A DNA stretch of 64,000 bases. It comes from Candidatus Methanoperedens sp. Its GTDB lineage: Archaea > Halobacteriota > Methanosarcinia > Methanosarcinales > Methanoperedenaceae. The position numbers and the translations under genes were made by a program. Each line of letters opens with the position of its first letter. Positions within the stretch are counted from its first letter, which is position 1. The DNA lies in contig JAPMTR010000065.1 in NCBI GenBank assembly GCA_026552975.1, positions 1 to 64,000 of the forward strand, written 5' to 3'. The notes under the pieces are model-generated. The model did no database searches. It was not told the DNA's origin and saw only the letters and a list, made by a program, of their open reading frames with translations. This document shows positions 1 through 64,000 of this stretch, in pieces.

Positions 1-160
1 TCCAGCCTGTTCTTCAATCCATTTTATGATAGAAGCGAGTGTGGAAGGAATTTATTAGTAGTTATTTATATAATCCAAGCGAATCATGACGGTATGGTAT
101 CAATGCATCTGCATTAGGCGAATATTATATATGCACATTCTTACCTCATGACTGAATTCA

Positions 161-382
161 TTAAGCTTCCGCTGCTGCAACTGTGGGCATTTCCAATTTA
201 AGAGCTATCAGGTCTTCCATTTTGAATTTATCCGTAACATTAAGTATCTCTAATCCTACAACCTTCCCCCCGGCATCGTAGTCCACTATGAGACCTTTGC
301 TTACTTCTTCGCTCTCTTCTATCGGATTTTCGCTTATCCTGAAATATAGAACATCACTTTCCAGATCGAGTTTTATTCTCAT
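161..382 (-). CDS. DUF2283 domain protein
   Basis: A 73-residue acidic protein with the typical DUF2283 layout. The N-terminus reads MRIKLDLESDVLYFRI, followed by a strand pair containing GLIVDYDAGGKVVGLEIL and a short Ala-rich tail. DUF2283 genes commonly sit next to DUF4258 genes in toxin-antitoxin-like pairs, and the reading frame just upstream on the same strand is a decayed DUF4258-like gene whose old stop overlaps this ATG. The biochemical role of the family is unknown. The family call rests on pattern recognition; a role as an antitoxin is inference. Confidence 0.75.
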   Translation of the reverse strand: MRIKLDLESDVLYFRISENPIEESEEVSKGLIVDYDAGGKVVGLEILNVTDKFKMEDLIALKLEMPTVAAAEA

Positions 383-550
383 AATCGATTCCTCATTCTT
401 TTATCATAAAACATTGTTATCACAGTATATGGTTCCTCTCTTCCAGTCATGATCCACAATGACAGATGTTACCTCTTCTTTTGAGATTTTTCTTTCTCTC
501 AGCATGCCAGCTTCGTACGATATGTTCTCGGTTTTGATCTGCGTCCCCAT
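379..550 (-). pseudogene. Decayed DUF4258-like gene (toxin-like partner)
   Basis: Reading from an ATG at 550 gives ISYEAGMLRERKISKEEV and VIVDHDWKRG, which resembles the N-terminal half of DUF4258 proteins. That frame stops after 48 residues at 404. In the +1 frame the sequence continues as VITMFYDKRMRNRL, which looks like the family's C-terminal strand, and ends with a TGA overlapping the DUF2283 ATG. About 30 residues of the usual middle also seem to be missing. I read this as a frameshifted, internally deleted gene that was once translationally coupled to the DUF2283 gene. The alternative is a genuine 48-residue peptide. Confidence 0.5.
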
Positions 551-575
551 TGCTAATAATTACGATCCGTATCCG

Positions 576-587
576 AATTATTTAAAA
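576..587 (-). promoter_or_regulatory. TATA box for the DUF4258/DUF2283 pair
   Basis: On the minus strand TTTTAAATAATT lies about 26-37 bases before the ATG at 550, which is a normal archaeal TATA distance for a transcript with almost no leader. I see nothing coding between this box and the plus-strand gene at 677. Confidence 0.4.
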
Positions 588-676
588 CTATCTGAACTCA
601 ATCATTATGATTCAAATAAGAATCTTATCTTTCTTTTCAGAAAAGATTTTATTGACTAAATACCAATAAACGGACT

Positions 677-895
677 ATGAAACAATCAAAAGTAATACAA
701 AAGAAATGCTGTTATATGGATAGAGATTGCACATCCGCATGTGTAGCATACAGTGCAGCGAGTGAATTTAGCGAAGGGGCAAAACAAATGGGTATGGATG
801 GTATGAATTGTATGCGCCTTCTTTTGGACATTACCGAATTAATGGGAAGGATGGAACCCAATGATTTCGATGAAGAAGACGAGGATATATTTTAA
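677..895 (+). CDS. Small Cys-containing acidic protein, unknown
   Basis: A 72-residue protein with paired cysteines near the N-terminus (KCCYMDRDC, then TSACVAYS), one more Cys in the middle and a strongly acidic tail (DFDEEDEDIF). The Cys spacing (CC-x5-C-x3-C) could bind metal, but I know no named family for it. It is preceded by an AT-rich stretch around 647-663 that could hold a TATA box for a leaderless start. It is followed 36 bases later by the M20 peptidase gene on the same strand. Coding status is supported by the protein-like composition and position; function unknown. Confidence 0.55.
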   Translation: MKQSKVIQKKCCYMDRDCTSACVAYSAASEFSEGAKQMGMDGMNCMRLLLDITELMGRMEPNDFDEEDEDIF

Positions 896-931
896 AAATA
901 TTACATGTTTAGAATACCTTCCTAAAGCATT

Positions 932-2188
932 ATGCATCCATTATTCGATTATCTGGGATCCAGGACCGATGCGACAATAAAGACACTTGATGAACTTGTT
1001 CGCATACAAACACACGTTCCGCCTGGTGATAATTATGAAAAAGCAATGGATTATGCCGCTTCAAGGTTTGAACATCTTGGTTTTGATGTCGAAAAGATAT
1101 TCATGCCTCGCGAATTATTCGAGAAAAAAAATCCCAGGCTCACTCACCTGAAAGGAGACCGGGTAAACGTGTCAGCGACGAGGGATGTCGGCGCGAAAAA
1201 AACCCTCCTTATAAATACTCATCTTGATGTCGTGCCCGCAAGTGCGAACTGGAGTACTCCCCCCTTTGAATGCACGGTAAAGGATGGACGCATCTTCGGG
1301 CGCGGTGTGGCTGATTCAAAAGGCGGGCCTGCCGCACTGTTTACGGTGCTTTCTGCTCTGGAAGAACTTGATATTCAGCCAGAGTATAACCTGAATATTG
1401 CCCTGACCACGGATGAAGAAATGGGGCCATATTCTGGCCTGTGCTATCTTGCAGACCTTGGAAAGCTCAAAGCAGATCATTTCCTGAGCATGGATGGGGA
1501 TAGCGATGATATCACCATAGCTTCAAATGGCAATATCGACTGGCAGGTCGATGTTTATGGCAGATCATATCATAGCGGCAGCAGCTTTATGGGCGTAAAC
1601 GCAATTGAGAACAGCATCCCGGTCATGAACGAATTGATGGCCCTTAAAGCGAAAGTGGAAAAAAGGCGTTCAAAAGTCCCGGCCAGTATGGCTATCACAG
1701 AAAAAACCGGCCTTAAAACGCTTATGCCTGTCCTTAATATCACGGTAATGAACGCCGGGGTAAAACAGAACATCGTTCCTGACAGGTGCACCATGAAAGG
1801 GGACAGACGCTTTATTCCTGAAGAAAACTTCGATGATGCAAGGTTGGAATTTGACAGTGCCATGAAAAATATTAAGAACAAATACCCTTACATCAATTTC
1901 AATTACAGCTGCGATGAGATCTATGCACCTATGCTTACAAATATGGACCATCCCTGGGTAAAAGAAGTACAAAAAGTAGCAGGAGAAGTTTCAGGAAGAG
2001 AAGTAAGACTTGCAGGGGCGCAGGGCAGTCTCGATGTGGCTTATGCTGTAAAGGTCACAGGATTACCTGCATGCTGCTTCGGAATAGGAAGAAGAATGGA
2101 GAGCAATGCACATGGAGATAATGAAAATATCAGGATAGAAGATCTTGAAATGTATACGAAATTCCTGGGAAAATTGATCGCTGGATAA
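932..2188 (+). CDS. M20 family metallopeptidase (ArgE/DapE-like)
   Basis: A 418-residue cytosolic two-zinc amidohydrolase of the M20 family, which includes succinyl-diaminopimelate desuccinylase, acetylornithine deacetylase and di/carboxypeptidases. Visible metal and catalytic motifs are NTHLDVVP near residue 96, GRGVADSKGG near 128 (bridging Asp), TTDEEMG near 163 (general-base Glu plus ligand) and the C-terminal NAHGDNENI near 395 (last His ligand). The dimerisation lid insertion lies at about 205-320. Length matches the family. Substrate cannot be fixed from sequence alone, and no lysine or arginine pathway genes flank it. Confidence 0.85.
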   Translation: MHPLFDYLGSRTDATIKTLDELVRIQTHVPPGDNYEKAMDYAASRFEHLGFDVEKIFMPRELFEKKNPRLTHLKGDRVNVSATRDVGAKKTLLINTHLDVVPASANWSTPPFECTVKDGRIFGRGVADSKGGPAALFTVLSALEELDIQPEYNLNIALTTDEEMGPYSGLCYLADLGKLKADHFLSMDGDSDDITIASNGNIDWQVDVYGRSYHSGSSFMGVNAIENSIPVMNELMALKAKVEKRRSKVPASMAITEKTGLKTLMPVLNITVMNAGVKQNIVPDRCTMKGDRRFIPEENFDDARLEFDSAMKNIKNKYPYINFNYSCDEIYAPMLTNMDHPWVKEVQKVAGEVSGREVRLAGAQGSLDVAYAVKVTGLPACCFGIGRRMESNAHGDNENIRIEDLEMYTKFLGKLIAG

Positions 2189-2236
2189 TTGATATTTTAT
2201 TCTATTTTGGGATAATTGATATTTTATCCTATTTTG
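2183..2236. repeat. 27-bp tandem duplication at convergent gene ends
   Basis: Two head-to-tail 27-bp copies (2183-2209 and 2210-2236) differ at one base. Each begins GGATAATTGATA and ends CTATTTTG. The first copy holds the stop of the M20 peptidase gene, and the second holds the TAG stop of the minus-strand gene ending at 2229. T-rich tracts in both could aid termination. Confidence 0.85.
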
Positions 2237-2954
2237 TTAATATAAATATAAGTAGCGATACCAGAAAGATCACTGTCAGGAACATTACCATTACCATGAC
2301 TGATAATAATGGAGTGTTTATTGTTAGGACGTCTTTCCATGTAGCCTTTTTTAAAGATTCCCACGCAATATCTTTCTTATCATTTGACCCGTCATTGAAA
2401 TCTACCACATAATTCATGGTCGCACGAACCGCCACTTCGGTCTGGTTCCCGCATGCTCCAGTTGTTTCAAGATAAAGGATAACTGATTTATTCTGAGTGA
2501 TCCTGTTATTCAAACTCCTTAATGTCTTTATGATCCTTTCAAGCATGTCATATGACATCATTGCATTCAGGTTGTCAATAATTATGATGCTTCTGCCTTT
2601 TTTTTCTATCAATTCATCTATTGATTTGAAAAGACAGTTGTAATCAGTGGGTGAAGAACAGTATTTTACCCCTTCCTTTAGGATAGCAAGCCCCATAATA
2701 TGGGTGATCATATCTATGAACTGTATATTGTCAATAATAAAATGATGAGAAACAAGTTTTTTCCCGACCAGGTCAGGAGGTTGCTGGTAGCAGACCCAGA
2801 TAATGTTCTTCATATCCGTTTCTGCAATGGATTCATACACCGCCTTATATAATTGTTCCTCTGTGGAAGGCGAAGATGGAACTGATATCAGGACGCTTTC
2901 TTTTGAAAGAATATCCTTGAATTGTTTATTTTTTTCTTGCGTCACCTGAACCAC
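2229..2954 (-). CDS. KaiC/RAD55-like protein without P-loop, C-terminal membrane segment
   Basis: A 241-residue protein. The body follows the KaiC/RecA-like fold: a strand at VLISVPSSPSTEEQ where Walker A should be, but with no GxxGxGKT, and a clear Walker B-like strand RSIIIIDNLNAMM near residue 128. A strongly hydrophobic helix at about 213-239 ends the protein, so it is probably tethered to the membrane by its C-terminus. The start overlaps the upstream KaiC-like gene by 29 bases, implying coupled translation. I infer a pseudo-ATPase partner of that KaiC-like protein, perhaps recruiting it to the membrane. Resemblance to DUF835-type domains is possible. Confidence 0.65.
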   Translation of the reverse strand: MVQVTQEKNKQFKDILSKESVLISVPSSPSTEEQLYKAVYESIAETDMKNIIWVCYQQPPDLVGKKLVSHHFIIDNIQFIDMITHIMGLAILKEGVKYCSSPTDYNCLFKSIDELIEKKGRSIIIIDNLNAMMSYDMLERIIKTLRSLNNRITQNKSVILYLETTGACGNQTEVAVRATMNYVVDFNDGSNDKKDIAWESLKKATWKDVLTINTPLLSVMVMVMFLTVIFLVSLLIFILTK

Positions 2955-3672
2955 CGATCAATACATTGTATTTGCTGTAAACATCTATTCCCTTTTCCGT
3001 GAAATCATATTGCCTTATCTCTCTTAGATGTTTTGTCCAGCGCATTTTAGCGATCTGGATCACATGGAGGATCTCATTTAAGTCCGATGACTGTACCCTT
3101 CGAAGGATAAAAAGGCCATCAACTGCGTATTCTACTATCCCTGATCTTGTTGAACAGGAGTCTATTTCGGACTCAGCCGTTATCATGGCAGTTGAGGAAT
3201 TATCTTTTATCAATCGGAATAGATTGAGCAGGCGGCTTCTGCTTTCAACTTCACTCTTACATAAGGTTATAAAATCCGTTATTGGATCAATGATAACTAT
3301 ATCTGTCTTCATATTTTTCACTGTAATTGGCAGCTCATCAAGATATTTGGAAGTAAGATGAAATTCCTCCCCTCTTAATTCCGTGTGAACAGGTTCCATA
3401 TATTTTAGAACAAGTTGCTTGTTATCAAGGAATGGTTCAAAATCCCACCCATATACAATAGATTTAGATTTTAATTCCTTTTCATTGTGATTCGATGAAA
3501 TATACAGACACTTCTTACCATTTTTCAAAGAAGCATAAAGGAATTGCAAAGACATAAGAGTCTTTCCGCTACCTGCAGGCCCCACCAATCCGATTATATT
3601 TCCTGAGTTTACTCCTCCATAAAGCATTTCATCCAATCCGGGGATACCCATACTGATCTTATCTTCTGCCAT
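2926..3672 (-). CDS. KaiC-like RecA-superfamily ATPase (single domain)
   Basis: A 248-residue single-domain KaiC/RAD55-type ATPase. GIPGLDEMLYGGV at the N-terminus is the usual KaiC opening. Walker A is GPAGSGKTLMSL near residues 31-42, and the Walker B strand is TDIVIIDPITDF near 125. The tail IAKMRWTKHLREI...GIDVYSKY resembles the KaiC C-terminal lobe. Archaeal single-domain KaiC proteins often act in signalling; ArlH of the archaellum is a relative. It is the fourth gene of a minus-strand operon that starts with a histidine kinase and two receivers, which suggests ATPase or phosphotransfer output downstream of them. That role is inference. Confidence 0.85.
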   Translation of the reverse strand: MAEDKISMGIPGLDEMLYGGVNSGNIIGLVGPAGSGKTLMSLQFLYASLKNGKKCLYISSNHNEKELKSKSIVYGWDFEPFLDNKQLVLKYMEPVHTELRGEEFHLTSKYLDELPITVKNMKTDIVIIDPITDFITLCKSEVESRSRLLNLFRLIKDNSSTAMITAESEIDSCSTRSGIVEYAVDGLFILRRVQSSDLNEILHVIQIAKMRWTKHLREIRQYDFTEKGIDVYSKYNVLIGGSGDARKK

Positions 3673-3700
3673 AATTCACCTTCAACAGTCCCTTGTGTTA

Positions 3701-4330
3701 TTATTTAATATTCATTCGATCCTTCAGGGCCGAAATTTTTGCCTTTTTCAGCTCTTCGGTGCGTTCTTGAACTTTCTTTTCCAGTTCTTCTTTTTCCTTT
3801 CGCATCATTTCCATCTGTTGTTCAACTTTATCTTTATCATGAACGATCCCATCCTGATATTTCTTATTCTTAAGAAGAGATCTTATACGAGCAAAAAGTT
3901 CATTCCTGTTTATCGGCTTGGTCAAATAATCATCAGCACCAAGCTCGATACATTTGACCTTTGCATCTGACCCAGAAAGAGCTGTCACGATCACTACCGG
4001 AATGAAGTGCGTCGATTCATTTTCCTTTATGAATTTGCATACATCATATCCTGTGACATGCGGCATCATAATATCCAGAAGCACAATATCTGGTTTGTCA
4101 CCCGTGATCTTTTCGATCGCTTCTTTGCCGCCCCCTGCTTTTATTACATCGTAATCTTTGTTCAGGTAAGCGTCCAGGACCATCAAATTAATTTCTTCAT
4201 CATCAACAATAAGAACTTTACCTTTTGATATTTTTACACCAGGATCGTTTGAAACCATTGTCCCCTGGCCATAATAACCCCAATTGGGATCATATTCAGG
4301 CTTTTTAACATCAGTTTCATTCGGATTCAT
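3701..4330 (-). CDS. Response regulator: receiver plus coiled coil
   Basis: A 209-residue protein with a receiver domain at about 38-160: KVLIVDDEE acid pocket, phospho-acceptor Asp in IVLLDIMMP, Thr in VIVTAL and Lys in YLTKPIN, all canonical. After it comes a charged coiled coil with KVEQQMEMMRKEKEELEKKV and ERTEELKKAK. This looks like the linker that usually leads into a kinase domain, but the protein ends there. The N-terminal 35 residues are low-complexity and unassigned. Its start overlaps the stop of the upstream receiver gene by four bases (ATGA), so the two are coupled. Confidence 0.88.
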   Translation of the reverse strand: MNPNETDVKKPEYDPNWGYYGQGTMVSNDPGVKISKGKVLIVDDEEINLMVLDAYLNKDYDVIKAGGGKEAIEKITGDKPDIVLLDIMMPHVTGYDVCKFIKENESTHFIPVVIVTALSGSDAKVKCIELGADDYLTKPINRNELFARIRSLLKNKKYQDGIVHDKDKVEQQMEMMRKEKEELEKKVQERTEELKKAKISALKDRMNIK

Positions 4331-4701
4331 TTACTCTCCTTTTCGAGAATTTCATTTATTAAATTTATAAAATCTGTGACATGAATGGGTTTTGACATAT
4401 AATGATCAAAACCCAGATCAAGGAATTTCTCCCTGTCTCCTTTCATGGCAAAAGCCGTCAAAGCAATTATTGGTATTTTATTATTACGGGGTATGGCCTT
4501 TATTTTCCTGGTCGTTTCAATTCCATCCATAACAGGAAGTTCTATGTCCATTATTATCATGTCGTAGTGATCTTTATCGACCATTTTCAAAGCCTCAAAA
4601 CCATCGGTGGCTTTATGGACATTGAGATCCAGGGAATCCAGGATATCAGAAACCAGTTTCATATTCATCATATCATCCTCTACAATAAGAATGTTCGTCA
4701 T
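4327..4701 (-). CDS. Single-domain response regulator (CheY-like fold)
   Basis: A 124-residue stand-alone receiver. Canonical residues are visible: NILIVEDDMM acid pair, Asp in MIIMDIELP, Thr in IALTAFA and Lys in YMSKPI. It overlaps by four bases with both the kinase upstream and the coiled-coil receiver downstream, so kinase, receiver and receiver form one translationally coupled unit. It probably takes phosphate from the 790-residue kinase. It resembles Spo0F/DivK-type relay receivers more than motility CheY. Confidence 0.88.
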   Translation of the reverse strand: MTNILIVEDDMMNMKLVSDILDSLDLNVHKATDGFEALKMVDKDHYDMIIMDIELPVMDGIETTRKIKAIPRNNKIPIIALTAFAMKGDREKFLDLGFDHYMSKPIHVTDFINLINEILEKESK

Positions 4702-7070
4702 CCCTTGACCACCTGTTTTACGGGAATTGTGAAAGTGAACGTACTGCCTTCACCAATAACGCTTTCCACCCTTATATCTCCCCCATGCAATTCAACGAGT
4801 TTCTTTGAGATCACAAGTCCAAGACCCGTACCCCCATATTTTCTTGTGATACCGGTATCAAGTTGCTGGAACTCATTAAATAATTTTTCCAGATTCTCTT
4901 TCTTTATTCCAATACCGGTGTCAGAAACAGAGAACTCTGCCATTTCACCAATCTTCTTCACCTTTACTGTGATTTTTCCACCTTCTTCTTTGCTGAATTT
5001 CACCGCATTGCTAAGAAGATTAAAAAGCACCTGTTTTATTCTCTGTTTATCCCCCTCAATAGATCCCAGTTGAGGGTCAATATTCTTGATAACGTCTATA
5101 TTGTGTTGCATTGCCTTATATTTAACAAGGGAATGAGTTTCTCCCATAAGCTCATCCACAGAAAATCTCTCGATCAACAGTTCCATCTTACCTGATTCCA
5201 CTTTTGAGATATCGAGGATATCGTTGATGATCAATAATAAATGGTCACCAGCGCTATGAATATCTTTTACGTATCCCTTTTGCGTTTCATTTAAACTTCC
5301 CCCTATTCCCATAGTCATGATATCAGAAAAACCTATTATTGCATTTAGAGGTGTTCGAAGTTCATGGCTCATCGATGCGAGGAACTCTGATTTGGCTTTA
5401 TTTTCAGTTTCAAGACGGATGTTCTTGATATGAAGATCATGAGCGATCTTCCTTTCGGCGATATCACGAACTGTTGCCTGAAGGACCTGTTTTCCTTTGA
5501 AGTTAAAAGCACTGAGCAATACTTCAGCGGGGAAATCTTCTCCATTCTGTCTTCTATGTACCCATTCAAAATGGTTCGAACCTTTTGTGAAAGCCTCGGT
5601 GATCCTTTTATTCGCTGCTGTTCCCGAATCTTCCCCATCAGGCTGGTTAGGAGGGGAAACTTGAGATGGATGTATTTTTGTAAAATCTTCTTTATTATAA
5701 AATCCAAATATCTTAAGTGTTGCATCATTGCAGTCAAAAAAACCTTTTTCATCAAGAAGCATGATTGCATCCGATGATCCTTCATACAGCATCCTGTATT
5801 TTTCTTCAGAATCCAATAGCTTTTCCTCTGCACGCTTGCGTTCGACAAGATCCCAGCCAAGATCTCCAAGAAGCCTGGTATTCTCAACATCTGCTTTATC
5901 ATAAACCACAGATTTATTACCAACACCAAGAATAGCCATTATCAGGTTATCCCGGATTATCGGAATGACAAGCTCCCTGATCACAGGTACATGGCCAGGC
6001 GGCAGTCCCTTGCGATGAGGCAGTTCCTGGTAGTTATTGTGAATAACAGGACACTGCTGATAAAAACACTCAGCCCAGACTCCTGCTTCGGAAATATCAT
6101 ATTCTTGTCCCTTTCCCTTTGTTTTACACATTTCTACAAGCGCATTTGTTGACCATTTTTGAAATGTAATTGTTCTTTGGTCTTTATCAAGGAAATAAAA
6201 GAAACCGATCTGACTCCTTGTGAGCACTTCAATTTCATCAAGGGTCTTCTGGAGCAGTTCATCCACAGAGTGTGATAGGGAAAATTCCACGAGGCGAGTG
6301 CGAGCTTCAAGAATTTCTTGCCTTTGCTTTCGTTCTGTTATATCCCTGAGTATCCCTGAAAAATAAACTGTTTCTCCTGCCTTCCAGGTGGAAAGCGAAA
6401 GTTCCAGGGGAAATTCAATCCCATTTTTGCGAAGACCTGACAGTTCAACTTTATTACCAATAACATGAGACTTTCCTGTGGCGATGAACCGATCCAATCC
6501 TTTTAGATGTGCATCCCTGTATTTTTCCGGGATCAGGATTGTCAGGGGCTTGCCAATAACTTCTTTTTTATCATACCCGAATTTATTAATAGCGCCATTA
6601 TTCCAGAAAATTATCATACCCTTAGAATCGATCGTGATGATAGCATCGTTCGCAGACTCTGTTATGGAACGCAAATGCTCTTCGTTTTCTTTAAGGGTTT
6701 GATCAAATTTCTTGCGGTCTGTTATATCACGCATAAATGAATAGAACTTTCCGCCATCTGCAGGATCATAATTAACACTGGCTTCGATATCGATAATTCT
6801 TCCATCCTTGCATTTATGACGGGTTTCGAAGCGATCATGGCCCTCCGTTAAAACTCGATGAATGCGTTTTGCGATCATTTCCTCCGTTTCTTTAGCCTCG
6901 ATATCTTTCAGGCTCATTTGAAGCAATTCTTCCAGGCTATAACCGGTCATAGAACAATATGAATCATTGGCATCCAGTATGCGCCCCTGGGAGTCTACCA
7001 GATAAAAACCATCCATGGCGGTTTTAAGTATGGTCTTATATTCCGACACTGTTTTCTTGATTTCAGTCAT
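4698..7070 (-). CDS. PAS-PAS-GAF-PAS histidine kinase
   Basis: A 790-residue soluble sensor kinase with no membrane segment. Domains in order: PAS at about 8-120 (FYLVDSQGRILDANDSYC), PAS at 128-248 (AIITIDSKGMIIFWN), GAF at 262-410 (IGFFYFLDKDQRTITF), PAS at 422-545 (AIMLLDEKGFFDCN), HisKA at 558-625 with the phospho-acceptor His in SMSHELRTPLNAIIGF, and HATPase_c at 670-785 with N box NLLSNAVKFS, DTGIGI and GGTGLGLVISKK. PAS and GAF domains often bind haem, flavin or small ligands, but the ligand is unknown here. First gene of a five-gene operon; its stop overlaps the next receiver by four bases. Confidence 0.92.
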   Translation of the reverse strand: MTEIKKTVSEYKTILKTAMDGFYLVDSQGRILDANDSYCSMTGYSLEELLQMSLKDIEAKETEEMIAKRIHRVLTEGHDRFETRHKCKDGRIIDIEASVNYDPADGGKFYSFMRDITDRKKFDQTLKENEEHLRSITESANDAIITIDSKGMIIFWNNGAINKFGYDKKEVIGKPLTILIPEKYRDAHLKGLDRFIATGKSHVIGNKVELSGLRKNGIEFPLELSLSTWKAGETVYFSGILRDITERKQRQEILEARTRLVEFSLSHSVDELLQKTLDEIEVLTRSQIGFFYFLDKDQRTITFQKWSTNALVEMCKTKGKGQEYDISEAGVWAECFYQQCPVIHNNYQELPHRKGLPPGHVPVIRELVIPIIRDNLIMAILGVGNKSVVYDKADVENTRLLGDLGWDLVERKRAEEKLLDSEEKYRMLYEGSSDAIMLLDEKGFFDCNDATLKIFGFYNKEDFTKIHPSQVSPPNQPDGEDSGTAANKRITEAFTKGSNHFEWVHRRQNGEDFPAEVLLSAFNFKGKQVLQATVRDIAERKIAHDLHIKNIRLETENKAKSEFLASMSHELRTPLNAIIGFSDIMTMGIGGSLNETQKGYVKDIHSAGDHLLLIINDILDISKVESGKMELLIERFSVDELMGETHSLVKYKAMQHNIDVIKNIDPQLGSIEGDKQRIKQVLFNLLSNAVKFSKEEGGKITVKVKKIGEMAEFSVSDTGIGIKKENLEKLFNEFQQLDTGITRKYGGTGLGLVISKKLVELHGGDIRVESVIGEGSTFTFTIPVKQVVKG

Positions 7071-7286
7071 ATGAAATACCTGAGTAAATTAAAGAACTTC
7101 ATCCTTCCGTTGTCATATTTCGTTGATATTGTTATTTCCAATTCTTATAATGATGATGATAATAATTGTGTATATAACATATATAACTTGCGGTGACTAA
7201 AACACCTGGCCCTTCTGGAATAAAAGAAAAGTATCCAGGGAACTAATATTTAAATACAGATAATACATAATTACCATAGTGATATC
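7071..7286. promoter_or_regulatory. Divergent promoter region
   Basis: A 216-bp AT-rich spacer between the minus-strand kinase operon and the plus-strand gene at 7287. TATTTAAATA at about 7247-7256 sits some 31-40 bases before the plus ATG and is a good archaeal TATA box. On the minus side, alternating TATATA near 7160-7180 could serve the kinase operon, giving a leader of roughly 70 bases. Confidence 0.45.
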
Positions 7287-8621
7287 ATGCTCAGCCAGAT
7301 AGTATTCCTTTTCTGTGTCACCGTGCTCCTCTATGCAGGTCTAGGTGTTTATGTCCTGAAAAAGAACCCGAACGACCGCAGCAACCAGATGTTCGCCATA
7401 ATCATGCTTCTTTTTATTATGTGGTCAGTTATCATCTATAACATAAATCTCATAGCCAGTGACGCACCCCTCACCGAAATATTTCCGGCCGTGAAGATCC
7501 AGTTCAGTGGCATGATACTTGCCCTTGCGGCTTTTGTAAGCCTTTCTTTTTCAGACAAAAAAGCGGCTATAAGAAGCCCCATATTGCTTCTGATTATTAT
7601 ATTGTCCGCATATAATATATATATTATCTGGGCAACTGACATCACACAGATAGGAGTTGATGTTTTCACAAAGATCTCGTGGAACCTGACAGATTATTTC
7701 CTTATCTCATCAGTTTTCGGGATCGCAGGTGTTTATCTGCTATTCCGGTACTATATGAAAAGCAAATACAGACAGCCGGATCAGGCAAAACTCATACTGG
7801 CAGGGGCTATCATGGCTGTTATGGTCTCGATAATAGCGAACATAATACTCCCCATGTTCTTCAACATTTACCTGCTTGGCCTGACAACATTTTCCCCGGC
7901 CGTCATGGGTCTTTTTTTTGCTTATGCAGTTTACCAGTATGGATTCTGTATAAGACCTGTTCATGAGATATCACCCACATCTTTTTGCGGAGTGAATTGT
8001 ATGGCATGTATAGAATATATAGACGGGAAATGCATTGGATGCAGGTTTGAAAAAGATAGATACATGAATTGTGATATTTACAAGTGCCTGATAAAGAAAG
8101 AATGCTCGGAATGCGCGGATTGTATCGAAATAATTGACTGCAAAAAACGAAAAGAAATAGCGTGGAAATGTTTATGCCAGAATCAGAAATTCTCACTCTC
8201 CCCCGGCACCTTCCTTGTGGAGGATAATGGTTATGAGATACTGGTTGATTCAATGAAGACGGGAAAGCTTGGCCTTGTCGCCACGGCCCAGCAGCCATCA
8301 CATGTCAGGGAAAAACATGATATCAAGACAACAACTATTGTTTGGATATCGAATGACTCTGACGGTATAGACCCCAAAAAGCTTGAAAAACTTGGGCTTA
8401 TACTTGCCAAATCCATGAAAATCCTGGAAGGATCCGGCGGTGTCGTTCTCCTGGATGCAATAAAAGAACTGATAGACGTCAATGGAAATCAAAAAGTCCT
8501 GGATTTTGTAAAATTTCTTGATAATGCGGCAAAAAAGCATAATGTGACTTTGCTCATCACCCACTCTGGTGGTGAATTTGAAGACCTTTTGAAGAAAGAG
8601 ATTAAACACCAGAAGTTTTGA
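7287..8621 (+). CDS. 7TM N-terminus, Cys-rich cluster and DUF835 domain protein
   Basis: A 444-residue membrane protein. Residues 1-220 hold about seven hydrophobic helices, like the 7TM sensor region of some histidine kinases. Residues 232-290 are Cys-rich: FCGVNCMACIEY, GKCIGCRF, MNCDIYKC, KECSECADC and IIDCKK, with a spacing reminiscent of DUF3795 or ferredoxin-like metal sites. Residues 300-440 match DUF835 (LGLVATAQQPSHVREK, TTIVWIS, GGVVLLDAIKELI), a KaiC-like signalling domain. I infer a redox- or metal-responsive membrane signalling protein. The next gene starts three bases after the stop, so the two are co-transcribed. Confidence 0.75.
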   Translation: MLSQIVFLFCVTVLLYAGLGVYVLKKNPNDRSNQMFAIIMLLFIMWSVIIYNINLIASDAPLTEIFPAVKIQFSGMILALAAFVSLSFSDKKAAIRSPILLLIIILSAYNIYIIWATDITQIGVDVFTKISWNLTDYFLISSVFGIAGVYLLFRYYMKSKYRQPDQAKLILAGAIMAVMVSIIANIILPMFFNIYLLGLTTFSPAVMGLFFAYAVYQYGFCIRPVHEISPTSFCGVNCMACIEYIDGKCIGCRFEKDRYMNCDIYKCLIKKECSECADCIEIIDCKKRKEIAWKCLCQNQKFSLSPGTFLVEDNGYEILVDSMKTGKLGLVATAQQPSHVREKHDIKTTTIVWISNDSDGIDPKKLEKLGLILAKSMKILEGSGGVVLLDAIKELIDVNGNQKVLDFVKFLDNAAKKHNVTLLITHSGGEFEDLLKKEIKHQKF

Positions 8622-8624
8622 ACT

Positions 8625-9137
8625 ATGAAGGAACCAGAGGAAGACTGTAAATTAGAGATTAACGCCCAGGAAGATGTATCAGTGTCAGAAGTCCTGAAAC
8701 TTTTGATAAAATATATCCTGTGTAAGATGAATCTTCAGAAGATATTATTTCTGTTCACGTTCCTATCCTTTGGGGCCGCAGATGGTATTTCCGCCGCATA
8801 TATGATAGATGAGCAAGGAGTTATCAGTGAATCAAATCCCCTTATACGGTACATGTATGCATCACGCGGGAAAGGTGGTGTTATTGAGATCAAGCTCTGG
8901 CTCGTCCTTATCATGCTTTATTTTGTATGGAATATCTCAAAGGGCAAAAATAATTACTGGATGATCAATGGTTTCTTATTCGCACTTTTCGTATGCGGTT
9001 TGATGGCCACAGGAGCCAATATTATGGCTACAAAGGGTCTTGAATATCCAGCTTCCAGCACGATCATCACGACATACCTTTTCCTCGTGTTGTTGTTAAC
9101 CATGCTGGGAGATGCTATGGACAGGCTTTATCATTGA
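8625..9137 (+). CDS. DUF5658-type membrane protein
   Basis: A 170-residue protein with a soluble N-terminal tail of about 38 residues and three or four membrane helices. The motif GAADGISAAYMIDEQG followed by SESNPLIRYMY matches the conserved D...E.NP pattern of DUF5658 membrane proteins. Function of the family is unknown. It follows the 7TM/Cys/DUF835 gene by three bases, which suggests that they act together in the membrane. Confidence 0.65.
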   Translation: MKEPEEDCKLEINAQEDVSVSEVLKLLIKYILCKMNLQKILFLFTFLSFGAADGISAAYMIDEQGVISESNPLIRYMYASRGKGGVIEIKLWLVLIMLYFVWNISKGKNNYWMINGFLFALFVCGLMATGANIMATKGLEYPASSTIITTYLFLVLLLTMLGDAMDRLYH

Positions 9138-9182
9138 AACGCCAATTTCATATAGCTTCAGGCATATTACACAATAGATATT

Positions 9183-10223
9183 ATGGCAAACGTAGCGATC
9201 ATCGGAAGTGAAAAATCAGGCAGGACAAGCCTTGCAGGAAAACTGGGAAAAAAAGGCACCGAGTCGGATATCACACTCTATAATTTTGTGAAAGGGGACA
9301 GGATATATGCATTCGTGGATTCAAATGGTTATCCATCTTCTTTTAAAACGCTTATCCAGGCGATCAATCTCTCGGATATCGTGCTTGTATGTATTCCTTC
9401 AACAGGCCTGAATGCACAGGTGGGAGAATGTATCGTAGCCCTTGACATGCTGGGGGACAAACGAGGACTATTTGTGATAACGATGTCGGATAAGTCAAAT
9501 CCTGCCGCTATTTCAGAATTATCAGAAAAGATCAAAACGATTGTAAAAGGAACTAACCTTGAAAAATGGGAAACGATCGCGGTTTCAAATACCACGTTCG
9601 AAGGACTTGAAAGTCTTAAAGAGAGAATTTTTATCCTTGGTGAAGAAGCACGCACATCAAATGCCTCCAAAATAAATCTCCCATCAAGGATCATTGTTGA
9701 TCATTTTTTTAATGTGACAGGCATCGGATGTGTGGTACTTGGAATAGTAACTCAGGGGACCATAAAGGAACACGATAAGCTGACACTGTACCCAACAGAA
9801 AGACCAGCAGAGATACGCTCTATCCAGAGCAATGACGTTGATATGAAATCAGCACCAGCAGGGACAAGGGTGGGACTTGCATTAAAAGGGGTACAATCCA
9901 AGGAATTTGATCGTGGCTATTTGCTCTCACAGAAAGAGGAAGTGGCATCTAAATTCAATTTGAAATGCCACCTCACAAAATTCACACAGGGACTTGGCGT
10001 TGGAGATGCTGTCCACCTGTTCGCAGGACTCCAGGATATTCCTGCAACAATAAACTCAATGACCATTGGCGGAAAGGATGCTACACAGGCGCCGCCAGGT
10101 TCTGATTGTATTGTTGTGCTAACGACCCAAAAAGCCATTGCGTACAGGAAAGATGACCGTTTCCTGATCATCCAGCTTAATAATCCAAAACAGAGGATAG
10201 TTGCAGGATGTGATGTAGCTTGA
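9183..10223 (+). CDS. EF-Tu/SelB-like protein with degenerate GTPase domain
   Basis: A 346-residue protein with the three-domain plan of EF-Tu/SelB. The G domain at about 1-160 is shortened and altered: the P-loop reads GSEKSGRTS, with Arg instead of the catalytic Lys, the Switch II-like DxxG may be DSNG, and the NKxD motif is replaced by TMSDKS. Domain 2 (about 168-250, including GIGCVVLGIVTQGTI and GTRVGLALKG) and domain 3 (260-346) look normal. Related non-canonical EF-Tu-like proteins occur in methanogens. It may bind a tRNA or ribosome without ordinary GTP cycling. It is not the main elongation factor. Confidence 0.75.
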   Translation: MANVAIIGSEKSGRTSLAGKLGKKGTESDITLYNFVKGDRIYAFVDSNGYPSSFKTLIQAINLSDIVLVCIPSTGLNAQVGECIVALDMLGDKRGLFVITMSDKSNPAAISELSEKIKTIVKGTNLEKWETIAVSNTTFEGLESLKERIFILGEEARTSNASKINLPSRIIVDHFFNVTGIGCVVLGIVTQGTIKEHDKLTLYPTERPAEIRSIQSNDVDMKSAPAGTRVGLALKGVQSKEFDRGYLLSQKEEVASKFNLKCHLTKFTQGLGVGDAVHLFAGLQDIPATINSMTIGGKDATQAPPGSDCIVVLTTQKAIAYRKDDRFLIIQLNNPKQRIVAGCDVA

Positions 10224-10259
10224 AACATGGACTTTTGTCATATGCAGGAAATTTGTCTG

Positions 10260-10280
10260 AACCGCGAACACGGATAGAAC
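10260..10280. repeat. Short fragment related to the dispersed ATCCGNG repeat
   Basis: The stretch containing ACCGCGAACACGGATAGAAC, just before the ATG at 10281, shares the ACACGGAT and ATAGAAC words with the 42-bp dispersed repeat at 22222 and 48061. It is too short to be sure that it is homologous. Confidence 0.3.
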
Positions 10281-11075
10281 ATGAATGATTCCCAGTATTA
10301 CAAACTTTGCAATGATGTAACAATTGAAATAAAAAAGGCGACTCTTGGTCTTATCGGGAAACCTGAAGCCGGGGAAATATTAAGAATAGGAGCAGATGGA
10401 ACGCCTACTGATAAGATAGATGACGTTGCAGAAAATGCCGCCCTGTCAGTACTTGAAAATGATGGAAGATCGATGCTTTTCATAAGCGAGGAACTGGGTG
10501 AGAAAAGGATAGGGGGAAAACCCGAGTTTACCTTCGTGCTTGACCCAATAGATGGGACATTCAATGCAGTTAACAACATACCTTTTTTTTGCGTTCCCAT
10601 TGCGATAGGAAGGTCTGACCTGTCAGATATAAAATATGGTTTTGTGAAGAATCTTGTCAATGATGATATCTATTTCGCCGAAAAAGGAAAAGGAGCATTT
10701 TTGAACAACAGGAAGATCCATGTGTCAAATATTTCAGAGATATCAAAACTCAGCGTGCTGTCATACAGCCACCGACCGAATGCAATGCCTGTCAATAATC
10801 ATAATGTCAGGCGTGTGAGGGTCTATGGAAGTGCAGGGCTTGAATTATGCTATGTCGCAGCGGGGTTATTCGATGCCTTTTTCGATATGCGTGGAATGCT
10901 TCGAATTACAGACATCGCAGCTTCAAAGATAATAGTTGAAGAGGCAGGAGGAATGATCACTGATGATAAAGGAGGGAAACTTCTTACGCCCCTTAATGTG
11001 AGGGAAAGATTGAACATGATAGCAAGCAATGGATTTGTGCATGATGAACTGCTCAAGACCTGTGTGGAGGAGTAG
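10281..11075 (+). CDS. Inositol monophosphatase / fructose-1,6-bisphosphatase family
   Basis: A 264-residue Mg-dependent phosphatase of the archaeal IMPase/FBPase family. Metal-site motifs are SEELGEK near residue 72 and the signature DPIDGTFNAV near 93, plus the C-terminal ITDIAASKIIVEEAGG near 212 with the third Asp. Archaeal members act on inositol-1-phosphate, fructose-1,6-bisphosphate and sometimes NADP. The NAD kinase gene starts six bases after its stop. In Methanocaldococcus the same two domains are fused in one protein (MJ0917, NADP phosphatase/NAD kinase), so this pair may be a split version that sets the NADP/NAD balance. The substrate is inference. Confidence 0.85.
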   Translation: MNDSQYYKLCNDVTIEIKKATLGLIGKPEAGEILRIGADGTPTDKIDDVAENAALSVLENDGRSMLFISEELGEKRIGGKPEFTFVLDPIDGTFNAVNNIPFFCVPIAIGRSDLSDIKYGFVKNLVNDDIYFAEKGKGAFLNNRKIHVSNISEISKLSVLSYSHRPNAMPVNNHNVRRVRVYGSAGLELCYVAAGLFDAFFDMRGMLRITDIAASKIIVEEAGGMITDDKGGKLLTPLNVRERLNMIASNGFVHDELLKTCVEE

Positions 11076-11081
11076 AAAATT

Positions 11082-11903
11082 ATGAAAAAGATCGGTTTAA
11101 TTTCACGATGCGATAAAGAAGGCGTACTTACTCTTGTTGAAAAGATAATAGTTCATTTACGATCCAGGGCGGATGTCCTGCTTGACCCGAAAACTGCCCA
11201 AAAACTCCATCTAAAAGGAACTGAAATGGCAGATATGAGAAAAAATGAAGCGGAATTTATAATATCAATTGGTGGCGATGGGACAGTTCTTCGCGGGATC
11301 CAAAAAATGGATGATCCACTCCCGGTTCTTGGGATTAACATGGGCACCATCGGTTTTCTTGTGGATGTGGCGCCGGATGACTCACTCTCCGTTATCGACA
11401 GGGTCCTGGAAGGTTTTGAGGTCGAAGAGCGTTCACGTCTGAGTATCATGGTTAATGATGAGATCCTGCCTTGTGCGACCAATGAAGTTGTTATAATTAC
11501 CGCAAATCCTGCCAAGATGCTCTCCTACCGGATCCTGGTTGACCGGAGCCATCTTGAAGAACTTAGGGCTGACGGGGTCGTATTCGCAACTCCCACAGGT
11601 TCGACCGCGTATGCCATGAGCGCTGGCGGCCCGATCATCGATCCAAGAGTTGATGGTATGGTAATAGTCCCGCTGGCGCCGTATAAGTTGTCCTCTCGCC
11701 CATGGGTCTTACCTGCAGGATGTGAGATAAAAGTTGAATTGACCACCCCGAAAAAGGATGCCGTGCTGGTGATAGATGGGCAGTATTCAAGAACGATAAA
11801 AGAGGAGGACAGAATCATTATAACAAGGGCGGATAAGCCGGCACGGTTTGTGAAAACGCGGGAAGATGGGTTCTTTGAGAAGGTAAGGAATAAGCTTGCA
11901 TAA
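11082..11903 (+). CDS. nadK: NAD kinase
   Basis: A 273-residue ATP-NAD kinase making NADP. The family signature GGDGTVLRGIQ is near residue 65, NMGTIGFLVD near 87, the NE/D-type NAD-binding loop near CATNEVVI at about 130 and the C-terminal GGSTAY-like element as TPTGSTAYAMSAGGPI near 173. Length fits the archaeal enzymes. Six bases separate it from the phosphatase-family gene upstream. Confidence 0.92.
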   Translation: MKKIGLISRCDKEGVLTLVEKIIVHLRSRADVLLDPKTAQKLHLKGTEMADMRKNEAEFIISIGGDGTVLRGIQKMDDPLPVLGINMGTIGFLVDVAPDDSLSVIDRVLEGFEVEERSRLSIMVNDEILPCATNEVVIITANPAKMLSYRILVDRSHLEELRADGVVFATPTGSTAYAMSAGGPIIDPRVDGMVIVPLAPYKLSSRPWVLPAGCEIKVELTTPKKDAVLVIDGQYSRTIKEEDRIIITRADKPARFVKTREDGFFEKVRNKLA

Positions 11904-11915
11904 GTTGGAAAAATA

Positions 11916-12533
11916 ATGGAACTAGAATTCAAAAAGGATAAAATAATATTTGATAGGGAACTTTCTTTACTTGATAGATTTGTTATAAATTTCACAGACC
12001 ATCTGGACAATAATAATATTAAATATGTAATCATATCAGGTTATGTTGCGATTCTTTTTGGGAGAAGCAGGATGAGCGAAGATGTGGACATTTTCATTGA
12101 AAATATATCTTTTGAGAAATTCTTGAAATTCTGGTCTGAAATTGAGCCAACCTACGAATGCCTCAATACAGGCAACTCTTATGAAGCATATGACGATTAT
12201 TTGAGAAATCATCAAGCCATTAGGTTATCTACTAAAGGAAGTTTCATTCCTAATATTGAGTTGAAATTTGTAAAAAATGACCTTGACAGGTATTCCCTCG
12301 AAAATAGAAAGCGAATAGAGCTCACAGATAAATCATTATATATATCCCCTTTTGAATTGCAGATTCCTTATAAGCTATTTCTGGGGTCTGAAAAGGATAT
12401 TGAAGATGCGCGGTTCCTTTTCAAACTTTTCAAAGATAATTTAAATATTGTATTGCTCAAAATGTTTCTATCCAGACTGAAAGTTCCAGATGATCAGGTC
12501 AAAAGATACCTGGGAGGTTTTGATGATAATTGA
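11916..12533 (+). CDS. Nucleotidyltransferase-fold protein
   Basis: A 205-residue protein. SGYVAILFGRSRMSEDVDIFIE at about 39-60 carries the hG[GS]...DxD pattern of the Pol-beta-like nucleotidyltransferases found in toxin-antitoxin and aminoglycoside-type enzymes. The rest is helical with FKKDKIIFDRE at the N-terminus, and includes PFELQIPYKLFLGSEKDIEDARFLF, which resembles the helical part of DUF6036/AbiEii-like proteins. It is more AT-rich than the NAD kinase before it, suggesting an accessory gene. Its end overlaps a 53-residue ORF by 11 bases. Substrate unknown. Confidence 0.7.
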   Translation: MELEFKKDKIIFDRELSLLDRFVINFTDHLDNNNIKYVIISGYVAILFGRSRMSEDVDIFIENISFEKFLKFWSEIEPTYECLNTGNSYEAYDDYLRNHQAIRLSTKGSFIPNIELKFVKNDLDRYSLENRKRIELTDKSLYISPFELQIPYKLFLGSEKDIEDARFLFKLFKDNLNIVLLKMFLSRLKVPDDQVKRYLGGFDDN

Positions 12534-12684
12534 CATTGAAGAATTAAAAAAAGAGAAAGATACCAATTTTAAGGAACGATTAGATTTCATAGACAAATAT
12601 GTTGAGTGGATAAAAACCACACCGAATAAAGTCTGGTCTAAACAACATAAAGACTTTATAGACAGTGCATTTAAAAAACTATGA
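12523..12684 (+). CDS. Small partner ORF of the nucleotidyltransferase
   Basis: A 53-residue charged protein starting MIIDIEELKKEKD and ending IDSAFKKL. I chose the ATG at 12523 rather than the earlier in-frame ATG at 12490, because GGGAGG at 12512-12517 lies five bases before it. It overlaps the end of the nucleotidyltransferase gene, so translation is likely coupled. The small size and overlap resemble toxin-antitoxin architecture, but I do not recognise the family. Confidence 0.6.
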   Translation: MIIDIEELKKEKDTNFKERLDFIDKYVEWIKTTPNKVWSKQHKDFIDSAFKKL

Positions 12685-12744
12685 AATCTCATCTGTATTA
12701 ATTGATGGAAAAATGATTTATATCCACCCTCTAATTGAGGAAGC

Positions 12745-13338
12745 ATGCGTATCGGAGTTATTGCCATCCAGGGAAATGTCGAAGAACATGTTGATTCCCT
12801 CAGAGCTGCATTGAAGCAGGCACAAATCGAGGCAGATATCATTAAAATAAAACACGCCGGATTGGTTCCATCATGTGATGCCATAATAATTCCGGGTGGT
12901 GAGAGCACGACCCTGGGGCGATTCATGGAGCGCGAAGGTATGGCTGGAGAGATAAGAATTGCGGCCAGATCAGGCATACCCATTATGGGAACATGCGCAG
13001 GGCTTGTTCTTCTTGCAAGAAATGGTGATGAACAGGTTGAGAAAACAAACCAGGCATTGCTTGGGCTGATGGATATCAGCATCAACAGGAACGCATTCGG
13101 GCGCCAGAAGGATTCGTTTGAATCATTGATCGGTTTTAAGGGATTTGAGGAACCTTTCAGGGCTCTGTTCATCAGGGCGCCGTGCATCACAGATCATGGA
13201 AAAGAGGTTGAAATATTATCTATTTACAATGGCGTTATCGTTGCAGCAAGACAGAAAAACCTTTTAGCCCTTGCCTTTCATCCTGAACTTACAGATGATC
13301 CAAGGATCCACCATTATTTTTTAAAAATGATAGGATAA
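12745..13338 (+). CDS. pdxT: Pyridoxal 5'-phosphate synthase glutaminase subunit
   Basis: A 197-residue class I glutamine amidotransferase that supplies ammonia to PdxS for vitamin B6 synthesis. Family motifs: IGVIAIQGNVEEH at the start, PGGESTTLGRFM near residue 52, the nucleophile Cys in GTCAGLVLLA near 84, RNAFGRQKDSFE near 112 and the His/Glu pair in AFHPELTDD near 178. Length is typical. pdxS is not in this window. The ATG follows GGAAGC, a weak ribosome site. Confidence 0.93.
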   Translation: MRIGVIAIQGNVEEHVDSLRAALKQAQIEADIIKIKHAGLVPSCDAIIIPGGESTTLGRFMEREGMAGEIRIAARSGIPIMGTCAGLVLLARNGDEQVEKTNQALLGLMDISINRNAFGRQKDSFESLIGFKGFEEPFRALFIRAPCITDHGKEVEILSIYNGVIVAARQKNLLALAFHPELTDDPRIHHYFLKMIG

Positions 13339-13345
13339 ATTCCTA

Positions 13346-14488
13346 TCATTTGGATCCTTTGTTCAAAGATTTCAGTTTTTCCTGGATAGCACTCTTTTCA
13401 TCCTCATATTCTTCATCCAGAAGCTCTCCTGATTTATATCTTGTTTCAAGTTCCTGTAATTTCAGACCCAATTCCTTCCTTCGGGGATCTATCCGGGCAT
13501 CGCTGTCCCCTTTTGATCCTTCAGATCCAGCCGCTTTATTACCTGAGTTTGTTCTTTCTGATTTTGCTTTGCCAGCATAAGAGCTGGAGGTTACTTTTAA
13601 TGGTTTATTAGAGTCACCCTGTTTCAATTTTTTACTAATGTATGGATATAATAATACAGCCAAAATTAAAATTCCAATTACAATATATACAGCATAATTC
13701 GTTTTTCCTGCTGGAATTGCCGATGAACTTGCCGATGAACTTGCCGATGAACTTGCCGATGAACTTGATCTTTCAATGGTTATTTCCTTGAATTGTGGAT
13801 CATTTAACCTGATTATATCTCCGGCATCTGAGGGATCATCTGTCTGAAGTTGATTCCTGTTCTCATCAAATAATTTAATAGAACTTTCCTGGGGCTTTGT
13901 AATTTTTACCACGAGCGCCGGAAGACCGGGTTTTCCCATATACCTGTAATTTATAGTTGTGGGATAGGCCAATTTCTTTGAAAATGTTCCTGATGCTGCG
14001 CTCGGGGTGCCAACAATGTATTCAACGACATATAAAAGAGGCAATGCGCTGTTTTTTTCAACATATTCCTGCCAGCTTATTATATTTCCGCTCTTGTTGA
14101 ATTCAAGCGTTATCAATCCTCCGCCTGTCATCATCTCTGATTTACTTACTTTGATGTTCTCGCTGCCATCGGGAAGCCATGTCCGAAGAGTGCCATAATA
14201 ATCTTTATCTCCATTATTTCTGAAAATAAGAGTTTCCCTGATGAACAATTTCTTTTCGGCCTGGAGCTGCACTGAATCATATTCGATGAGATGCTGCGCC
14301 ATTATGATATCCTGGTCTGAATCAGTGGCATTTGCAATGTCCTGTGGTTTCTGGATAGGGGTTTCCGGGGGAAGAATATTATTTGTATTTGTAGTTGTAC
14401 CTGCGCCCATTCCTGCAAACGCATAGACAGTGTTTATTAATAAGACGATCAGAAATATTGAGATCAAATATTTTTTTAATAGATTCAT
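13346..14488 (-). CDS. Secreted, C-terminally anchored protein with Ser/Ala repeat
   Basis: A 380-residue protein. Residues 1-25 form a signal peptide (LISIFLIVLLINTVYAFAG). The ectodomain at about 45-235 is beta-rich (YDSVQLQAEKKLFIRETLIF) and is followed by a low-complexity SSSA repeat near 240-257. A membrane helix lies near 265-285, then a basic, charged cytoplasmic tail ends in a coiled coil (LQELETRYKSGELLDEEYE) that resembles SHOCT-like tails. It lies just downstream of the pilin-like operon on the same strand and may belong to it. I do not recognise the ectodomain. Confidence 0.65.
   Translation of the reverse strand: MNLLKKYLISIFLIVLLINTVYAFAGMGAGTTTNTNNILPPETPIQKPQDIANATDSDQDIIMAQHLIEYDSVQLQAEKKLFIRETLIFRNNGDKDYYGTLRTWLPDGSENIKVSKSEMMTGGGLITLEFNKSGNIISWQEYVEKNSALPLLYVVEYIVGTPSAASGTFSKKLAYPTTINYRYMGKPGLPALVVKITKPQESSIKLFDENRNQLQTDDPSDAGDIIRLNDPQFKEITIERSSSSASSSASSSASSSAIPAGKTNYAVYIVIGILILAVLLYPYISKKLKQGDSNKPLKVTSSSYAGKAKSERTNSGNKAAGSEGSKGDSDARIDPRRKELGLKLQELETRYKSGELLDEEYEDEKSAIQEKLKSLNKGSK
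13719..13766. repeat. 12-bp tandem repeat, four perfect copies
   Basis: GCCGATGAACTT is repeated four times head to tail, encoding the Ser/Ser/Ala/Ser stalk of the membrane protein on the minus strand. The copies are identical, which suggests recent expansion and a length-variable stalk. Confidence 0.95.
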
Positions 14489-14548
14489 GGATTCACTTCT
14501 GTGTTATATAGATAAACAAAGGTCTCTTTAATCTTTCCATATTATTAT

Positions 14549-15910
14549 CTATGAGAATCCAATATCGACCTCATGGTCAATTATGTGCAGATAATTAATG
14601 GTTGGTGGCATGATATCGTAATCGAGTACATAGATCGTACCGGTTGCATTAAAACCATCCCATTTATCACTCGTCTTGGCCCCCTGATAAATTGCAAAGG
14701 TACCATCAGAGCTTATAAGTTTCATATAATGTTGTATCAGAACATCGAGGGGTACTGGACCTACATTTCCAGGTTTTTTGTATGTACCATTGTAAAGTGG
14801 ATCATTTAACCACGTACCAGAATCCTGATTAGAATTATATGATGCATTGACACTTGAATTAAGAAAATCCACGAACATATTATTGTTAATTATCATAGGC
14901 TGACATGATTCCCACGACTCATTAAAACCGCCATCATTATACATAACAACTATTGCCACCCCCTCTGTGCCACCCCCACATTTTTTCTGAAGATTAAGAT
15001 GGAATATATCTGAATCTGATTTAGGAGCACGAAAGTCAATTTCCATATTAGGATCAACTTCGGAAAAATTGAATGCGAACTGGTTCAGGGGTGTTTCATC
15101 CGAAACATCCATTCCGATCACTTCGATAGGAACTTCCAGATATCCAAACTGGTCTGAAGGTTTTGAGTTAAATGATACGACCACTTCCTTTTTGTGATCA
15201 TTTACCAGGGGAACAACCCCTGTCCTTTCTTTTATATAACTACCCCAGGCCTGGTAATAATCGCTCTTTAATCTCACAATGATCTTTTTGCCATAAATAG
15301 GATTTTTAAACATCGGGTCTTCTGAAGTATTTGGATAGATCGTTCTGGGAGAAGATGATGTACTTGCAAGAACACTAATTACTCCTTTACCCCCAGCCCA
15401 ACCTGTACTATTTACCCTGAAAATAGGAAATGTCAGGGTTTCATCATTAGTATAAAACTCCGGGGGCGATAACATAAGCGTATCTCCTGATGGATACATC
15501 CTGAATATTCCCCCATTTTCAAATGCGATCTTATTCCCATTTAAATTATATTCGAGTACCCCCAGTTGATCATTAAATATATCGCCCGGCGTATTCATAG
15601 TGATATTGAGCCAGTTTTCACTGGTATTCTGTGCCTGCATGAATCCACCCCCCAGATCGATCTTTGTGACCTGTGAAGGGGATGAACCGAATGCGACATT
15701 ACTGACCCTTCCATCCAATGCCGTCAGTGCCAGGATCTGGGTTTCCATTGATGCTGTATCCTGGATATCCGATTGGATGGGATAGGCAATAACTAACAGG
15801 ATGCTTATACCCAATAATACGATAGCTACAAGAAAAATATATCCAACAGTCTCTGAAACAGCTTTTTCACAATATATAAATTTTCGTACATCGTCTTTCA
15901 TGTTAAGCAT
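14549..15910 (-). CDS. Pilin-like secreted protein, sixth gene of the operon
   Basis: A 453-residue protein. A polar N-terminus (KFIYCEKAVSETVG) runs into a hydrophobic helix at about 20-42 (YIFLVAIVLLGISILLVIAY), the pattern of archaeal type IV pilin N-domains (the AVS motif at the helix start). The rest is a large beta-rich, Gly/Asn/Thr-containing ectodomain with several N-glycosylation sequons and one Cys pair (KKCGGG and WESCQP). At over 400 residues it is far longer than a major pilin, so I infer a large minor pilin or pilus-tip adhesin. Its start overlaps the upstream gene's end by eight bases. Confidence 0.7.
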   Translation of the reverse strand: MLNMKDDVRKFIYCEKAVSETVGYIFLVAIVLLGISILLVIAYPIQSDIQDTASMETQILALTALDGRVSNVAFGSSPSQVTKIDLGGGFMQAQNTSENWLNITMNTPGDIFNDQLGVLEYNLNGNKIAFENGGIFRMYPSGDTLMLSPPEFYTNDETLTFPIFRVNSTGWAGGKGVISVLASTSSSPRTIYPNTSEDPMFKNPIYGKKIIVRLKSDYYQAWGSYIKERTGVVPLVNDHKKEVVVSFNSKPSDQFGYLEVPIEVIGMDVSDETPLNQFAFNFSEVDPNMEIDFRAPKSDSDIFHLNLQKKCGGGTEGVAIVVMYNDGGFNESWESCQPMIINNNMFVDFLNSSVNASYNSNQDSGTWLNDPLYNGTYKKPGNVGPVPLDVLIQHYMKLISSDGTFAIYQGAKTSDKWDGFNATGTIYVLDYDIMPPTINYLHIIDHEVDIGFS

Positions 15911-16622
15911 CCAGTATCTCTGTAATTATTTGATTACTGTCAATCATTATAGAATCTACAGTTAAATTTGATGTTACAGTAGTCCTTGAATCATTGACCA
16001 CAATATCCATTCCCCCAATGTCTTCCAGGTATTTTTTCCACCCCATATAATAACTGCTGTTTATTTCAACGGATACATTTCTATTCACCGCATTTACAGA
16101 GTTAATAGAAGTAGAATATAGTTTATTTTTTATCCTGATGTTCCCTTCTCCTCCTGTCCAGTAATCCCCTATTAATTCCATTACAGGTATAGTTGTGATG
16201 TTTCCGGGGGAAAAAGACGGATTAGACACCATTATAACAGCACCATTTGGATATTTTACCCAGACACCTGTGTTTTCATAAGCCAGTGTTCTATCTTCGA
16301 ATATATACTCTAAGGAACTGACATTATATTTTATTCCACCAATAGTAATGGTGCTTTTATGACCAATTGTAAGCGTCCCACCATAAATTTTCAATTCAGT
16401 TACTCTTATAGGCGCCCTTTCATATCCAACTTTATCGATGTTTTGTGAAAGATATATAAAGGTATTTTCCATTTCCTGGAAATGTGCATTTTTTTCGGAT
16501 TTCTCAAGAATGGGCGCGCCAGAATAATAGACAATAGCACTTGAGATCAATACGATACCAAGAGTCAGGACAAAACTGACAGATTCGGAAACCGCGCTTT
16601 CGGATTGAATAAAATTTTTCAA
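15903..16622 (-). CDS. Pilin-like secreted protein, TTG start
   Basis: A 239-residue protein reading KNFIQSESAVSESVSF and then a 20-residue hydrophobic helix (VLTLGIVLISSAIVYYSG), a type IV pilin-like N-terminus. I chose the TTG at 16622 because GAGG at 16626-16629 lies three bases before it, right after the upstream stop. The longer ATG start at 16688 would overlap the upstream gene by 59 bases and add residues (CSPWATEQQEQ) that do not fit a pilin leader. The ectodomain is beta-rich with sequons and resembles that of the next gene in segments such as AYENTGVWVKYPNGAVIMVSNP, so the two look like paralogues. Confidence 0.7.
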   Translation of the reverse strand: MKNFIQSESAVSESVSFVLTLGIVLISSAIVYYSGAPILEKSEKNAHFQEMENTFIYLSQNIDKVGYERAPIRVTELKIYGGTLTIGHKSTITIGGIKYNVSSLEYIFEDRTLAYENTGVWVKYPNGAVIMVSNPSFSPGNITTIPVMELIGDYWTGGEGNIRIKNKLYSTSINSVNAVNRNVSVEINSSYYMGWKKYLEDIGGMDIVVNDSRTTVTSNLTVDSIMIDSNQIITEILDA

Positions 16623-16629
16623 GTTCCTC

Positions 16630-18120
16630 CTAATATGATGCAATGAAACTAATTGTTCTTGTTGTTCCGTCGCCCAGGGCGAACACAATAGTAAAATTCT
16701 TTCCCACAGGATCGGTGGAAAATTTTATCTCCATATTTTTAAACGCAAGTTCTGCAGGATATGGACTTGCCCAGGTTAGTGGTACCCCTGAATCCTGGCT
16801 ACCACTCGGATTATAACTACCAGTGGATTTCCAGAAAGTAGAAGTATCAAACTTGACACTTTGGATCTTTCCTCCACTGTTCCATGAGATAGTTACCCCA
16901 TTTATTAATACTTGAACTGGATCATTAATGTTATCTTTGAGTTTAATGTTAAGAAAATAAGCATAATTACTCGGTTTATTTCCAGTACGTATTATTTGAG
17001 GTGCAGTTGTATCAATTTCAAGTTCACTTGATTGATTTGGAAGTGGAATAATTATAGTAAATAACCATTCTGCAAGAGTTAAATTGCTCTGCATATTCTT
17101 CGCCTGCAGGGTCACATTGTGTATTGTTTCACTCATGTCATTTGCTGGAACATATGTAATAGTGGTCAATTTTGAACTGGCATTATTGAACGTGGCATTG
17201 GCGGTCTGGGTCAAATTATCGACTTTTAAAATTATCGAGGAAAAATCAATTTCCCGATCATCGCTTATCCTGGCCTTAATTGTGGGTCTGAGTGATTCTG
17301 TTGATGACCCATTGGTCGGGGATATTATAGTGATTTCAGGAGGAAATGAAAATGGATTAAAGATTGTATAATTGCGAGTATCTGGTTTTGAATTTCCTGA
17401 CGCATCATAGGCAACGGCAGTAACGGAATAATAGCCATTCTCCATAGTTCTTGTATTCCATGTCCAGTTGTATGGAGATGAAGATGAATAAATCCACTCT
17501 TCGTTTACAAAATAATCAACATGTGTCACGCCTAGATCATCTCCCACTTCTATTATTATAGTGGTTATATTGTCGATTGTTGATTCAGCCGCGGGAGAAA
17601 TAATAGAGATAGTTGGTTTATAGAGGTTAGGAGGAGGAATAACTCCGCCATCCGAAAAGAAGAAAGTGCCTGAAGCCGAATCATATTCGATCCCATGTGA
17701 ATCATCGTTGCTATATATTGTGCTATTTTCTGCCAGGAGTATACTTGAGTCAACCGGAACCTCAACACTCACATATTTTCCAGTTGTTGATTCAAGATGG
17801 ATTATATTGTCCATAAATTTTATAGAATACGTATCATCAACAATTCTTTCCGGGATCCAGAAATAAGATCTTAACGATGTATATGATCCATGGGCATTGC
17901 TCATCCTTGCTTCCACGATCATATCTGTCATCTTTCTTGCTATCCCATTCCCTATGTTCATGAGTTGTTCCTCCATCAATAAATTACTCTGCTTCTGGTT
18001 AAGTCCCTGGAAAGAAAGAAATATCATCCCCATGAAAATTATGGATATACTAAAAAAAATGATGGTTTCTACTGCAACAGTAATTGCGGATTCATCCGTG
18101 ATCAATTTCTTTGGATTCAT
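16630..18120 (-). CDS. Pilin-like anchored protein with Ig-like repeats
   Basis: A 496-residue protein. The N-terminus DESAITVAVETIIFF continues into a hydrophobic helix at about 15-37 and then an amphipathic stretch typical of pilin-like proteins. The middle has two Ig-like repeats: PTISIISPAAESTI...VTHVDYFVNEEW...GYYSVTAVAYDASGN at about 168-255, and PEITIISPTNGS...SSIILKVDN at 262-350. A beta-rich C-terminal domain follows at about 375-496. Many Asn-X-Ser/Thr sequons suggest an extracellular, glycosylated product. It lies in the middle of the operon, seven bases after the upstream gene. Confidence 0.7.
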   Translation of the reverse strand: MNPKKLITDESAITVAVETIIFFSISIIFMGMIFLSFQGLNQKQSNLLMEEQLMNIGNGIARKMTDMIVEARMSNAHGSYTSLRSYFWIPERIVDDTYSIKFMDNIIHLESTTGKYVSVEVPVDSSILLAENSTIYSNDDSHGIEYDSASGTFFFSDGGVIPPPNLYKPTISIISPAAESTIDNITTIIIEVGDDLGVTHVDYFVNEEWIYSSSSPYNWTWNTRTMENGYYSVTAVAYDASGNSKPDTRNYTIFNPFSFPPEITIISPTNGSSTESLRPTIKARISDDREIDFSSIILKVDNLTQTANATFNNASSKLTTITYVPANDMSETIHNVTLQAKNMQSNLTLAEWLFTIIIPLPNQSSELEIDTTAPQIIRTGNKPSNYAYFLNIKLKDNINDPVQVLINGVTISWNSGGKIQSVKFDTSTFWKSTGSYNPSGSQDSGVPLTWASPYPAELAFKNMEIKFSTDPVGKNFTIVFALGDGTTRTISFIASY

Positions 18121-18127
18121 AGTGCCC

Positions 18128-19786
18128 TCAAATATTTACGCGGAATGTATCTTCAAATTTTACTTTACCATCGTTATATTTTATAGTAACAATTATATTT
18201 TCAGCTGATACAACTGTGACCGGTGTCAATCTCATAGAAGCTGCAAAGAATGTCTCAAATATGAGCCTCTCAGCATTTCCGGATCTATCGGATAGGTCAT
18301 GCCCTGCAATATAAGTGACAAGCCCATTTTCATAGGTTGCTTCCAGGTACATTAATTGGTATTCACTTACAGAATCTGAATTATAATCTCCATAAAGTGG
18401 AGTTCCATTAGAATATGTGGCAACACCAAGAATATTTGTTGAAGGATTTATTTGAATGCTATTATGTCGTAAAGAGAATGCCGGGGTTTTTCCGGTTGTA
18501 TTCCCAAAAATACCATCCATATTGTTTGCCTGAGCCAGTGGACTGTATGGCGCCCCGGGATCACTTAGGCCTGATAGAGGCAATGGGGGAAATGTGTTAT
18601 ATGTGTAAGTTCCATTGGCACGCGTACTGTTATCCACAAGTTTGATGAACATAGCCTCTTTAGGTACTTTATTCTGATTAGATTGGCTAATACCGATGAA
18701 ACCATACCAGGGTTTCGCTGCCCCTGAAGAAGAACCCTCTATAGCCCGATCCATAGTGTCCGCCCCCCAGCATTGCGCATGCAAAACTCCACCATCTGCA
18801 ACCCAATATACTATTTTATTTATTACCTCCTTTGGCTCATTGGTCATATCATGATGAGGAATTGTGAGTATATCGAATTGTGTGAGATTCCCGTTTAATA
18901 TCTCAGTATTTCCAAGAGCGGTATATGGAATCTCACCATCTGCATAGTACGTTTCCATTGGACCCAGATCAGTAATTGGATATACAGCGACTTTGGGGGG
19001 AAACACCATTTTTACTGACTTTGAATAATTGAAGTAGTTTGCAAGTTCATGTATTACAATGTTTTTGTTTTTTGCTTCTGAAATTATCATCTGCCTCTGG
19101 ATTTCAGTTATATCACTTTTCTCGATAAGGAAAGGTCCGCCAGAATAATTCCTGTAACCCGGATCAACTGACACATCGCTGGAGGCATTTTTATCTGTAT
19201 ATATCGTACTGTTAAAATTAGGGACACTTGAGTTAACTGCATTTTGGAGAATTGTCCATACAGGGATCTTGGTGCCACTAACTTGTCCATCCACGACCCT
19301 ATATATAAGCCCATATGTCTTCATAATCTGGGTCTGGTTTCCATCCATGGGAATAATTAGTGAACCATTACTGAAATTATTGGGTTTCCATTCGATATGA
19401 TATTTATTTACCGGAATGTTTATTGTTGTTTTGTTGAAGGATACATTGTTAATTATTATTTCGACAGATGCTCCTCGCGCCCCATAAAGATTAATTATAG
19501 TATTATTATATGAATTTATATATTTATAAAAATAAGCTTCGATCTGTTCGATATTATCTGTTTCACTTGCTGCAATAGCGTTGTGCGCAGCTTTTTTTAT
19601 CTCTGCCTCGGTCAACAATCTTATATCCCGCACCTGATGTTTTGATTCATCAAGCCCTGTTGTCGGCATATTTGTTGTTAAGATCATATTATTAAGGATA
19701 GCCGTGAAACTCACAACTTCTATAATTATCAAAAAGACCGTCAATAGCATGATCTGCCCCTTATCGTTATTTATTACATCCGCCAT
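18128..19786 (-). CDS. Large pilin-like anchored ectodomain protein
   Basis: A 552-residue protein. A short polar N-terminus (DVINNDKGQI) precedes a hydrophobic helix at about 11-33 (MLLTVFLIIIEVVSFTAILN). The ectodomain from about 60 has many sequons. Residues about 300-365 read FDILTIPHHDMTNEPKE, IVYWVADGGVLHAQCWGA, resembling a Rossmann-like class I glutamine-amidotransferase or DUF4159-type fold with a Cys at the elbow position, but I see no convincing catalytic His/Glu pair. Its start overlaps the upstream gene by 13 bases. It is the third gene of the pilin-like operon; function unknown. Confidence 0.65.
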   Translation of the reverse strand: MADVINNDKGQIMLLTVFLIIIEVVSFTAILNNMILTTNMPTTGLDESKHQVRDIRLLTEAEIKKAAHNAIAASETDNIEQIEAYFYKYINSYNNTIINLYGARGASVEIIINNVSFNKTTINIPVNKYHIEWKPNNFSNGSLIIPMDGNQTQIMKTYGLIYRVVDGQVSGTKIPVWTILQNAVNSSVPNFNSTIYTDKNASSDVSVDPGYRNYSGGPFLIEKSDITEIQRQMIISEAKNKNIVIHELANYFNYSKSVKMVFPPKVAVYPITDLGPMETYYADGEIPYTALGNTEILNGNLTQFDILTIPHHDMTNEPKEVINKIVYWVADGGVLHAQCWGADTMDRAIEGSSSGAAKPWYGFIGISQSNQNKVPKEAMFIKLVDNSTRANGTYTYNTFPPLPLSGLSDPGAPYSPLAQANNMDGIFGNTTGKTPAFSLRHNSIQINPSTNILGVATYSNGTPLYGDYNSDSVSEYQLMYLEATYENGLVTYIAGHDLSDRSGNAERLIFETFFAASMRLTPVTVVSAENIIVTIKYNDGKVKFEDTFRVNI

Positions 19787-20340
19787 AATGTCAGCCTCAC
19801 CTCTACAATATTCCAGATATCTGTTATTCCAGGGTCATTTTCAGTAATGATTAATTTATGATCCCAATTCAGATCATCATCATAAAAAACAATACTCCTT
19901 GAAACAATTACAGCATTATCCGAAGGTTTTCCATTCCATAGTATCGGTTTTAGGGAAATGCCAGTTGACGTGTTATAATATACTTCAAGATTATACACGA
20001 TCCCTGCATCCCCCAACACCTCTTTCAAATCGTTAGCCGTAATATTTGTTGGTCCGGCTGGAAGGGGGGACTGTCCTGAATACTGCACACCATTCCAGGA
20101 CGCTATTGCATCCTTGAGTTCTGAGTTCATGCCATCCTCAGGGATATAATCAAGGACAGTTAGCAGATCATGCCCCCTGGTTATGAGCGCAGACTCCGAC
20201 TGCTGGGTCGAGGAAAAAGAAGAATTTGGTGTCATTGGGGCAGCCTTAAGAATAAATATCACGACCAATACCAGAAGAAGTGCAGATGCGACTGCTTCCA
20301 TAGTGTATAATTGACCCTTCTCACTTCGTATCATAACCAT
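19774..20340 (-). CDS. Small pilin-like protein (DUF7288-like)
   Basis: A 188-residue protein whose N-terminus SEKGQLYTMEAVASALLLVL runs into a hydrophobic helix at about 12-33. The rest is a mixed ectodomain of about 150 residues. The arrangement (KGQ...T-hydrophobic) matches the small pilin-like proteins found next to DUF7287-like genes in haloarchaea, so the DUF7288 label is a comparison, not a proven match. It overlaps the first operon gene by 10 bases. Confidence 0.65.
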   Translation of the reverse strand: MVMIRSEKGQLYTMEAVASALLLVLVVIFILKAAPMTPNSSFSSTQQSESALITRGHDLLTVLDYIPEDGMNSELKDAIASWNGVQYSGQSPLPAGPTNITANDLKEVLGDAGIVYNLEVYYNTSTGISLKPILWNGKPSDNAVIVSRSIVFYDDDLNWDHKLIITENDPGITDIWNIVEVRLTLWRM

Positions 20341-20858
20341 ACTTTCACCACCAGAATTAATTTTTTTGAATCCTGTGGAAGGTAAACGATCCTGACTGAC
20401 TGCCCCATGTTGCTTGAACCATCAGGAATTGCCCCGCCAAGAAGTATAGGGTTGACCGGATCTGGATAAAGTGTGTTATTCAGGCATAGTAATGATACAT
20501 TGATATTATATTTCAGGGTACTTGTCAATAGCCCCAATTGATCCCTTCTTGATTCATATGTCACATTATTATTTAGATCGCTATTTAACTGAATTATTTT
20601 ATCTTTATCAACGATATTGGGGCTGGTATCACCGATAGCGACACCATTGGATGTTTCCACCAATACCGTGCTTATCCTGTCGGCCATGGATCTTGTTTCA
20701 TCAGAATTGAACTGGAATGGAAGAAGAAGGTTAGAGAGAACACTTAGAAGGAAAAAAAAAGCCAGGATAAATATGGAAACACCTATTACATAATCAAGAC
20801 TCATCTGACCCTTAATGTCAAGATTAAATCCAGCTGTCTCTATGCGCATAATTATCAT
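20331..20858 (-). CDS. Small pilin-like protein (DUF7287-like), first gene of operon
   Basis: A 175-residue protein with the N-terminus DIKGQMSLDYVIGVSIFI followed by a hydrophobic helix at about 20-45. KGQ-[MS]-x-[LD]-[DY] before the helix resembles class III signal peptides. The ectodomain (about 50-175) ends with LPQDSKKLILVVKVWL. It opens the six-gene minus-strand operon. The start may be the ATG at 20858 or the downstream one at 20849; a TATA box at about 20880-20889 would place the transcript start close to both. Confidence 0.65.
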   Translation of the reverse strand: MIIMRIETAGFNLDIKGQMSLDYVIGVSIFILAFFFLLSVLSNLLLPFQFNSDETRSMADRISTVLVETSNGVAIGDTSPNIVDKDKIIQLNSDLNNNVTYESRRDQLGLLTSTLKYNINVSLLCLNNTLYPDPVNPILLGGAIPDGSSNMGQSVRIVYLPQDSKKLILVVKVWL

Positions 20859-20876
20859 AATTAGATATGAGTCTCA

Positions 20877-20950
20877 ATGTATATTAAATTAATCTTCAAC
20901 GCCTGCCATAAAATATATTAAGCTAAAATATAATCTATTCAATTAATTCT
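20877..20950. promoter_or_regulatory. Divergent promoter, pilin-like operon and anchored protein
   Basis: On the minus strand TTTAATATAC at about 20880-20889 is a TATA box for the pilin-like operon, leaving little or no leader. On the plus strand AAATATATT near 20912-20920 could serve the gene at 20951. No other structure was seen. Confidence 0.45.
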
Positions 20951-21514
20951 ATGGTCAGCTCTTCAAATAAGGTACTTTTGATCTCTTCCATCATCGCAGG
21001 GGTCATTGTTGTATTATTAGTATCAGTGACAGCATTACTATATTTCTCAGGTGAAAAACAAATCGATCCGGGCCTTGAAAGGTCTGTCAGGAATGAGTAT
21101 TCTGTTCCAGTCGATGTAAAAATAATCCAGACCCCAGATGGAAATATCGCCTATATTATTCCCGGTTCGGTCAGATGGGATGCAAGGCATGAAAAACTAT
21201 TATATAACCTGTCAGATCCCAGAGAAGCAACGCTTGCCATTGTCGAGACGTTTGCAAACCAGGATGTACAGGCGCTTGAAAATGTGACCTCCCAGGACAC
21301 ATTGAATGCCTGGATCAGGCAGGGTTACACGACAACTCGAATGATGGAGTTATATAGGGCAGACTTTAAGAATATTGATAAACCCTATAGATTTGAACTG
21401 GATCGAGGTGAAGATGATCCGGCAGAAGACAGATTGTCTGTAAGAATTATAAGAGAAATGGATGAATTACATCTGGAGATCAATAAACAAATAGATGGGA
21501 AATGGAAAATATGA
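20951..21514 (+). CDS. N-terminally anchored protein of unknown function
   Basis: A 187-residue protein with one membrane helix at about 8-31 (VLLISSIIAGVIVVLLVSVTAL) and a soluble domain of about 150 residues facing outside. The segment IAYIIPGSVRWDARHEKLLYNLSDP and later LAIVETFANQDVQALENVTSQDT resemble no family I can name. Its stop overlaps the likely rubrerythrin start (ATGA), so the two are co-translated. Confidence 0.6.
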   Translation: MVSSSNKVLLISSIIAGVIVVLLVSVTALLYFSGEKQIDPGLERSVRNEYSVPVDVKIIQTPDGNIAYIIPGSVRWDARHEKLLYNLSDPREATLAIVETFANQDVQALENVTSQDTLNAWIRQGYTTTRMMELYRADFKNIDKPYRFELDRGEDDPAEDRLSVRIIREMDELHLEINKQIDGKWKI

Positions 21515-22083
21515 ACTTCAAAGGAAGCAGAACTGAAAAGAACCTCCTCGCAGCTTTTGCGGGAGAATCACAGGCAAGGAACAGATACACCTACTTTGCA
21601 AGCGCAGCAAAGAAGGAAGGATTTGAACAGATCAGCGCGATCTTTCTTGAGACCGCTGATAACGAAAAAGAACATGCCAAGTTATTCTTCAAACACCTTC
21701 AGGGCGGAGATGTTGAAATAACGGCAATGTACCCTGCGGGAGTCATCGGAAAGACCGTCGACAACCTGCTTGCAGCAGCAGAAGGCGAAAAACTTGAGTG
21801 GGGAAAACTGTATCCTGGATTTGCGAAGATCGCAAAGGAAGAAGGATTTCCTAAAGTTGCTGAAACATTCACAGAAATAGCTGAAGTTGAACAGTTCCAT
21901 GAAAGACGCTACCGTGAGCTATATAATATCATAAGATCCGGGACATTCTTTAAAAAAGATAAGAGTGTAAAATGGCACTGCAGGAACTGCGGATATATAC
22001 ACGAGGGCACAGAGGCTCCTGATGAATGCCCTGCCTGTAAGCATCCAAGAGCACATTTTGAACTGCTTGCAAAGAACTGGTAG
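21511..22083 (+). CDS. rbr: Rubrerythrin
   Basis: A 190-residue di-iron peroxidase that protects anaerobes against hydrogen peroxide using electrons from rubredoxin or NAD(P)H systems. The four-helix ferritin-like domain (about 1-140) has the Glu ligands in FAGESQARNRYTYFA, ADNEKEHAKLFF and EIAEVEQFHERRYRE. The C-terminal rubredoxin-type domain has WHCRNCGYIH and DECPACKHPRA for its Fe(Cys)4 site. I take the ATG at 21511 (MNFKGSRTEKN), which overlaps the previous stop as ATGA and matches known starts; an ATG at 21502 is also possible. A terminator follows. Confidence 0.95.
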   Translation: MNFKGSRTEKNLLAAFAGESQARNRYTYFASAAKKEGFEQISAIFLETADNEKEHAKLFFKHLQGGDVEITAMYPAGVIGKTVDNLLAAAEGEKLEWGKLYPGFAKIAKEEGFPKVAETFTEIAEVEQFHERRYRELYNIIRSGTFFKKDKSVKWHCRNCGYIHEGTEAPDECPACKHPRAHFELLAKNW

Positions 22084-22110
22084 AATAGCAACGAACACAA
22101 AGAACTCGAG

Positions 22111-22161
22111 ACGAACTCACGCCGGAGTTCGTTTTAGTTCGTACCAGTTCGGTGTTTTTTT
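22111..22161 (+). terminator. Hairpin and T-run after rubrerythrin
   Basis: ACGAACTC (22111-22118) and GAGTTCGT (22125-22132) form a perfect 8-bp stem with a 6-base loop, followed by TTT, and a second GTTCG-rich arm before a run of seven T at 22155-22161. It probably ends the rubrerythrin transcript. Confidence 0.6.
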
Positions 22162-22221
22162 ATTTATTGACCCCAGCCCATATCCGACCTTGCAGCGAAA
22201 ATTATATCCCGCAAAGGGCAT

Positions 22222-22263
22222 ATCCGTGAAAATCCGCGCAATCCGCGTCATCCGTGTTCTATT
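22222..22263. repeat. 42-bp dispersed repeat, copy A
   Basis: The element has an internal period of about nine bases: four ATCCGNG words in a row (ATCCGTG, ATCCGCG, ATCCGCG, ATCCGTG). Its reverse complement matches 48061-48102 at 39 of 42 positions by my count. This copy is just upstream of the YkgJ-type gene. Such GCGGATTTTCACGGAT-type spacers are found dispersed in many environmental genomes; their role is unknown. Confidence 0.8.
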
Positions 22264-22272
22264 CAAACAAAT

Positions 22273-22737
22273 ATGCCTGAGATCTTAACCGATGAGCAAT
22301 GTATCAAAACCCGGAATGTGAAAGAAAATTCCTGGGATTGCGATATCAGTGTCTGCAAATCCCTGTGCTGCCACAACTGCGCGGTGCTCACAATAGATGA
22401 GGTTTCAGAACTTATATCAAATGCCAGGAAAAAATATGACCTTGAGCTTGACCAGAAAAGATATTTTAGACCGGCAAAGGGTGAGCATGGGACATATTTT
22501 GCGATAAAAATGATCAAGGGCAGGTGTATCTTCTTAAATAAAGAGGATCGATGCCGCATATATGAATGCAGACCCATCCTTTGCAAGTTATATCCTGTTA
22601 TTGGTGTTGATTCAATTGATGAGCGATGCCCGATGGCAAAAAGGTTGTCAAAGGAAAAGATAGCGGTTTTGAAGAAAAAGTATTTAGAAGAAGTGGATAG
22701 AGGGATACAGGTGGAAAAAACATTCATGTTCATTTGA
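22273..22737 (+). CDS. YkgJ-family Cys-cluster protein
   Basis: A 154-residue protein with the Cys pattern of the YkgJ/zinc- or iron-chelating family: CDISVCKSLCCHNCAVLT near residues 17-36, CIFLNKEDRCRIYECRPILCKLYP near 74-98 and a last Cys in DERCPMAK near 110. These residues are thought to bind a metal or Fe-S cluster; function is not known. It lies alone after a repeat element. Confidence 0.85.
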   Translation: MPEILTDEQCIKTRNVKENSWDCDISVCKSLCCHNCAVLTIDEVSELISNARKKYDLELDQKRYFRPAKGEHGTYFAIKMIKGRCIFLNKEDRCRIYECRPILCKLYPVIGVDSIDERCPMAKRLSKEKIAVLKKKYLEEVDRGIQVEKTFMFI

Positions 22738-22760
22738 GTATTTCGAAGGGAACACGGAGT

Positions 22761-23999
22761 TCATACATACTGCCCTGCCACAAAGCCGGAAGCCCATGCC
22801 CAGTGCAAATTATAACCGCCAAGCTGACCGGTGACATCTACGACCTCACCTGTAAAATAAAGCCCCTTTACTTTTATTGCTTCCATTGTTTTCGATGAGA
22901 GCTCTTTCGTGTCGATCCCCCCAAGTGTGACCTCGGCAGTCCTGTAATCCTCTGTAGTTCTTGGCCTGATCTCCCAGGTATGTACCTGAAGAGCAATTTT
23001 GCGGAGTTCCTTTTCATTATACTGGTTGACAGGTTTTGACTGGATATTCAGATCACACCAGTTCTTCGAAAGACGTGTGGGAAGAAATTCACAAAGCAGG
23101 TTATGCATCTCAGTCTTGCTTTTGTTTTGCTGTTTTTCTACAAAGAACCTGAAGATATCGGTATCAGGCAAAAGATCGATTACAATAACATCACCCTCCT
23201 TCCAGTAAGATGATATCTGAAGTATTGCTGGGCCGCTAAGTCCCCGGTGAGTAAATAGAACGCTTCCCCGAAAAGACATGGTGCGGCATCTGATGGAGGC
23301 ATTAATTGAAATCCCGCTTAATTCGCCAAATATTTTCATATCTTCCTTTGAAAAAATAAAAGGAACAAGCGCAGGTCTTGTTGCTGTAACATTCAGGTCG
23401 AACTTTTTTGCGATCTCATACCCCAGGCCTGAAGCCCCGATCTGTGGATATGCCAGCCCGCCGGTGGCGATAACCAGAGATTCACATTCAAATATCTCTT
23501 GATCTGTGGAAATTATGAAATGATCTTCAGGTTCAATCGGTTCGACCTGGCCGTTCAGGTCAGCATGGTCAGCACGATTGATCTTTTTCACTTCATTGAC
23601 CCTGCAATCTAGCATGATTTTCACACCAGCATCATTGCATTCTTTCTCCAGCATCAGTAAGATCTCCTGCGAACTCCCGGCGCAGAATAATTGTCCCTCT
23701 TCTCTTTCCTCGTATTTTATCCCATGTTTTTCAAGCATGGTAATTATATAGCGCGGTTTGAAACGAGAAAGTGCAGATTTGCAAAAGTGCGGATTATTTG
23801 ATATATAATTTGTATGGGAGGTATTGATATTCGTAAAATTACATCGCCCCCCTCCGGAAATACTGATCTTTTTCCCTATCTTTGAAGCATGGTCAAGAAC
23901 AAGCACGGATCGACCTCTTTTTCCTGACTCTATGGCGCACATCAATCCTGATGCGCCCGCTCCGATTATAATCACATCTTTTTTGATCATGGGTAACAT
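22761..23999 (-). CDS. HI0933-like FAD-dependent oxidoreductase (BaiN/YhiN family)
   Basis: A flavoprotein of about 412 residues. The FAD-binding motif DVIIIGAGASGLMCAIESG is right at the N-terminus, followed by KISISGGGRCNFTN, the family signature near residue 40. ESLVIATGGLAYPQIGASGLGYEIA near 175 and the C-terminal GLYFTGEVVDVTGQLGGYNLHWAWASG near 385 close the flavin site. The reaction of this family is mostly uncharacterised. I start at the ATG at 23999 (or 23990); the longer ORF to 24065 adds a non-homologous leader and runs into the divergent gene at 24047. Confidence 0.85.
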   Translation of the reverse strand: MLPMIKKDVIIIGAGASGLMCAIESGKRGRSVLVLDHASKIGKKISISGGGRCNFTNINTSHTNYISNNPHFCKSALSRFKPRYIITMLEKHGIKYEEREEGQLFCAGSSQEILLMLEKECNDAGVKIMLDCRVNEVKKINRADHADLNGQVEPIEPEDHFIISTDQEIFECESLVIATGGLAYPQIGASGLGYEIAKKFDLNVTATRPALVPFIFSKEDMKIFGELSGISINASIRCRTMSFRGSVLFTHRGLSGPAILQISSYWKEGDVIVIDLLPDTDIFRFFVEKQQNKSKTEMHNLLCEFLPTRLSKNWCDLNIQSKPVNQYNEKELRKIALQVHTWEIRPRTTEDYRTAEVTLGGIDTKELSSKTMEAIKVKGLYFTGEVVDVTGQLGGYNLHWAWASGFVAGQYV

Positions 24000-24046
24000 A
24001 ATTATGTTGTAAGAGCTATTTGGTCTTAGTAGGTAAATGAGGTAAA

Positions 24047-24364
24047 ATGGTAACAATTGATCCATGCAAACGTCTAAAGACGATTCGTACCCAGCTTATT
24101 CCGGCAATGCTAACAGGAGCGATCGAAAATACATCCTCGGACATCAAAACCGCAATTGAGATCACCCTCCCCACGCTCGAAGAGAAATGCCACGATCTTG
24201 CTGAAAAATGTACGAAACAATCTCCTGGTTGTGGAGACGAAATTGAATTATGCAACCCTGAAATTGTCAGAAAGGTTTTTTCACTGACAAAGGAGAGGTT
24301 GGAGATGATCTGGAAAGAGAGGGAGAAGCAGGGAAAAGGAGCGTCGAGCTCATCCTTATTGTGA
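24047..24364 (+). CDS. Hypothetical Cys-containing protein
   Basis: A 105-residue helical protein with several Cys in the middle (EEKCHDLAEKC, SPGCGDE, IELCNPE), which could form a small metal site, and a charged C-terminal helix (SLTKERLEMIWKEREKQ). No family recognised. It is coupled to the methyltransferase gene downstream by a GTGA overlap, so it may be co-expressed with the alkylation-repair enzyme. Confidence 0.55.
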   Translation: MVTIDPCKRLKTIRTQLIPAMLTGAIENTSSDIKTAIEITLPTLEEKCHDLAEKCTKQSPGCGDEIELCNPEIVRKVFSLTKERLEMIWKEREKQGKGASSSSLL

Positions 24365-24819
24365 ATGTTGACATCCTATATTCCGAATTGCTTGGGCTTT
24401 ATATCGAAATAGATTACAATACCGCTTTACATTCCATTACATTTAGAAAACCTGGAGAAAAACACACAGAAAAGAAGGCTTTTGCTGCGACTTTCGAACT
24501 TGAACGTTATTTTGAAGGTGAAATTATCGAGTTCTCATCTTTTCCTGCAATCTCCCAACTTTCACCATTTGAACAAAAAGTACTTGTAGAAACAAGAAAG
24601 ATCAAATACGGAAGAACAATTACCTATTCGCAGCTTGCAGAAAAGATCGGCTGCAACGGACCGCGCGCTGTAGGGAATGCTCTGGGGAAAAATCCCATCC
24701 CGATCGTCATCCCATGCCACAGGGTCGTGGCAAAAAACGGTATCGGAGGATACTCGGCAGGAATAGACATAAAGACGAGATTACTTGACCTTGAAAACAG
24801 AAATGTCAATAACCTTTAA
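24361..24819 (+). CDS. ogt: Methylated-DNA-protein cysteine S-methyltransferase
   Basis: A 152-residue suicide repair enzyme that removes alkyl groups from O6-alkylguanine. The active-site motif IPCHRVVA near residue 120 is intact, and the helix-turn-helix and Asn hinge region YSQLAEKIGCNGPRAVGNALGKNP near 88-111 is typical. C-terminal GGYSAGIDIKTRLLDLE closes the fold. Start codon is GTG at 24361, overlapping the preceding stop. Confidence 0.93.
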   Translation: MNVDILYSELLGLYIEIDYNTALHSITFRKPGEKHTEKKAFAATFELERYFEGEIIEFSSFPAISQLSPFEQKVLVETRKIKYGRTITYSQLAEKIGCNGPRAVGNALGKNPIPIVIPCHRVVAKNGIGGYSAGIDIKTRLLDLENRNVNNL

Positions 24820-24823
24820 TATA
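24815..24823 (+). promoter_or_regulatory. TATA box of the tRNA-Arg gene
   Basis: TTTAATATA lies 25-34 bases before the tRNA and partly inside the stop of the methyltransferase gene. This distance is normal for an archaeal tRNA promoter. Confidence 0.6.
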
Positions 24824-24848
24824 CCACGAATGAATGAGGAGTCACAGA

Positions 24849-24920
24849 GCCCCGATGGGGTAGCGGATATCCTTTGAGATTGCGGATCTTAAGACCCGGG
24901 TTCAATTCCCGGCCGGGGCG
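24849..24920 (+). tRNA. tRNA-Arg (anticodon GCG)
   Basis: A 72-base cloverleaf. The acceptor arm GCCCCGA pairs with CCGGGGC at the 3' end except for an A7-C66 mismatch. The anticodon stem TGAGA/TCTTA encloses the loop TTGCGGA, giving anticodon GCG (Arg, CGC/CGT codons). The T arm CCGGG-TTCAATT-CCCGG is perfect. The D arm is weak but fits. CCA is not encoded and a T-rich tract follows. Confidence 0.9.
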
Positions 24921-24991
24921 TATTTTACCCTTTTACACCATTTTTGGCCAATAATCCCTTTATAGTATCAAGATTATTAGGCGTTCCATAA

Positions 24992-25945
24992 ATGCCAGAA
25001 TCAAACCACAAATATTTTGCGGCCCATAAAGAAATTACCTCGGTTGCACGACTCTCTATATATTCAAACACCCTGCTGCTTATTATAAAACTCGCGGTGG
25101 GATTTTTCATGGGTTCAATAAGTGTGCTCTCAGAAGCCCTGCATTCCGGTATAGATCTTCTTGCCGCGATCATAGCTAATTATTCAGTGAAAAAAGCAGG
25201 ACAACCAGCTGATGAAGATCATAATTTCGGCCACGGCAAATTTGAGAACGTATCAGGTACCGTCGAAGCGATCCTAATTTTTGTGGCTGCAATAATCATA
25301 ATCTATAAAGCCAGTGAGAAGATCATCCTGGGACATGACATGAAAAGTGAATTCATAGGCATTGGTATTCTTGTTATGGGATTATCTGCTGCAGTGAATT
25401 TTTATGTCTCAAGAAGGATAATGGCCGTTGCAAAGAAAGCGGAATCCATCGCCCTTGAAGCAGATGCATACCACCTCACTACTGATGTATATACCTCGAT
25501 TGGAGTTTTTATTGGGCTGGTACTTATTCAGCTCACAGGGATTTCCATTTTCGACCCCATCATGGCCATAATCGTTGGAATAATAATTCTCAAGGCTTCA
25601 TATGACCTTACAAGACGTTCAGTATCAGGGATCATGGATGTAAAGCTTTCAGATAATGAAGAGGAGACGATAAGATCAATAATCCACGACCATTATTCTC
25701 AATATGCAGAATACCATAACCTGCGCTCACGAATGTCAGGAGCTGAGAGATTCGTTGACCTGCATCTTGTCGTACCCAAAAACCAGAATGTTGTGGAAGC
25801 ACATGATTTCTGTGATCATCTCGAAAAAGAGATCAAAGAGAAAATACCCAACCTTTCAATATTGATACACATAGAACCATGCAGGACAGATTGCGAGATA
25901 TGTAAGAAATTGGAAGTCTGCGTAAATCCTGATATTGCTCAGTGA
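24992..25945 (+). CDS. Cation diffusion facilitator (CDF) transporter
   Basis: A 317-residue membrane exporter of divalent cations by proton antiport. It has six predicted helices from about 25 to 200. Site A residues appear in SEALHSGIDLLAA near residue 46 and EADAYHLTTDVYTS near 158 (H-x3-D in both). The cytosolic C-terminal domain (about 210-317) has the HLVVPKNQ and HIEPCRTDCEICKKLEVC elements; the terminal Cys cluster is an addition. Cation not fixed by sequence; Zn, Fe or Mn are possible. Confidence 0.88.
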   Translation: MPESNHKYFAAHKEITSVARLSIYSNTLLLIIKLAVGFFMGSISVLSEALHSGIDLLAAIIANYSVKKAGQPADEDHNFGHGKFENVSGTVEAILIFVAAIIIIYKASEKIILGHDMKSEFIGIGILVMGLSAAVNFYVSRRIMAVAKKAESIALEADAYHLTTDVYTSIGVFIGLVLIQLTGISIFDPIMAIIVGIIILKASYDLTRRSVSGIMDVKLSDNEEETIRSIIHDHYSQYAEYHNLRSRMSGAERFVDLHLVVPKNQNVVEAHDFCDHLEKEIKEKIPNLSILIHIEPCRTDCEICKKLEVCVNPDIAQ

Positions 25946-25950
25946 ACATA

Positions 25951-26757
25951 TCAATGAGCCTTTTTTATCCCGGATGCTATCATTTCTTCTATTTTTTTAC
26001 GCTCATTGATGTCATAGAAAGCGATCACTGCACCCAAAAATTCATTTTTATCATTCTGGATCTTATTTCCTATGATCTCAACAGGGATCTTATTACCATT
26101 TCGGGAGATCAGGACCGTATCTTCAGCCAACCCGAAAAAATTTCCCTCTCGAAGCAGGATATTCAAAGGATCTTGTGCCTTTTCGCCAGTTTTTGCGCAG
26201 ATAACATTGAAAATTTCCCCAAGCGGCCTGCCCACCGCATTTTCGTGCTTCCAGCCTGTCAACGCCTCGGCATAAGGATTAATAATTTTTGTAATGCCAT
26301 TCCTGTCAGTTGTAATTACAGCGTCCCCTATGCTGTTTAAGGTCGCATTTAGCCACCTTTCGGAGTCTTTCAGTCTTCTTTCCATATTATGCTTATATAG
26401 AGCAATATCAAGGGATACATTGAGTTCGCGAGGCTGGAATGGTTTTATCAGGTAACCGAAAGGCTGGGTGATCTTTGCCCGTTCGATCGTAGCTTCATCC
26501 GAGTAGGCAGTCAGGTAAACGATGGGAATATCCAGTGACCTCTTTATTCTACCAGCAGCCTCTATGCCATCCATACCGCCCCTTAGCATTATGTCCATGA
26601 GGATTATATCCGGCTGGAACTCAATTGCTTTTTTTATCGCCTCTTCACCGCTTGAAGCTATCATGGAGCTATATCCAAAACCAATCAACCTGTCCTGTAT
26701 CTCAAGAGCCACAATACTTTCATCTTCCACCACAAGAACTTTTTTTGATTCGATCAT
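25951..26757 (-). CDS. Response regulator REC-PAS
   Basis: A 268-residue protein. The receiver at about 5-122 has canonical residues: VLVVEDESI, Asp in IILMDIMLRGGMDG, Thr in VYLTAYSD and Lys in YLIKPFQ. The GYLIKPFQPRELNVSLDIALYKHNME exit is of the type common in Methanosarcinales regulators. A PAS domain at about 140-262 (SIGDAVITTDRNGITKIINPYA) follows, without an effector domain after it. It is translationally coupled (4-base overlap) to the histidine kinase upstream, so the pair is a cognate two-component system whose PAS may sense a second input. Confidence 0.9.
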   Translation of the reverse strand: MIESKKVLVVEDESIVALEIQDRLIGFGYSSMIASSGEEAIKKAIEFQPDIILMDIMLRGGMDGIEAAGRIKRSLDIPIVYLTAYSDEATIERAKITQPFGYLIKPFQPRELNVSLDIALYKHNMERRLKDSERWLNATLNSIGDAVITTDRNGITKIINPYAEALTGWKHENAVGRPLGEIFNVICAKTGEKAQDPLNILLREGNFFGLAEDTVLISRNGNKIPVEIIGNKIQNDKNEFLGAVIAFYDINERKKIEEMIASGIKKAH

Positions 26758-28796
26758 ATCTTTTCACCTTCAAATGTTATAGTAAACTTCGTTCCACCTA
26801 TCCTATCAATATCAATTATCCCGCCGATCTGGCTGGACAAAGTCGTTATCAGTTTTAAGCCTAATGTCTCAGTTTTTCTGATATCAAAATCCTCAGGAAG
26901 ACCTTTGCCGTTATCTGCAACGACCAGTTCGTATTTATTATTCACCCTGTGGAATTCGACCAGGATATTCCCTTCCATACCACCTGAGAATGCATATTTC
27001 AGGGAGTTCGTGACGAGTTCATTTATAATTAATCCACATGGAATAGCAATATCAATATCCAGCAGGACTTTATCTACATCCAGACTCAGTTTTGCTGAAT
27101 TTGAATATGAACCATAGGATTGGAAAAGGGAACCGGTTATATCTCTTATATAATCCCTGACATCGATTTTACCCATTTCACCTGACTTATATAGTTTTTC
27201 ATGCGCTATTGCCACTGATTTTACGCGGGCCTGGCTTTCTTTGAACATCTCAACAATGGCCTCATCATTAATATTTCTTGATTGGAGGTACAGCAAACTG
27301 GATATCACCTGTAAATTATTCTTGATCCGATGATGGACCTCTTTTAAAAGAAGTTCATTCTTTTGAGCCTCTTCAGCCTGCTTGCGTTCAGTGATATCCC
27401 GTATGATGGCCAGGATCTCATCTTTTCCACTTGAAATGTAGCGCGCCTCATAATCGTGCTGCTTTTCATCTTCCATAGAATTGAATTCAAGGATCTGTAT
27501 TTCACCGGTCGCCAATGCTTTATCGATACACACAGAAGTCTTGCTGGCAAGATCCGGGGGCATAGCTTCGAATATTTTTTTTCCCTTCAATTCCTCCAGG
27601 GATAAACCCAGGAAATTTTGTTCATTTGCCTTGATCTTTAAGATCTTCCCATCTTTCGAAAGCTGGAGCATCACATCCGGGATCGCATTTATGAAAGCTG
27701 TGGTCTTTTCTTCACTTCTTAGCATTTTTTCCGTGGATTGTTCCAGGGAACCAAGCATCCGATTGATATCATCAGCCAGGTTACCAAGCTCATCATTTTC
27801 TTTTTTCCTGACCACGATACGTTCAGACAGGTCCCCACTGTTTTCAATTCGGCTTAAGTTCGTGCTAAGATCAGAAAGCGGGGATAATACTGACTTTTCC
27901 AGGAAGAACAGCGTCACTATACCGAATATGATACCTATGGCAATTATCGATTTGAAAAAATACCACATTGTTACCTGCCCTTGCCTGTAGAACTCCCTTG
28001 TTGATACAACCCCTAAGATAAGTGCAGGGTTTCCATAAATATCGTTAAGAACTTTATATCCTGTTATTGTTTCTTCTGTAGATGGTTTTATATAAAAGGT
28101 CTTGTTCTTTAAAAGAGATAAGCCAGCCTCACTAAAGTCAGAAGACATCGCAGGATCATCAAAACTGTACATTGAAAGAGAAAGGTTAGTAATTCCCGAA
28201 AGTCTCTCTATTTCAACCCTGTCCAGGAATCGTCCCATAATAAGTGTTCCCCGGATAGGTCCTTCGCTTTTCCTTGTCAGGATGGGGTGTGAAGTAATAA
28301 GCATCGGCCCATCAGGAAGCATTATTATTCCGGATATAAAACTTTCTTTATCATTATGTGCCATGAGGGGATCATTAACTGAAAGCCCTGTTAGCATCAA
28401 GGGAACGGGAATTTCTTCCCCATTATCATCAAACGCTTTCCCATAAACGATGCGGCCTTGAGAATTTATGAACAACATCAGGTTTATATTCAGGTTTGTA
28501 AAAGTAACATCGATGAGATTCATTCGTTTATAATTGTCATTTAATTGATCTACAAAAGAATAGGTTTCATCCCATGTTGCCCAATCATTAACTATATTAT
28601 CTAATTTATTAATATCATTTTGAAGAGTATTTGTAACTGTCTCTATATTATTCAGGACGTATTCGTCTTCCATCTTGTTGATGTTTTCCATCAGGATGAG
28701 TTGTGAAACTTCATACTGGATAAATATCATGCAAATAAGAATAAAAATAATAAATCCTAGAGTCTTATTTCGCAGTTTCATAATATTCATTTCCAA
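26754..28796 (-). CDS. CHASE4-like membrane sensor histidine kinase (HisKA_2)
   Basis: A 680-residue membrane kinase. Helix at about 9-29, extracellular CHASE4-like sensor at 40-280 (NDWATWDETYSFV is a typical start), second helix at 283-305, HAMP at 306-365 (SVLSPLSDLSTNLSRIENSGDLSERI), PAS at about 372-480, HisKA_2 at about 490-565 with the acceptor His in LLKEVHHRIKNNLQVISSLL, and HATPase_c at about 590-680 (CGLIINELVTNSLKYAF, VVADNGKGLP). It pairs with the REC-PAS regulator directly downstream. Signal unknown. Confidence 0.9.
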   Translation of the reverse strand: MEMNIMKLRNKTLGFIIFILICMIFIQYEVSQLILMENINKMEDEYVLNNIETVTNTLQNDINKLDNIVNDWATWDETYSFVDQLNDNYKRMNLIDVTFTNLNINLMLFINSQGRIVYGKAFDDNGEEIPVPLMLTGLSVNDPLMAHNDKESFISGIIMLPDGPMLITSHPILTRKSEGPIRGTLIMGRFLDRVEIERLSGITNLSLSMYSFDDPAMSSDFSEAGLSLLKNKTFYIKPSTEETITGYKVLNDIYGNPALILGVVSTREFYRQGQVTMWYFFKSIIAIGIIFGIVTLFFLEKSVLSPLSDLSTNLSRIENSGDLSERIVVRKKENDELGNLADDINRMLGSLEQSTEKMLRSEEKTTAFINAIPDVMLQLSKDGKILKIKANEQNFLGLSLEELKGKKIFEAMPPDLASKTSVCIDKALATGEIQILEFNSMEDEKQHDYEARYISSGKDEILAIIRDITERKQAEEAQKNELLLKEVHHRIKNNLQVISSLLYLQSRNINDEAIVEMFKESQARVKSVAIAHEKLYKSGEMGKIDVRDYIRDITGSLFQSYGSYSNSAKLSLDVDKVLLDIDIAIPCGLIINELVTNSLKYAFSGGMEGNILVEFHRVNNKYELVVADNGKGLPEDFDIRKTETLGLKLITTLSSQIGGIIDIDRIGGTKFTITFEGEKI

Positions 28797-28931
28797 TTAT
28801 AATTATAATGAATGGCCATCCATAAAAAGATCCCAACCATATATTACATCATTATAAGCATAATAACATATATATCTCTATTGGAATGAGATGAATATTG
28901 ATTTGAATATGTATCTTAAAAAAAAACTGTA

Positions 28932-29243
28932 TCAAAGCATCATGTTAAGCGCTTCTTTTGCAGAAATACCAGCCGTTATCCCCCGTTTCATTGCAGCCTG
29001 TGAAACATCCACAACTTTTGCATTCAATAAATCCTCAAAACTTCTGACACCTGTAACTCTAACTGCCACATCCCCCAATTTATCAGCTATTTCCATATTG
29101 AGATAGCCGCACATTACAAAACCACAGCCTGCCCTTACAACAATCAGTGGAGCATGTTCCATATCCATCTTCAGTCCTATCCCACACCCTTTTTCAAGAT
29201 TTATCTGTTCTATGATCATATTATATACGTTTGATCTGCCCAT
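28932..29243 (-). CDS. DUF1805 domain protein
   Basis: A 103-residue protein matching archaeal DUF1805: PLIVVRAGCGFVMCGYLNMEIADKLGDVAVRV near 30-62, then GVRSFEDLLNAKV and a helix with TAGISAKEALNMML. Function unknown. The start may be the ATG at 29243 or the downstream one at 29219 (MIIEQINLEKG), which fits the family N-terminus better. It stands alone between a kinase and a CDF gene. Confidence 0.75.
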   Translation of the reverse strand: MGRSNVYNMIIEQINLEKGCGIGLKMDMEHAPLIVVRAGCGFVMCGYLNMEIADKLGDVAVRVTGVRSFEDLLNAKVVDVSQAAMKRGITAGISAKEALNMML

Positions 29244-29324
29244 AGAAATATCTTATTATCAAGCCATTCAATATGTCAATATCCCCACAATAAGGCCACC
29301 GATAATTAACAATCAAATATTAAT

Positions 29325-30200
29325 ATGGACACTATTAACAAGAACCTGAAGATCGCCATCATCCTTACAACCCTGATCTTCTTCCTTGAACTGGCAGGCG
29401 GGATACTTTCAAATAGCCTTGCGCTCCTTTCCGACTCAGCCCACGTGTTGATGGACGTCGTAGCGTTGCTTCTCACATACGGTGCCATACGGATATCAGA
29501 ACGCCCATCAAACAGCAATATGACTTTCGGGTATCACAGGTTCGAGATATTTGCAGCTCTTATCAATGGTTTAACGATCATAGGAATAGCGATATTCATC
29601 TTTTATGAAGCATACGACAGGATACTTGATCCGCCAGCAGTAAAAGGCCAGGAAGTCCTGGTGATAGCTTTGATCGGACTTGCGGTCAATGCATGGGTCG
29701 CAGTAAAATTGCACGGGCATCATGACCTCAATATAAAAGGGGCATATCTTCATGTAATAGGGGACGCCCTGGCATCAATAGCAGTGATAGCAGGAGCTGT
29801 GGTCATTATTTTCACCGGACGAACGATCGTTGACCCGCTGCTTGGTATTCTCATTGGCGCCATGCTTCTTTACGGTGCATTCAAACTTATTCTTGGCTCA
29901 GCCCGGATACTTCTTGAATTTGCTCCGCAGCATGTTGATGCCGATTCCCTCACAAAGGTCATGATGAAAATAGAGGGAGTAAAAGGAGTTCATGATATCC
30001 ATATATGGAGCATCTGTTCCCATATTCATGCCATGAGCGCACATGTGCTTGTGGACAGGATACATGTAGAGCAGACAGAAATTTTAATAAACAATATCAG
30101 GAAAATGGTAAAAGATGAATTCCAGATATTTCATACGACGCTGCAATTCGAGTGTGCTGAATGTGATTTGTATGATGGTGGGTTTGAGATACATCACTGA
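29325..30200 (+). CDS. CzcD-type cation diffusion facilitator
   Basis: A 291-residue zinc-type CDF exporter. Helices at about 8-210 carry site A residues in LLSDSAHVLMDVVALLL near residue 36 and GAYLHVIGDALASIAV near 146 (H-x3-D in both). SFKxLP-like VDPLLGILIGAMLLYGAF and C-terminal EGVKGVHDIHIWSICSHIHAMSAHV near 215 match ZnT/CzcD. It is a different subfamily from the CDF protein at 24992; two exporters within 5 kb is worth noting. Confidence 0.9.
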   Translation: MDTINKNLKIAIILTTLIFFLELAGGILSNSLALLSDSAHVLMDVVALLLTYGAIRISERPSNSNMTFGYHRFEIFAALINGLTIIGIAIFIFYEAYDRILDPPAVKGQEVLVIALIGLAVNAWVAVKLHGHHDLNIKGAYLHVIGDALASIAVIAGAVVIIFTGRTIVDPLLGILIGAMLLYGAFKLILGSARILLEFAPQHVDADSLTKVMMKIEGVKGVHDIHIWSICSHIHAMSAHVLVDRIHVEQTEILINNIRKMVKDEFQIFHTTLQFECAECDLYDGGFEIHH

Positions 30201-30322
30201 TCATTAAATACAATATATTTTGTTTATTTTTTTTATTAACTCGAATTAATATTAATATTTTCACACCAGCATATATATACATGTGTTTAGAATGGATTCT
30301 AAATCTATTATAGGTAGGAAAA

Positions 30323-31435
30323 ATGAATCAAGGAAAACAAATCCTGGTCGTCGAAGATGAAATAATTACTGCAAAAGTCATACAAAAGAAATTAATAAGC
30401 CTTGGATATAATGTACCGGTGACAGTAGCCTCAGGAGAAGAGGCCATAAAAAAAGTAAAAGAAAATAATCCCGATCTTGTATTAATGGATATTAATCTTG
30501 AAACTAAAATGGACGGGATCGAAGCAGCTTCAATAATTCGTTCTTTTTCAAATATTCCGGTCATATACCTGACCACACATTCAGATGACAAGACCCTTGA
30601 AAGGGCAAAGATCACAGAGCCATATGCGTATATGGTAAAACCATTTGAGGAAAAGGGATTACAGATAAATCTTGACGTGATCTTTTTTAAGCATAAGATC
30701 GAGAGAATAAATCATGAAAATGAGGCGCTCATCCAGGCAAGCAAGACAAAGTCAGAGTTTATGATGGCGGTTACACATGAATTGCGTACCCCTTTGAACG
30801 CGATCATTGGTTTTTCAGAAATTTTGAAATCAAAGAACAATGGGACATTGAACGAAACACAGGAAAAATATGTTGAAAGGATCCATTCAAGCGGGAACAA
30901 TCTGCTTGGGATCATCAATAATATCCTAGATCTTTCATCAGCAGAAGCAGGTAAGATCGCCCTTTCAAGGGAAAAGATCTCACTGGGGGTTTTATTTAAT
31001 GATGTAATAGATATCGTTAAAGAGAGCACTATTTCGAAAAAAATTCAAATAAAAACAGAAATCGATCCGGGATTGCAACCCATAGAAGCTGACAAAAATC
31101 GTGTCAAACAGGTGATATATAATATTTTGAACAATTCGATAAAATTCTCCAATCCTGAAGGGATCATAAGTATGACCGCAAAGAAAGAAGGCGATATGGC
31201 CCAGGTCACGATAAGTGACAGAGGTATCGGGATAAAAGAAGAAGATCTAAGAAAGTTGTTTAATGATTTTGAGCAGATAGATAAAGGCGCTTCAAGACAT
31301 TACGGGGGCCTTGGCCTGGGGCTTGTAATATCCAAGAAACTGGTCGATCTTCATGGTGGGAAGATAGGGGTAAAAAGCAAGTATGGAGAAGGTACTACAA
31401 TAACTTTTTCATTACCGATCACAGCAAAAAGTTAA
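30323..31435 (+). CDS. REC-first hybrid histidine kinase
   Basis: A 370-residue soluble hybrid kinase. Receiver at about 5-122 (ILVVEDEI, Asp in LVLMDINLETKMDG, Thr in VIYLTTHSD, Lys in YMVKPFEE), a short linker, HisKA at about 140-205 with the acceptor His in MAVTHELRTPLNAIIGF, and HATPase_c at about 250-366 (NILNNSIKFS, DRGIGI, GGLGLGLVISKK). The receiver precedes the kinase domain, so the output is phosphorylation regulated by an upstream kinase. It lies directly before the MCP gene on the same strand and could modulate the chemosensory system. Confidence 0.9.
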   Translation: MNQGKQILVVEDEIITAKVIQKKLISLGYNVPVTVASGEEAIKKVKENNPDLVLMDINLETKMDGIEAASIIRSFSNIPVIYLTTHSDDKTLERAKITEPYAYMVKPFEEKGLQINLDVIFFKHKIERINHENEALIQASKTKSEFMMAVTHELRTPLNAIIGFSEILKSKNNGTLNETQEKYVERIHSSGNNLLGIINNILDLSSAEAGKIALSREKISLGVLFNDVIDIVKESTISKKIQIKTEIDPGLQPIEADKNRVKQVIYNILNNSIKFSNPEGIISMTAKKEGDMAQVTISDRGIGIKEEDLRKLFNDFEQIDKGASRHYGGLGLGLVISKKLVDLHGGKIGVKSKYGEGTTITFSLPITAKS

Positions 31436-31492
31436 AGTAATCCTGTTTTTTTTTCATATTGATATTGATATCACACGTTTCTCACAATTCTG

Positions 31493-31499
31493 TTTATAT
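31493..31499 (+). promoter_or_regulatory. TATA box before the MCP gene
   Basis: TTTATAT lies about 54-60 bases before the ATG at 31553, predicting a leader of about 28 bases. It shows that mcp and cheW have their own promoter. Confidence 0.45.
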
Positions 31500-31552
31500 T
31501 CCTTACATAGCATTTTCAATCACAGGGATCCAAAAAAAGATAACAAATTGAG

Positions 31553-33559
31553 ATGAAAGATACTATGGTAAGTATAAAAGATATGTCTTTAAGCAAGAAG
31601 CTGATGGGCGGATTCGGTCTTGTCTGTCTTTTGCTTTTAATAGTGGCAACGATAAGCATAACCACTCTTGGAACGATCGAAAAGGAAAACAATAAAGTTA
31701 TCGCAAATACGATCGCAATGAAAGAAAAAGCTCTTGCTATGGATGTAAATATGCTTACAGCAAGACGATATGAGAAAGACTTTTTTGCGCGTCATGATCT
31801 GTCATATGTCGATATAGTGAAGACTTCTGTCGGGGATATTAAAAAAAATGCCGGGGAAATACAGGCACTTGACATCCCCCAGGAAAGAAAAGACATGGCT
31901 GGAAAAGTCCTGGTAGACATAGCAGGTTATGAAAAAGCTTTCCTCGAGACAGTTGAGATCTATAAGACAAAAGGACTTGATGAGAACCAGGGACTCCAAT
32001 CTGATATGAGAAACGCAGTTCATGATATTGAAGCACAGATCACAAAACAAAATAATGACCTGCTTTTGGCAAATATGCTTACTTTAAGGAGAAATGAAAA
32101 AGATTACATAATGAGGAAGGATCTGGCATATCAAACAAAATTTCATACTGATGAAAAGATATTCCAAAATAACCTTGATGCCAGCAAATTGCCACAGGAT
32201 GTCAAAAATAACATCAGGTCAGGACTCAATGTATATAGTGCAGCTTTTGATAAAATAGTAGATACCGATGCAAAAATAGATTTAAAAACAGCTGAATTCA
32301 CAACATTTACTCATACATTGGAACCTCTGATGGAGGAATTCATAACCGATTCTGATACTGATGAAGCTGCGGCACTTGCTGCAATATCAAAAGAGAACGC
32401 AACAGCTAAAACCACGATCGTAATATTTTCTATTCTGGCGATCATATCCGGTCTGGGGATCGGGATATATATTTCACGCTCAATTACAGGACCGATAAAA
32501 AGCATGCTCATAGCCTCCAATAAAGTCGCTGCCGGCGACCTGACAATTCAGGTGGCAAGCAATTCAAAAGACGAGGTCGGACAACTCGGAACTGCTATCC
32601 AGTCAATGGCCCAGAGCTTAAAAGATGTACTTGGAAAAGTCCAAAGGTCAGCAATGGAGGTCTCATCGACCGCCCAGGAACTATCTGCGTCAAGTGAACA
32701 AATGAAAGCATCCACAGACCAGATATCAAGCACAACACAGGATATTTCAACAGGTGTAGGCCAGCAGGCAACAAAGATGGCTGAAGTGAGCAGGGCAATG
32801 AAAGAAATGGCTGACAGCGTTCAACAGGTGTCATTAAACTCCCAGAAAGCGGCACAGGGAGCAAGCTCGGCAAGCACGACTGCCCAGAATGTAGGAAAGA
32901 TGTCAGTTGAGGTCGTAAATAAGATGAACGATATCCAGATGAATGTTGACAATTCAGCCGAAGTCATAAAACAACTTGATGGAAAATCACAAAAGATCGG
33001 TGAGATCATAGGCGTAATAACAAATATCGCTGACCAGACAAACCTTCTTGCATTAAATGCTGCAATAGAAGCTGCCCGTGCAGGTGAACATGGCCGGGGA
33101 TTTGCGGTAGTTGCAGATGAGGTCAGGAAACTGGCCGAAGGATCAAGAGGTGCGGCAAACCAGATCACAGGATTGATAAAAGATATACAGCTGGGTACAA
33201 AGCAGGCTGTCAACACAATGGAAATGGGCACAAAGACCGTGGGTGAAGGTGCAAAGACCATAGGTGAAACAGTTTCAGCCATCAACCAGATCGTTAAAGC
33301 TGCTGCAGATGTTGCTACCATGGTACAGGAGATCGCGGCAGCCGCAGAAGAACAATCCGCTTCGGTCGAAGAAGTAACCGCGTCCATAGAAGACCTGTCT
33401 GCGATCAGTGAAGAATCAGCTGCAGGCACCCAGGAAACATCAGCTGCTGCTGAAGAACAGTCTGCTTCAATGGATCAACTTGTGAATGCAGCCCAGGAAC
33501 TTGCCAGATTATCCAATGAATTGCAGTCTGAAGTTTCAAAATTCAATATTGACTCGTAA
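31553..33559 (+). CDS. Methyl-accepting chemotaxis protein with HBM-like sensor
   Basis: A 668-residue chemoreceptor. First helix at about 16-38, extracellular region about 40-285, second helix near 288-310, HAMP at 311-365 and cytoplasmic signalling domain at about 400-650 with the hairpin tip containing [18 protein letters not shown] and the [19 protein letters not shown] segment. The extracellular region repeats the pair [16 protein letters not shown] and [16 protein letters not shown], the hallmark of the helical bimodular (HBM) sensor, as in bacterial McpS-type receptors that bind organic acids. Ligand unknown. Gln/Glu pairs in the signalling domain are candidate methylation/deamidation sites for CheR/CheB/CheD. 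Confidence 0.92.
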
Positions 33560-33574
33560 AATAAAGAGGGTATT

Positions 33575-34090
33575 ATGCCAGAACAACAACCACCCGGTGA
33601 AAAAACGATCTCTGGCGATGAGCTACAGCTCGTCGTTTTTAAAATAGGTTCCGAGGAGTTCGGTGTTGAGATCATGAATGTGCAGGAGATCATCCGCATG
33701 ATCAATATCACAAAAATACCTCAGGCATCCAGCCATTTAAGGGGGATAATAAACCTTCGGGGCAAGATAATCGTAGTGATCAATCTGGATGTGGTAATGG
33801 GTATGAAAAGCAGGGAACAGGATGATAACACCCGGATCATAGTAGTGGATATAGGTGAGAACATTGTTGGTTTTATCGTTGATTCAGTAAGTGAAGTGAT
33901 CCGACTTCCTAAGAACAATGTTGAACCTGCACCTGGCGTTATTGCGAACAAGATCGGTACGGAATACATTCATGGTGTAGGTAAAATAAAAGACAGGCTG
34001 TTAATACTGCTTGACCTGAACAGGATGTTAAGCGTTAACGAACTTCAAAATCTAAATAGTATATCCAGTGAAGCAGCAACAGTGGCATGA
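33575..34090 (+). CDS. cheW: CheW coupling protein
   Basis: A 171-residue SH3-like scaffold that links the chemoreceptor to CheA. The receptor-CheA contact elements are visible: LVVFKIGSEEFGVEIMNVQEIIRM near 24-47, ASSHLRGIINLRGKIIVVINLDVVMG near 55-82 and GFIVDSVSEVIRLPKNNVEPAP near 100-124. It follows the MCP gene by 15 bases with GAGGG before the ATG. cheD ends six bases beyond its stop on the other strand. Confidence 0.93.
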   Translation: MPEQQPPGEKTISGDELQLVVFKIGSEEFGVEIMNVQEIIRMINITKIPQASSHLRGIINLRGKIIVVINLDVVMGMKSREQDDNTRIIVVDIGENIVGFIVDSVSEVIRLPKNNVEPAPGVIANKIGTEYIHGVGKIKDRLLILLDLNRMLSVNELQNLNSISSEAATVA

Positions 34091-34096
34091 CCACGT

Positions 34097-34585
34097 TTAT
34101 ATCTTTTTAATTCCATTAAATGCGCTTTTTACTGACATTACGCCTGTTGCGATATTGAATTCAATAGTCCTGCCATAATTTGCTCCAGTATCGCTTGCAA
34201 GTAATGGGATATTCATTTCTTTCAGTTTCTGTTTTACGGCCAGGACATTTCTTTCCCCGATACTCATGGTACTTTTTCCAAAACTGAACATACTTGCGCC
34301 CCCGGCGATCTTGGATTCCATTTTCCTTTTTAAACAACCTTTCTCGATAAGGCTATCAACTAATATTTCGATCGCAGAGTCAGCGAATTTTAAAGGGATC
34401 TCCTTTTTATTCGATTCCTGGATGCTTGGAAGAAGTATGTGTGCCAGGCCGCCGAATTTTGCTTCAGGATCGCGAATAGAGATCCCTACACAGGAACCAA
34501 GACCAATGGTCACAAGGACAGCAGGGTTTCGGACTACTGCATAGTCCGCTATTCCTATGATCACTCTTTCCACAGTAACTTCCAT
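34097..34585 (-). CDS. cheD: CheD chemoreceptor glutamine deamidase
   Basis: A 162-residue deamidase converting receptor Gln to Glu and a partner of CheC. Catalytic Cys is in TIGLGSCVGISIRDP near 29-43 and the His in FGGLAHILLPS near 48-58; the C-terminal RTIEFNIATGVMSVKS carries the third site region. It is the last gene of the cheY-B-A-R-C-D operon, 11 bases after cheC. Confidence 0.93.
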   Translation of the reverse strand: MEVTVERVIIGIADYAVVRNPAVLVTIGLGSCVGISIRDPEAKFGGLAHILLPSIQESNKKEIPLKFADSAIEILVDSLIEKGCLKRKMESKIAGGASMFSFGKSTMSIGERNVLAVKQKLKEMNIPLLASDTGANYGRTIEFNIATGVMSVKSAFNGIKKI

Positions 34586-34596
34586 ATTATTTCCTT

Positions 34597-35208
34597 TTAA
34601 ACCATCCTGTTGATCGCATCAAGCATGAACCTTAATGAATCTGAGTCTGTGAATATCAAAATATTACCATCCACTTGTTCTTCATTGATAAAAAATTCTG
34701 TCTTAAGGAACAAAACATCATTTACATCCGCACCCATAAAACCCAGTACCTGGTCGATTATCGCATCTGACATATCGTATGCCTGGGATGGAGTAGAGCT
34801 GCTTATCGATATTGAAAGGAAATTTGATAAAGAGCTGATGTATGTGCCCCCCATGATATTTGCCATTTCCTTAAGAACAGATACTTCCATTTCATCAAAT
34901 CCCTGTGTTTCATCGGATTGCCCATATATTAATTTGATCAATGTCTTTGCTGTCCTTTTTGATAGCAACAACATCATAAATCCATTAGCTTCGCCTGTAA
35001 GCTGAAGTATTATTCCAACGACCGGGTCTTCATTTCTTACCAGAGCAGGCACATCCAATAATGGAATAAGCTTCATATCAGGAAGAGATACCCCCACCTT
35101 TTTATTTACCATCTTAGACAGGGAAGTCGTTGCATGTCCTATCCCGATATTACCCACTTCTTTTAAGGCATCCTTTTGAAAATCCGTAAGAGTTCTTATA
35201 TTTTTCAT
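34597..35208 (-). CDS. cheC: CheC-type CheY-P phosphatase
   Basis: A 203-residue phosphatase that dephosphorylates CheY-P and can bind CheD. Both active-site helices with the E-x2-N pattern are kept: LKEVGNIGIGHATTSLSKMV near 14-32 and LKEMANIMGGTYISSLSNFL near 110-130. It overlaps cheR by four bases (ATGA). Confidence 0.93.
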   Translation of the reverse strand: MKNIRTLTDFQKDALKEVGNIGIGHATTSLSKMVNKKVGVSLPDMKLIPLLDVPALVRNEDPVVGIILQLTGEANGFMMLLLSKRTAKTLIKLIYGQSDETQGFDEMEVSVLKEMANIMGGTYISSLSNFLSISISSSTPSQAYDMSDAIIDQVLGFMGADVNDVLFLKTEFFINEEQVDGNILIFTDSDSLRFMLDAINRMV

Positions 35209-36050
35209 GATCCGCCTTTCTTCATGTATATTCTTTCTCTCAGGTCAACAGTTTTAAACATGTGTCCTGCCGGCCCTACAAGTGATTCAGTCTTTCCCAT
35301 GACAAAGTATCCCCCTTCATTTAAAGCATTATAGAAATCCTGGTACAGAATTTCCTGTAATTTGTGTTCAAAATATATTGTGACATTCCTGCAGAATATC
35401 AGGTCAAAACCTCCTAATTTCGGGCCTGAGATCATATCATGATGTTTTATTTTGAAAATTTTGCGCAGTTCGTCATCCAATATATAACCGATACCATCCT
35501 TAACAAAAAACCGATCCAATCGTTCCTTGCTTAACTTTTCGATCTGTTTTTGGTCAAATGCCAACTTTTCTGCCTTTAAAAGACAATCGTCGTCGATATC
35601 AGTACACAGGATGGAGATATTATACTTCTTGTAAGATATACCGAGGAATTCTCTCAGTATTATCGCAATGGAACTTGCTTCTTCCCCATTTGAACACCCT
35701 GCGCTCCAGATCTTTAACATCCTGTTATCTCCTTTGGTTTTTATCAGTTCAGGAAGCACGTTCATCCTGACAAATTCATACATTTCAGGATTCCTGAACA
35801 ATTCCGTGACGTTTACGGTTAATGCTTCTTTTAACTGTGTTAGTTCTTCAGGGTTTTTTAAAAGCAGACCAGAATATTCGTTATAGGATCTTGATCTTGT
35901 GATCCTAAGTCTTAAAGCCAGGCGTCTCTTCAGGTGTGTCTGTTTGTAGCTTTCACAATTAAATCCTATTTTTCTTTTAATGATCTTCTTCAATTCAGTA
36001 AATTCATTTTCATCTTCACATATTTCATTTGACTGAATTGATCCTATCAT
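35205..36050 (-). CDS. cheR: CheR receptor methyltransferase
   Basis: A 281-residue SAM-dependent methyltransferase adding methyl groups to receptor glutamates. N-terminal helical domain at about 12-85 and SAM-binding domain from about 95: LKIWSAGCSNGEEASSIAI near 116-135, ILCTDIDDDCLLKA near 150 and DLIFCRNVTIYFE near 218. Overlaps cheA and cheC by four bases each. Confidence 0.93.
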   Translation of the reverse strand: MIGSIQSNEICEDENEFTELKKIIKRKIGFNCESYKQTHLKRRLALRLRITRSRSYNEYSGLLLKNPEELTQLKEALTVNVTELFRNPEMYEFVRMNVLPELIKTKGDNRMLKIWSAGCSNGEEASSIAIILREFLGISYKKYNISILCTDIDDDCLLKAEKLAFDQKQIEKLSKERLDRFFVKDGIGYILDDELRKIFKIKHHDMISGPKLGGFDLIFCRNVTIYFEHKLQEILYQDFYNALNEGGYFVMGKTESLVGPAGHMFKTVDLRERIYMKKGGS

Positions 36051-37999
36051 AATAATGTCCCTACATCAATTATCAATGCCACGTTGCCATCCCCCATTAT
36101 TGTGGCGCCTGCAAATCCTTTCATACCTTTTAACATATTATTGTCCAGGTTCTTGATAATGACATCCTGTTGCCCTATGACCTGGTCAACTACAAGACCA
36201 ACATTGTTTCCCGACCGTTCTACCACCACAACCAGAAGGTCTTCATGATCATCGCATTTAATATCAAAAAGCTTATGCATCCGCACCAGGGGAATGACTT
36301 CTCCCCTCATTAAGATGACTTCTTCACCTTTTATTGTCTTTATTTCCTCTTTTTTTATTAACAGATCTCTTATAACATTGGTGATCGGGATCGCATATAT
36401 CTCAGTTCCTACTTTTATCATCAGTGATTGTATGATCGCAACGGTCAGAGGAAGCTTGAGTTTGATCGTTGTTCCTTTTCCCGCAATAGAATCAAGTTTA
36501 ATTGAGCCCCCCATCTGGCCGATCTTAGTCCTGACAACATCCATTCCAACTCCGCGCCCTGAAACATCTGTCACTTTCTCAGCAGTACTAAAACCCGGCA
36601 GGAATGAGAGGTTTATGGCTTCAATATCCGAGATTTTGTTTACCTCCTCCAGAGACATTAACCCTTTCTTTACAGCAGATTCCCTGATCTTTTGAGGATC
36701 CATTCCTTTTCCATCATCAGACACCTCAATGACCACATTATTCTTTTCACGTCTTGCAGTCAGTTTGATCATGCCCTTTATATTCTTACCATTTTGTTTG
36801 CGGACATGAGGAGATTCTATCCCATGATCCACGCAATTTCTCAGGATATGCACAAGCGGGTCCCCGATCTCATCCAGAACGGTCCGGTCAAGTTCAATTT
36901 CCCCACCTTCCAGAATAATATCAATATCCTTCTCCTCTTTTTTTGCAAGATCCCTGACCATTCTGGGAAACCTGTTGAATATCTGTTCGATAGGCACCAT
37001 TCTTGAGGCTATGATCTCATCCTGGAGGTCATTCGTGAGGCGGTTAAGACTTGTAAGAGTCTCCTCGAGCGCATCCAATTTATACGTCTTTGCAAGCTGC
37101 ATTAATCGGATCTTGTTAATTATAAGTTCACCTACAAGGTTCATCAATGAATCCAGACGTTCGATGCTAACACGAACACTTTGAACACTCTTTATAGAGG
37201 TCTTGTTGCTATCATTCACAGATGTTTTTTCCTGGGATTTTATCTGTGCCCTTTTACCAATATGGGTTTTCACTTCTACATTTGATATCTCAATTACTTT
37301 CTTAGCAGCCTCTTCTAATTTTTTTGCATCTTCCTTCGTAGAAATAATTACCGTGAATTCATGATCAAAGTTTTCATCTTCAAGGTCTTTGACCGGCGGG
37401 ATGGTATCAAGTATTTCTCCAAGTTCAGACAGGTTTCGCATTACAACAGTTGACCTGGATGACTTGAGCATGCAGGATTCATGAAGCGTGACCGATACTT
37501 GAAATACATTGCTTCCGTATGGTTTGGGATCAGAAGTGTTTTCAATTGAAGAAGTGTTTTCAATTGAAGAAGTATTTTCGATCAAAGGTGCAGGATCTTT
37601 CTTAATTATGACTTCTGCAGTTTTTTCAGCTTTTGGTTCAGTTATTTTTGCTATAATGATGGAAATGTCAAATTCAGAGGATTTTTCAGGATTTTCTACC
37701 ATTTTTTCAAGAGTATCGAGGCATTCAAAAAGAAGATCAATATAAGAGGATTCGAGTTTTAGTTCATTATTGCGCACCCTGTCCATCAGGTTTTCCATAT
37801 TATGGGTGAGCTCTTTTATATTGGTATAACCCATAGTGGCAGACATGCCTTTTAAAGTATGGGCTCCCCTGAACATCACATTTATCGTTTCGCTATCATT
37901 CGGATCTTTCTCAAGACTCAAAAGTGCCTTATTCATTGATTGAAGGTGTTCTGCAGATTCAACCGCATATATTTCCTTATATTCAGACATGTCATCCAT
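36047..37999 (-). CDS. cheA: CheA chemotaxis histidine kinase
   Basis: A 650-residue kinase with the classical five regions. P1 (HPt) at about 1-105 with the phospho-His in MFRGAHTLKGMSATMGY near residue 48. A repetitive IENTSS linker near 139-155, P2-like beta region at 160-250, P3 dimerisation at about 270-335, P4 ATPase at 340-510 (HILRNCVDHGIE, SDDGKGMD, GRGVGMDVVR) and P5 CheW-like at 515-650. It takes signals from the MCP through CheW and phosphorylates CheY and CheB. Confidence 0.95.
   Translation of the reverse strand: MDDMSEYKEIYAVESAEHLQSMNKALLSLEKDPNDSETINVMFRGAHTLKGMSATMGYTNIKELTHNMENLMDRVRNNELKLESSYIDLLFECLDTLEKMVENPEKSSEFDISIIIAKITEPKAEKTAEVIIKKDPAPLIENTSSIENTSSIENTSDPKPYGSNVFQVSVTLHESCMLKSSRSTVVMRNLSELGEILDTIPPVKDLEDENFDHEFTVIISTKEDAKKLEEAAKKVIEISNVEVKTHIGKRAQIKSQEKTSVNDSNKTSIKSVQSVRVSIERLDSLMNLVGELIINKIRLMQLAKTYKLDALEETLTSLNRLTNDLQDEIIASRMVPIEQIFNRFPRMVRDLAKKEEKDIDIILEGGEIELDRTVLDEIGDPLVHILRNCVDHGIESPHVRKQNGKNIKGMIKLTARREKNNVVIEVSDDGKGMDPQKIRESAVKKGLMSLEEVNKISDIEAINLSFLPGFSTAEKVTDVSGRGVGMDVVRTKIGQMGGSIKLDSIAGKGTTIKLKLPLTVAIIQSLMIKVGTEIYAIPITNVIRDLLIKKEEIKTIKGEEVILMRGEVIPLVRMHKLFDIKCDDHEDLLVVVVERSGNNVGLVVDQVIGQQDVIIKNLDNNMLKGMKGFAGATIMGDGNVALIIDVGTLL
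37533..37586. repeat. 18-bp tandem repeat in cheA linker
   Basis: Three head-to-tail 18-bp units beginning GAAGTGTTTTCAATTGAA encode three IENTSS-type units in the linker after the HPt domain of CheA. The third copy has diverged at a few positions. Copy number may vary between strains and alter linker length. Confidence 0.9.
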
Positions 38000-38011
38000 A
38001 ATTACACCTTT

Positions 38012-39064
38012 TTAGGCAATTTCCGTTATGATCCGGGCAATTTCGTGTACAGGCAAAATATAGTCTGCCAGTTTTTGTTCTATCACTGACCTTGGCATTC
38101 CATATACCACGCATGTAGATTCATCTTCAGCTATCACTTTTCCACCCGCCTGCTTAAGTTTCCTGATTCCACAGGTACCATCCGACCCCATTCCCGTTAG
38201 AATTATTCCAATTGAATCCTGGCCATATATTTTCACAGCCGACCCCAGAAGAACATCAACAGAAGGCCGTACTCCCTGTACTTTTTCACCTTTTGTAAGT
38301 CCTATCACCTCTTTGATCTCACCATCTATCTTTTGCTGCTTTACGATCATATGAAAATCCCCGGGTGCGACGAAAACTGATCCTATCTGGATAATGTCAC
38401 CATCTGCCGCTTCCCTGACCCTCAACATAGATTGGGAATCTAGCCTGTCTGCAAGGGATTTTGTGAATCCTGCGGGCATATGCTGAACGATCAGTACTGG
38501 AACCTGAAGGTTTGAAGGTAAAAGAGGTATTATATGATTCAATGCCCTTGGACCGCCTGTGCTTGACCCTATTATTATTATCTTTCTTGCTCCTGTTCTT
38601 GCAGGATAAACGGTCTTCTCCTTTTTGACCACTTTTTCTTCTATGAAACCAAGCTTTCTGACTTCAACACGAGCTGCAGCTGTTATTTTCCTTATCAGGT
38701 CATCCCTGATCTTTTCCATGTCAAGGCTTATATTTCCAGAAGGTTTTTGAATGAAATCAACTGCACCATACTGAAAAGCAGTCATTGTCAGATCCCCCTG
38801 GTCAGATTCTGCCCCTGTAAGCATTATTACACGGGTAGGGCACTCGCTCATTATAAAACCCAGCGCCTGCAAACCATTAAGAACTGGCATTTCTATGTCC
38901 ATAGTCACTACATCAGGTCGAAGGAGGGTTATTTTCTCTATCGCTTCTTGCCCGTTCTTTGCAGTCCCCAGAACTTCTATATCGGGTGATCCGGACAGAA
39001 TATTACTGATGACTTTACGCATAAAAGCAGAATCATCAACGATAAGTACTTTTATTCTGGACAT
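38012..39064 (-). CDS. cheB: CheB receptor methylesterase
   Basis: A 350-residue protein with an N-terminal receiver (VLIVDDSAFMRK, VVTMDIEMPVLNG, VIMLTGAE, FIQKPSG) and a C-terminal methylesterase. The catalytic triad regions are GSSTGGPRALNHIIP near 168 (Ser), QHMPAGFTKSLADRL near 195 (His) and GMGSDGTCGIR near 291 (Asp). It removes receptor methyl esters when phosphorylated by CheA. Spaced 12 bases from cheA and cheY genes. Confidence 0.95.
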   Translation of the reverse strand: MSRIKVLIVDDSAFMRKVISNILSGSPDIEVLGTAKNGQEAIEKITLLRPDVVTMDIEMPVLNGLQALGFIMSECPTRVIMLTGAESDQGDLTMTAFQYGAVDFIQKPSGNISLDMEKIRDDLIRKITAAARVEVRKLGFIEEKVVKKEKTVYPARTGARKIIIIGSSTGGPRALNHIIPLLPSNLQVPVLIVQHMPAGFTKSLADRLDSQSMLRVREAADGDIIQIGSVFVAPGDFHMIVKQQKIDGEIKEVIGLTKGEKVQGVRPSVDVLLGSAVKIYGQDSIGIILTGMGSDGTCGIRKLKQAGGKVIAEDESTCVVYGMPRSVIEQKLADYILPVHEIARIITEIA

Positions 39065-39076
39065 AAGAAATAAACA

Positions 39077-39433
39077 TTACATGTTTTTAGAAACTGCTTC
39101 TAATACTCTTTCAGCATCAAACGGCTTGATTATAAAATCCCTTGCCCCGATCTTTATGGCGTCATTGACAACGGTCTTTTGCCCTATTGAACTGCACATT
39201 ATAACTCTGGCATTCCTGTCATGTGCAATTATCTGTTTTAAACATTCGATCCCATCCATGCTTGGCATTATGATATCCAGAAGTACGAGATTCGGTCTAT
39301 GTTCCTTATATTTTGCCACACCATCTGAACCATCCACTGCCTCCAGAACTTCATTTCCAGTCGGGACAATGATCTTTTTTAACATCAGTCTCATGAATGC
39401 TGCATCATCTACAAGCAATATTTTCCCAGCCAT
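39077..39433 (-). CDS. cheY: Chemotaxis response regulator CheY
   Basis: A 118-residue single receiver. Acid pocket ILLVDDAAFMR, acceptor Asp in LVLLDIIMP, Ser in VIMCSSIG and Lys in FIIKPFD are canonical. I chose the ATG at 39433 (MAGKILLVDD) because GGAGG at 39438-39442 stands four bases before it; the upstream in-frame ATG at 39448 would overlap that site. First gene of the che operon, placed just downstream of arlJ. Confidence 0.94.
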   Translation of the reverse strand: MAGKILLVDDAAFMRLMLKKIIVPTGNEVLEAVDGSDGVAKYKEHRPNLVLLDIIMPSMDGIECLKQIIAHDRNARVIMCSSIGQKTVVNDAIKIGARDFIIKPFDAERVLEAVSKNM

Positions 39434-39509
39434 TTTTCCTCCAAGCAATATAATTTTAATGTGTTAATATTTAAAATATAATTGATCATCTATACATGTT
39501 AATTCCAGC

Positions 39510-39533
39510 CACACCTCTATAAATAAAGGTGTG
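39510..39533. promoter_or_regulatory. Stem-loop between arlJ and cheY
   Basis: CACACCT (39510-39516) and AGGTGTG (39527-39533) form a perfect 7-bp inverted repeat with a 10-base AT-rich loop. It lies 24 bases after the arlJ stop on the minus strand and upstream of a TATA-like ATATTTTAAATA for cheY. There is no T-run after it, so it may be an operator or mRNA processing site rather than an intrinsic terminator. Confidence 0.5.
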
Positions 39534-39556
39534 ATCGTTGTGTGAATTTACAAAAA

Positions 39557-41209
39557 TCACATTCCCAATATTGGTCCCATACCTCTTATCGTAAGTTCTG
39601 CGGTCAGCGCCGATACCCAGACAAGTCCCACAAAATGGGTATATGTGTTAAAATGGTGACCGCCGTCAACGACCCTGATAAGTATAGAAGAGATCAGGGA
39701 ATGACAGACCATCATCACCATTAACATTGAAGTCATCAAAGGAATATTGGCGTTACCTACTGCTGCCAGCGATATCCCTATGTCAGCATCCGGAAGTGAC
39801 ATATTTGAAAATATTTTTGCAAGCATCGCTATTATTGCCAGTGACAGGAAAAGGGTCGCAGCTATTCCCCCGGTGATCCCATATAGTACGCCTATAAGAC
39901 TTGAGGCGCTGCTGTACCTCAATTTCCTCATTGAAAGGATCGACATGAAATTCTTGCTTATGATATCCCCGATAAGTGCAGGTTTTCCACCCACGTTCGT
40001 TCCTTCCACGAACATCGTTGCGAAGCGTTCTATCAGGTTGCTCCCAGTTCCTGCTGCAAAATGTTCCCAGGATCTTGGGGTATTGAGCCTTGTTTTTAGT
40101 CTTTTATAAAGGCTATTCACATTCCCCGAAAGAGGCCCAAAATCATGTGCGGTCAATTCTTTTAAAGATTCCAGGATAAGCCCGCTTCTTGACCCTGCCG
40201 CGCCTCCAAGAGAGCGTATGAATGAACTGAAATTATTATCATACCTCTTTATTTTATCTTCTTCAACACGCGCTATTAATCCGGTCAACAAAAGGGGGGT
40301 CAGGGAGAGCGCGAACATGATCGGGATAGGGATATCGTTAATTAAAAGCATAAGCCCTGTCACCATCATACAAAGAAACAGAGAGATAGGCATTGACCAT
40401 TTTAGTCTCCGGTCGGCAACGGTCTCTATATTCAACGTATGCCATATCCTGTCAGCCGGCACTTTTGATCTTGCAAATAATAACAATACCAGTTCCGTTA
40501 TTACAAATACAGCGATCGCACCTCCAAGGAGCAATGTTGAATCAATACCTGTAATAATTGGCATGATTATTGCAAAAGCCACAATAAAAATAAGGGACAT
40601 GCACATAGAGACGAACAATTCTTTGATCATAGTTATGGAATTCAAGGAATCCTGGTACATTGTCATGAAATCATTCATGACAACAGTCTGCTCAGAAAGA
40701 ACAAAATCCTCAAAAGCCTGTCCTGCCTGCATTGAATGCGCAAGCCTGTCCAGAAAGTCCTGGAACAGAACAGAAGGCGTCCTGTTGGCTATGAATCTGC
40801 ATGCCACAGGAAAACTTACATGCCAGTAGATCACCAGGGCATATATTCTTCCCGTTTCTTTAGCCAGGTAACCATATGCTTCAGTATGTGAAAGCTTCTC
40901 CAGCATGTCGATCCTTGTCATCTGTGAAGTCGCAAGGACCCCCATGTGGGTTATGAAATAATGCATATTGTTATCAATTTCTTTCTTTTTGTTTTCAAGA
41001 CTTGATAAAGGGTATATGAGAACTATAGAAACCAGAGCAAGCGGGACTAATATGATCCCGACGATCATAGCGCCCTGAACAACTGATGGAATAAGGATCA
41101 GAATTAAGATTGGGAACATTAAAGCCATTATCACTGCCGGGACAACAAATTTTTTTACATAATTTTGTTGTGACATTCCAAGGCAGTGAAATATGACCTT
41201 TGAATTCAT
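39557..41209 (-). CDS. arlJ: Archaellum membrane platform protein ArlJ
   Basis: A 550-residue multi-helix membrane protein of the TadC/PilC family, the platform on which ArlI drives archaellum assembly and rotation. Helix pairs lie at about 20-65, 195-250, 270-320 and 440-540. The cytosolic regions include the conserved TGSNLIERFATMFVEGTNVGGKPALIGDII near 385-415. It is the last gene of arlB-F-G-H-I-J; three bases separate it from arlI. Confidence 0.93.
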   Translation of the reverse strand: MNSKVIFHCLGMSQQNYVKKFVVPAVIMALMFPILILILIPSVVQGAMIVGIILVPLALVSIVLIYPLSSLENKKKEIDNNMHYFITHMGVLATSQMTRIDMLEKLSHTEAYGYLAKETGRIYALVIYWHVSFPVACRFIANRTPSVLFQDFLDRLAHSMQAGQAFEDFVLSEQTVVMNDFMTMYQDSLNSITMIKELFVSMCMSLIFIVAFAIIMPIITGIDSTLLLGGAIAVFVITELVLLLFARSKVPADRIWHTLNIETVADRRLKWSMPISLFLCMMVTGLMLLINDIPIPIMFALSLTPLLLTGLIARVEEDKIKRYDNNFSSFIRSLGGAAGSRSGLILESLKELTAHDFGPLSGNVNSLYKRLKTRLNTPRSWEHFAAGTGSNLIERFATMFVEGTNVGGKPALIGDIISKNFMSILSMRKLRYSSASSLIGVLYGITGGIAATLFLSLAIIAMLAKIFSNMSLPDADIGISLAAVGNANIPLMTSMLMVMMVCHSLISSILIRVVDGGHHFNTYTHFVGLVWVSALTAELTIRGMGPILGM

Positions 41210-41212
41210 GAT

Positions 41213-42844
41213 TCATACCTCAAATGGTATCCCTTCAAGACCCCGGTCCTGATAAGCCCATATCAGGTCCCGAACTTTGTAATAATCAAGGATATTTTCT
41301 TCGACCATCCTGGTAAGGATCTTTGCGCGCAATGCAAGTTCGTCATAAATCATGCGCTTATCGTCGTATCCCTGTTTCGCAGCTATCTTATCCAGGATAA
41401 AACTATTGTTCAGCCCCCTGAAACGATGCCTGTCGTTCGTAAAATCCCATTCAAAAACCGCACGGGTTATGACGCCTCCTGCTTCTTCCAGGTATCCTTC
41501 GATCTCATCCACAGAAGTGCATCGCCGCAAATATTTCCCTTTCCTGTAAATAGCCTGGAGGATCAAAGCCGCATTTAGGTTATCGGCAAATGTCGGTGGG
41601 ATATTGATAGGTGCGCCTGTAAGACGCTGGAGAAGTTTCTTTACTGACGAAGCGTGAAATGTTGCAAGAACAGCATGTCCTGTCTGCATGGCCTGGAAAG
41701 CCACAGCGCCTTCAGCGCCCCTGATCTCACCCACTATGATGTAATTTGGTCTTGACCGCAGGGCAACTTTCAGGAGTGTGAATGTGTCTACCTGAGATTC
41801 TATCGGGCCATCTGTTCGCGTTATCAACTGCTGCCAAGCCGGCTGCGGCGGAAGCACTTCAGCCGTATCTTCTACAGTGTACATTTTTGATTTGCTGCTG
41901 ATAAATGGCAGGGCAGCATTGAGCATGGTCGTTTTTCCGCTTGCGGTCTCACCACTGAAGAAAATACTCATCTGGTTCTCAAGCAAAAGCCACAGGTATG
42001 CACACAGATTAGCGTCAACACTTCCCCATTTTATAAGCTGCGGAATACTTGCGGGTGTTTCCATGAATTTCCTCATGGTAAAACTGGAACCTCGTTTGCT
42101 GACATCAGTGCTATAAATTGCCGCGATCCTTGTACCATCAGGAAGTGACCCGTCAATTATGGGACGTGCATCACTTACCGGCCGTCCGATGCGTTCACCC
42201 ATGGTATGAAGCCAGTGGCTTAAGTTATCCGCAGTGCCAAAGGTGAGATTTGTCGTAAGCATTGCCAGGATCTTATGTACAATGAAAACACCGCTTACTC
42301 CTATGCTATGAACGTCTTCAAGATATGGGTCCCTGATCAACGGTTCTATCGGACCCTGGCCAATTACATCCCGATCTATGAAATATGATATTTTGTCATA
42401 TTCCAGCTGGGATAAGGGAATAAGTTTTACCCCAAGAAGCCGGTCCAATATTCCGGTCGGCACAAAGCTGTTTTCCACATGGACGGATTCATTCAACAGC
42501 TTCATTATTAATTTTCTTAACTGGTCTTCATTCTCAGGAACACTTTCATCAGCGGCCTTTTCGAGGATTGAATCCATTATCTGTTTATATTTTATGGATT
42601 CCTCAGGTAATAAGATCGGTTCGATCGCAATATATGCGGTCTTTCTTGATACCTTATCACCCTTGAGGTGGATAAATATAGGATCACCTACCGGATAGAT
42701 CAGGTTCAGGACAGGGATATCTACGATCTCCCGGCCAATCTTGGCAACAAAATCCGGCATAACTCCGGTTTCTTTCTTGCATTTTGCTACGTATTCAGCC
42801 AGGTGCGGATTTCGTTTCATGGCTTCTTCGAACTTGTCATCCAT
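41213..42844 (-). CDS. arlI: Archaellum motor ATPase ArlI
   Basis: A 543-residue type II/IV secretion ATPase powering archaellin insertion and rotation. Walker A is FFSGETASGKTTMLNA near 290; the Asp box, Walker B and His box appear in MYTVEDTAEV, YIIVGEIRGAEGAVAFQAMQTGH and LATFHASSVKK near 320-400. The N-terminal domain ends with GQGPIEPLIRDPYLEDVH. Length and order fit ArlI, with arlH just upstream. Confidence 0.95.
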   Translation of the reverse strand: MDDKFEEAMKRNPHLAEYVAKCKKETGVMPDFVAKIGREIVDIPVLNLIYPVGDPIFIHLKGDKVSRKTAYIAIEPILLPEESIKYKQIMDSILEKAADESVPENEDQLRKLIMKLLNESVHVENSFVPTGILDRLLGVKLIPLSQLEYDKISYFIDRDVIGQGPIEPLIRDPYLEDVHSIGVSGVFIVHKILAMLTTNLTFGTADNLSHWLHTMGERIGRPVSDARPIIDGSLPDGTRIAAIYSTDVSKRGSSFTMRKFMETPASIPQLIKWGSVDANLCAYLWLLLENQMSIFFSGETASGKTTMLNAALPFISSKSKMYTVEDTAEVLPPQPAWQQLITRTDGPIESQVDTFTLLKVALRSRPNYIIVGEIRGAEGAVAFQAMQTGHAVLATFHASSVKKLLQRLTGAPINIPPTFADNLNAALILQAIYRKGKYLRRCTSVDEIEGYLEEAGGVITRAVFEWDFTNDRHRFRGLNNSFILDKIAAKQGYDDKRMIYDELALRAKILTRMVEENILDYYKVRDLIWAYQDRGLEGIPFEV

Positions 42845-42856
42845 AAGACCGCCTCT

Positions 42857-43549
42857 TTATGAAACTCCTGAAATGTTGATCATAACGCCGCTTTTCGCTT
42901 CGACCTTAAAACCGATCATGGCAGCCACCTGTACCTCAGGACGTGAATATTTGTTGACCATGATAGTCCTTAACATCTCAGTTCCCATCTGGCGCATTTT
43001 CAGGGTGAGCAGAACTTCAGCCGCATCTTTGAACTCGTTTACGACATTTGGGGGCATTTCAGTGCTATCCATTGTGATAATTATGGTTTTTTGCATACCT
43101 GTTAATTTTTTGAAAAATGAAATAAGCTCAAGACTTTTCTCAGCATCCGTCCCATACCTTATCAGGGCGGAAATAGCATCGATAATAATTATTTCTTTTT
43201 CGAAAAGAACTACGGCACCCATTAATCTCTTGATGAAATCCAATCTCGGTGAGGAGTCTTTCAATAGGGGGAATACCGGGATGAAAAGTAACTGGCCTTT
43301 CAGTAGCTGTAAACCGATGGGATAATCAAGTGAATTCATCTGGCGGATGAAATTTTTAGTTGTCAATTGAGTAGAAACATACGTTACGGTCGCTTTGTGA
43401 TGGAGAAGTCCGAATGCGAATCTCTGGCACAATGCGCTTTTTCCGCTTCCGCTTGGCCCATCGATCATAATAAGGGAGCCTTTAGGGAAACCTCCGCCAA
43501 GCATCTGGTTCAGTTCATCACGGTCTAGTAAGAAAGAATATCCTGCCAT
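42857..43549 (-). CDS. arlH: Archaellum KaiC-like protein ArlH
   Basis: A 230-residue KaiC-fold ATP-binding protein that sits on ArlI in the archaellum motor. Walker A MIDGPSGSGKSALCQRF is near 28-44 and Walker B is EIIIIDAISALI near 118. The start MAGYSFLLDRDELNQMLGGGFPKGS is typical. It lies between arlG and arlI with 10- and 12-base gaps. Confidence 0.94.
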   Translation of the reverse strand: MAGYSFLLDRDELNQMLGGGFPKGSLIMIDGPSGSGKSALCQRFAFGLLHHKATVTYVSTQLTTKNFIRQMNSLDYPIGLQLLKGQLLFIPVFPLLKDSSPRLDFIKRLMGAVVLFEKEIIIIDAISALIRYGTDAEKSLELISFFKKLTGMQKTIIITMDSTEMPPNVVNEFKDAAEVLLTLKMRQMGTEMLRTIMVNKYSRPEVQVAAMIGFKVEAKSGVMINISGVS

Positions 43550-43559
43550 TTTTTAAGTC

Positions 43560-44003
43560 CTATATAGTGAATGGAAATGTGTCTTCTATTCCATTTTGAG
43601 TTATGATCCTGAGATTGTGATCGCCGGTGGAGAGTGTGACCTTTGCTTTTATAATTAAAACATCTCCTGTTTTCCACGTCTGGCTGCCATCTACTGTTTT
43701 ATTGAGATCGGTTTCAGGGATCATTTTGCCATCTAATAATACAGTTACATAATCAGTAACAAGCTCCTGCGTCCCTGTGTTTTTTACATAAAATGAATAA
43801 TTTCCACCCGAATAATAAATGATCCTTGGATCGTTGATTATAGTAATGTCTGTTTTTAACTGTTCGGTCAGGGTTTTGCTGCTTATGGTTGATGCGCCCG
43901 TAATCGATTCGACATTCATGAAGAGCGCCCCTACTACACTCATCGCAATTATGACCGAAGTGATGAAGAAGATCAATTCTGTCGCCGAAGAACCTGCGCT
44001 CAT
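43560..44003 (-). CDS. arlG: Archaellum stator protein ArlG
   Basis: A 147-residue protein with an N-terminal helix (SSATELIFFITSVIIAMSVVGAL) characteristic of ArlG and a beta-sandwich ectodomain, consistent with the pseudoperiplasmic stator that works with ArlF. It has no class III cleavage motif. Nine bases follow the arlF stop. Confidence 0.9.
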   Translation of the reverse strand: MSAGSSATELIFFITSVIIAMSVVGALFMNVESITGASTISSKTLTEQLKTDITIINDPRIIYYSGGNYSFYVKNTGTQELVTDYVTVLLDGKMIPETDLNKTVDGSQTWKTGDVLIIKAKVTLSTGDHNLRIITQNGIEDTFPFTI

Positions 44004-44012
44004 TTATATCTC

Positions 44013-44405
44013 CTATGTTGTAATGTAAACTGCTGCGCCGTTAGCAGTTATGACCTTGATTTTGCTATTAGAAATATTAATCTCTTCAACTACAATAGAT
44101 GTTTTCGGGGCCCATACACCGCTTGGAACCACTTTTAATGAAGAAGTCCATGTACCATTCACGATGACATTGATTTTCCTTGAATCAAGAGTGACTGATC
44201 CATCGTTAAAGACCTCTAGAGTGGTGCTCGTCCAATCTTTGATAGTTATTTTTGTATTCAATTTTTCATTGCTTAATTCATCTGATTCTTTTTCCGCCTC
44301 CTGTATTTTATTATAGGACATTTCAACGACAGGATAAAACATTGATGCCATATAAATTAGCGAAACAGTAAATATTGCCACAACTGCGGATGTTGAAAAG
44401 CCCAT
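44013..44405 (-). CDS. arlF: Archaellum stator protein ArlF
   Basis: A 130-residue protein whose start MGFSTSAVVAIFTVSLIYMASMF is the ArlF signature helix, followed by a small archaellin-like beta-sandwich that binds the S-layer in known motors. The ATG is preceded by GGGGGATCAT, a strong ribosome site. A 112-base spacer with a hairpin separates it from arlB. Confidence 0.9.
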   Translation of the reverse strand: MGFSTSAVVAIFTVSLIYMASMFYPVVEMSYNKIQEAEKESDELSNEKLNTKITIKDWTSTTLEVFNDGSVTLDSRKINVIVNGTWTSSLKVVPSGVWAPKTSIVVEEINISNSKIKVITANGAAVYITT

Positions 44406-44486
44406 ATGATCCCCCGCTTTTATGGATATTGTGGGACGTAACTATCTACTTTTTTTTTAAGAAATTTCAGGTTTACTTTCATATTC

Positions 44487-44525
44487 TTTTCCTTTAAAAA
44501 GGAAAAAAATCCCCTTATCAGGGGA
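44487..44525 (-). terminator. Hairpins with T-runs after the archaellin gene
   Basis: Reading the minus strand, TCCCC...GGGGA (44510-44514 with 44521-44525) overlaps the arlB stop and is followed by seven T. A second near-palindrome, TTTTCCTTTA/AAAAGGAAAA at 44487-44506, comes next. Together they look like a partial terminator, so that arlB mRNA is more abundant than the downstream motor genes. Confidence 0.6.
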
Positions 44526-45084
44526 ATAGCTGTATACTTATATCCATACCGAAGGATGCAGGTGCCTTTACTTCCTTTATTATCATTGACCCTACTTCGG
44601 GGATAATTTGTATGGTTGCTTTTTCTCTTACTTTTAAATCGTTAGTAGGAGTAAATTCAAAATAAGCCAATTCTCCTGGTGATAGTACAGTATCTGAAGA
44701 ATCAGTTGCTATACTTCTCTCTTCTGTATAATTAGTAGCCGTAATTAAAGTGTCACCCAAAGAATCTATATATCTGATGGATACTTGGGCAGAGTCGATT
44801 AAACCTCCTCCAGCTGAATTTTCTACATAAACTCTTAAAGTTGAAATATCATCAGCACTGGAAGCTCTCTCACCTATAATCGAAACTATTTTCATGTTCG
44901 AGGACACTTCTGCGGTTGCTTCCTTCCCTGTTGCCTGTGCCTTCTGCTGCAACACACCTGATGTCTGTATCAAAACTGCAGCTGCTACCGCTGCGACGAG
45001 TACCATCGCAATGAATATAATCAGCGTGCCAATACCGACATCACCTGTGTCGTTGTTTAATAAATTGGTTCTATTTGCTTTCAT
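44518..45084 (-). CDS. arlB: Archaellin ArlB
   Basis: A 188-residue filament subunit. The leader [19 protein letters not shown] ends with G, after which the mature helix [20 protein letters not shown] begins, as in archaellins processed by the class III peptidase. The rest is a beta-sandwich domain with sequons (for example [10 protein letters not shown]). Only one archaellin gene is present. GGAGGCGTTATG gives a strong ribosome site, spacing four. Confidence 0.95.
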
Positions 45085-45121
45085 AACGCCTCCATTATTG
45101 TTTTTATTTTCGAAACTCAGG

Positions 45122-45137
45122 CGGCGTCATTACGCCT
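45122..45137 (-). promoter_or_regulatory. Stem-loop in the arlB 5' leader
   Basis: On the minus strand GGCGTAATGACGCC forms a 5-bp perfect stem with a 4-base loop, some 40 bases before the arlB start and about 30 before the ribosome site. It is GC-rich within an AT-rich leader and may control stability or translation. Confidence 0.4.
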
Positions 45138-45170
45138 AACCTTGCTTCTTATGATTATTAGGATGATGCT

Positions 45171-45180
45171 TAGATATAAA
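45171..45180 (-). promoter_or_regulatory. TATA box of arlB
   Basis: Minus-strand TTTATATCTA places the transcript start near 45145-45150 and leaves a leader of about 60 bases carrying the stem-loop and a strong ribosome site. Confidence 0.6.
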
Positions 45181-45235
45181 CAAAGTTGTGAAAAAAGTGT
45201 GAAGGTCGCTGGTATGAAAGTTATTTAAAAATATA

Positions 45236-45868
45236 TCAGGCAAATAAAACCCTGGAATTCTTAAAATACTCTATATTATCTCTTGCTTTAGTTATCCTTA
45301 CTTTTAAATTATCAAGAATTAGTTTTGTTTCTACCCCGTTGTCCTGATCATTATTGGAATAGAGTTGTTTAAATAATATATACTGCTTTCTGTCAGATAT
45401 ATTCTGTTTGAGAAGCAGAAATAAGGAGTACATCGATCCATCTTGTTCCATGTATTTATTAACACGTCCCAGGCATTGGTCCAGTAGTTCTGGCAATTCC
45501 AGGGCATCTTTGACCGCCATAAGAAGGCCATCAAGGGTGACAGGTCTCATGAGATAGTCTGATACCAGTGAGATCCTCTTGATATCTTCAATAGAGGGTG
45601 GTTTTGAACTGACTATTATAACAGGTATCTCCTGCCAGTTCGATTTTATCTTCTCGATCAATTCCCAGCCGCTGGTATCCGCAAGTTCGATATCGAGCAG
45701 GACAAGGCCTGGAAGATTTCGTTCCATAGCCTTTATACATTCTTTTCCTGTTTTTGCAATATTAATTATATATTCCCCATCACCCATTAGCAACATTTCT
45801 GCGAAGAGTTCTGAAATATCGGGTTTGCTATTTACTATGAGGATGGAACTTGATCTTTTCGGGATCAT
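45236..45868 (-). CDS. Degenerate receiver protein upstream of arlB
   Basis: A 210-residue protein. The receiver at about 8-125 keeps the acceptor Asp (VLLDIELAD) and a Ser (IIVSSKP), but the acid pair is replaced (ILIVNSKPD) and the invariant Lys is Arg (YLMRPVT). It is therefore unlikely to be phosphorylated in the standard way. A helical C-terminal region (about 130-210, LLLKQNISDRKQYILFKQLY) is not a known DNA-binding domain. It lies between a putative RHH protein and the archaellin gene, so I infer a role in controlling the archaellum operon. No evidence beyond position. Confidence 0.75.
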   Translation of the reverse strand: MIPKRSSSILIVNSKPDISELFAEMLLMGDGEYIINIAKTGKECIKAMERNLPGLVLLDIELADTSGWELIEKIKSNWQEIPVIIVSSKPPSIEDIKRISLVSDYLMRPVTLDGLLMAVKDALELPELLDQCLGRVNKYMEQDGSMYSLFLLLKQNISDRKQYILFKQLYSNNDQDNGVETKLILDNLKVRITKARDNIEYFKNSRVLFA

Positions 45869-46056
45869 ATAATATTAACTTCCTTTTCACAAAAGGATAA
45901 GGATTAGTATTATAAATGTTCACAATAAATCCCAAACGTCACATTTTATTTCACACTGACCAAAATTTTCGTATAATATCTCATTCGTGTGATCGTATGC
46001 ACATTTCATCTCACTCAGCCTTATATAAATATGAACATATACCATCATAGAACCCC

Positions 46057-46123
46057 ATTGGCCGATAATATAATGCAATTTACCACCTTTTGCTATTATT
46101 GGCCTATCGTGGGCATTATATTA
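46057..46123. repeat. Nested inverted repeats
   Basis: TAATATAATGC (46066-46076) and GCATTATATTA (46113-46123) are perfect inverted copies. Inside and overlapping them, ATTGGCCGATAATA (46057-46070) and TATTATTGGCCTAT (46094-46107) are inverted with 12 of 14 matches. The arrangement could be a regulator binding array or a decayed mobile-element end. Confidence 0.65.
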
Positions 46124-46181
46124 TGCTGGAGGTTATATATTTAAAATTAGAGACTTGGCTTTGATATAATACAGGTAACAG

Positions 46182-46208
46182 AAAAAAGTCTGATCATAAA
46201 ATCAGTCT
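46182..46208 (-). terminator. Terminator of the putative RHH gene
   Basis: On the minus strand CTGAT-TTTATG-ATCAG with extra flanking pairs is followed by six T, 24 bases after the stop of the gene at 46232. Confidence 0.55.
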
Positions 46209-46231
46209 ATGTTTAAAATTATAAAGAATTT

Positions 46232-46924
46232 TTAGGCTGTTGCCATAATCATCTCACTTTGAAAAGGTATTTCATCCCTCTTTGCAGCCCCAAATGTCTC
46301 CTGGATCGAGCGTAGAGCTTCTTCATTGGTGGAAGCCATCTGGAATAACATGTATATAGATGCAGGATATTTGATCAATTTGCTAATTTTTTGAGGATTT
46401 TTATTGCTTGATAAGAACATAGATATCAATTTAGCATAAAAAACATTTATTTCAGGGTCAACGCCTGTTATTTGAATAGATATCTGCCCATTTTCACTAC
46501 CCAGGTTTGCTGTAATCGGCCAGTTCAGGAACGCAATTTCTTCATTTATCACCTTATTCAAGGTAGTTATATCGTAACTATTTAGATTTTTATTTGAAAA
46601 TAGCTGTGTAGCTTCATTAATTGGTGGAAGATTTCCATTCTTATTCGCTAACAGCCATCTAAACATTGTCAATGGTATAGTTATTCCATAGATCCGATTC
46701 CTCGTTTCTTCCATCGCATGGTTCTTTTCCCTGAAGAGGTCTTTTGCTGTTTCAAGGCTACCCATATTTTCTGTAACAAAACCTGTGAAATCGATTATAT
46801 CCCGCATTGCTGCTGAGAGATTTCCCTGGTGTTTCTTTAATAGCGGATCAAGCATTTTTAAGTGCGTGTCGCTTATAGATACATTTTTTCTTAGCATATT
46901 TCCACCTTTATTTATTCCATCCAT
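46232..46924 (-). CDS. Putative ribbon-helix-helix protein near arl genes
   Basis: A 230-residue protein. Residues about 10-45 (RKNVSISDTHLKMLDPLLKKHQGNLSAAMRDIIDF) look like a ribbon-helix-helix DNA-binding unit: a basic strand, a helix and a conserved N/S-x-S-x-A-x-R second helix. The remaining 180 residues are mainly helical and unassigned. I chose the ATG at 46924 because AGGAG at 46930-46934 lies five bases before it; an ATG at 47038 would add 38 low-complexity residues. Transcribed toward the degenerate receiver and arlB; a regulator of motility is inference. Confidence 0.6.
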   Translation of the reverse strand: MDGINKGGNMLRKNVSISDTHLKMLDPLLKKHQGNLSAAMRDIIDFTGFVTENMGSLETAKDLFREKNHAMEETRNRIYGITIPLTMFRWLLANKNGNLPPINEATQLFSNKNLNSYDITTLNKVINEEIAFLNWPITANLGSENGQISIQITGVDPEINVFYAKLISMFLSSNKNPQKISKLIKYPASIYMLFQMASTNEEALRSIQETFGAAKRDEIPFQSEMIMATA

Positions 46925-47093
46925 AAGAACTCCTGAACTATTAAGAACCGGGCTCTTATTATGATAATGATTATAATTGCTAATACTATTTAAAACTTGC
47001 TCTGTTTTGTTTTTCCGCTTTTTCAGCTTTGGTATCATTATAATAGCGTTATGAACGTAATATATTAATAAGTGAGAACTTCATTAAAACGAG

Positions 47094-47867
47094 ATGGAAA
47101 ATATAAACTACCAGGAAACGAAAGAACAAATTGTGAAGTTCATAAGATCCAGCTTTCAAAATTCAGCAGCAACCGGCGCCGTCATTGGTTTAAGCGGCGG
47201 GATCGATTCTGCACTTACAGCATACCTCACGGTCGAAGCCCTGGGCAAAGATAAAGTGCTGGGCCTGATGCTCCCGGAAAAAGGCATCTCTACAAAGGAA
47301 GATATTGATGATGCCCTCGAAATTGGCAAAATCCTTGGCATTGATTATAATATCATTGAGATATCACATATCCTATCATCATTTTCATCAGTTATTCCAG
47401 TCTTTAGCAGCAATGCAAAGACCGCAAACGGCAACCTGAAAGCTCGTACCCGCATGTGTATATTATATTATCATGCAAACCTAATGAACCGGATGGTGAT
47501 GGGCACGGGAAATAAAACAGAACTCCTGCTAGGGTATTTCACAAAATATGGCGATGGTGGCGTTGATCTGGATCCCATAGGGGACATATATAAAACTCAG
47601 GTGCGCGGGCTGTCAAGATATATGGGAGTCCCTCTCAGGATTATCGAAAAAACACCAACGGCAGGATTATGGCCCGGGCAGACAGATGAAAGTGAACTTG
47701 GGGTATCATATGAGATGGCTGATCGGATACTCACCATGCTTGTTGATAAAAAACGGACGATATCTGAGGTAAAGAATAAATTTCCACCTGAGATAGTTGA
47801 TAAACTGGCTGAGAGGATTTCATCTAGTGGACATAAAAGGATGATGCCACAGTGTGTTGAGATATGA
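47094..47867 (+). CDS. nadE: NAD synthetase (ammonia-dependent)
   Basis: A 257-residue ATP-dependent amidotransferase-type synthetase that converts deamido-NAD to NAD. The PP-loop GLSGGIDSALTAYL is near residue 33, NGNLKARTRMCILYYHAN near 105-123 and MGTGNKTELLLGYFTKYGDGGVDLDPIGD near 131-160. There is no glutaminase domain, which fits an ammonia-dependent NadE. Confidence 0.94.
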   Translation: MENINYQETKEQIVKFIRSSFQNSAATGAVIGLSGGIDSALTAYLTVEALGKDKVLGLMLPEKGISTKEDIDDALEIGKILGIDYNIIEISHILSSFSSVIPVFSSNAKTANGNLKARTRMCILYYHANLMNRMVMGTGNKTELLLGYFTKYGDGGVDLDPIGDIYKTQVRGLSRYMGVPLRIIEKTPTAGLWPGQTDESELGVSYEMADRILTMLVDKKRTISEVKNKFPPEIVDKLAERISSSGHKRMMPQCVEI

Positions 47868-48060
47868 GCCCTCACAGAGAAGCATTCACTCTATGATCTC
47901 TGAGTCCATTGTGGTTGATTATCTTTCCCTGATTTATTTTATATTGATTTTATCAAATATTCCAAAAATAATTTTGTAGCTCATATATACGCTACAAATA
48001 AAAACCATGAATCGTGTGGCATAGGCTTCTTTCTGCAAAGATTAATCATCCCAAGGTTCA

Positions 48061-48102
48061 AATAGAACGCGGATGACGCTGATTACGCGGATTTTCACGG
48101 AT
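48061..48102. repeat. 42-bp dispersed repeat, copy B
   Basis: Matches the reverse complement of 22222-22263 at 39 of 42 positions. The four CGGAT-type words recur every nine bases or so. The last four codons and stop of tiaS (SYP and TGA) lie at its right edge, so the repeat supplies the gene's stop. Confidence 0.8.
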
Positions 48103-49345
48103 AAGAAAATCGGATCAACGGCTTTGCAAGATGCCGCCTGGCGCACGGAGGAACTTCATATAATCCAATTGAAATCCCCCTAAAAACAGCCTCTACAACC
48201 TGTTCTTTACTCACAGCCCCACATTTTTCGCACCTTTTTCCCTGCCCCTTTCCCATGGATTTCATCCTTTTTCCGCAGCATACTGGATTTCGCAACACCT
48301 GTATATTCAGGCGATCGATCCTTATCTTTTCAAGGTTCACAGTTTTATCTTTAACACTTCCATAAACTATTACTTCATCCCCTTCCCTGAGTTCCCTGAT
48401 GATCCGCCTGAAACCTTTTGTGGGCTCAAAAGCCACGCATTCAATGGATGAGCCGTTTTCTGATATCTCAAAAATAATATGCCCTCCGATTATCGTTTTT
48501 GGAGCTTTGCTCACAACCCCATCGAGAATATATGAACGATCCTCCTGCACTTCATGGATCTTTGCAGGGATTAGATGCATATCAGTATTCTGGTTCGTTC
48601 GATAGACAATATGCCTCTCGATAGGCTCACTCCCGATCATCGAAAATGCCCGCCTGACAGACTCTTCATTTTTCCCGCGAATTCCGAAAAGGATCGGATC
48701 AAGAGAATGCGGCGCAAATACAATCCGTTCGTTCTCGATATCCACCGTATCCCAGGTATCAGGATATGTTGCGGCATTGGCAGCCCACACTGACCCTTCA
48801 TCAATGATGCGCGGTGAGCCCCAGTTTTTCTTTTCGCGGTAAGCAATGAGCTCAAAAGTATGATCACTGAGGCCGCACAATGCAAAACCAGCTGCAGCAA
48901 GAGCCCCGATCAAACCCCTTTCGTTCTTGAATCCCCTGTGATCGATATCATGCTGCTCCAATAGTTCCTTTGCTTCCCGGATCTCAAGAACATCCCGGAC
49001 AGCTCGCAGGGAGAATTTTGAAATGTCATTTTTCATGCTTTCATCTGGAATTTCGATAAAAACGATCCCTGGATTTGTGTTTTCATCAGAAAGAACAGAC
49101 ATTTTTTCAACAGTATCGATCACAAGCTCTTTAACTTTGGCGGCGTTGTTTTTATCATTGAGTGCTATATTTATAGCTAATGCTGCGTTACCTCGTGTTT
49201 TATATTTGATATTGGGATTCAGGCGAACAAGCAGCGGATAATCTTTGAGGCTTGCGAATGCGTTTATCTTTTCGACAAGGACTGCCATAAGATAAGTTGT
49301 GCACATACCATCTCTTGAATCAGTGTCGTCAAGTCCTATTATCAT
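48095..49345 (-). CDS. tiaS: tRNA(Ile2)-agmatinylcytidine synthetase
   Basis: A 416-residue archaeal enzyme that attaches agmatine to C34 of tRNA-Ile(CAU) so that it reads AUA. Order: start IIGLDDTDSRDGMCTTYL (TCKD/ferredoxin-like region), catalytic GALAAAGFALCGLSDHTFELIAYR near 143-165, OB-fold near 275-345 and a C-terminal zinc ribbon CCGKRMKSMGKGQGKRCEKCG near 352-372. The last residues run into a dispersed repeat. Confidence 0.93.
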   Translation of the reverse strand: MIIGLDDTDSRDGMCTTYLMAVLVEKINAFASLKDYPLLVRLNPNIKYKTRGNAALAINIALNDKNNAAKVKELVIDTVEKMSVLSDENTNPGIVFIEIPDESMKNDISKFSLRAVRDVLEIREAKELLEQHDIDHRGFKNERGLIGALAAAGFALCGLSDHTFELIAYREKKNWGSPRIIDEGSVWAANAATYPDTWDTVDIENERIVFAPHSLDPILFGIRGKNEESVRRAFSMIGSEPIERHIVYRTNQNTDMHLIPAKIHEVQEDRSYILDGVVSKAPKTIIGGHIIFEISENGSSIECVAFEPTKGFRRIIRELREGDEVIVYGSVKDKTVNLEKIRIDRLNIQVLRNPVCCGKRMKSMGKGQGKRCEKCGAVSKEQVVEAVFRGISIGLYEVPPCARRHLAKPLIRFSYP

Positions 49346-49389
49346 TGGTCACTCAATTGCCTGCCTGTATAAAAAATCTTGGCAATAAC

Positions 49390-49400
49390 TTATATATATC
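49390..49400. promoter_or_regulatory. Shared TATA box between tiaS and the regulator gene
   Basis: TTATATATATC is nearly symmetrical. It is 20-30 bases before the ATG at 49420 on plus, which fits a leaderless transcript, and 45-55 bases before the tiaS ATG on minus. Confidence 0.5.
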
Positions 49401-49419
49401 TAATAACAATCAAAATTTA

Positions 49420-50397
49420 ATGAATAAGGACTCGCTCATCGATAGTGCATTCATCATCCTGGGAAGGGCAGGTTTTGTGGTTTCTGTTCACTGCGATATC
49501 CGCCCCAGGAGTTTTGATATAGCGGCAAGACGGGATGAAACATTGCTCTTAATAAAAGTGATCTCAAATATCGACGGCCTCAACGAGCAGACCACTCTTG
49601 AAATGCAATTACTTTCAAAACAGCTACGTGGACTTCCTATTGTCATTGGCGAGAAAACCCGCGATCATGCACTGGAAACAGGCGTTGTCTATTTCAGGTA
49701 CGGTGTCCCGGCTTTTGATATCAATACAATGAAGGATTATTTCATAGACGATCTGCCTCCATTAATTTATGCTGAACATGGCGGATTGTATGTAAATCTT
49801 GAAGGTCAAATACTGAAAGAGGAGCGTATCAGAAAAAATATATCACTTGGTGCCCTCGCATCAATGCTGGGTGTTTCCCGAAGGACCATCAGTAAATATG
49901 AGGAGGGGGAAATGGCGGCAAGTGTTGATGTGGCCATGAAGCTTGAAGAATTAATGGATAGAGGGTTTACGGTTTCGGTCAATTTATTTGATAAACTACA
50001 TTCGGATAAACCACAGAAACAAAATACGACATATGAACAATCTAATGAACATTCTAATGTTTTTTCTATACTCAAGGATATGGGTTTTAATGTGATGCCT
50101 ATTTCCCATGCGCCGTTTGATGCGGTTTCACAATCAAATAGCGGCAAAGATGAGGGTGCTACTATATTGACCGGAGTTGCTGAATATTCCAGGACGATCG
50201 TAAAAAAAGCGCATCTTATGAGCAGTATATCTGAAGTAACTCACACACAGTCGCTGTTGATATTGCACGGGGCCAATAAAACTAAGAATATAGAAGGGAC
50301 TGTGGTCATTGATGACAGGGAACTTGAAAAATTCAATGATAAAGATGAATTCATTGAACTTCTCCAGGAAAGACGGCGAAAAATAAAAGTCTCCTGA
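49420..50397 (+). CDS. HTH-type regulator of the archaeal Mj0568 family
   Basis: A 325-residue protein. The N-terminal 120 residues (LIDSAFIILGRAGFVVSVHC...LLIKVISNIDGL) resemble a restriction-endonuclease-like domain of archaeal regulators. An XRE-type helix-turn-helix follows at about 128-180 (ISLGALASMLGVSRRTISKYEEG), then a C-terminal region of unknown role. I use the ATG at 49420 because a TATA box lies about 25 bases before it and the earlier frame adds unrelated residues. Targets unknown. Confidence 0.82.
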   Translation: MNKDSLIDSAFIILGRAGFVVSVHCDIRPRSFDIAARRDETLLLIKVISNIDGLNEQTTLEMQLLSKQLRGLPIVIGEKTRDHALETGVVYFRYGVPAFDINTMKDYFIDDLPPLIYAEHGGLYVNLEGQILKEERIRKNISLGALASMLGVSRRTISKYEEGEMAASVDVAMKLEELMDRGFTVSVNLFDKLHSDKPQKQNTTYEQSNEHSNVFSILKDMGFNVMPISHAPFDAVSQSNSGKDEGATILTGVAEYSRTIVKKAHLMSSISEVTHTQSLLILHGANKTKNIEGTVVIDDRELEKFNDKDEFIELLQERRRKIKVS

Positions 50398-50408
50398 TCA
50401 GGACATTA

Positions 50409-50642
50409 TTATACGCTGCGAAGCTTGTGAGAAACCAGCTTCCCAAGCTCGGTCAGTGAAAACTTTCCATCATTGTCAGTGATAAGTTCCCTGCTCATCA
50501 GTCCTTCAAGTGTTTTTTCAACACCTACCATCCTCACGGTCTTTGCGATCTTTACACTGTCCATTTCACCTTTTGAATCTAATACGGCAAGGATCTTGCT
50601 TGCTTTATGATCGCTTGCTACAAAACCAATTAATTCTTCCAT
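50409..50642 (-). CDS. Small winged-helix protein
   Basis: A 77-residue protein with the plan of a stand-alone winged helix: SKILAVLDSKGEMDSVKIAKTV (helices 1-2), GVEKTLEGLMSRELIT (recognition helix) and DGKFSLTELGKLVSHKL (wing and last helix). Possibly a transcription regulator. It ends 11 bases after the regulator gene on the other strand. Confidence 0.7.
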   Translation of the reverse strand: MEELIGFVASDHKASKILAVLDSKGEMDSVKIAKTVRMVGVEKTLEGLMSRELITDNDGKFSLTELGKLVSHKLRSV

Positions 50643-50687
50643 TATTTATGATCTCCTTTATTCTATATTGGGTCTGCTTTGAGATAA

Positions 50688-50695
50688 CTTTATTG
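50688..50695 (+). promoter_or_regulatory. TATA box of the SRP RNA gene
   Basis: CTTTATTG lies about 25-31 bases before the first base of the SRP RNA. Confidence 0.4.
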
Positions 50696-50718
50696 CATTC
50701 AAAAGACATTACAAACCC

Positions 50719-51030
50719 GGCGGGCTAGCCCGGGAAACTCGGCGTTTCCTGTTACCCGAAACCGTCGATAGCGGGGGGCGAAGCCTGGAGAAGAAGTTCT
50801 GACTATTGTGTGACCCAGAGGTTCTACTGTGAAACCCCGTCCTGTGGGGCTGGTGTTGGTACAGGGGCTTTCCTGAAGGAAGGTTTTTGTGCTTTAATCG
50901 CGGAAAAAGGTCTAGGCCCGGAAGGGAGCAAACCAGCCGTGAACAACCGTCGCTCATGGGGGTGCGGGGCGGAGGCGAGCCTGTGATCAATCATGCACTG
51001 GAAGGGACTACGACCGAAGGTGCGCCCGCT
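50719..51030 (+). ncRNA. 7S signal recognition particle RNA
   Basis: About 312 bases of GC-rich RNA in an AT-rich spacer. GCGGGC at 50720-50725 pairs with GCCCGC at 51024-51029 to form helix 1. The Alu end has CCTGTTACCC (the UGUNR-like motif). The S-domain helix 8 is unmistakable: GGCCCGGAAGGGAGCA near 50920-50940, with the GGAA tetraloop and the asymmetrical AGCA side for SRP54. The length matches archaeal SRP RNA. Exact ends are approximate. Confidence 0.93.
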
Positions 51031-51039
51031 ACTTTTTAT

Positions 51040-54000
51040 TCAATTCCAATTTATCAATTCTACGTGGAAATACACATTTGCGCCATTACCAAGTGTTGAA
51101 GGTATTGCGATCTCATAATCATGCAAACAGTCATTAATTCCTTCCTTGCCCAAATTGATCTTTCCTATAAAGACCAGATCTTCACCATCATCCCCGAATT
51201 CACCATCCCCATCATCTTTTGATGAATCCCAGAGGATGCCCGTTATGAAAGCAGCAGTTTCCACAGAATCCAGATTGAGAACATAGGTGCTATCGACTAT
51301 GGGTACATTGGTAATATTTCTTCCATAAACAGTGAATGTAGTGGTGTTCCTTGGGGTGGTGCCATCAAGGCTGAATATCTGGGTGATATTATTATTGGAA
51401 AAACCAGTAGCATTCTTACTTCCCTTTGTCATGTTCAGGAGTTCATCAGCCCGTGAGAAATTTCCCTGGGCAAGTCCACCAGACTTGTTCCTTCCAAGAG
51501 CTGAGAGGTTACTGAAATTCAATTCTGTTAAACTGGATATGAAAATATTTCCATCAACCCCGGAAATACTCCAGTTATTAAAGGAATTCATTTCCTGGTC
51601 ATTCAATCCGAGGTATCCTGCAAGACTTCCATAATATTTTTGCCAGGCAGAAACATCTATGGGCCGGGAAGCATTGTTGTTAGTCTCATTGGTCTCAGGA
51701 ATAGCATTATCAGGATCAACCTTGATAGATATATTATGTGTACCGATTATAGCACTCCAATTAATTGTTGCATTTTTTCTCTCTCCTGCTGTTAAACTTT
51801 CGATCGTTACATTTTCAATAATGTTCAGATCAGTTGAACCATCATAGAAACGTACTATAATATTATTGACATCAACATTTCCCACATTGAAAACAGTAGC
51901 ATTAATTGTCACTATTTCATTTTCTTTGACATCCCCCACCTCAACATCAGATGCTGTATATGAAAAGGAGATATTGGTATCAGTCAGGATCAACTCTGGT
52001 GGAGTGATCCAGATGGTCATATAAATGCTATTATTAACAATTCCTGCGTTATCATACGCAGTTATTGTCAGGTTCACAAATCCATATGATTCACCAATAT
52101 CTGCAATAGCATCATTATTTATCCAGAACCCGCTGATATTTGTAAGAATGGCCTCATTAATTGTGGAGTTTACTGATGAGATATTGACCGTTGCATTCTT
52201 AATACCTGATCCCAGATCTGTTATTGTTGCATTCAGGTTAAGTATGCTATTGTTTGCCCTATATGCATTATTTGTATTCGAAGTTACTGAGGGGATATCT
52301 TCTAATGTAATGTTCAGATTTGATATTGATGAGCCATTGATAATTACGATCGTTGTATTACTTGTGTGCTGGACTGCACTTATTTCCAGGGAATATGTAT
52401 TGTTTATTAAATCATTTAACTGGTAGTACCCTTTGGAATCAGAGTGCACCGTATATTGTCCTGCAGAAATATGAGCTCCTATTAAAGGTGATCCTGCGCC
52501 AGTTACATATCCGGTAATATTAAATCCATCCTGGTCAGATGTCGTAATTGTTTTTGAAGATGACATTGAACCATTATTGAGTGCATTGTCCCTGGCCAGA
52601 ACAGAAAAATAATACCTGAATGTAGGAAGAAGGCCGGTTGCTTCAAAATCGTTCGTGGTACTTGTTCCAATATTGTCCCAGACTGTATTATTTCGAAAGA
52701 CCGGTTCAAAGTTCCATGTGCTGGGATTGTCATCCTCTGCGCCGATCGGGAAATATTGACCCCGGGAGAACCAGGGAGGTTCAGCACTGCCATGGGTGCA
52801 TTCTACTTCTATTCCCATTCTTATCGAACTTCCATTCCCCAGATTTCCGATCTCTGACAGCGGGATCCTCACCTCAAATATGTTTCCCGTGATGTTCGAA
52901 TTATCTGAGGTGATGTACCTGCTGACATTCCATATCGCATTTGAAGTGTAATTTTCCCATCCAGAGCCGTTCCCCTTAAAAATGGATTTAGTCTTTCCGT
53001 CTTCCCAGAATTCATAATACCTGTCATCTGACTGTGGTGTAGAAGCTGCGTCTTTGTTCGGGTCAAAAACTAGTTCCAGGTAATCGTCAAAATCCGCTGA
53101 ATCGTTATCTGCCACCATTGCAGCTATATACAAATATGACTCATTGTATTTCATATAGTATGGATAATGGGTGCTTGAGCTGGTTGAACCTGGATGGCAT
53201 TCTGTATATTGGCATGATACAGGAACCGCTAGTTTTGCATTATACCGGTATGCGTCACTATAGTTCTTTTTTCCATCTTCTGGATCTGTTTCGAATACTG
53301 TCGAAGCATTTATTTCCGTTCTCATCTTTGTTGCCCAGTTGATACTATTGTTCCTTAGAAATATGAAATAATCCTTTATTCCTGAACCACCATCGTTATC
53401 AGTGGCTTCATTCCATAAGAGATTTACTGAATATGTTGAAGGCGCAGATGCATTGTTCACACCAGTGACATTATTCGGGGGGGTAATATCATTGACCATG
53501 ACTGTCCAATTAACCCCTGAACTTCCAGTTGACGTGTTAGAAACGTTCAACATGACATAATATGTCCCATAATTGGGAAAACTGAAATTCGCCAAAAAAT
53601 TGTTGCTACCCAGTGAACTATTACCAAGAGATGTTACACCCGAAGGGATCGTGGTCGTGTTTGAATTTATCGCGAACTCTGCCGTCAGGTTAAAACTTAC
53701 TACTGCTCCCTGATTTACCGATAGTGACAGAGAATTGTTGTTCGTTACATTATTGCTCCATGATGTGATATTTAGGGGGGCAGGATAGCTTGTGTTCTCA
53801 TAAACACTAAAGTATCCTGAAGGTCCTCCTGTTGTACTGCCATTATCACCGAACCAAAAGACTCTGGTAGTGTATTGAAGTGATTTTGAAAGTCTAAGTC
53901 CCAATTTTGCACCTGCTGGAATTGTACCTGTGATACCTGCTAATGAAATAGTATAATCAGCATCAATTTTTTGACTTATGGTTTTTTGTCCAGAACCTGG

Positions 54001-55308
54001 TAATATTACTACTGTTCCATTTGGATGCGCATAGATGAGGTTGAACGTAAAATCTATAGATGAATCATACCCATTATTGATCCTGCCATAATAAGATTGT
54101 CCTGTAACGATTGTGTCAGTTGAATAAGAAGCATTCGAATACAAATCAATAAAAACTCCTGTACCACCTGTCGCTGAGCTTGCTGTACAACCAGATGTAG
54201 AAGCAGTTGTGAGTAAAGTTATGCTTGCACTTGTTGGGTTCGCCCCGCAACTTCCATAATCAGTTGTTATCCCTGTGGCAACTGTTGCTCCGTTGCTTGG
54301 CAAGAACCTGTATGTTGCAGTGGCATTTTGTGAAATTGCATTATATAAGGAAAGGGTAGGTGCTGTTACATTCGCTCCTGATACTGTGATTGTTGTATTG
54401 GGAGATGAGTACCCTGTTTTTGAAGCAGTTATTATGATACTCTTATTTGATGATGTAAATGAATAATATCCTGTTGAATTCGTTGTTGTGGATACGCTTG
54501 TATTTGTTGTAATGTTTGCTCCATTTACACCTGTTCCGTTCGCTAAATATATGACCCGACCTGTGACAGTGTATGGTATGATCTCTTTAAAGGAAGCTGT
54601 TATTAAAGCCCAGTCATTAGAAGAAACGGTCCAGGACATAGATTGTGAACCTGCTGTAGATTGTAAATAGTACTGGGCATCTGCTGTGTAACTTCCCCCG
54701 TCATGTTTATAAAGCAAATTATTGCTATTTGAACTTGGTACATCTCCAGAACCGTGAAACATTGCATCTATTAATACATCTCCATTCACAGTTGTTGTTA
54801 GACTTTGCGAAGGATTTGAATCAGTTCCTGATTTTTGAGCATAAACCTCTAATTCAGAAAATCCCGTTGCAGATTTATATGTGCTGACATGAATTCTCAT
54901 GTACTGAGAACCGGTGTTGGGCACAGAAACATTGTGGGCTGAGCCTGTATCTGTTGGATTCAAAAGCAAATACCACATTTCAACAGCCCCCTCATCACCG
55001 GAATACTGTCTTGTTCCAACCTGTGTGAATGTTCTCGAATTAAAAGTCGGTGCTCCGCCCGCTCTTGCGGTCGAACCGGAAGTATAAATGTTCAAAACCA
55101 TAACCGTAGTACCTGAACCTGCTGTATAGGACAATGTCCTCGGGTTTGGCGAGTTCGCAAATGTGCCTGTCCCGTCGGTCGCTTTTGTATCAAAAGTATG
55201 AGCTGCGCTCGCATCACCGCTGATGAGAACAAAATAAATTGAAACACTAATAATAACAAGAAATAGTGTTGATAAAACCTTTCCAATTGAATCTATCTTT
55301 TCCCTCAT
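51040..55308 (-). CDS. Very large multidomain surface protein
   Basis: A 1,422-residue secreted protein. Signal peptide at about 1-35 (LSTLFLVIISVSIYFVLISGDASA). An N-terminal jellyroll-like domain at about 38-240 (YTAGSGTTVMVLNIY, SAHNVSVPNTGSQYMRIHV), a carboxypeptidase-regulatory-like domain at 245-315 (TVTGRVIYLANGTGVNGANI), Ig/PKD-like regions to about 610, FN3 at 615-690, a CBM9-like domain at 690-890 (YLYIAAMVADNDSADFDDYLELVFDP), another carboxypeptidase-like unit near 925, and a CARDB-like domain at 1140-1260 (IVTINATVFNVGNVDV). No C-terminal anchor is visible. Dozens of Asn-X-Ser/Thr sequons suggest heavy glycosylation. It ends ten bases after the SRP RNA. Confidence 0.75.
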   Translation of the reverse strand: MREKIDSIGKVLSTLFLVIISVSIYFVLISGDASAAHTFDTKATDGTGTFANSPNPRTLSYTAGSGTTVMVLNIYTSGSTARAGGAPTFNSRTFTQVGTRQYSGDEGAVEMWYLLLNPTDTGSAHNVSVPNTGSQYMRIHVSTYKSATGFSELEVYAQKSGTDSNPSQSLTTTVNGDVLIDAMFHGSGDVPSSNSNNLLYKHDGGSYTADAQYYLQSTAGSQSMSWTVSSNDWALITASFKEIIPYTVTGRVIYLANGTGVNGANITTNTSVSTTTNSTGYYSFTSSNKSIIITASKTGYSSPNTTITVSGANVTAPTLSLYNAISQNATATYRFLPSNGATVATGITTDYGSCGANPTSASITLLTTASTSGCTASSATGGTGVFIDLYSNASYSTDTIVTGQSYYGRINNGYDSSIDFTFNLIYAHPNGTVVILPGSGQKTISQKIDADYTISLAGITGTIPAGAKLGLRLSKSLQYTTRVFWFGDNGSTTGGPSGYFSVYENTSYPAPLNITSWSNNVTNNNSLSLSVNQGAVVSFNLTAEFAINSNTTTIPSGVTSLGNSSLGSNNFLANFSFPNYGTYYVMLNVSNTSTGSSGVNWTVMVNDITPPNNVTGVNNASAPSTYSVNLLWNEATDNDGGSGIKDYFIFLRNNSINWATKMRTEINASTVFETDPEDGKKNYSDAYRYNAKLAVPVSCQYTECHPGSTSSSTHYPYYMKYNESYLYIAAMVADNDSADFDDYLELVFDPNKDAASTPQSDDRYYEFWEDGKTKSIFKGNGSGWENYTSNAIWNVSRYITSDNSNITGNIFEVRIPLSEIGNLGNGSSIRMGIEVECTHGSAEPPWFSRGQYFPIGAEDDNPSTWNFEPVFRNNTVWDNIGTSTTNDFEATGLLPTFRYYFSVLARDNALNNGSMSSSKTITTSDQDGFNITGYVTGAGSPLIGAHISAGQYTVHSDSKGYYQLNDLINNTYSLEISAVQHTSNTTIVIINGSSISNLNITLEDIPSVTSNTNNAYRANNSILNLNATITDLGSGIKNATVNISSVNSTINEAILTNISGFWINNDAIADIGESYGFVNLTITAYDNAGIVNNSIYMTIWITPPELILTDTNISFSYTASDVEVGDVKENEIVTINATVFNVGNVDVNNIIVRFYDGSTDLNIIENVTIESLTAGERKNATINWSAIIGTHNISIKVDPDNAIPETNETNNNASRPIDVSAWQKYYGSLAGYLGLNDQEMNSFNNWSISGVDGNIFISSLTELNFSNLSALGRNKSGGLAQGNFSRADELLNMTKGSKNATGFSNNNITQIFSLDGTTPRNTTTFTVYGRNITNVPIVDSTYVLNLDSVETAAFITGILWDSSKDDGDGEFGDDGEDLVFIGKINLGKEGINDCLHDYEIAIPSTLGNGANVYFHVELINWN

Positions 55309-55519
55309 TTTAATATCTTCCTCTAATAGTATATTGTATAATTATATATGATTATAAGCATAATGACGTAAATAATTTCCGAATCATCTGAAAATAGTGA
55401 TGACACTATTAACAAATACAATATTTTTGAATGAGCATGATAATAATAATATGAAAAAGTATATATGGAATTAAAATTATGATAATAATAATAATGAAAA
55501 ACGATTCTGAGGTAATAAT
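55309..55519. promoter_or_regulatory. Divergent promoter of surface-protein locus
   Basis: A 211-bp AT-rich spacer with runs of ATAATAATAAT and two copies of ATGATAATAATAATA followed by ATGAAAAA. GTATATATG at 55459-55466 is a TATA box for the plus gene, and TGAGGT at 55508-55513 is its ribosome site, six bases before the ATG at 55520. Confidence 0.5.
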
Positions 55520-56209
55520 ATGAAAAAAATAAAACAAACAATCGGGATAGTTTTTCTAGTAATGATCATGATAGTAGCTGTTGAAATGGTAAGTGCATCT
55601 GTACCATCAGGTGGCACACTTGCAACTGGAAATAACTCAACAGCTTCCTCTTCAGTAAGTTCAGGAAGTTCGAATGCCGCAGGAGGATATGTAACAGAAA
55701 TAAATATAACTGGAAATAACCAGCAGACTGCCAATTGGCAGGGTTTCTGGGGAAATGTATCGGCAGGGACTATATATTTGAATGACAGCAGTGGTAATTC
55801 TATGTATAATTGGGCCACGGTTGTAACAAATGGCGGTTTCGTATATGCGACTACAAAGAGCACAGCACCTTCATGGTCATCCGTGACTGCCATATCAGCA
55901 GCAACCCTGGATGGTGGTTCGTACTGGAACTTTGGCTCAAAATCCGATAATATTTCAAATACCTATACATCTACAAGGGATATCACTATTGCAAGTTATA
56001 CAGTCTCTGGTGCAATAAATACGACCGTTAATACTTATTTTAATAACTCAGCCGTTTCGGATGGATCAAGTGCCAGCAGGGCTGGTGTGATCTGGGTTGG
56101 GGAGATCAATAATGATAAAACCAACTTCAAGTCCACATCTTCGGATTATGAATTATTGGTTCCTGTGGTTGCTGGAGATTCGTATAAGTTCTATATAGAA
56201 ATTTCATAA
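55520..56209 (+). CDS. Secreted protein with WQGF-type domain
   Basis: A 229-residue secreted protein. Signal peptide at about 1-29 (TIGIVFLVMIMIVAVEMVSA), then a Gly/Ser-rich stretch (SSVSSGSSNAAGG) and a beta-rich domain with GGYVTEINITGNNQQTANWQGFWGNVSAG near 50-80. The same pattern (GYVTQLDI...WQGFYG) occurs in the gene at 58042, so the two proteins share a surface domain of a type that I recall from other euryarchaea. The C-terminus is soluble, with no anchor. Function unknown. Confidence 0.65.
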   Translation: MKKIKQTIGIVFLVMIMIVAVEMVSASVPSGGTLATGNNSTASSSVSSGSSNAAGGYVTEINITGNNQQTANWQGFWGNVSAGTIYLNDSSGNSMYNWATVVTNGGFVYATTKSTAPSWSSVTAISAATLDGGSYWNFGSKSDNISNTYTSTRDITIASYTVSGAINTTVNTYFNNSAVSDGSSASRAGVIWVGEINNDKTNFKSTSSDYELLVPVVAGDSYKFYIEIS

Positions 56210-56324
56210 TAGGTAAAACAAAGGTTGGGTCTCAAGATCCAGTTGTTTTTTCTTTTTGAATGTAAATATCTCCCTGATATTATCCCCCTGATTTCGAAAA
56301 CTTTAAATATCGGATTAAATCATT

Positions 56325-57992
56325 ATGCTAATGATGACTCTAAAAAGGGGACTATTAGTTCTGTTCTTATTATACTTTATTACTGGCAATGCCATTGCTG
56401 CGACCGATCAGGTCATAGTGAATTCTGCGGATTGGCAGGACGTATATTCAGGTGCGCTTTATGCAGGTCTTGAAGGGATACCTGCCAAATTTCTGGTAAC
56501 AAGCGATCAGGCTCCATTTTTAATAACGACCCTTGAAAGATCCCGCAGGAATATCCTCCTGGTAGAATCATCAGCAAATCCTTTTGCATTTGGTTATAAA
56601 AGCAGCCTGGAAGCAGCTCGATTTAATGTCGAAGAAATAAAAGACACAGGCAATTCACGAAACATTGATCTTGCAAAAAGAACGCAAACAAAGAAATTCA
56701 TAGTTCTGGATGATGCCTATGGATATAATGCCATTTCAGTTGCACCTTATGCAATAAAGAACAATTATTTTGTCCTTCTTGCAAACAATTTGAACACTGA
56801 TGAAATATACTCGTTTTTACGATCAAACCAGGTAGCAGAACTGATCATATATGGAAACCTGGACAATGCTCTTAAACAAAAACTAACTGAATTCAATCCT
56901 GATGTTATCAACAAAGGGAACAGGTTTGACAACAATCTCGAAATGGTAAAAAGATTTGGCCCTGCCCAACAGATAATATTTACCAATGGTGAATTCATCG
57001 AAAGTGAGATCATGTCAGGAAAAGAGCCGGTCATTTTTGTGGGAAAAGAAAATGTTCCCGACCAGGTGATCGAATACATAAAAACCAATGATATTAAAAC
57101 AGGTGTAGTTATCGGAAATGACCTGGTAGGATCATCCCATCTGATAAAAGAAGCCACGAATGTCACAATATTTCTAAAGTTTGGCCAGGGATTTGCAAAT
57201 ACCGGATCCTCAGAAGTAAAAGCCCTGGATATGTTCCCTATCCCTGTGTATGAAACAAATGTGAACGTAAAAAGTATTCAATATAACCGTGAAACAAGAT
57301 CCCTGGAAGTTACCTATGAAAATAATGGAAAGATAGGGACTTATTTGCGCTCTTCTATTGAACTCTTTTCAGCCGGAACAAGGATAGCAACGGTTGGAGA
57401 TATAGATCCAGTATTGGTGAACCGCGAAAATTCCCTTACAATTTCCTATAATAAAGATATTAATGAACAAGATCTTATTTCAAAGATCACCATCGTTTTC
57501 GGGGAATTTCCAAGATCATTAGACCGGGTGTTTCACATAGAAATGCCGGTAGGGCAGATCAGTATAAAGGATAATTCCGATTTCAGTATTTCAGGAGCAA
57601 CATACGAAGTTGATCCTCATAAGCTCAAGATAGGTTTGAAAAACACCGGAGAGGTTCCTGCGTATGGTAAAACCCAGGTAACCTTCATAGTATATGGTGA
57701 AGAGAAAATCCTTACACAGGATAAGGCCATGCATTTAGATCCGGGCGCTTCAGGTGTAGCTGAATTCATAACTACCCTGAGTGAAACGAATATCGAAGAA
57801 AATCCCAGAGTGAAGATCCACCTCAATTATGGTGAGCGTGAATCAACACTTTCAAAAGTGATCGAGGAAAATCCTGAACTTAAAATAAAATATGCTTCTT
57901 ATAATACTTTGATCTTGATATTGTTTATCCTCATTGTAATCGGTGCAGTATATTATACACGTAAAAATAAAAATAAGAACAAAGGAAATTGA
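56325..57992 (+). CDS. Anchored surface protein, CW-binding-2-like N-terminus
   Basis: A 555-residue type I membrane protein. Signal peptide at about 8-27. The first 290 residues are Rossmann-like repeats (VIVNSADWQDVYSGALYAGLEGIPAKFL, RRNILLVESSANPFAFGYKSSLEAA, FIVLDDAYGYNAISVAPYA), like cell-wall-binding repeat 2. A beta-sandwich region at about 310-525 has NEW3/CARDB-type features (KIGLKNTGEVPAYGKTQVTF). The single membrane helix at about 530-550 ends with a basic tail KNKNKNK. The start may be the ATG at 56325 or one of the two after it. It follows a WQGF gene by 115 bases. Confidence 0.7.
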   Translation: MLMMTLKRGLLVLFLLYFITGNAIAATDQVIVNSADWQDVYSGALYAGLEGIPAKFLVTSDQAPFLITTLERSRRNILLVESSANPFAFGYKSSLEAARFNVEEIKDTGNSRNIDLAKRTQTKKFIVLDDAYGYNAISVAPYAIKNNYFVLLANNLNTDEIYSFLRSNQVAELIIYGNLDNALKQKLTEFNPDVINKGNRFDNNLEMVKRFGPAQQIIFTNGEFIESEIMSGKEPVIFVGKENVPDQVIEYIKTNDIKTGVVIGNDLVGSSHLIKEATNVTIFLKFGQGFANTGSSEVKALDMFPIPVYETNVNVKSIQYNRETRSLEVTYENNGKIGTYLRSSIELFSAGTRIATVGDIDPVLVNRENSLTISYNKDINEQDLISKITIVFGEFPRSLDRVFHIEMPVGQISIKDNSDFSISGATYEVDPHKLKIGLKNTGEVPAYGKTQVTFIVYGEEKILTQDKAMHLDPGASGVAEFITTLSETNIEENPRVKIHLNYGERESTLSKVIEENPELKIKYASYNTLILILFILIVIGAVYYTRKNKNKNKGN

Positions 57993-58041
57993 AAGGGTTC
58001 CTGTTAATTCATGAAAATGTCAAAAAAAAAAAGGTATTAAA

Positions 58042-59361
58042 ATGCATGCGGAATCTAATACCAATTTTTGTCACCTTTTTTATATAAGTATATTTCTATT
58101 TTCATACTTTCCTGTAGCTTCTGCTGATACTCTTGTTGCATCAAGCGGTTATGTAACCCAGCTTGATATTTCTGACTCAGACAAGAGCACTACCCACTGG
58201 CAGGGATTCTATGGGGTGATCCAGAATGGCAATTTTGTTGATTTTAATCTTACTGGAAATACAAGTAATATAAGCCAGTTGAATATTACTTCACCCTCAA
58301 ACATACAATATCTTTTGTTCTCAAATTCCACCCTTGATTCACTTTCAGGTTTGAGCCCCGGGAATATCACTAACCTTGATACCATTATCACATCGACATC
58401 AGATAATGCAAAAAATACATTTAATAAGACAGGTAATTTCATTCTTGCTGGTGAGACTATTTATGGCGTTCCTACAACTTATACGCATGTTAATGGTGAC
58501 CAGCAAAACTCATACTTCCGGGAAGGCTTCCTTATGAAAGGTTCAACATTTGTCTTTATCACGGAGGTTAAAACTAATCTCGGTTTCAATAATATCTCTC
58601 AGGATTACCAGGTTATTTTACCAATCGCTCCCCCATCTTTGAACATATATTTTGTATACGTCTCTATGTTTGAAGAAACCACAAAAATAAATGGAGAAAT
58701 TAAAACAAATGGAGAACTTTTTGGAGAAAGTTGTGCCAATGGGGTAGTTATTAAAGAAGAAATAAATAATATTCAATTTTATGAAATTAGTGAGAGATAT
58801 TTACAGAAAAATGTTACAAAGATTTACTTTTTTGCTGCCCCTGATCTTTCTATATATGAAATAATAACAACTCCCTGGAAAAGTTTTGGTAGCATATGCA
58901 TAAGAAATGAACAGCTCAAAGATCAATCAAAAATTAAAGATTTGACAACACCTGAAGGTATAATATATGAATATGTCAATATAAACTCAGGTATATGGGA
59001 GCTCTCAAATCCGGTTATCAATGATACGGTCATTAAATTTAGAATAAAGAATGATTGGTTTAAATCAAATGATCTTGAGGTAAGCAGTATAATACTTCAA
59101 CTATGGAATAAAAACAAATGGATATTACTGGAAACAGAAAAAACTAATAGTGATGAAAAATTCATATATTACCAGGCAAAAACCGATGCTTTTGGAATAT
59201 TCGCGATAAGCTCAATTCATCAACCAAATTTTCCTGCGATAATTCCAACGACAACATTAGAACGGATAGAGAAAAAAATCCTTCCCTATTTTCCATGGTG
59301 GTATATTGGAATATCCATATTTTGTATAATAATATATTATTATAAATATCATAAACATTGA
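58042..59361 (+). CDS. Anchored surface protein with WQGF-type domain
   Basis: A 439-residue protein. Signal peptide near 10-28 (LFYISIFLFSYFPVASA), WQGF-type domain at about 35-205 (GYVTQLDIS, THWQGFYGVI, YQVILPIAP), a second domain at about 215-395 of unassigned type (INGEIKTNGELFGESCANG) and a final membrane helix at about 415-433 (WWYIGISIFCIIIYYY) with a short basic tail. The C-terminal half is unusually AT-rich. Same-strand neighbours at 55520 and 56325 suggest a shared surface function. Confidence 0.65.
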   Translation: MHAESNTNFCHLFYISIFLFSYFPVASADTLVASSGYVTQLDISDSDKSTTHWQGFYGVIQNGNFVDFNLTGNTSNISQLNITSPSNIQYLLFSNSTLDSLSGLSPGNITNLDTIITSTSDNAKNTFNKTGNFILAGETIYGVPTTYTHVNGDQQNSYFREGFLMKGSTFVFITEVKTNLGFNNISQDYQVILPIAPPSLNIYFVYVSMFEETTKINGEIKTNGELFGESCANGVVIKEEINNIQFYEISERYLQKNVTKIYFFAAPDLSIYEIITTPWKSFGSICIRNEQLKDQSKIKDLTTPEGIIYEYVNINSGIWELSNPVINDTVIKFRIKNDWFKSNDLEVSSIILQLWNKNKWILLETEKTNSDEKFIYYQAKTDAFGIFAISSIHQPNFPAIIPTTTLERIEKKILPYFPWWYIGISIFCIIIYYYKYHKH

Positions 59362-59444
59362 ACAAACTTGAAACAATTTTATTCTGTGGCTCTTTTGAAA
59401 TGACAGTAATTAGCGCAATGCCTGATTTAATAAGTTAATAAAGT

Positions 59445-60020
59445 TCAAAGACTTTTAGTTTTTGCAATGTCCCCTTCGATATCATCAATTTCCTTTACGA
59501 AATCCTGAGCTATTTCTTCTGAAAAAAGTTCCCAGTCATTAATCCCCAGATCAAGAAGTGCCGCTGTATGTATATCAGATGGTGTTCCCTTTGTGGTAAT
59601 ATTGATACCACAATGTATTTTTTCACTGGTAACACCTGCGCTTGCTATGCTTACCGTGAGTTTTCCATCGCCTACAAAAAGATCATCGCCATTTCTAGTT
59701 ATTTCTATGCCTCGTTTTCCCAGTATTTCTTTAATGCAAACGATAAGAAGGCGCTGCATGTAATAGGCAAGTCGCATGCTGGCAGGTGAATTGAATCGCT
59801 CTACAATTATATGTACCAGGTCATCGCCTTTGATCGTTTTTCCCGCTTTTTCATCTTCAAGATCCTTCATATTGTCAAAAGTAACATCCATCGGGCCATG
59901 GAAAATTACCATGGAATCGCCTTTTATACCCATGCTATATGCCCATAAAGGGGCTATCTGCGAGCCATCGTATTTTATTCTGTCTTTCAGGATCATTGAT
60001 TTCATAATAGCTGGTCTCAA
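59445..60020 (-). CDS. DUF366 family protein
   Basis: A 191-residue protein matching DUF366: YDGSQIAPLWAYSMGIKGDSMVIFHGPMDV near 14-45, AGKTIKGDDLVHIIVERFNSP near 58-78 and MRLAYYMQRLLIVCIKEIL near 82-102. These proteins are archaeal and uncharacterised. The start may be residue 5 or 8 (MKSMILKDRIKYDG). It lies alone on the minus strand, facing the cytochrome gene. Confidence 0.8.
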   Translation of the reverse strand: MRPAIMKSMILKDRIKYDGSQIAPLWAYSMGIKGDSMVIFHGPMDVTFDNMKDLEDEKAGKTIKGDDLVHIIVERFNSPASMRLAYYMQRLLIVCIKEILGKRGIEITRNGDDLFVGDGKLTVSIASAGVTSEKIHCGINITTKGTPSDIHTAALLDLGINDWELFSEEIAQDFVKEIDDIEGDIAKTKSL

Positions 60021-60183
60021 ATGGATTATTGTCTTTTTATCTATAGCCAGCGAAACTATTAAAAAACTCCTATAGGACTATTAGACTCCTATTCGTTAAA
60101 TATATAAAACCAAATCGAAAGAATAATATACATTGTCGAACAGCAATATATTAAAAAAAAACGAGACAGTTTGAGGAGATACT

Positions 60184-61125
60184 ATGAAGATAGGAAAAAT
60201 AATCATTTGTTTGATTTTTATGTCGATCATATTTACGACAGCAGCGTATGCAGCAGAAGCGAATTTTTCGGCATCTTTGTTAACAGCCAATGATGTCAAT
60301 TGTAAGAAATGCCATACTGATACTCCGCACGTAATACATGCTAAAAAACCGGTGGAATGCGTCAATTGTCATGGTGACAAATTAAACGTAGCCATACCAC
60401 AATGCACAAAATGCCATAATGGACCGATCCACCAGGTACATGCAGGAAAAGTAAGTACCCAGAAATGTGAATATTGTCATAAAACGATCGCAGGCGTACA
60501 TAATAATCTTATGAGCGAAGCGGTTTGTTCACACTGTCATAAAGACCTGATCACTGTTCACGGGAATGAAGCAGCGTGTGTAAAGTGCCACAAATCCCCG
60601 CCCGGTATCGTAAAACCGCTTAAATCTGAAGGAATGGTGCTTATTTGTGAGAACTGCCATGCAAAATCCAGTGTTGCAACGATCCATGGGGAAGTTGATA
60701 ATAAGAAAGGATGTTACCTGTGCCATGGTGGGACATCAAAAGCAACAGGCAGCGAGATACCACATAATATCCATGCCACAAAGGTGGATTGTAAGGGATG
60801 CCATCAGGAAAATGGACAGGTCGTCGTACCCAAATGTACTCGATGCCATGATATAGATAAACTGCACGCATTTGGAAAGATCGGAAAATTGACGGCACAA
60901 AGCGGCTTGAATTGTGAAGCCTGTCATTCAGATACGACAAAATTATCTGCACCTCAGACTACCCCTGCCCAGGTTGAAAATACACCTGGTGCTCCGGTTC
61001 AAACATCCAGTGATGATAATATTCCTCAGGGTGAAGAGACGGAATCAGCAGAAACACCAGGTTTTGAGATCATACCTGCAATAGGATTGATGCTGACAGG
61101 TTATATTGTCAGAAGACAAAGATAA
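60184..61125 (+). CDS. Eleven-haem c-type cytochrome with PGF-CTERM-like anchor
   Basis: A 313-residue secreted cytochrome. Signal peptide at about 1-24 (IIICLIFMSIIFTTAAYA). I count 11 CxxCH haem sites between about 40 and 255: CKKCH, CVNCH, CTKCH, CEYCH, CSHCH, CVKCH, CENCH, CYLCH, CKGCH, CTRCH and CEACH, with additional His residues as distal ligands. A Thr/Pro-rich linker follows, and the protein ends ETPGFEIIPAIGLMLTGYIVRRQR, a PGF-CTERM-like sorting motif with membrane helix and basic tail. I infer an externally anchored electron carrier. Convergent with the NapH-like gene. Confidence 0.9.
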   Translation: MKIGKIIICLIFMSIIFTTAAYAAEANFSASLLTANDVNCKKCHTDTPHVIHAKKPVECVNCHGDKLNVAIPQCTKCHNGPIHQVHAGKVSTQKCEYCHKTIAGVHNNLMSEAVCSHCHKDLITVHGNEAACVKCHKSPPGIVKPLKSEGMVLICENCHAKSSVATIHGEVDNKKGCYLCHGGTSKATGSEIPHNIHATKVDCKGCHQENGQVVVPKCTRCHDIDKLHAFGKIGKLTAQSGLNCEACHSDTTKLSAPQTTPAQVENTPGAPVQTSSDDNIPQGEETESAETPGFEIIPAIGLMLTGYIVRRQR

Positions 61126-61160
61126 TCGAACTGAATTAAGAAAAAAGTTTGAAGGCAGCT

Positions 61161-61871
61161 TTACGCTGTCTTCAGGCTGATCACTGGTTTATTTGCCCCA
61201 ATCTTGCAAGAATCAGTGCATTTCATGCATGCCATGCAATCCGGAGAATCCATAGTATTACTTTTTCCTGTCGAATCTTTGCACAGATCAAGATTGCATG
61301 CTGAATGACATTTTTTGCAATTCTTACAATCCTCTATTGATATCTTAAGTATCTTATTTTTTGACAAAAGGGATTGAGCATATCCAACAGGACAGAATCC
61401 ACACCATGTCCGTGGCATATAGATGAGCCCCAGAGGGATTGATATCAAGAGTGTTGTCACTATGCACATGAACACGATGAAACCTCCAAGCGATGCAAGC
61501 TCATCCTCAGAGGTAAGTAGCGGATTCATATCCAGGAGCACCATAACGAACATTAATCCAAGAATTGACGCTATGAGCAATTTGAATGCCTTTGACCTGA
61601 GAATTGGGGGCACCTTTTTCTTTTTAGATACTTTTTCAAGTATATATTCCAGGAACGTACCTCGCGGGCAGAGCCAGCCGCACCAGAATCTTCCAAGTAT
61701 TGGCGAAAGGAGAATGCCACCAACGATTATGAACCCAAAAAGGAGAAGCCCTATTTCAAAATAGGAATCGTTATGGGTAAATATACCATACAATGCTATT
61801 ATAAAGATCACTGAGCTGACCGCAAGCGATGTGAATTGTGTAGTCTTTCTTATTTTCGAGTAATTATCCAT
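61161..61871 (-). CDS. NapH-like polyferredoxin membrane protein
   Basis: A 236-residue membrane protein with four helices. Two Cys motifs lie at membrane boundaries (FWCGWLCPRGTF near 62-73 and TWCGFCPVGYAQ near 155-167). Two C-terminal 4Fe-4S sites follow: CKNCKKCHSACNLDLC near 185-200 and CMACMKCTDSCKIGA near 213-228. This is the plan of NapH/MauN-type quinol or electron-transfer proteins. It faces the cytochrome gene convergently and could feed it from the membrane pool; that link is inference. Confidence 0.88.
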   Translation of the reverse strand: MDNYSKIRKTTQFTSLAVSSVIFIIALYGIFTHNDSYFEIGLLLFGFIIVGGILLSPILGRFWCGWLCPRGTFLEYILEKVSKKKKVPPILRSKAFKLLIASILGLMFVMVLLDMNPLLTSEDELASLGGFIVFMCIVTTLLISIPLGLIYMPRTWCGFCPVGYAQSLLSKNKILKISIEDCKNCKKCHSACNLDLCKDSTGKSNTMDSPDCMACMKCTDSCKIGANKPVISLKTA

Positions 61872-61989
61872 TTTTTATGCTCCATTTTGAAGTTGTGTTA
61901 TTAACAAACTCTAATTATCGGCGGATATATTTAAAGGTTTTGTCAAAACTATACATAACCAATCGTTATTAAAAAAAGATGTTTTCATT

Positions 61990-62424
61990 TCAGATAATGC
62001 CATCCAGGATCACATGAAGAGCATTGGCCGCAATAATCCCTCCCAGGAAAATAATGATATGAACAGGATAAAGGATATTTTCAAGGGGAAATGATCTGAA
62101 AAGGAGATAATAAGAAACAGCGATAATTGCAGCAATATATAATATCCTAACAATCCCACCATAAAAAATATTGTGAGAACTTTGCCTGTGCTTGAATAAC
62201 CATTTATAGGGAAGGATCAGGATCCTCAGTCTGCCCCAGCGTTTGTAAGCTGAGCTATCTGTATCAAGATCAGGAGTCACAAATTCAGTCCCTATGAAAA
62301 AACCAAGACCGATAGCAAACAATGGTATGGGGCTAAAATGAAATATCCCGTAATTATCGAGGAATAAGACAACAGCGATAAAAATAAGATAATTGAATAT
62401 CCTGTGTGTATTATAACCTGGCAT
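61990..62424 (-). CDS. DUF2227 membrane protein
   Basis: A 144-residue membrane protein with four hydrophobic segments. The start [16 protein letters not shown], the GTEFVTPDLDTDSSAYKRWGRL region near 46-67 and KHRQSSHNIFYGGIVR near 80-95 carry the His/Asp residues of DUF2227, a family labelled putative metal-binding. It overlaps the hemB stop by one base (TAATG). Confidence 0.8.
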   Translation of the reverse strand: MPGYNTHRIFNYLIFIAVVLFLDNYGIFHFSPIPLFAIGLGFFIGTEFVTPDLDTDSSAYKRWGRLRILILPYKWLFKHRQSSHNIFYGGIVRILYIAAIIAVSYYLLFRSFPLENILYPVHIIIFLGGIIAANALHVILDGII

Positions 62425-63401
62425 TACCGGGATCTTAATTCAAGGGCCATGTCTTTGGCAAAATATGTCAATATCATATCTGCTCCAGCCCGTTTTATCG
62501 AGATGAGTGATTCATTCATCGCTCTTTTCTCATCGATCCATCCATTTCGCGCAGCGGCTTTAATCATCGCGAATTCACCGCTGACATGATATGCCGCCGT
62601 TGGCATCTTGAAATTTTTCTTTATCCTGTAAATGATATCAAGATACGTCATTGCAGGCTTGACCATTATGATATCTGCGCCTTCTTCGATATCAAGCGCC
62701 ACTTCACGAAGCGCCTCATCGGTATTTGCGGGATCCATCTGGTATGATGCCCTGTCGCCGAAAGAAAAGCCTGAGCCTGCAGCTTCGCGAAATGGACCGT
62801 AGAACGCGGAACAATACTTTGCAGCGTAGGACATTATTGGCATATCTTTGAAATCATTGTCGTCAAGTGCCCCGCGTATCGCACTTACCATCCCGTCCAT
62901 CATCCCGGACGGCGCAACGATATCTGCGCCAGCCCTTGCATGGCTCACCGCGGTTTTTCCCAGAATATCAAGCGTGGGGTCATTGAGGATCTCATGGCTG
63001 TCGCTTACCATGCCGCAGTGACCGTGTGATGTGTATTCGCAAAGACAGAGGTCCGTCATCACAATAAGGTCATTTCCGACCTGGCTTTTTATGGCTCTTA
63101 CCGCTTTTTGGACAACATCGTTTTCCCCGTATGCATGCGTTCCAGTCTCATCTTTTTCAGCGGGTATCCCGAAAATGATTATGGCAGGAATTCCCAGCTC
63201 TGCAATGCTTGCGGCCTCATCCGCCACTGTATCAAGCGACTGGCGAAAGATCCCGGGCATTGAATTTATCTCAAAAGGCTTTGATATAGTCTCATCAACA
63301 AATATCGGACATATCAAATCCTGAACATCCAGTCTTGTCTCCCTGACAAGCGGCCTGAATTTTGATGAGCGCAGTCTTCTCATGCGTGTGATTGGGAACA
63401 T
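62424..63401 (-). CDS. hemB: Porphobilinogen synthase (delta-aminolevulinate dehydratase)
   Basis: A 325-residue enzyme condensing two aminolevulinate molecules in tetrapyrrole synthesis. Schiff-base lysines lie in [16 protein letters not shown] near 194-205 and [13 protein letters not shown] near 247. The zinc ligands [14 protein letters not shown] near 118-130 show the Zn form. It supplies haem, sirohaem, F430 and cobamide pathways, which fits a cell with multihaem cytochromes. It is followed by the DUF2227 gene with a one-base overlap. Confidence 0.95.
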
Positions 63402-63464
63402 AGATGATGTAATTGTATGGAAAGTACTTAATTATTTCATTGTGGAATTCGAGTGAGTTCAGGA

Positions 63465-64000
63465 TCAAACCTTCCTGAACACAAGCTCCTCATCTTCCAC
63501 ATCCACTTCTATTGAATCACCCTGCGCAAATTCCTTATCAAGTATTTTCATTGCCAGCGGATCAAGTATCTTATGCTGGATCGTCCTTTTCAAAGGCCTC
63601 GCTCCAAAGGAGGGATCATAGCCTGTCCTGGCAATGAGATCTTTTGCCGGTTGGGTCAAAGTGATCTCAATTTTTCTTTCTGTCAGGCGTTTTTTCAGGA
63701 GATTGAACTGCAGGTCAACGATCCTTGTGATCTCAGGGAGTCGCAACGGGTGGAATATTATTATTTCATCAAGACGGTTCAGGAATTCAGGTTTGAACTG
63801 TTTGTGCACGACTTCCATCACTTTCTTTCTCATTTCAACTTCTTTGTCAATGAGATCAAAGATCCACTGGCTTCCTATATTGGAAGTCATAATGATGACT
63901 GTATTCTTGAAATCCACAGTGCGACCGTGGCCATCGGTGAGCCGGCCATCATCAAGTATCTGGAGAAGCAGATTAAATACATCAGGATGGGCTTTTTCGA
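63465..64000 (-). CDS. clpB: ClpB disaggregase, C-terminal part (cut by window edge)
   Basis: The open frame runs off the right edge. It reads EKAHPDVFNLLLQILDDGRLTDGHGRTVDFKNTVIIMTSNIGS at the start, the second AAA+ module of ClpB/Hsp104, and ends with the C-terminal small domain (FGARPLKRTIQHKILDPLAMKIL, VDVEDEELVFRKV). The ATP-dependent chaperone resolves protein aggregates with DnaK. The N-terminal part is outside the window; 178 residues are visible. Confidence 0.92.
   Translation of the reverse strand, partial: EKAHPDVFNLLLQILDDGRLTDGHGRTVDFKNTVIIMTSNIGSQWIFDLIDKEVEMRKKVMEVVHKQFKPEFLNRLDEIIIFHPLRLPEITRIVDLQFNLLKKRLTERKIEITLTQPAKDLIARTGYDPSFGARPLKRTIQHKILDPLAMKILDKEFAQGDSIEVDVEDEELVFRKV

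Follow-up and report, generated by a model that had tools for sequence, protein, structure and literature searches.

The question raised by this locus is what a sensor kinase and two receivers act upon when the genes behind them encode two KaiC-like proteins, one with and one without an ATP site. The output of archaeal two-component systems is thought to be mostly protein-protein interaction and less often DNA binding, and most stand-alone receivers have no known partner, according to the available parts of PMC5847659 and PMC11784639. The window analysed here (64,000 nucleotides of a Candidatus Methanoperedens sp. contig) carries on its minus strand, from 7070 to 2229, a five-gene set that codes for a histidine kinase (HK, 790 aa, 4698..7070), a stand-alone receiver (REC1, 124 aa, 4327..4701), a second receiver (REC2, 209 aa, 3701..4330), a KaiC-family protein with a P-loop (248 aa, 2926..3672), and a P-loop-less protein of 241 aa with a GTG start (2229..2954), hereafter pseudo-KaiC, an inactivated KaiC (iKaiC). 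All five open reading frames, which an earlier note on this DNA had described as coupled, are present: REC1 overlaps the HK stop by 4 nt, REC2 overlaps REC1 by 4 nt, KaiC follows REC2 after 28 nt, and pseudo-KaiC overlaps KaiC by 29 nt.

The first three genes form a two-component system by their domains (Pfam) and motifs (by reading), namely a HisKA plus HATPase_c kinase and receivers with a phosphoacceptor Asp. Specifically, HK has the architecture PAS-PAS-GAF_2-PAS-HisKA-HATPase_c, with three PAS stretches, HisKA at 75.9 bits, HATPase_c at 111.8 bits and the H-box SHELRTPLNAIIGF, and has no clear membrane helix by hydropathy (top 19-residue mean 1.55). Response_reg scores 96.7 bits in REC1, with the phosphoacceptor region IIMDIELP and a Lys within MSKPI, and 99.8 bits in REC2, which is extended at the N-terminus by about 38 aa and has, by reading, a charged, coiled-coil-like C-terminal tail.

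The fourth gene codes for a clear KaiC relative (PF06745, 162.6 bits against a cut-off of 26.6) that, compared with the circadian clock KaiC, is a single domain with no CI-CII duplication (71.2 bits against the circ_KaiC cut-off of 546.25). Its Walker A motif (GPAGSGKT) and Walker-B strand (DIVIIDPITDF), both anticipated by the earlier note, are intact and are accompanied by a KMRW motif close to the C-terminus; GxxGSGKT and the Walker-B Asp (D129) are kept in all ten members of the subfamily, and K209 and R211 are invariant among the ten paired KaiCs. The description of this protein as an active KaiC is not supported, since the Glu-Glu that follows the second strand, which we take to be the catalytic pair of ATP-hydrolysing KaiC, is replaced. 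The two positions, which align to the EES of a solved KaiC, are Asn-His here (YISSNHN) and are both substituted in 10/10 paired KaiCs, never by an acidic residue, whereas Glu-Glu is retained in 17 of the 20 closest paralogues read (a count that leaves out a second KaiC frame in L074, which does not cover the catalytic positions, and the G000:C102 place, for which there is no locus). The KaiC of G058 (43% identity) also lacks Glu-Glu, and the surrounding 13.2 kb read contain no pseudo-KaiC match. The absence of both glutamates, as in the window's own ArlH, suggests that KaiC probably binds ATP, the binding itself being presumed, without turning it over. Alternatively, KaiC could be a working ATPase or autokinase with another catalytic base, and pseudo-KaiC an adaptor or inhibitor of it, much as the earlier note proposed. 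The invariant P-loop, D129 and K209/R211 would suit such an enzyme, and ArlH autophosphorylates without hydrolysing ATP (PMC8978795, in the part available), but the uniform replacement of Glu-Glu by non-acidic residues makes this alternative unlikely.

The product of the last gene has the features first ascribed to it, i.e., no P-loop, a Walker-B-like strand (SIIIIDN) and a C-terminal membrane helix. By reading, GxxxxGK[ST] is absent from the first loop in 13/13 aligned rows, and the C-terminal hydrophobic stretch reaches a Kyte-Doolittle 19-residue mean of 3.16 at residue 221; the tail anchor recurs in 14/14 members by hydropathy and in a fifteenth (L097) by reading. The best Pfam match is DUF835 (PF05763), at 31.6 bits slightly under the cut-off of 33.1, while the copy on contig C22 (see below) exceeds it with 35.5. 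The AlphaFold model (pLDDT 81, with blocks 21-180 at 81-94) retrieves PH0284 as top Foldseek match (E 6.5e-7), followed by KaiC and FlaH, and VIA-align gives Z-scores of 16.1 for PH0284 (rmsd 2.9, 176 aligned), 14.3 for KaiC and 13.8 for FlaH; the predicted core is thus that of the KaiC/RecA fold, and the structure search, in which an unrelated fold would have spoken against the earlier note, speaks for it. The comparison of pseudo-KaiC with KaiC profiles by hhalign is in register although not significant (probability 0.3%), and homology therefore rests on structure together with weak DUF835/KaiC HMM matches; a sequence search of the PDB with the pseudo-KaiC alignment returned two matches (E 0.12 and 0.7), neither meaningful. 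Two other identities were considered and rejected: an unrelated membrane protein, in view of the Foldseek and VIA-align matches to the KaiC fold, and a decaying gene, in view of a dN/dS of 0.163 to the C22 copy and retention in 15 loci.

Three cysteines of pseudo-KaiC (C55, C99 and C107) are invariant in ten paired and five unpaired tail-anchored members, while a fourth varies, and C55 aligns two residues before the catalytic-Glu position. A speculative and quite improbable reading is that a cysteine site took the place of the lost ATP site and made pseudo-KaiC a redox or metal sensor in the membrane, on which an ATP-bound, non-hydrolysing KaiC would be seated as part of a mixed ring or stack. 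One KaiC assembly would then integrate the phosphate signal of the receivers with a redox signal; if true, this would provide a KaiC switch with no need for ATP turnover. Outside the operon, a divergent gene on the plus strand (7287..8621, 444 aa), which starts 217 nt upstream of it and is absent from the earlier note, codes for a protein with a HisKA_7TM sensor (PF16927, 46.7 bits), a weak DUF3795-like Cys-rich stretch (17 bits, below cut-off) and DUF835 (PF05763, 43.2 bits), the first and last above their cut-offs. By its domains, this protein appears to be a second membrane-tethered iKaiC-type protein near the operon; its AlphaFold model, made with two input sequences, is unusable (pLDDT 44.7).

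The conserved unit of the operon is its last two genes. In a search that covered 149 relatives and one further locus, with a first pass that scored at most 18 candidates per genome in most rows, pseudo-KaiC lies directly downstream of KaiC in 10/10 loci found for the subfamily (53-100% identity). The two genes overlap in eight of them, and in the other two they are separated by gaps of 1 and 19 nt, as judged from longest-frame starts. The distances of the partners correlate over the ten pairs (r 0.91, with 0/10000 permutations as high), as shared descent alone would also make them do. Tail-anchored pseudo-KaiC stands alone in 5 of 15 loci (L047-L051/L100-L104), two of them on contigs of only 4.3 and 6.4 kb. 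The KaiC fold, the tail anchor in all members examined and the invariable adjacency together make the notion of a pseudo-ATPase paired with KaiC well founded, and the two proteins presumably make physical contact.

The link of this pair to the two-component genes is less regular. The kinase and both receivers precede it in only 2/10 loci, both in the assembly of the window, and the operons of the other eight have neither kinase nor receiver; hence, the pair does not need two-component input in cis. The order of neighbours that the earlier note expected to be conserved is therefore conserved for KaiC and pseudo-KaiC but not for the genes ahead of them. The second of the two loci, on contig C22, carries diverged homologues of all five genes in the same order (REC1 63% and REC2 64% identical), with a dN/dS between the copies of 0.11-0.28 for each gene (0.275 for HK over 746 aligned codons), and all five genes are under purifying selection. 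C22 also encodes another kinase (303 aa in the part read, near the contig end) upstream of the first. An extrachromosomal or foreign origin of C22 was considered and rejected: with a GC content of 0.405 and a tetranucleotide distance to the window of 0.130, C22 resembles five further contigs of the assembly in composition (0.098-0.131), and no tandem arrays were found on it. Since loci of two other Methanoperedens genomes lie at 0.111, however, C22 may be a contig of a close relative in the bin, and the second copy is therefore to be understood as a copy in this assembly.

Further evidence of the link comes from the assembly as a whole and from two other gene arrangements. A same-strand receiver lies within 1.5 kb in 3 of the 13 KaiC loci of the assembly, against 0.24 expected under random placement (P 0.002), although C1 and C22 do not count as independent loci. 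Moreover, a parallel operon type, REC1 - REC2::MetOD1 - KaiC - inactive KaiC, is present on contig C58 of the assembly and in nine further genomes (eight congeneric, one from the same family); REC2, KaiC and inactive KaiC share contig and strand in 10/10 loci, the two KaiC genes are adjacent in 9/10, REC1 is beside REC2 in 6/10, and an HK lies upstream in the four read. Lastly, in family f5, taken to be Methanosarcinaceae, the pseudo-KaiC domain is fused to a receiver in a single protein (iKaiC-REC), whole in nine loci retrieved on account of their match (L117 and L056 are one locus, and L057, from G112 and also beside archaellum genes, is outside the count). The earlier claim of a two-component output module is thus supported in part, by the recurrence of the parallel order and by the fusion, with the 2/10 count speaking against it.

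These observations bear on the possibility that KaiC and pseudo-KaiC work on their own as a membrane platform (serving, e.g., a surface structure, motility or cell polarity), while the kinase and receivers are merely co-transcribed and have unrelated targets of their own. Such independence would agree with the eight pairs lacking two-component genes in the operon, with HK-REC1-REC2-like cassettes that have no KaiC match (L144 and L145), and with the closest REC2 relatives outside the assembly (67% identity in G016; 65% in G012, inside a CheA/CheB-like cluster), neither of which adjoins KaiC. It is nonetheless doubtful, given the five-gene layout found twice in the assembly with each gene under purifying selection, the recurrence of receiver, KaiC and inactive KaiC in the second operon type, and the f5 fusion.

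The pair could also serve a type-IV-pilus or archaellum machine, with KaiC as an ArlH-like regulator of the motor ATPase and pseudo-KaiC as its membrane seat. KaiC and the window's ArlH have in common an intact P-loop and a missing Glu-Glu, iKaiC-REC lies by archaellum genes in 6/9 of the fetched f5 loci, and the window itself holds an archaellum and chemotaxis cluster at 34.6-45.9 kb. This cluster, however, begins 27.5 kb away and includes an ArlH of its own, and the score of KaiC for the NCBIfam ArlH equivalog is 51.4 bits, the cut-off being 215. In addition, a tblastn search (E 1e-3) with the window's ArlF, ArlG, ArlI, ArlJ and archaellin is negative for the other nine pair loci, of which 5.9-18.7 kb each were read, and for window positions 1-20000, and this role is accordingly judged quite unlikely.

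The explanation favoured here, with confidence slightly above even, is a sensor-kinase/receiver relay whose output would be a membrane-bound switch made of two unequal KaiC-family proteins. The PAS/GAF kinase would phosphorylate REC1 and REC2; these would act on the KaiC/pseudo-KaiC pair by binding to it, which would determine its assembly state and, hence, what the pair recruits at the membrane. KaiC, which keeps the ATP site without the catalytic glutamates, would most likely act, like ArlH, as a slow assembly switch dependent on nucleotide or phosphorylation and not as an ATPase. Pseudo-KaiC, its ATP site gone, would be held in the membrane by the C-terminal helix and dock KaiC there, forming the edge of a KaiC ring or stack or capping it. 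KaiC and pseudo-KaiC would be the conserved core, to which kinase, receiver and receiver would have been joined as a lineage-specific input. The ring or stack architecture, the control by the receivers, the direction of the signal and the downstream target are parts of this model that we infer.

The earlier statement that no such system had been described is too strong. The available part of PMC5847659, citing Makarova, Galperin and Koonin 2017, ties KaiC hubs to two-component systems and lists REC-DUF835 and iKaiC-REC proteins; the link of KaiC, inactive KaiC and two-component genes is thus already published, and the operon of the window is a new variant of it. In the literature searched, no match combines Methanoperedens and KaiC, DUF835 appears only in PMC5847659 (seen in part), PMC11784639 has zero occurrences of KaiC, and the word 'tail-anchored' occurs in none of the papers among the matches listed. 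Testable sets of kinase, receiver, KaiC and pseudo-KaiC are offered by this locus, by its copy and by the parallel operon type, and the KaiC pair may be what the receivers of these sets target. The Glu-Glu-less KaiC subfamily with its membrane pseudo-KaiC (10/10) is a simple case for the role of KaiC assemblies without ATP turnover.

Among the closest known systems, the Elongator subunits Elp4/5/6 form a RecA-fold ring of subunits without P-loop, in a eukaryotic tRNA-modification complex that is not known to have a membrane anchor; the structure of Elp456 (4ejs) matches the pseudo-KaiC model with a Z-score of 13.4, and only the fold is in common. The parallel operon has the same gene order, a REC1 54-61% and a REC2 receiver part 52-54% identical to those of the window (four loci read), and a last gene whose product is related to KaiC and has a ruined P-loop, but its KaiC keeps Glu-Glu and is 25-29% identical to that of the window, its inactive KaiC is DUF7125-like and without hydrophobic tail (highest mean 1.23), and its REC2 carries MetOD1 (Pfam, L136). 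The f5 iKaiC-REC has a joined receiver and a pseudo-KaiC domain homologous to that of the window (best E 1.7e-15 to 1.8e-7 per genome; no match to the domain in genera g19 and g20 among the matches listed), but it is one fused chain, without hydrophobic tail in the two measured, and lies beside alaS, often with the archaellum cluster and, in 3/9 loci, with a GvpD-like double-domain KaiC as neighbour. ArlH (FlaH), described in the available part of PMC8978795 as a hexamer that binds ATP without hydrolysis and autophosphorylates, is likewise a single KaiC domain with a P-loop, in the window also without Glu-Glu, and aligns to the pseudo-KaiC model as well; the KaiC of the operon differs in falling below the ArlH cut-off, in lying outside the archaellum operon and in having a membrane pseudo-KaiC partner. 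In the archaeal KaiC/iKaiC hubs, as far as the available part of PMC5847659 goes, KaiC-like ATPases and inactivated homologues are likewise linked to two-component genes; in the subfamily of the window, by contrast, the inactivated KaiC is a protein of its own, with a tail anchor, and its partner in 10/10 loci is a KaiC that lacks Glu-Glu.

The five-gene operon is most simply explained as encoding a membrane KaiC switch that has acquired receiver input on more than one occasion. The operon occupies 7070 to 2229 of the minus strand on contig C1 (the window's contig, in an assembly of 2.57 Mb in 121 contigs) and codes for a histidine kinase (HK), two receivers (REC1, REC2), a 248-residue KaiC (2926-3672), and a 241-residue protein (2229-2954), which confirms the anatomy described in the earlier note. 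Of the four junctions between the genes, three are overlaps (4, 4, and 29 nt) and one is a gap of 28 nt, and the five genes are therefore read as one operon. Pfam resolves the kinase as PAS-PAS-GAF-PAS-HisKA-HATPase_c, recognizes the two receivers, and scores the KaiC-family protein at 162.6 bits, while the top match of the 241-residue protein is DUF835 (31.6 bits against a cut-off of 33.1), accompanied by a weak KaiC match. The nearest NCBIfam model for the KaiC is KaiC_arch_3, at 171.9 bits and below the cut-off of 249.45. A divergent plus-strand gene (7287-8621), located 217 nt upstream of the kinase gene, codes for a 7TM sensor with DUF835 (Pfam) and its product is a second membrane-tethered inactive-KaiC (iKaiC)-type protein; at locus L094 of genome G018, a homologue with 74% identity is found at a distance of 4.4 kb from the KaiC pair, again with DUF5658 and EF-Tu-like neighbors.

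By its predicted structure, the 241-residue protein is a pseudo-KaiC. Specifically, the AlphaFold model, built with 13 sequences, reaches a pLDDT of 81 and a pTM of 0.70, with blocks 21-180 at 81-94, most of residues 189-208 below 50, and a single long helix at residues 206-240. The Foldseek comparison with the PDB, proposed in the earlier note as a check, returns a KaiC-family fold, with PH0284 (E 6.5e-7, TM 0.56), KaiC, and FlaH as the best matches, and VIA-align yields Z values of 16.1 for PH0284 (rmsd 2.9 over 176 residues), 14.3 for KaiC, 13.8 for FlaH, and 13.4 for Elp456. Sequence profiles alone are no proof of homology to the partner KaiC, as hhalign assigns the comparison of the two profiles a probability of 0.3%. 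A 19-residue C-terminal hydrophobic stretch scores at least 2.55 in all 14 tail-anchored members; the nine tail-less relatives score at most 1.42 at any position. Cysteines C55, C99, and C107 are invariant in the 13 aligned rows and in the alignment of the ten pairs, in which C168 varies, and C55 and C99 are also retained in the tail-less relatives and in the iKaiC-REC fusion. One tail-less pseudo-KaiC of about 247 aa (L055) keeps the three cysteines and is convergent to a MinD/ParA-like ATPase, and a convergent neighbor of similar size is present at six further loci (L052, L058-L062).

The core of the system is a two-gene KaiC/pseudo-KaiC module. Among 149 relatives, the near-full-length pseudo-KaiC occurs at 14 places in 13 genomes at 33% identity or more (90 genomes in total when weaker matches are counted), and nine of these places, together with a further locus found by genome-contig scan in a Methanosarcinaceae archaeon (L097), directly follow a KaiC of the window's subfamily. 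The reverse search from the KaiC side (E <= 1e-40) returns, among the matches listed, nine places at 54% identity or more, ten with L097, and the pseudo-KaiC adjoins the KaiC in 10/10, so that the pairing of a pseudo-ATPase with KaiC proposed earlier is borne out. The next KaiC by similarity among the matches listed, in G058, is 43-47% identical and has no pseudo-KaiC match within the 13.2 kb read. Five other genomes (Methanosarcinales archaeon/ANME-2 cluster) carry a tail-anchored pseudo-KaiC with no KaiC match in stretches of 4.3-13.7 kb. Distances among the KaiC proteins correlate with those among the pseudo-KaiC proteins (r 0.91), as shared descent would likewise yield. At two loci from outside the family of the window (L097:8243-11549 and L046/L098), a 121-129 aa protein, coiled-coil-like by reading, comes after the pair, and a double-domain KaiC of 492-494 aa is found nearby at the same loci.

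The presence of two-component genes in the same unit, also part of the earlier proposal, holds for the window and for C22, another contig of the window's assembly, both with HK-REC1-REC2 upstream of the pair, and fails in the other eight of the ten loci, whose operons lack them. The C22 copy, at a locus with two kinases, is 79% identical to the window in pseudo-KaiC, 81% in KaiC, 64% in REC2, and 63% in REC1, with dN/dS between 0.11 and 0.28 for every gene; C22 could be a contig of a close relative, in which case the five-gene layout would be common to two lineages. The eight remaining loci, whose neighbors were Pfam-scanned in part, have different surroundings, including an FAD-dependent oxidoreductase (G033), a presenilin-type peptidase and prephenate dehydratase (G022), deoxyhypusine synthase (G005), DUF7504 and KaiC-GTPase proteins (G003), a VUPS-REC protein on the opposite strand (G076), and a kinase and REC-PAS gene at least 3.6 kb upstream on the opposite strand (G024). 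At L054:4523-6398 (on contig C52 of the window's own assembly) and L040:8720-10633, KaiC and an Arf/Ras-like GTPase domain form a single protein, encoded beside a DUF7504 KaiC-like protein; in G003, this cluster adjoins the pair. In the window's assembly, a same-strand receiver lies within 1.5 kb of 3 of 13 KaiC loci (expected 0.24, P 0.002, under a random-placement model that is blind to operon structure and with C1 and C22 non-independent).

A second operon with a similar order emerges from the search for relatives of the receivers in 60 genomes. This C58-type operon, present on contig C58 of the window's assembly and in other genomes of its family, is ordered HK, REC1, REC2, KaiC, and an inactive KaiC of 229 residues; its REC2 carries an additional domain, which Pfam identifies as MetOD1 in L136. 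The KaiC retains Glu-Glu and the P-loop of its 229-residue relative is ruined in the four read of each. At the ten places where the inactive KaiC is found at 58% identity or more, matched by hand, a KaiC always shares its contig and strand (as direct neighbor in nine, at 2.1 kb in G033), REC2 is upstream in 10/10, and REC1 is beside REC2 in 6/10 at the threshold applied, with the kinase upstream in all four loci read. On six further contigs (G005:C17, G007:C57, G011:C60, G026:C72, G042:C44, G054:C95), a REC2-like receiver match and a C58-type KaiC match share a strand and are no more than 0.6 kb apart, and an inactive-KaiC match is absent. Counting against this link, the loci read around the two closest relatives of REC2 outside the assembly (67% in G016, 65% in G012) contain no KaiC match. 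The G012 relative (L138, G012:C123) is the last gene of a CheA/CheB-like cluster, in which hybrid kinase genes accompany the CheA-like and CheB-like ones.

In family f5, taken to be Methanosarcinaceae from the published range of the iKaiC-REC fusion, a homologue of the pseudo-KaiC and a receiver form one protein. At the nine loci fetched for the fusion, alaS adjoins in all, an additional receiver is present in four, a GvpD/KaiC-like double protein in three, and archaellum genes in six, with none found in the stretch read at the other three. The order at L056, L057, and L109-L117 is alaS, (GvpD/KaiC-like double protein), iKaiC-REC, (REC), and archaellum cluster, and two f5 genera (g19, g20) have no pseudo-KaiC match among the matches listed. 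The window has its own minus-strand archaellum and chemotaxis cluster (34597-45868), with CheC, CheR, CheA, CheB, T2SSF/T2SSE (ArlJ/ArlI-like), an ArlH-like KaiC, small ArlG/ArlF/archaellin-like proteins, and a diverged receiver, the Arl labels being assigned by reading.

The Glu pair is catalytic in KaiC. At the positions aligned to the Glu-Glu of a solved KaiC, all ten subfamily members carry N-H, S-H, N-S, L-H, or A-H, while the P-loop, D129, K209, and R211 are retained; the closest 20 paralogues read have Glu-Glu in 17 and Asp-Gln or Glu-Gln in three. To judge from these residues, the window-type KaiC is probably not an ATPase, and "active", as the earlier note had it, is too strong. The G058 KaiC has lost Glu-Glu as well and has no partner in the stretch read, so the loss can occur without a partner. 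The ArlH of the window (42857-43549) also lacks the pair (YVSTQLTT). According to a published study, ArlH binds ATP without hydrolysis and autophosphorylates, and the phosphorylated form departs its hexamer (PMC8978795).

Computation gives the pairing of the two proteins, the KaiC fold, the membrane anchor, and the loss of residues, and we infer a contact between KaiC and pseudo-KaiC, a ring architecture, and a direction of signaling. The membrane switch would consist of an ATP-holding KaiC and a tail-anchored partner without an ATP site, to which receiver input may have been coupled more than once. No published account of the KaiC/pseudo-KaiC pair in Methanoperedens was found, Makarova et al. 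2017 lying outside the search. Archaeal signaling hubs of KaiC-like and inactivated KaiC proteins are already described in the literature (PMC5847659), which also covers MetOD1 and fusions of the REC-DUF835 and iKaiC-REC types.

Follow-up and report, generated by a model that had tools for sequence, protein, structure and literature searches.

Which surface structure do six adjacent pilin-like genes of an uncultured methane-oxidizing archaeon build, and which machine assembles it? The genes come from contig C1 of genome G000, which among named organisms is closest to Candidatus Methanoperedens; the initial 64,000 nucleotides of this contig form the stretch called the window below. We first asked what the six genes encode, then where related gene sets occur and what they lie next to, and finally which of the genome's assembly machines would fit them.

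Six adjacent genes encode predicted type IV pilins

The block consists of six consecutive minus-strand ORFs (14549–20858) that overlap or lie 7 bases apart, and each product is made up of a short polar leader with glycine, alanine or serine at −1, a single hydrophobic helix and an ectodomain of roughly 140–520 residues (Table 1), matching the layout given in a preliminary description of this DNA. That description also likened the leaders to those of archaeal type IV pilins. We therefore scanned for prepilin leaders with a rule of our own, which requires G/A/S at −1 with a charged residue immediately before it, bars lysine and arginine from the helix and asks for a hydrophobic stretch from +7 to +21. 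The rule-based scan agreed with the proposed likeness, detecting a leader site in all six block proteins compared with 2 of the 55 other non-overlapping ORFs of the window, one of which is the archaellin (44518–45084), and with 5 of 84 control ORFs elsewhere in the genome. The motif is kept in relatives, with Q at +1 in 34/36 and D or E at +5 in 36/36 sequences of subunit 1, Q at +1 and E at +6 in all 39 sequences of subunit 2, Q at +1 in 36/38 sequences of subunit 3 and mostly V at +1 in subunits 4–6. The second prepilin peptidase of M. maripaludis, EppA, acts on substrates with Q at +1 (PMC4371748).

A search of the window for assembly ATPases and platform proteins returned the archaellum pair and nothing else, as the preliminary description had said. 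Taken together, the leader counts, the retention of the motif in relatives and the archaellum pair being the sole pair in the window indicate that the block did not arise by chance, and the leader sequences identify its six products as predicted type IV pilins with class III leaders. A seventh gene downstream (13346–14488) encodes a protein with what looks like a cleavable Sec signal and with a helix at its C-terminus; as no relative was found in the other loci searched, and given the Sec-like signal, we left it out of the block.

Table 1. Positions of the predicted pilin subunits and of associated features in the window
Feature	Position	Strand	Evidence or remark
Subunit 1, pilin-like DUF7287, 175 aa	20331–20858	−	Pfam DUF7287 E 1.3e-23; leader conservation; leader ...DIKG^QMSLDYVIG; Asp at +5
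Subunit 2, pilin-like DUF7288, 188 aa	19774–20340	−	Pfam DUF7288 E 5e-33; leader EKG^QLYTMEA
Subunit 3, modular pilin-like, 552 aa	18128–19786	−	Leader DKG^QIMLLTV
Insert domain in subunit 3, ~260 residues (residues ~255–515)	approx. 18240–19022	−	Six-sequence profile
Subunit 4, modular pilin-like, 496 aa	16630–18120	−	DUF7266-like N-terminus and Ig-like (Big_7) domains
Subunit 5, pilin-like DUF7289, 248 aa	15903–16649	−	Pfam DUF7289 E 9.9e-22; leader ESA^VSESVSF
Subunit 6, pilin-like DUF7289 + DUF7308, 453 aa	14549–15910	−	DUF7289 E 3e-21, DUF7308 E 3.6e-7; leader EKA^VSETVGY
Divergent single-helix protein beside the block, 187 aa, candidate member at most	20951–21514	+	Relatives adjoin long-variant blocks
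Archaellum ATPase and platform genes	39557–42844 (41213–42844, 39557–41209)	−	T2SSE E 5.7e-37, T2SSF E 2.2e-11

Five of the six subunits have strong or weak matches to Pfam families of unknown function (DUF7287, DUF7288, DUF7266, DUF7289 and DUF7289 with DUF7308). Subunit 3 of the window has no Pfam match, and one orthologue (L116) shows a weak match to DUF7261. In subunit 4, Big_7 matches two stretches (E 1.9e-17), and DUF7266 falls under the cut-off for the window protein and over it for orthologues. The start of subunit 5 is uncertain, the ORF list placing a TTG at 16688. Structure prediction, from which the preliminary description had expected a pilin-type helix plus a beta domain, agreed weakly for subunit 2, whose low-confidence model (pLDDT 59, few input sequences) contains helices at 8–33 and 40–64 and four strands; the model of subunit 3, likewise built from few input sequences, reached a pLDDT of 37. 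Fold searches with these two models gave no usable match, including no PDB match for the subunit 2 model, and a PDB search with subunit 3 returned nothing significant. Heme motifs (CxxCH) were absent from the block-family proteins of twenty loci, giant subunits included.

The gene set is widespread and matches a known pilus type

Of the 34 genomes of the family, 32 contain DUF7288, as do 262 of the 394 genomes sampled in the phylum. The preliminary description had named a conserved gene order as support, and Sec signal peptides in most of the six proteins or a lack of synteny as contrary signs. Neither contrary sign was found, and the order 1-2-3-4-5(-6) is kept in Methanoperedens, Methanosarcinaceae, haloarchaea and many other families. 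Among the haloarchaeal loci read, most have the block directly after PilB–TadC, as on pHME505 of Haloferax mediterranei, where the five genes are all annotated 'hypothetical protein', and four f8 genomes also have it linked to a PilB–TadC pair. Throughout the Methanosarcinales loci read, including this genome, the block is unlinked to PilB–TadC, and in closed Methanosarcinales genomes it lies about 27 kb to over 1 Mb from the best-matching TadC. The block is a set widespread in archaea that in this lineage lies apart from its assembly motor. The earlier proposal of a multi-subunit surface complex with a borrowed machine holds with regard to the pilin-like subunits, the conserved synteny and a machine encoded elsewhere in the genome, probably an unlinked PilB–TadC pair on contig C111 (see below). 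Rather than an orphan novelty, the block is a known set that lies beside PilB–TadC in haloarchaea.

Among published systems, the block fits the 'PilB4-type' type IV pilus of euryarchaeal clade 2, a prediction of Makarova et al. 2016 (PMC4858521), so that the kind of system is already known. In that system (Makarova, Koonin and Albers; H. volcanii pilB4-pilC4), several pilins are co-encoded beside PilB–TadC, as is the block in haloarchaea, a large haloarchaeal PilB with extra domains is a shared feature, and a duplicated, beta-rich pilin of 250–550 aa, arCOG02911, fits the DUF7289 subunits 5 and 6, an equivalence that we infer from length and context rather than from looked-up identity. The characteristic pilin set in its conserved order is present in this genome. 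Its adjacency to PilB–TadC is not, and the Methanoperedens set further differs in the large inserts of subunits 3 and 4. Since the 2016 paper allows for pilins encoded in trans, with ATPase/TadC modules evolving apart from pilin sets and able to act on pilins encoded elsewhere (PMC4858521), the missing linkage lowers the probability of membership in the PilB4 type without excluding it.

A second system for comparison is pil-2 of Halobacterium salinarum (PMC4292770), whose seven genes are transcribed together, among them those for PilB2 and PilC2 and three with predicted prepilin leaders. It differs in having a linked ATPase, probably of a different clade, and we read it as the clade 4C system of Makarova et al. 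The H. salinarum deletion that affected adhesion was in pil-1, not pil-2 (PMC4292770).

An unlinked PilB–TadC pair is the best candidate assembler

Besides the archaellum pair, the genome contains PilB–TadC pairs on contigs C111, C89 and C102; additional ATPase genes lie on C45 and C27. In ATPase trees, the archaellum ATPase is the outgroup, and we judged the archaellum pair not to be cognate to the block. The ATPase on C111 is of the non-archaellum type and belongs to a clade (98/92) that unites all sampled Methanoperedens, the sampled block-bearing Methanosarcinaceae and one block-bearing f13 genome, and that excludes both sampled Methanosarcina-type genomes, which are without the block. A careful ATPase tree did not join the C111 clade with support to block-linked ATPases.

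Complementarily, we compared the occurrence of C111-type TadC (at least 55% identity) and DUF7288 across 130 genomes of the order. Among the 88 good genomes (completeness at least 90%, contamination at most 5%), 63 contain TadC together with the block and 21 contain neither; the remaining 4 are discordant, three with the block only (G009, G210, G434) and one with TadC only (G031), some assemblies being fragmented. The counts are not independent, since most double absences (17 of 21) fall in Methanosarcina-like genera, and the corresponding Fisher p of 4e-16 takes no account of relatedness. In one genome (G016), the C111-type ATPase is the only non-archaellum pilus ATPase, leaving the archaellum as the sole alternative.

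The C111 pair is, on these sequence comparisons, the best candidate and the probable assembler, so that the search for unlinked ATPase/platform pairs suggested in the preliminary description ends in a named pair; its PilB reading frame runs off the contig end. The genome further holds one A24 prepilin peptidase candidate gene, on contig C92 and matched by both Pfam models, as well as stand-alone PilA-type pilins, one of which (137 aa) adjoins the C89 pair.

Subunits 3 and 4 carry large domains that vary between lineages

Alignment with short orthologues revealed that the long subunit 3 retains the pilin N-terminus and the last strand, which enclose an inserted ectodomain sequence of ~260 residues. 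A profile built from six insert sequences matched proteins in families f1, f3, f8 and f33, in each of them within subunit 3, and within subunit 2 at two f3 loci (L191 and L192). The profile yielded no Pfam match and no convincing PDB match. We noted a ThuA- or glutamine-amidotransferase-like look (GG-x-x-H-x-E-C), which is no more than an impression; Pfam and PDB searches gave nothing significant.

Two block lineages exist in Methanoperedens. Subunits 3 and 4 measure about 250 and about 155 aa in the short lineage, and 552–907 and 496–792 aa in the window and several relatives, the window's subunit 4 containing Ig domains. In the subunit 2 tree (97), the short-lineage block groups with Methanosarcinaceae, and the long one, comprising the window and a few relatives, with f3 genomes. 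One genome (G027) has both lineages back to back. Subunit 2, the DUF7288 pilin, is enlarged to 1511–1562 aa in three f38 genomes (L188, L189 and L190; same order), its two DUF7288 ends flanking a stretch of ~1300 residues, in which the one protein scanned (L188, 1511 aa) carries FG-GAP repeats (E 5e-29). Overall, the inserts sit between the N- and C-terminal parts of the pilin and differ by lineage. The hallmark of modular pilins, an extra domain in or on the pilin module, is seen in the subunit 3 insert and the subunit 4 Ig domains, and the new detail relative to the known system is the variant combining the two.

In bacteria, the HIJK tip complex (GspH-I-J-K, FimU-PilV-W-X) is likewise a small, co-encoded minor-pilin set with one member bearing a domain inserted in the pilin head, a likeness proposed at the level of the working principle, as a functional analogy. 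The insert-bearing block subunits also resemble GspK and ComZ, inserted-domain minor pilins thought or shown to lie at the tip. Streptococcus sanguinis PilB and PilC carry an adhesive module on a minor pilin at the tip, as proposed here, but their modules are C-terminal rather than inserted, are of other domain types and come from bacteria (PMC8179133, PMC9934059). By analogy to such bulky modular minor pilins, which are located at the tip (PMC8179133, PMC9934059), the large-domain subunits of the block would probably be found there as well.

A putative tip complex assembled in trans

We consider it the most probable reading, at roughly 0.65, that the six genes are the pilin set of a clade-2 PilB4-type pilus and act mainly as a minor-pilin tip complex, assembled by the C111 machine and bearing exchangeable adhesive heads. 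The prepilin peptidase, for which the C92 gene is the candidate, would cut the leaders off the six subunits, and PilB–TadC on C111 would assemble them in trans. In its main role, as a complex of minor pilins, the set would initiate the filament and remain at the tip; the backbone could be formed by a stand-alone PilA-type pilin or by one of the six subunits. The bulky domains inserted in subunits 3 and 4 would serve as heads for adhesion or ligand binding, and the likely role of the pilus would be attachment to surfaces or other cells. More tentatively, and at slightly less than even odds, the conserved Halobacteriota pilin set could be a tip platform on which large heads, such as the ~260-residue domain of subunit 3 or 2 and the FG-GAP propeller-type domain of subunit 2, are swapped between subunit positions, heads that could select partner cells or mineral surfaces in methane oxidizers.

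To our knowledge, little is known about archaeal tip complexes or about partner recognition in methanotrophic archaea. Under the tip-complex reading, six genes labelled 'hypothetical' become a pilus component of an uncultured methane oxidizer that has a name and can be tested, and the assembly pair expected to work with the six subunits is indicated. The reading also suggests an exchange of large surface domains among archaeal minor pilins, as in bacterial modular pilins.

The strongest alternative, although an unlikely one, is a complete dedicated pilus with one of the six, for instance subunit 4 or a DUF7289 protein, as the major backbone subunit. The published PilB4-type model has its own major pilin inside the set (Makarova et al. 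2016, PMC4858521), and the genes of the set are everywhere found together as one unit; subunits 3 and 4 of the long-lineage sizes given above, however, would be awkward in a helical backbone, and the genome has stand-alone PilA-type pilins, such as that beside the C89 pair. A type II secretion-like pseudopilus instead of an adhesion pilus, an option raised in the preliminary description, is not favored and seems improbable: a group of five or six pilins encoded together, one of them bulky and carrying an insert, does resemble the GspHIJK set, but the outer-membrane part is absent from archaea, no co-encoded secreted enzyme was seen, and the inserts are FG-GAP repeats and Ig-like domains, which are typical of adhesion. 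Still less credit goes to assembly of the block subunits by the archaellum ATPase and platform 20 kb off. These form the nearest machine in the window and the only other choice in G016, but the ATPase–TadC pairs adjoining the block in other loci read are of the non-archaellum type, and the two Methanosarcina-type genomes lacking the block do have archaellum-clade ATPases. Finally, ordinary membrane-anchored surface proteins forming no filament are very hard to reconcile with the conserved prepilin sites, the acidic residues inside the helix and the PilB–TadC linkage in other lineages, even though the structure predictions are too weak to prove a pilin fold.

Genes adjoining the block in the window and in other genomes

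Beside the block, a divergently transcribed gene encodes the single-helix protein listed in Table 1. It had no family match above the cut-off, and its relatives lie beside long-variant blocks in Methanoperedens (L015, L016/L089, L017/L093 and L090). Large proteins adjoin pilin blocks elsewhere too: a haloarchaeal locus (L206:6023-12826) encodes, between two pilin blocks, a 2267-aa protein with a subunit 4/5-like pilin-type N-terminus and CARDB repeats, and an f15 locus (L226:4309-7731) encodes, just upstream of the block, a protein of 1140 aa that combines Ig-like with von Willebrand A domains.

In four Methanosarcinaceae loci (L109:10969-14139, L110:10583-13318, L113:10892-13087 and L114:6915-8996), a protein of 693–1056 aa is encoded directly upstream of the pilin block. 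It has no predicted membrane helix, shows coiled-coil-like matches and ends in a C-terminal FlaD/E domain (Arch_fla_DE), hinting at an archaellum-like cytoplasmic part for the block's pilus. We had also tried PF04659 (archaellum FlaD/E) as a marker of archaellum absence and rejected it, as it has no match in Methanosarcina acetivorans despite archaellum loci; because of this failure, and because the domain adjoins the block in some genomes, PF04659 decides nothing on archaellum-less block genomes. The FlaD/E-domain genes of the present genome lie on other contigs (C118 and C12), and in the window the archaellum genes adjoin a chemotaxis cluster of CheD, CheC, CheR, CheA and CheB (34097–45084).
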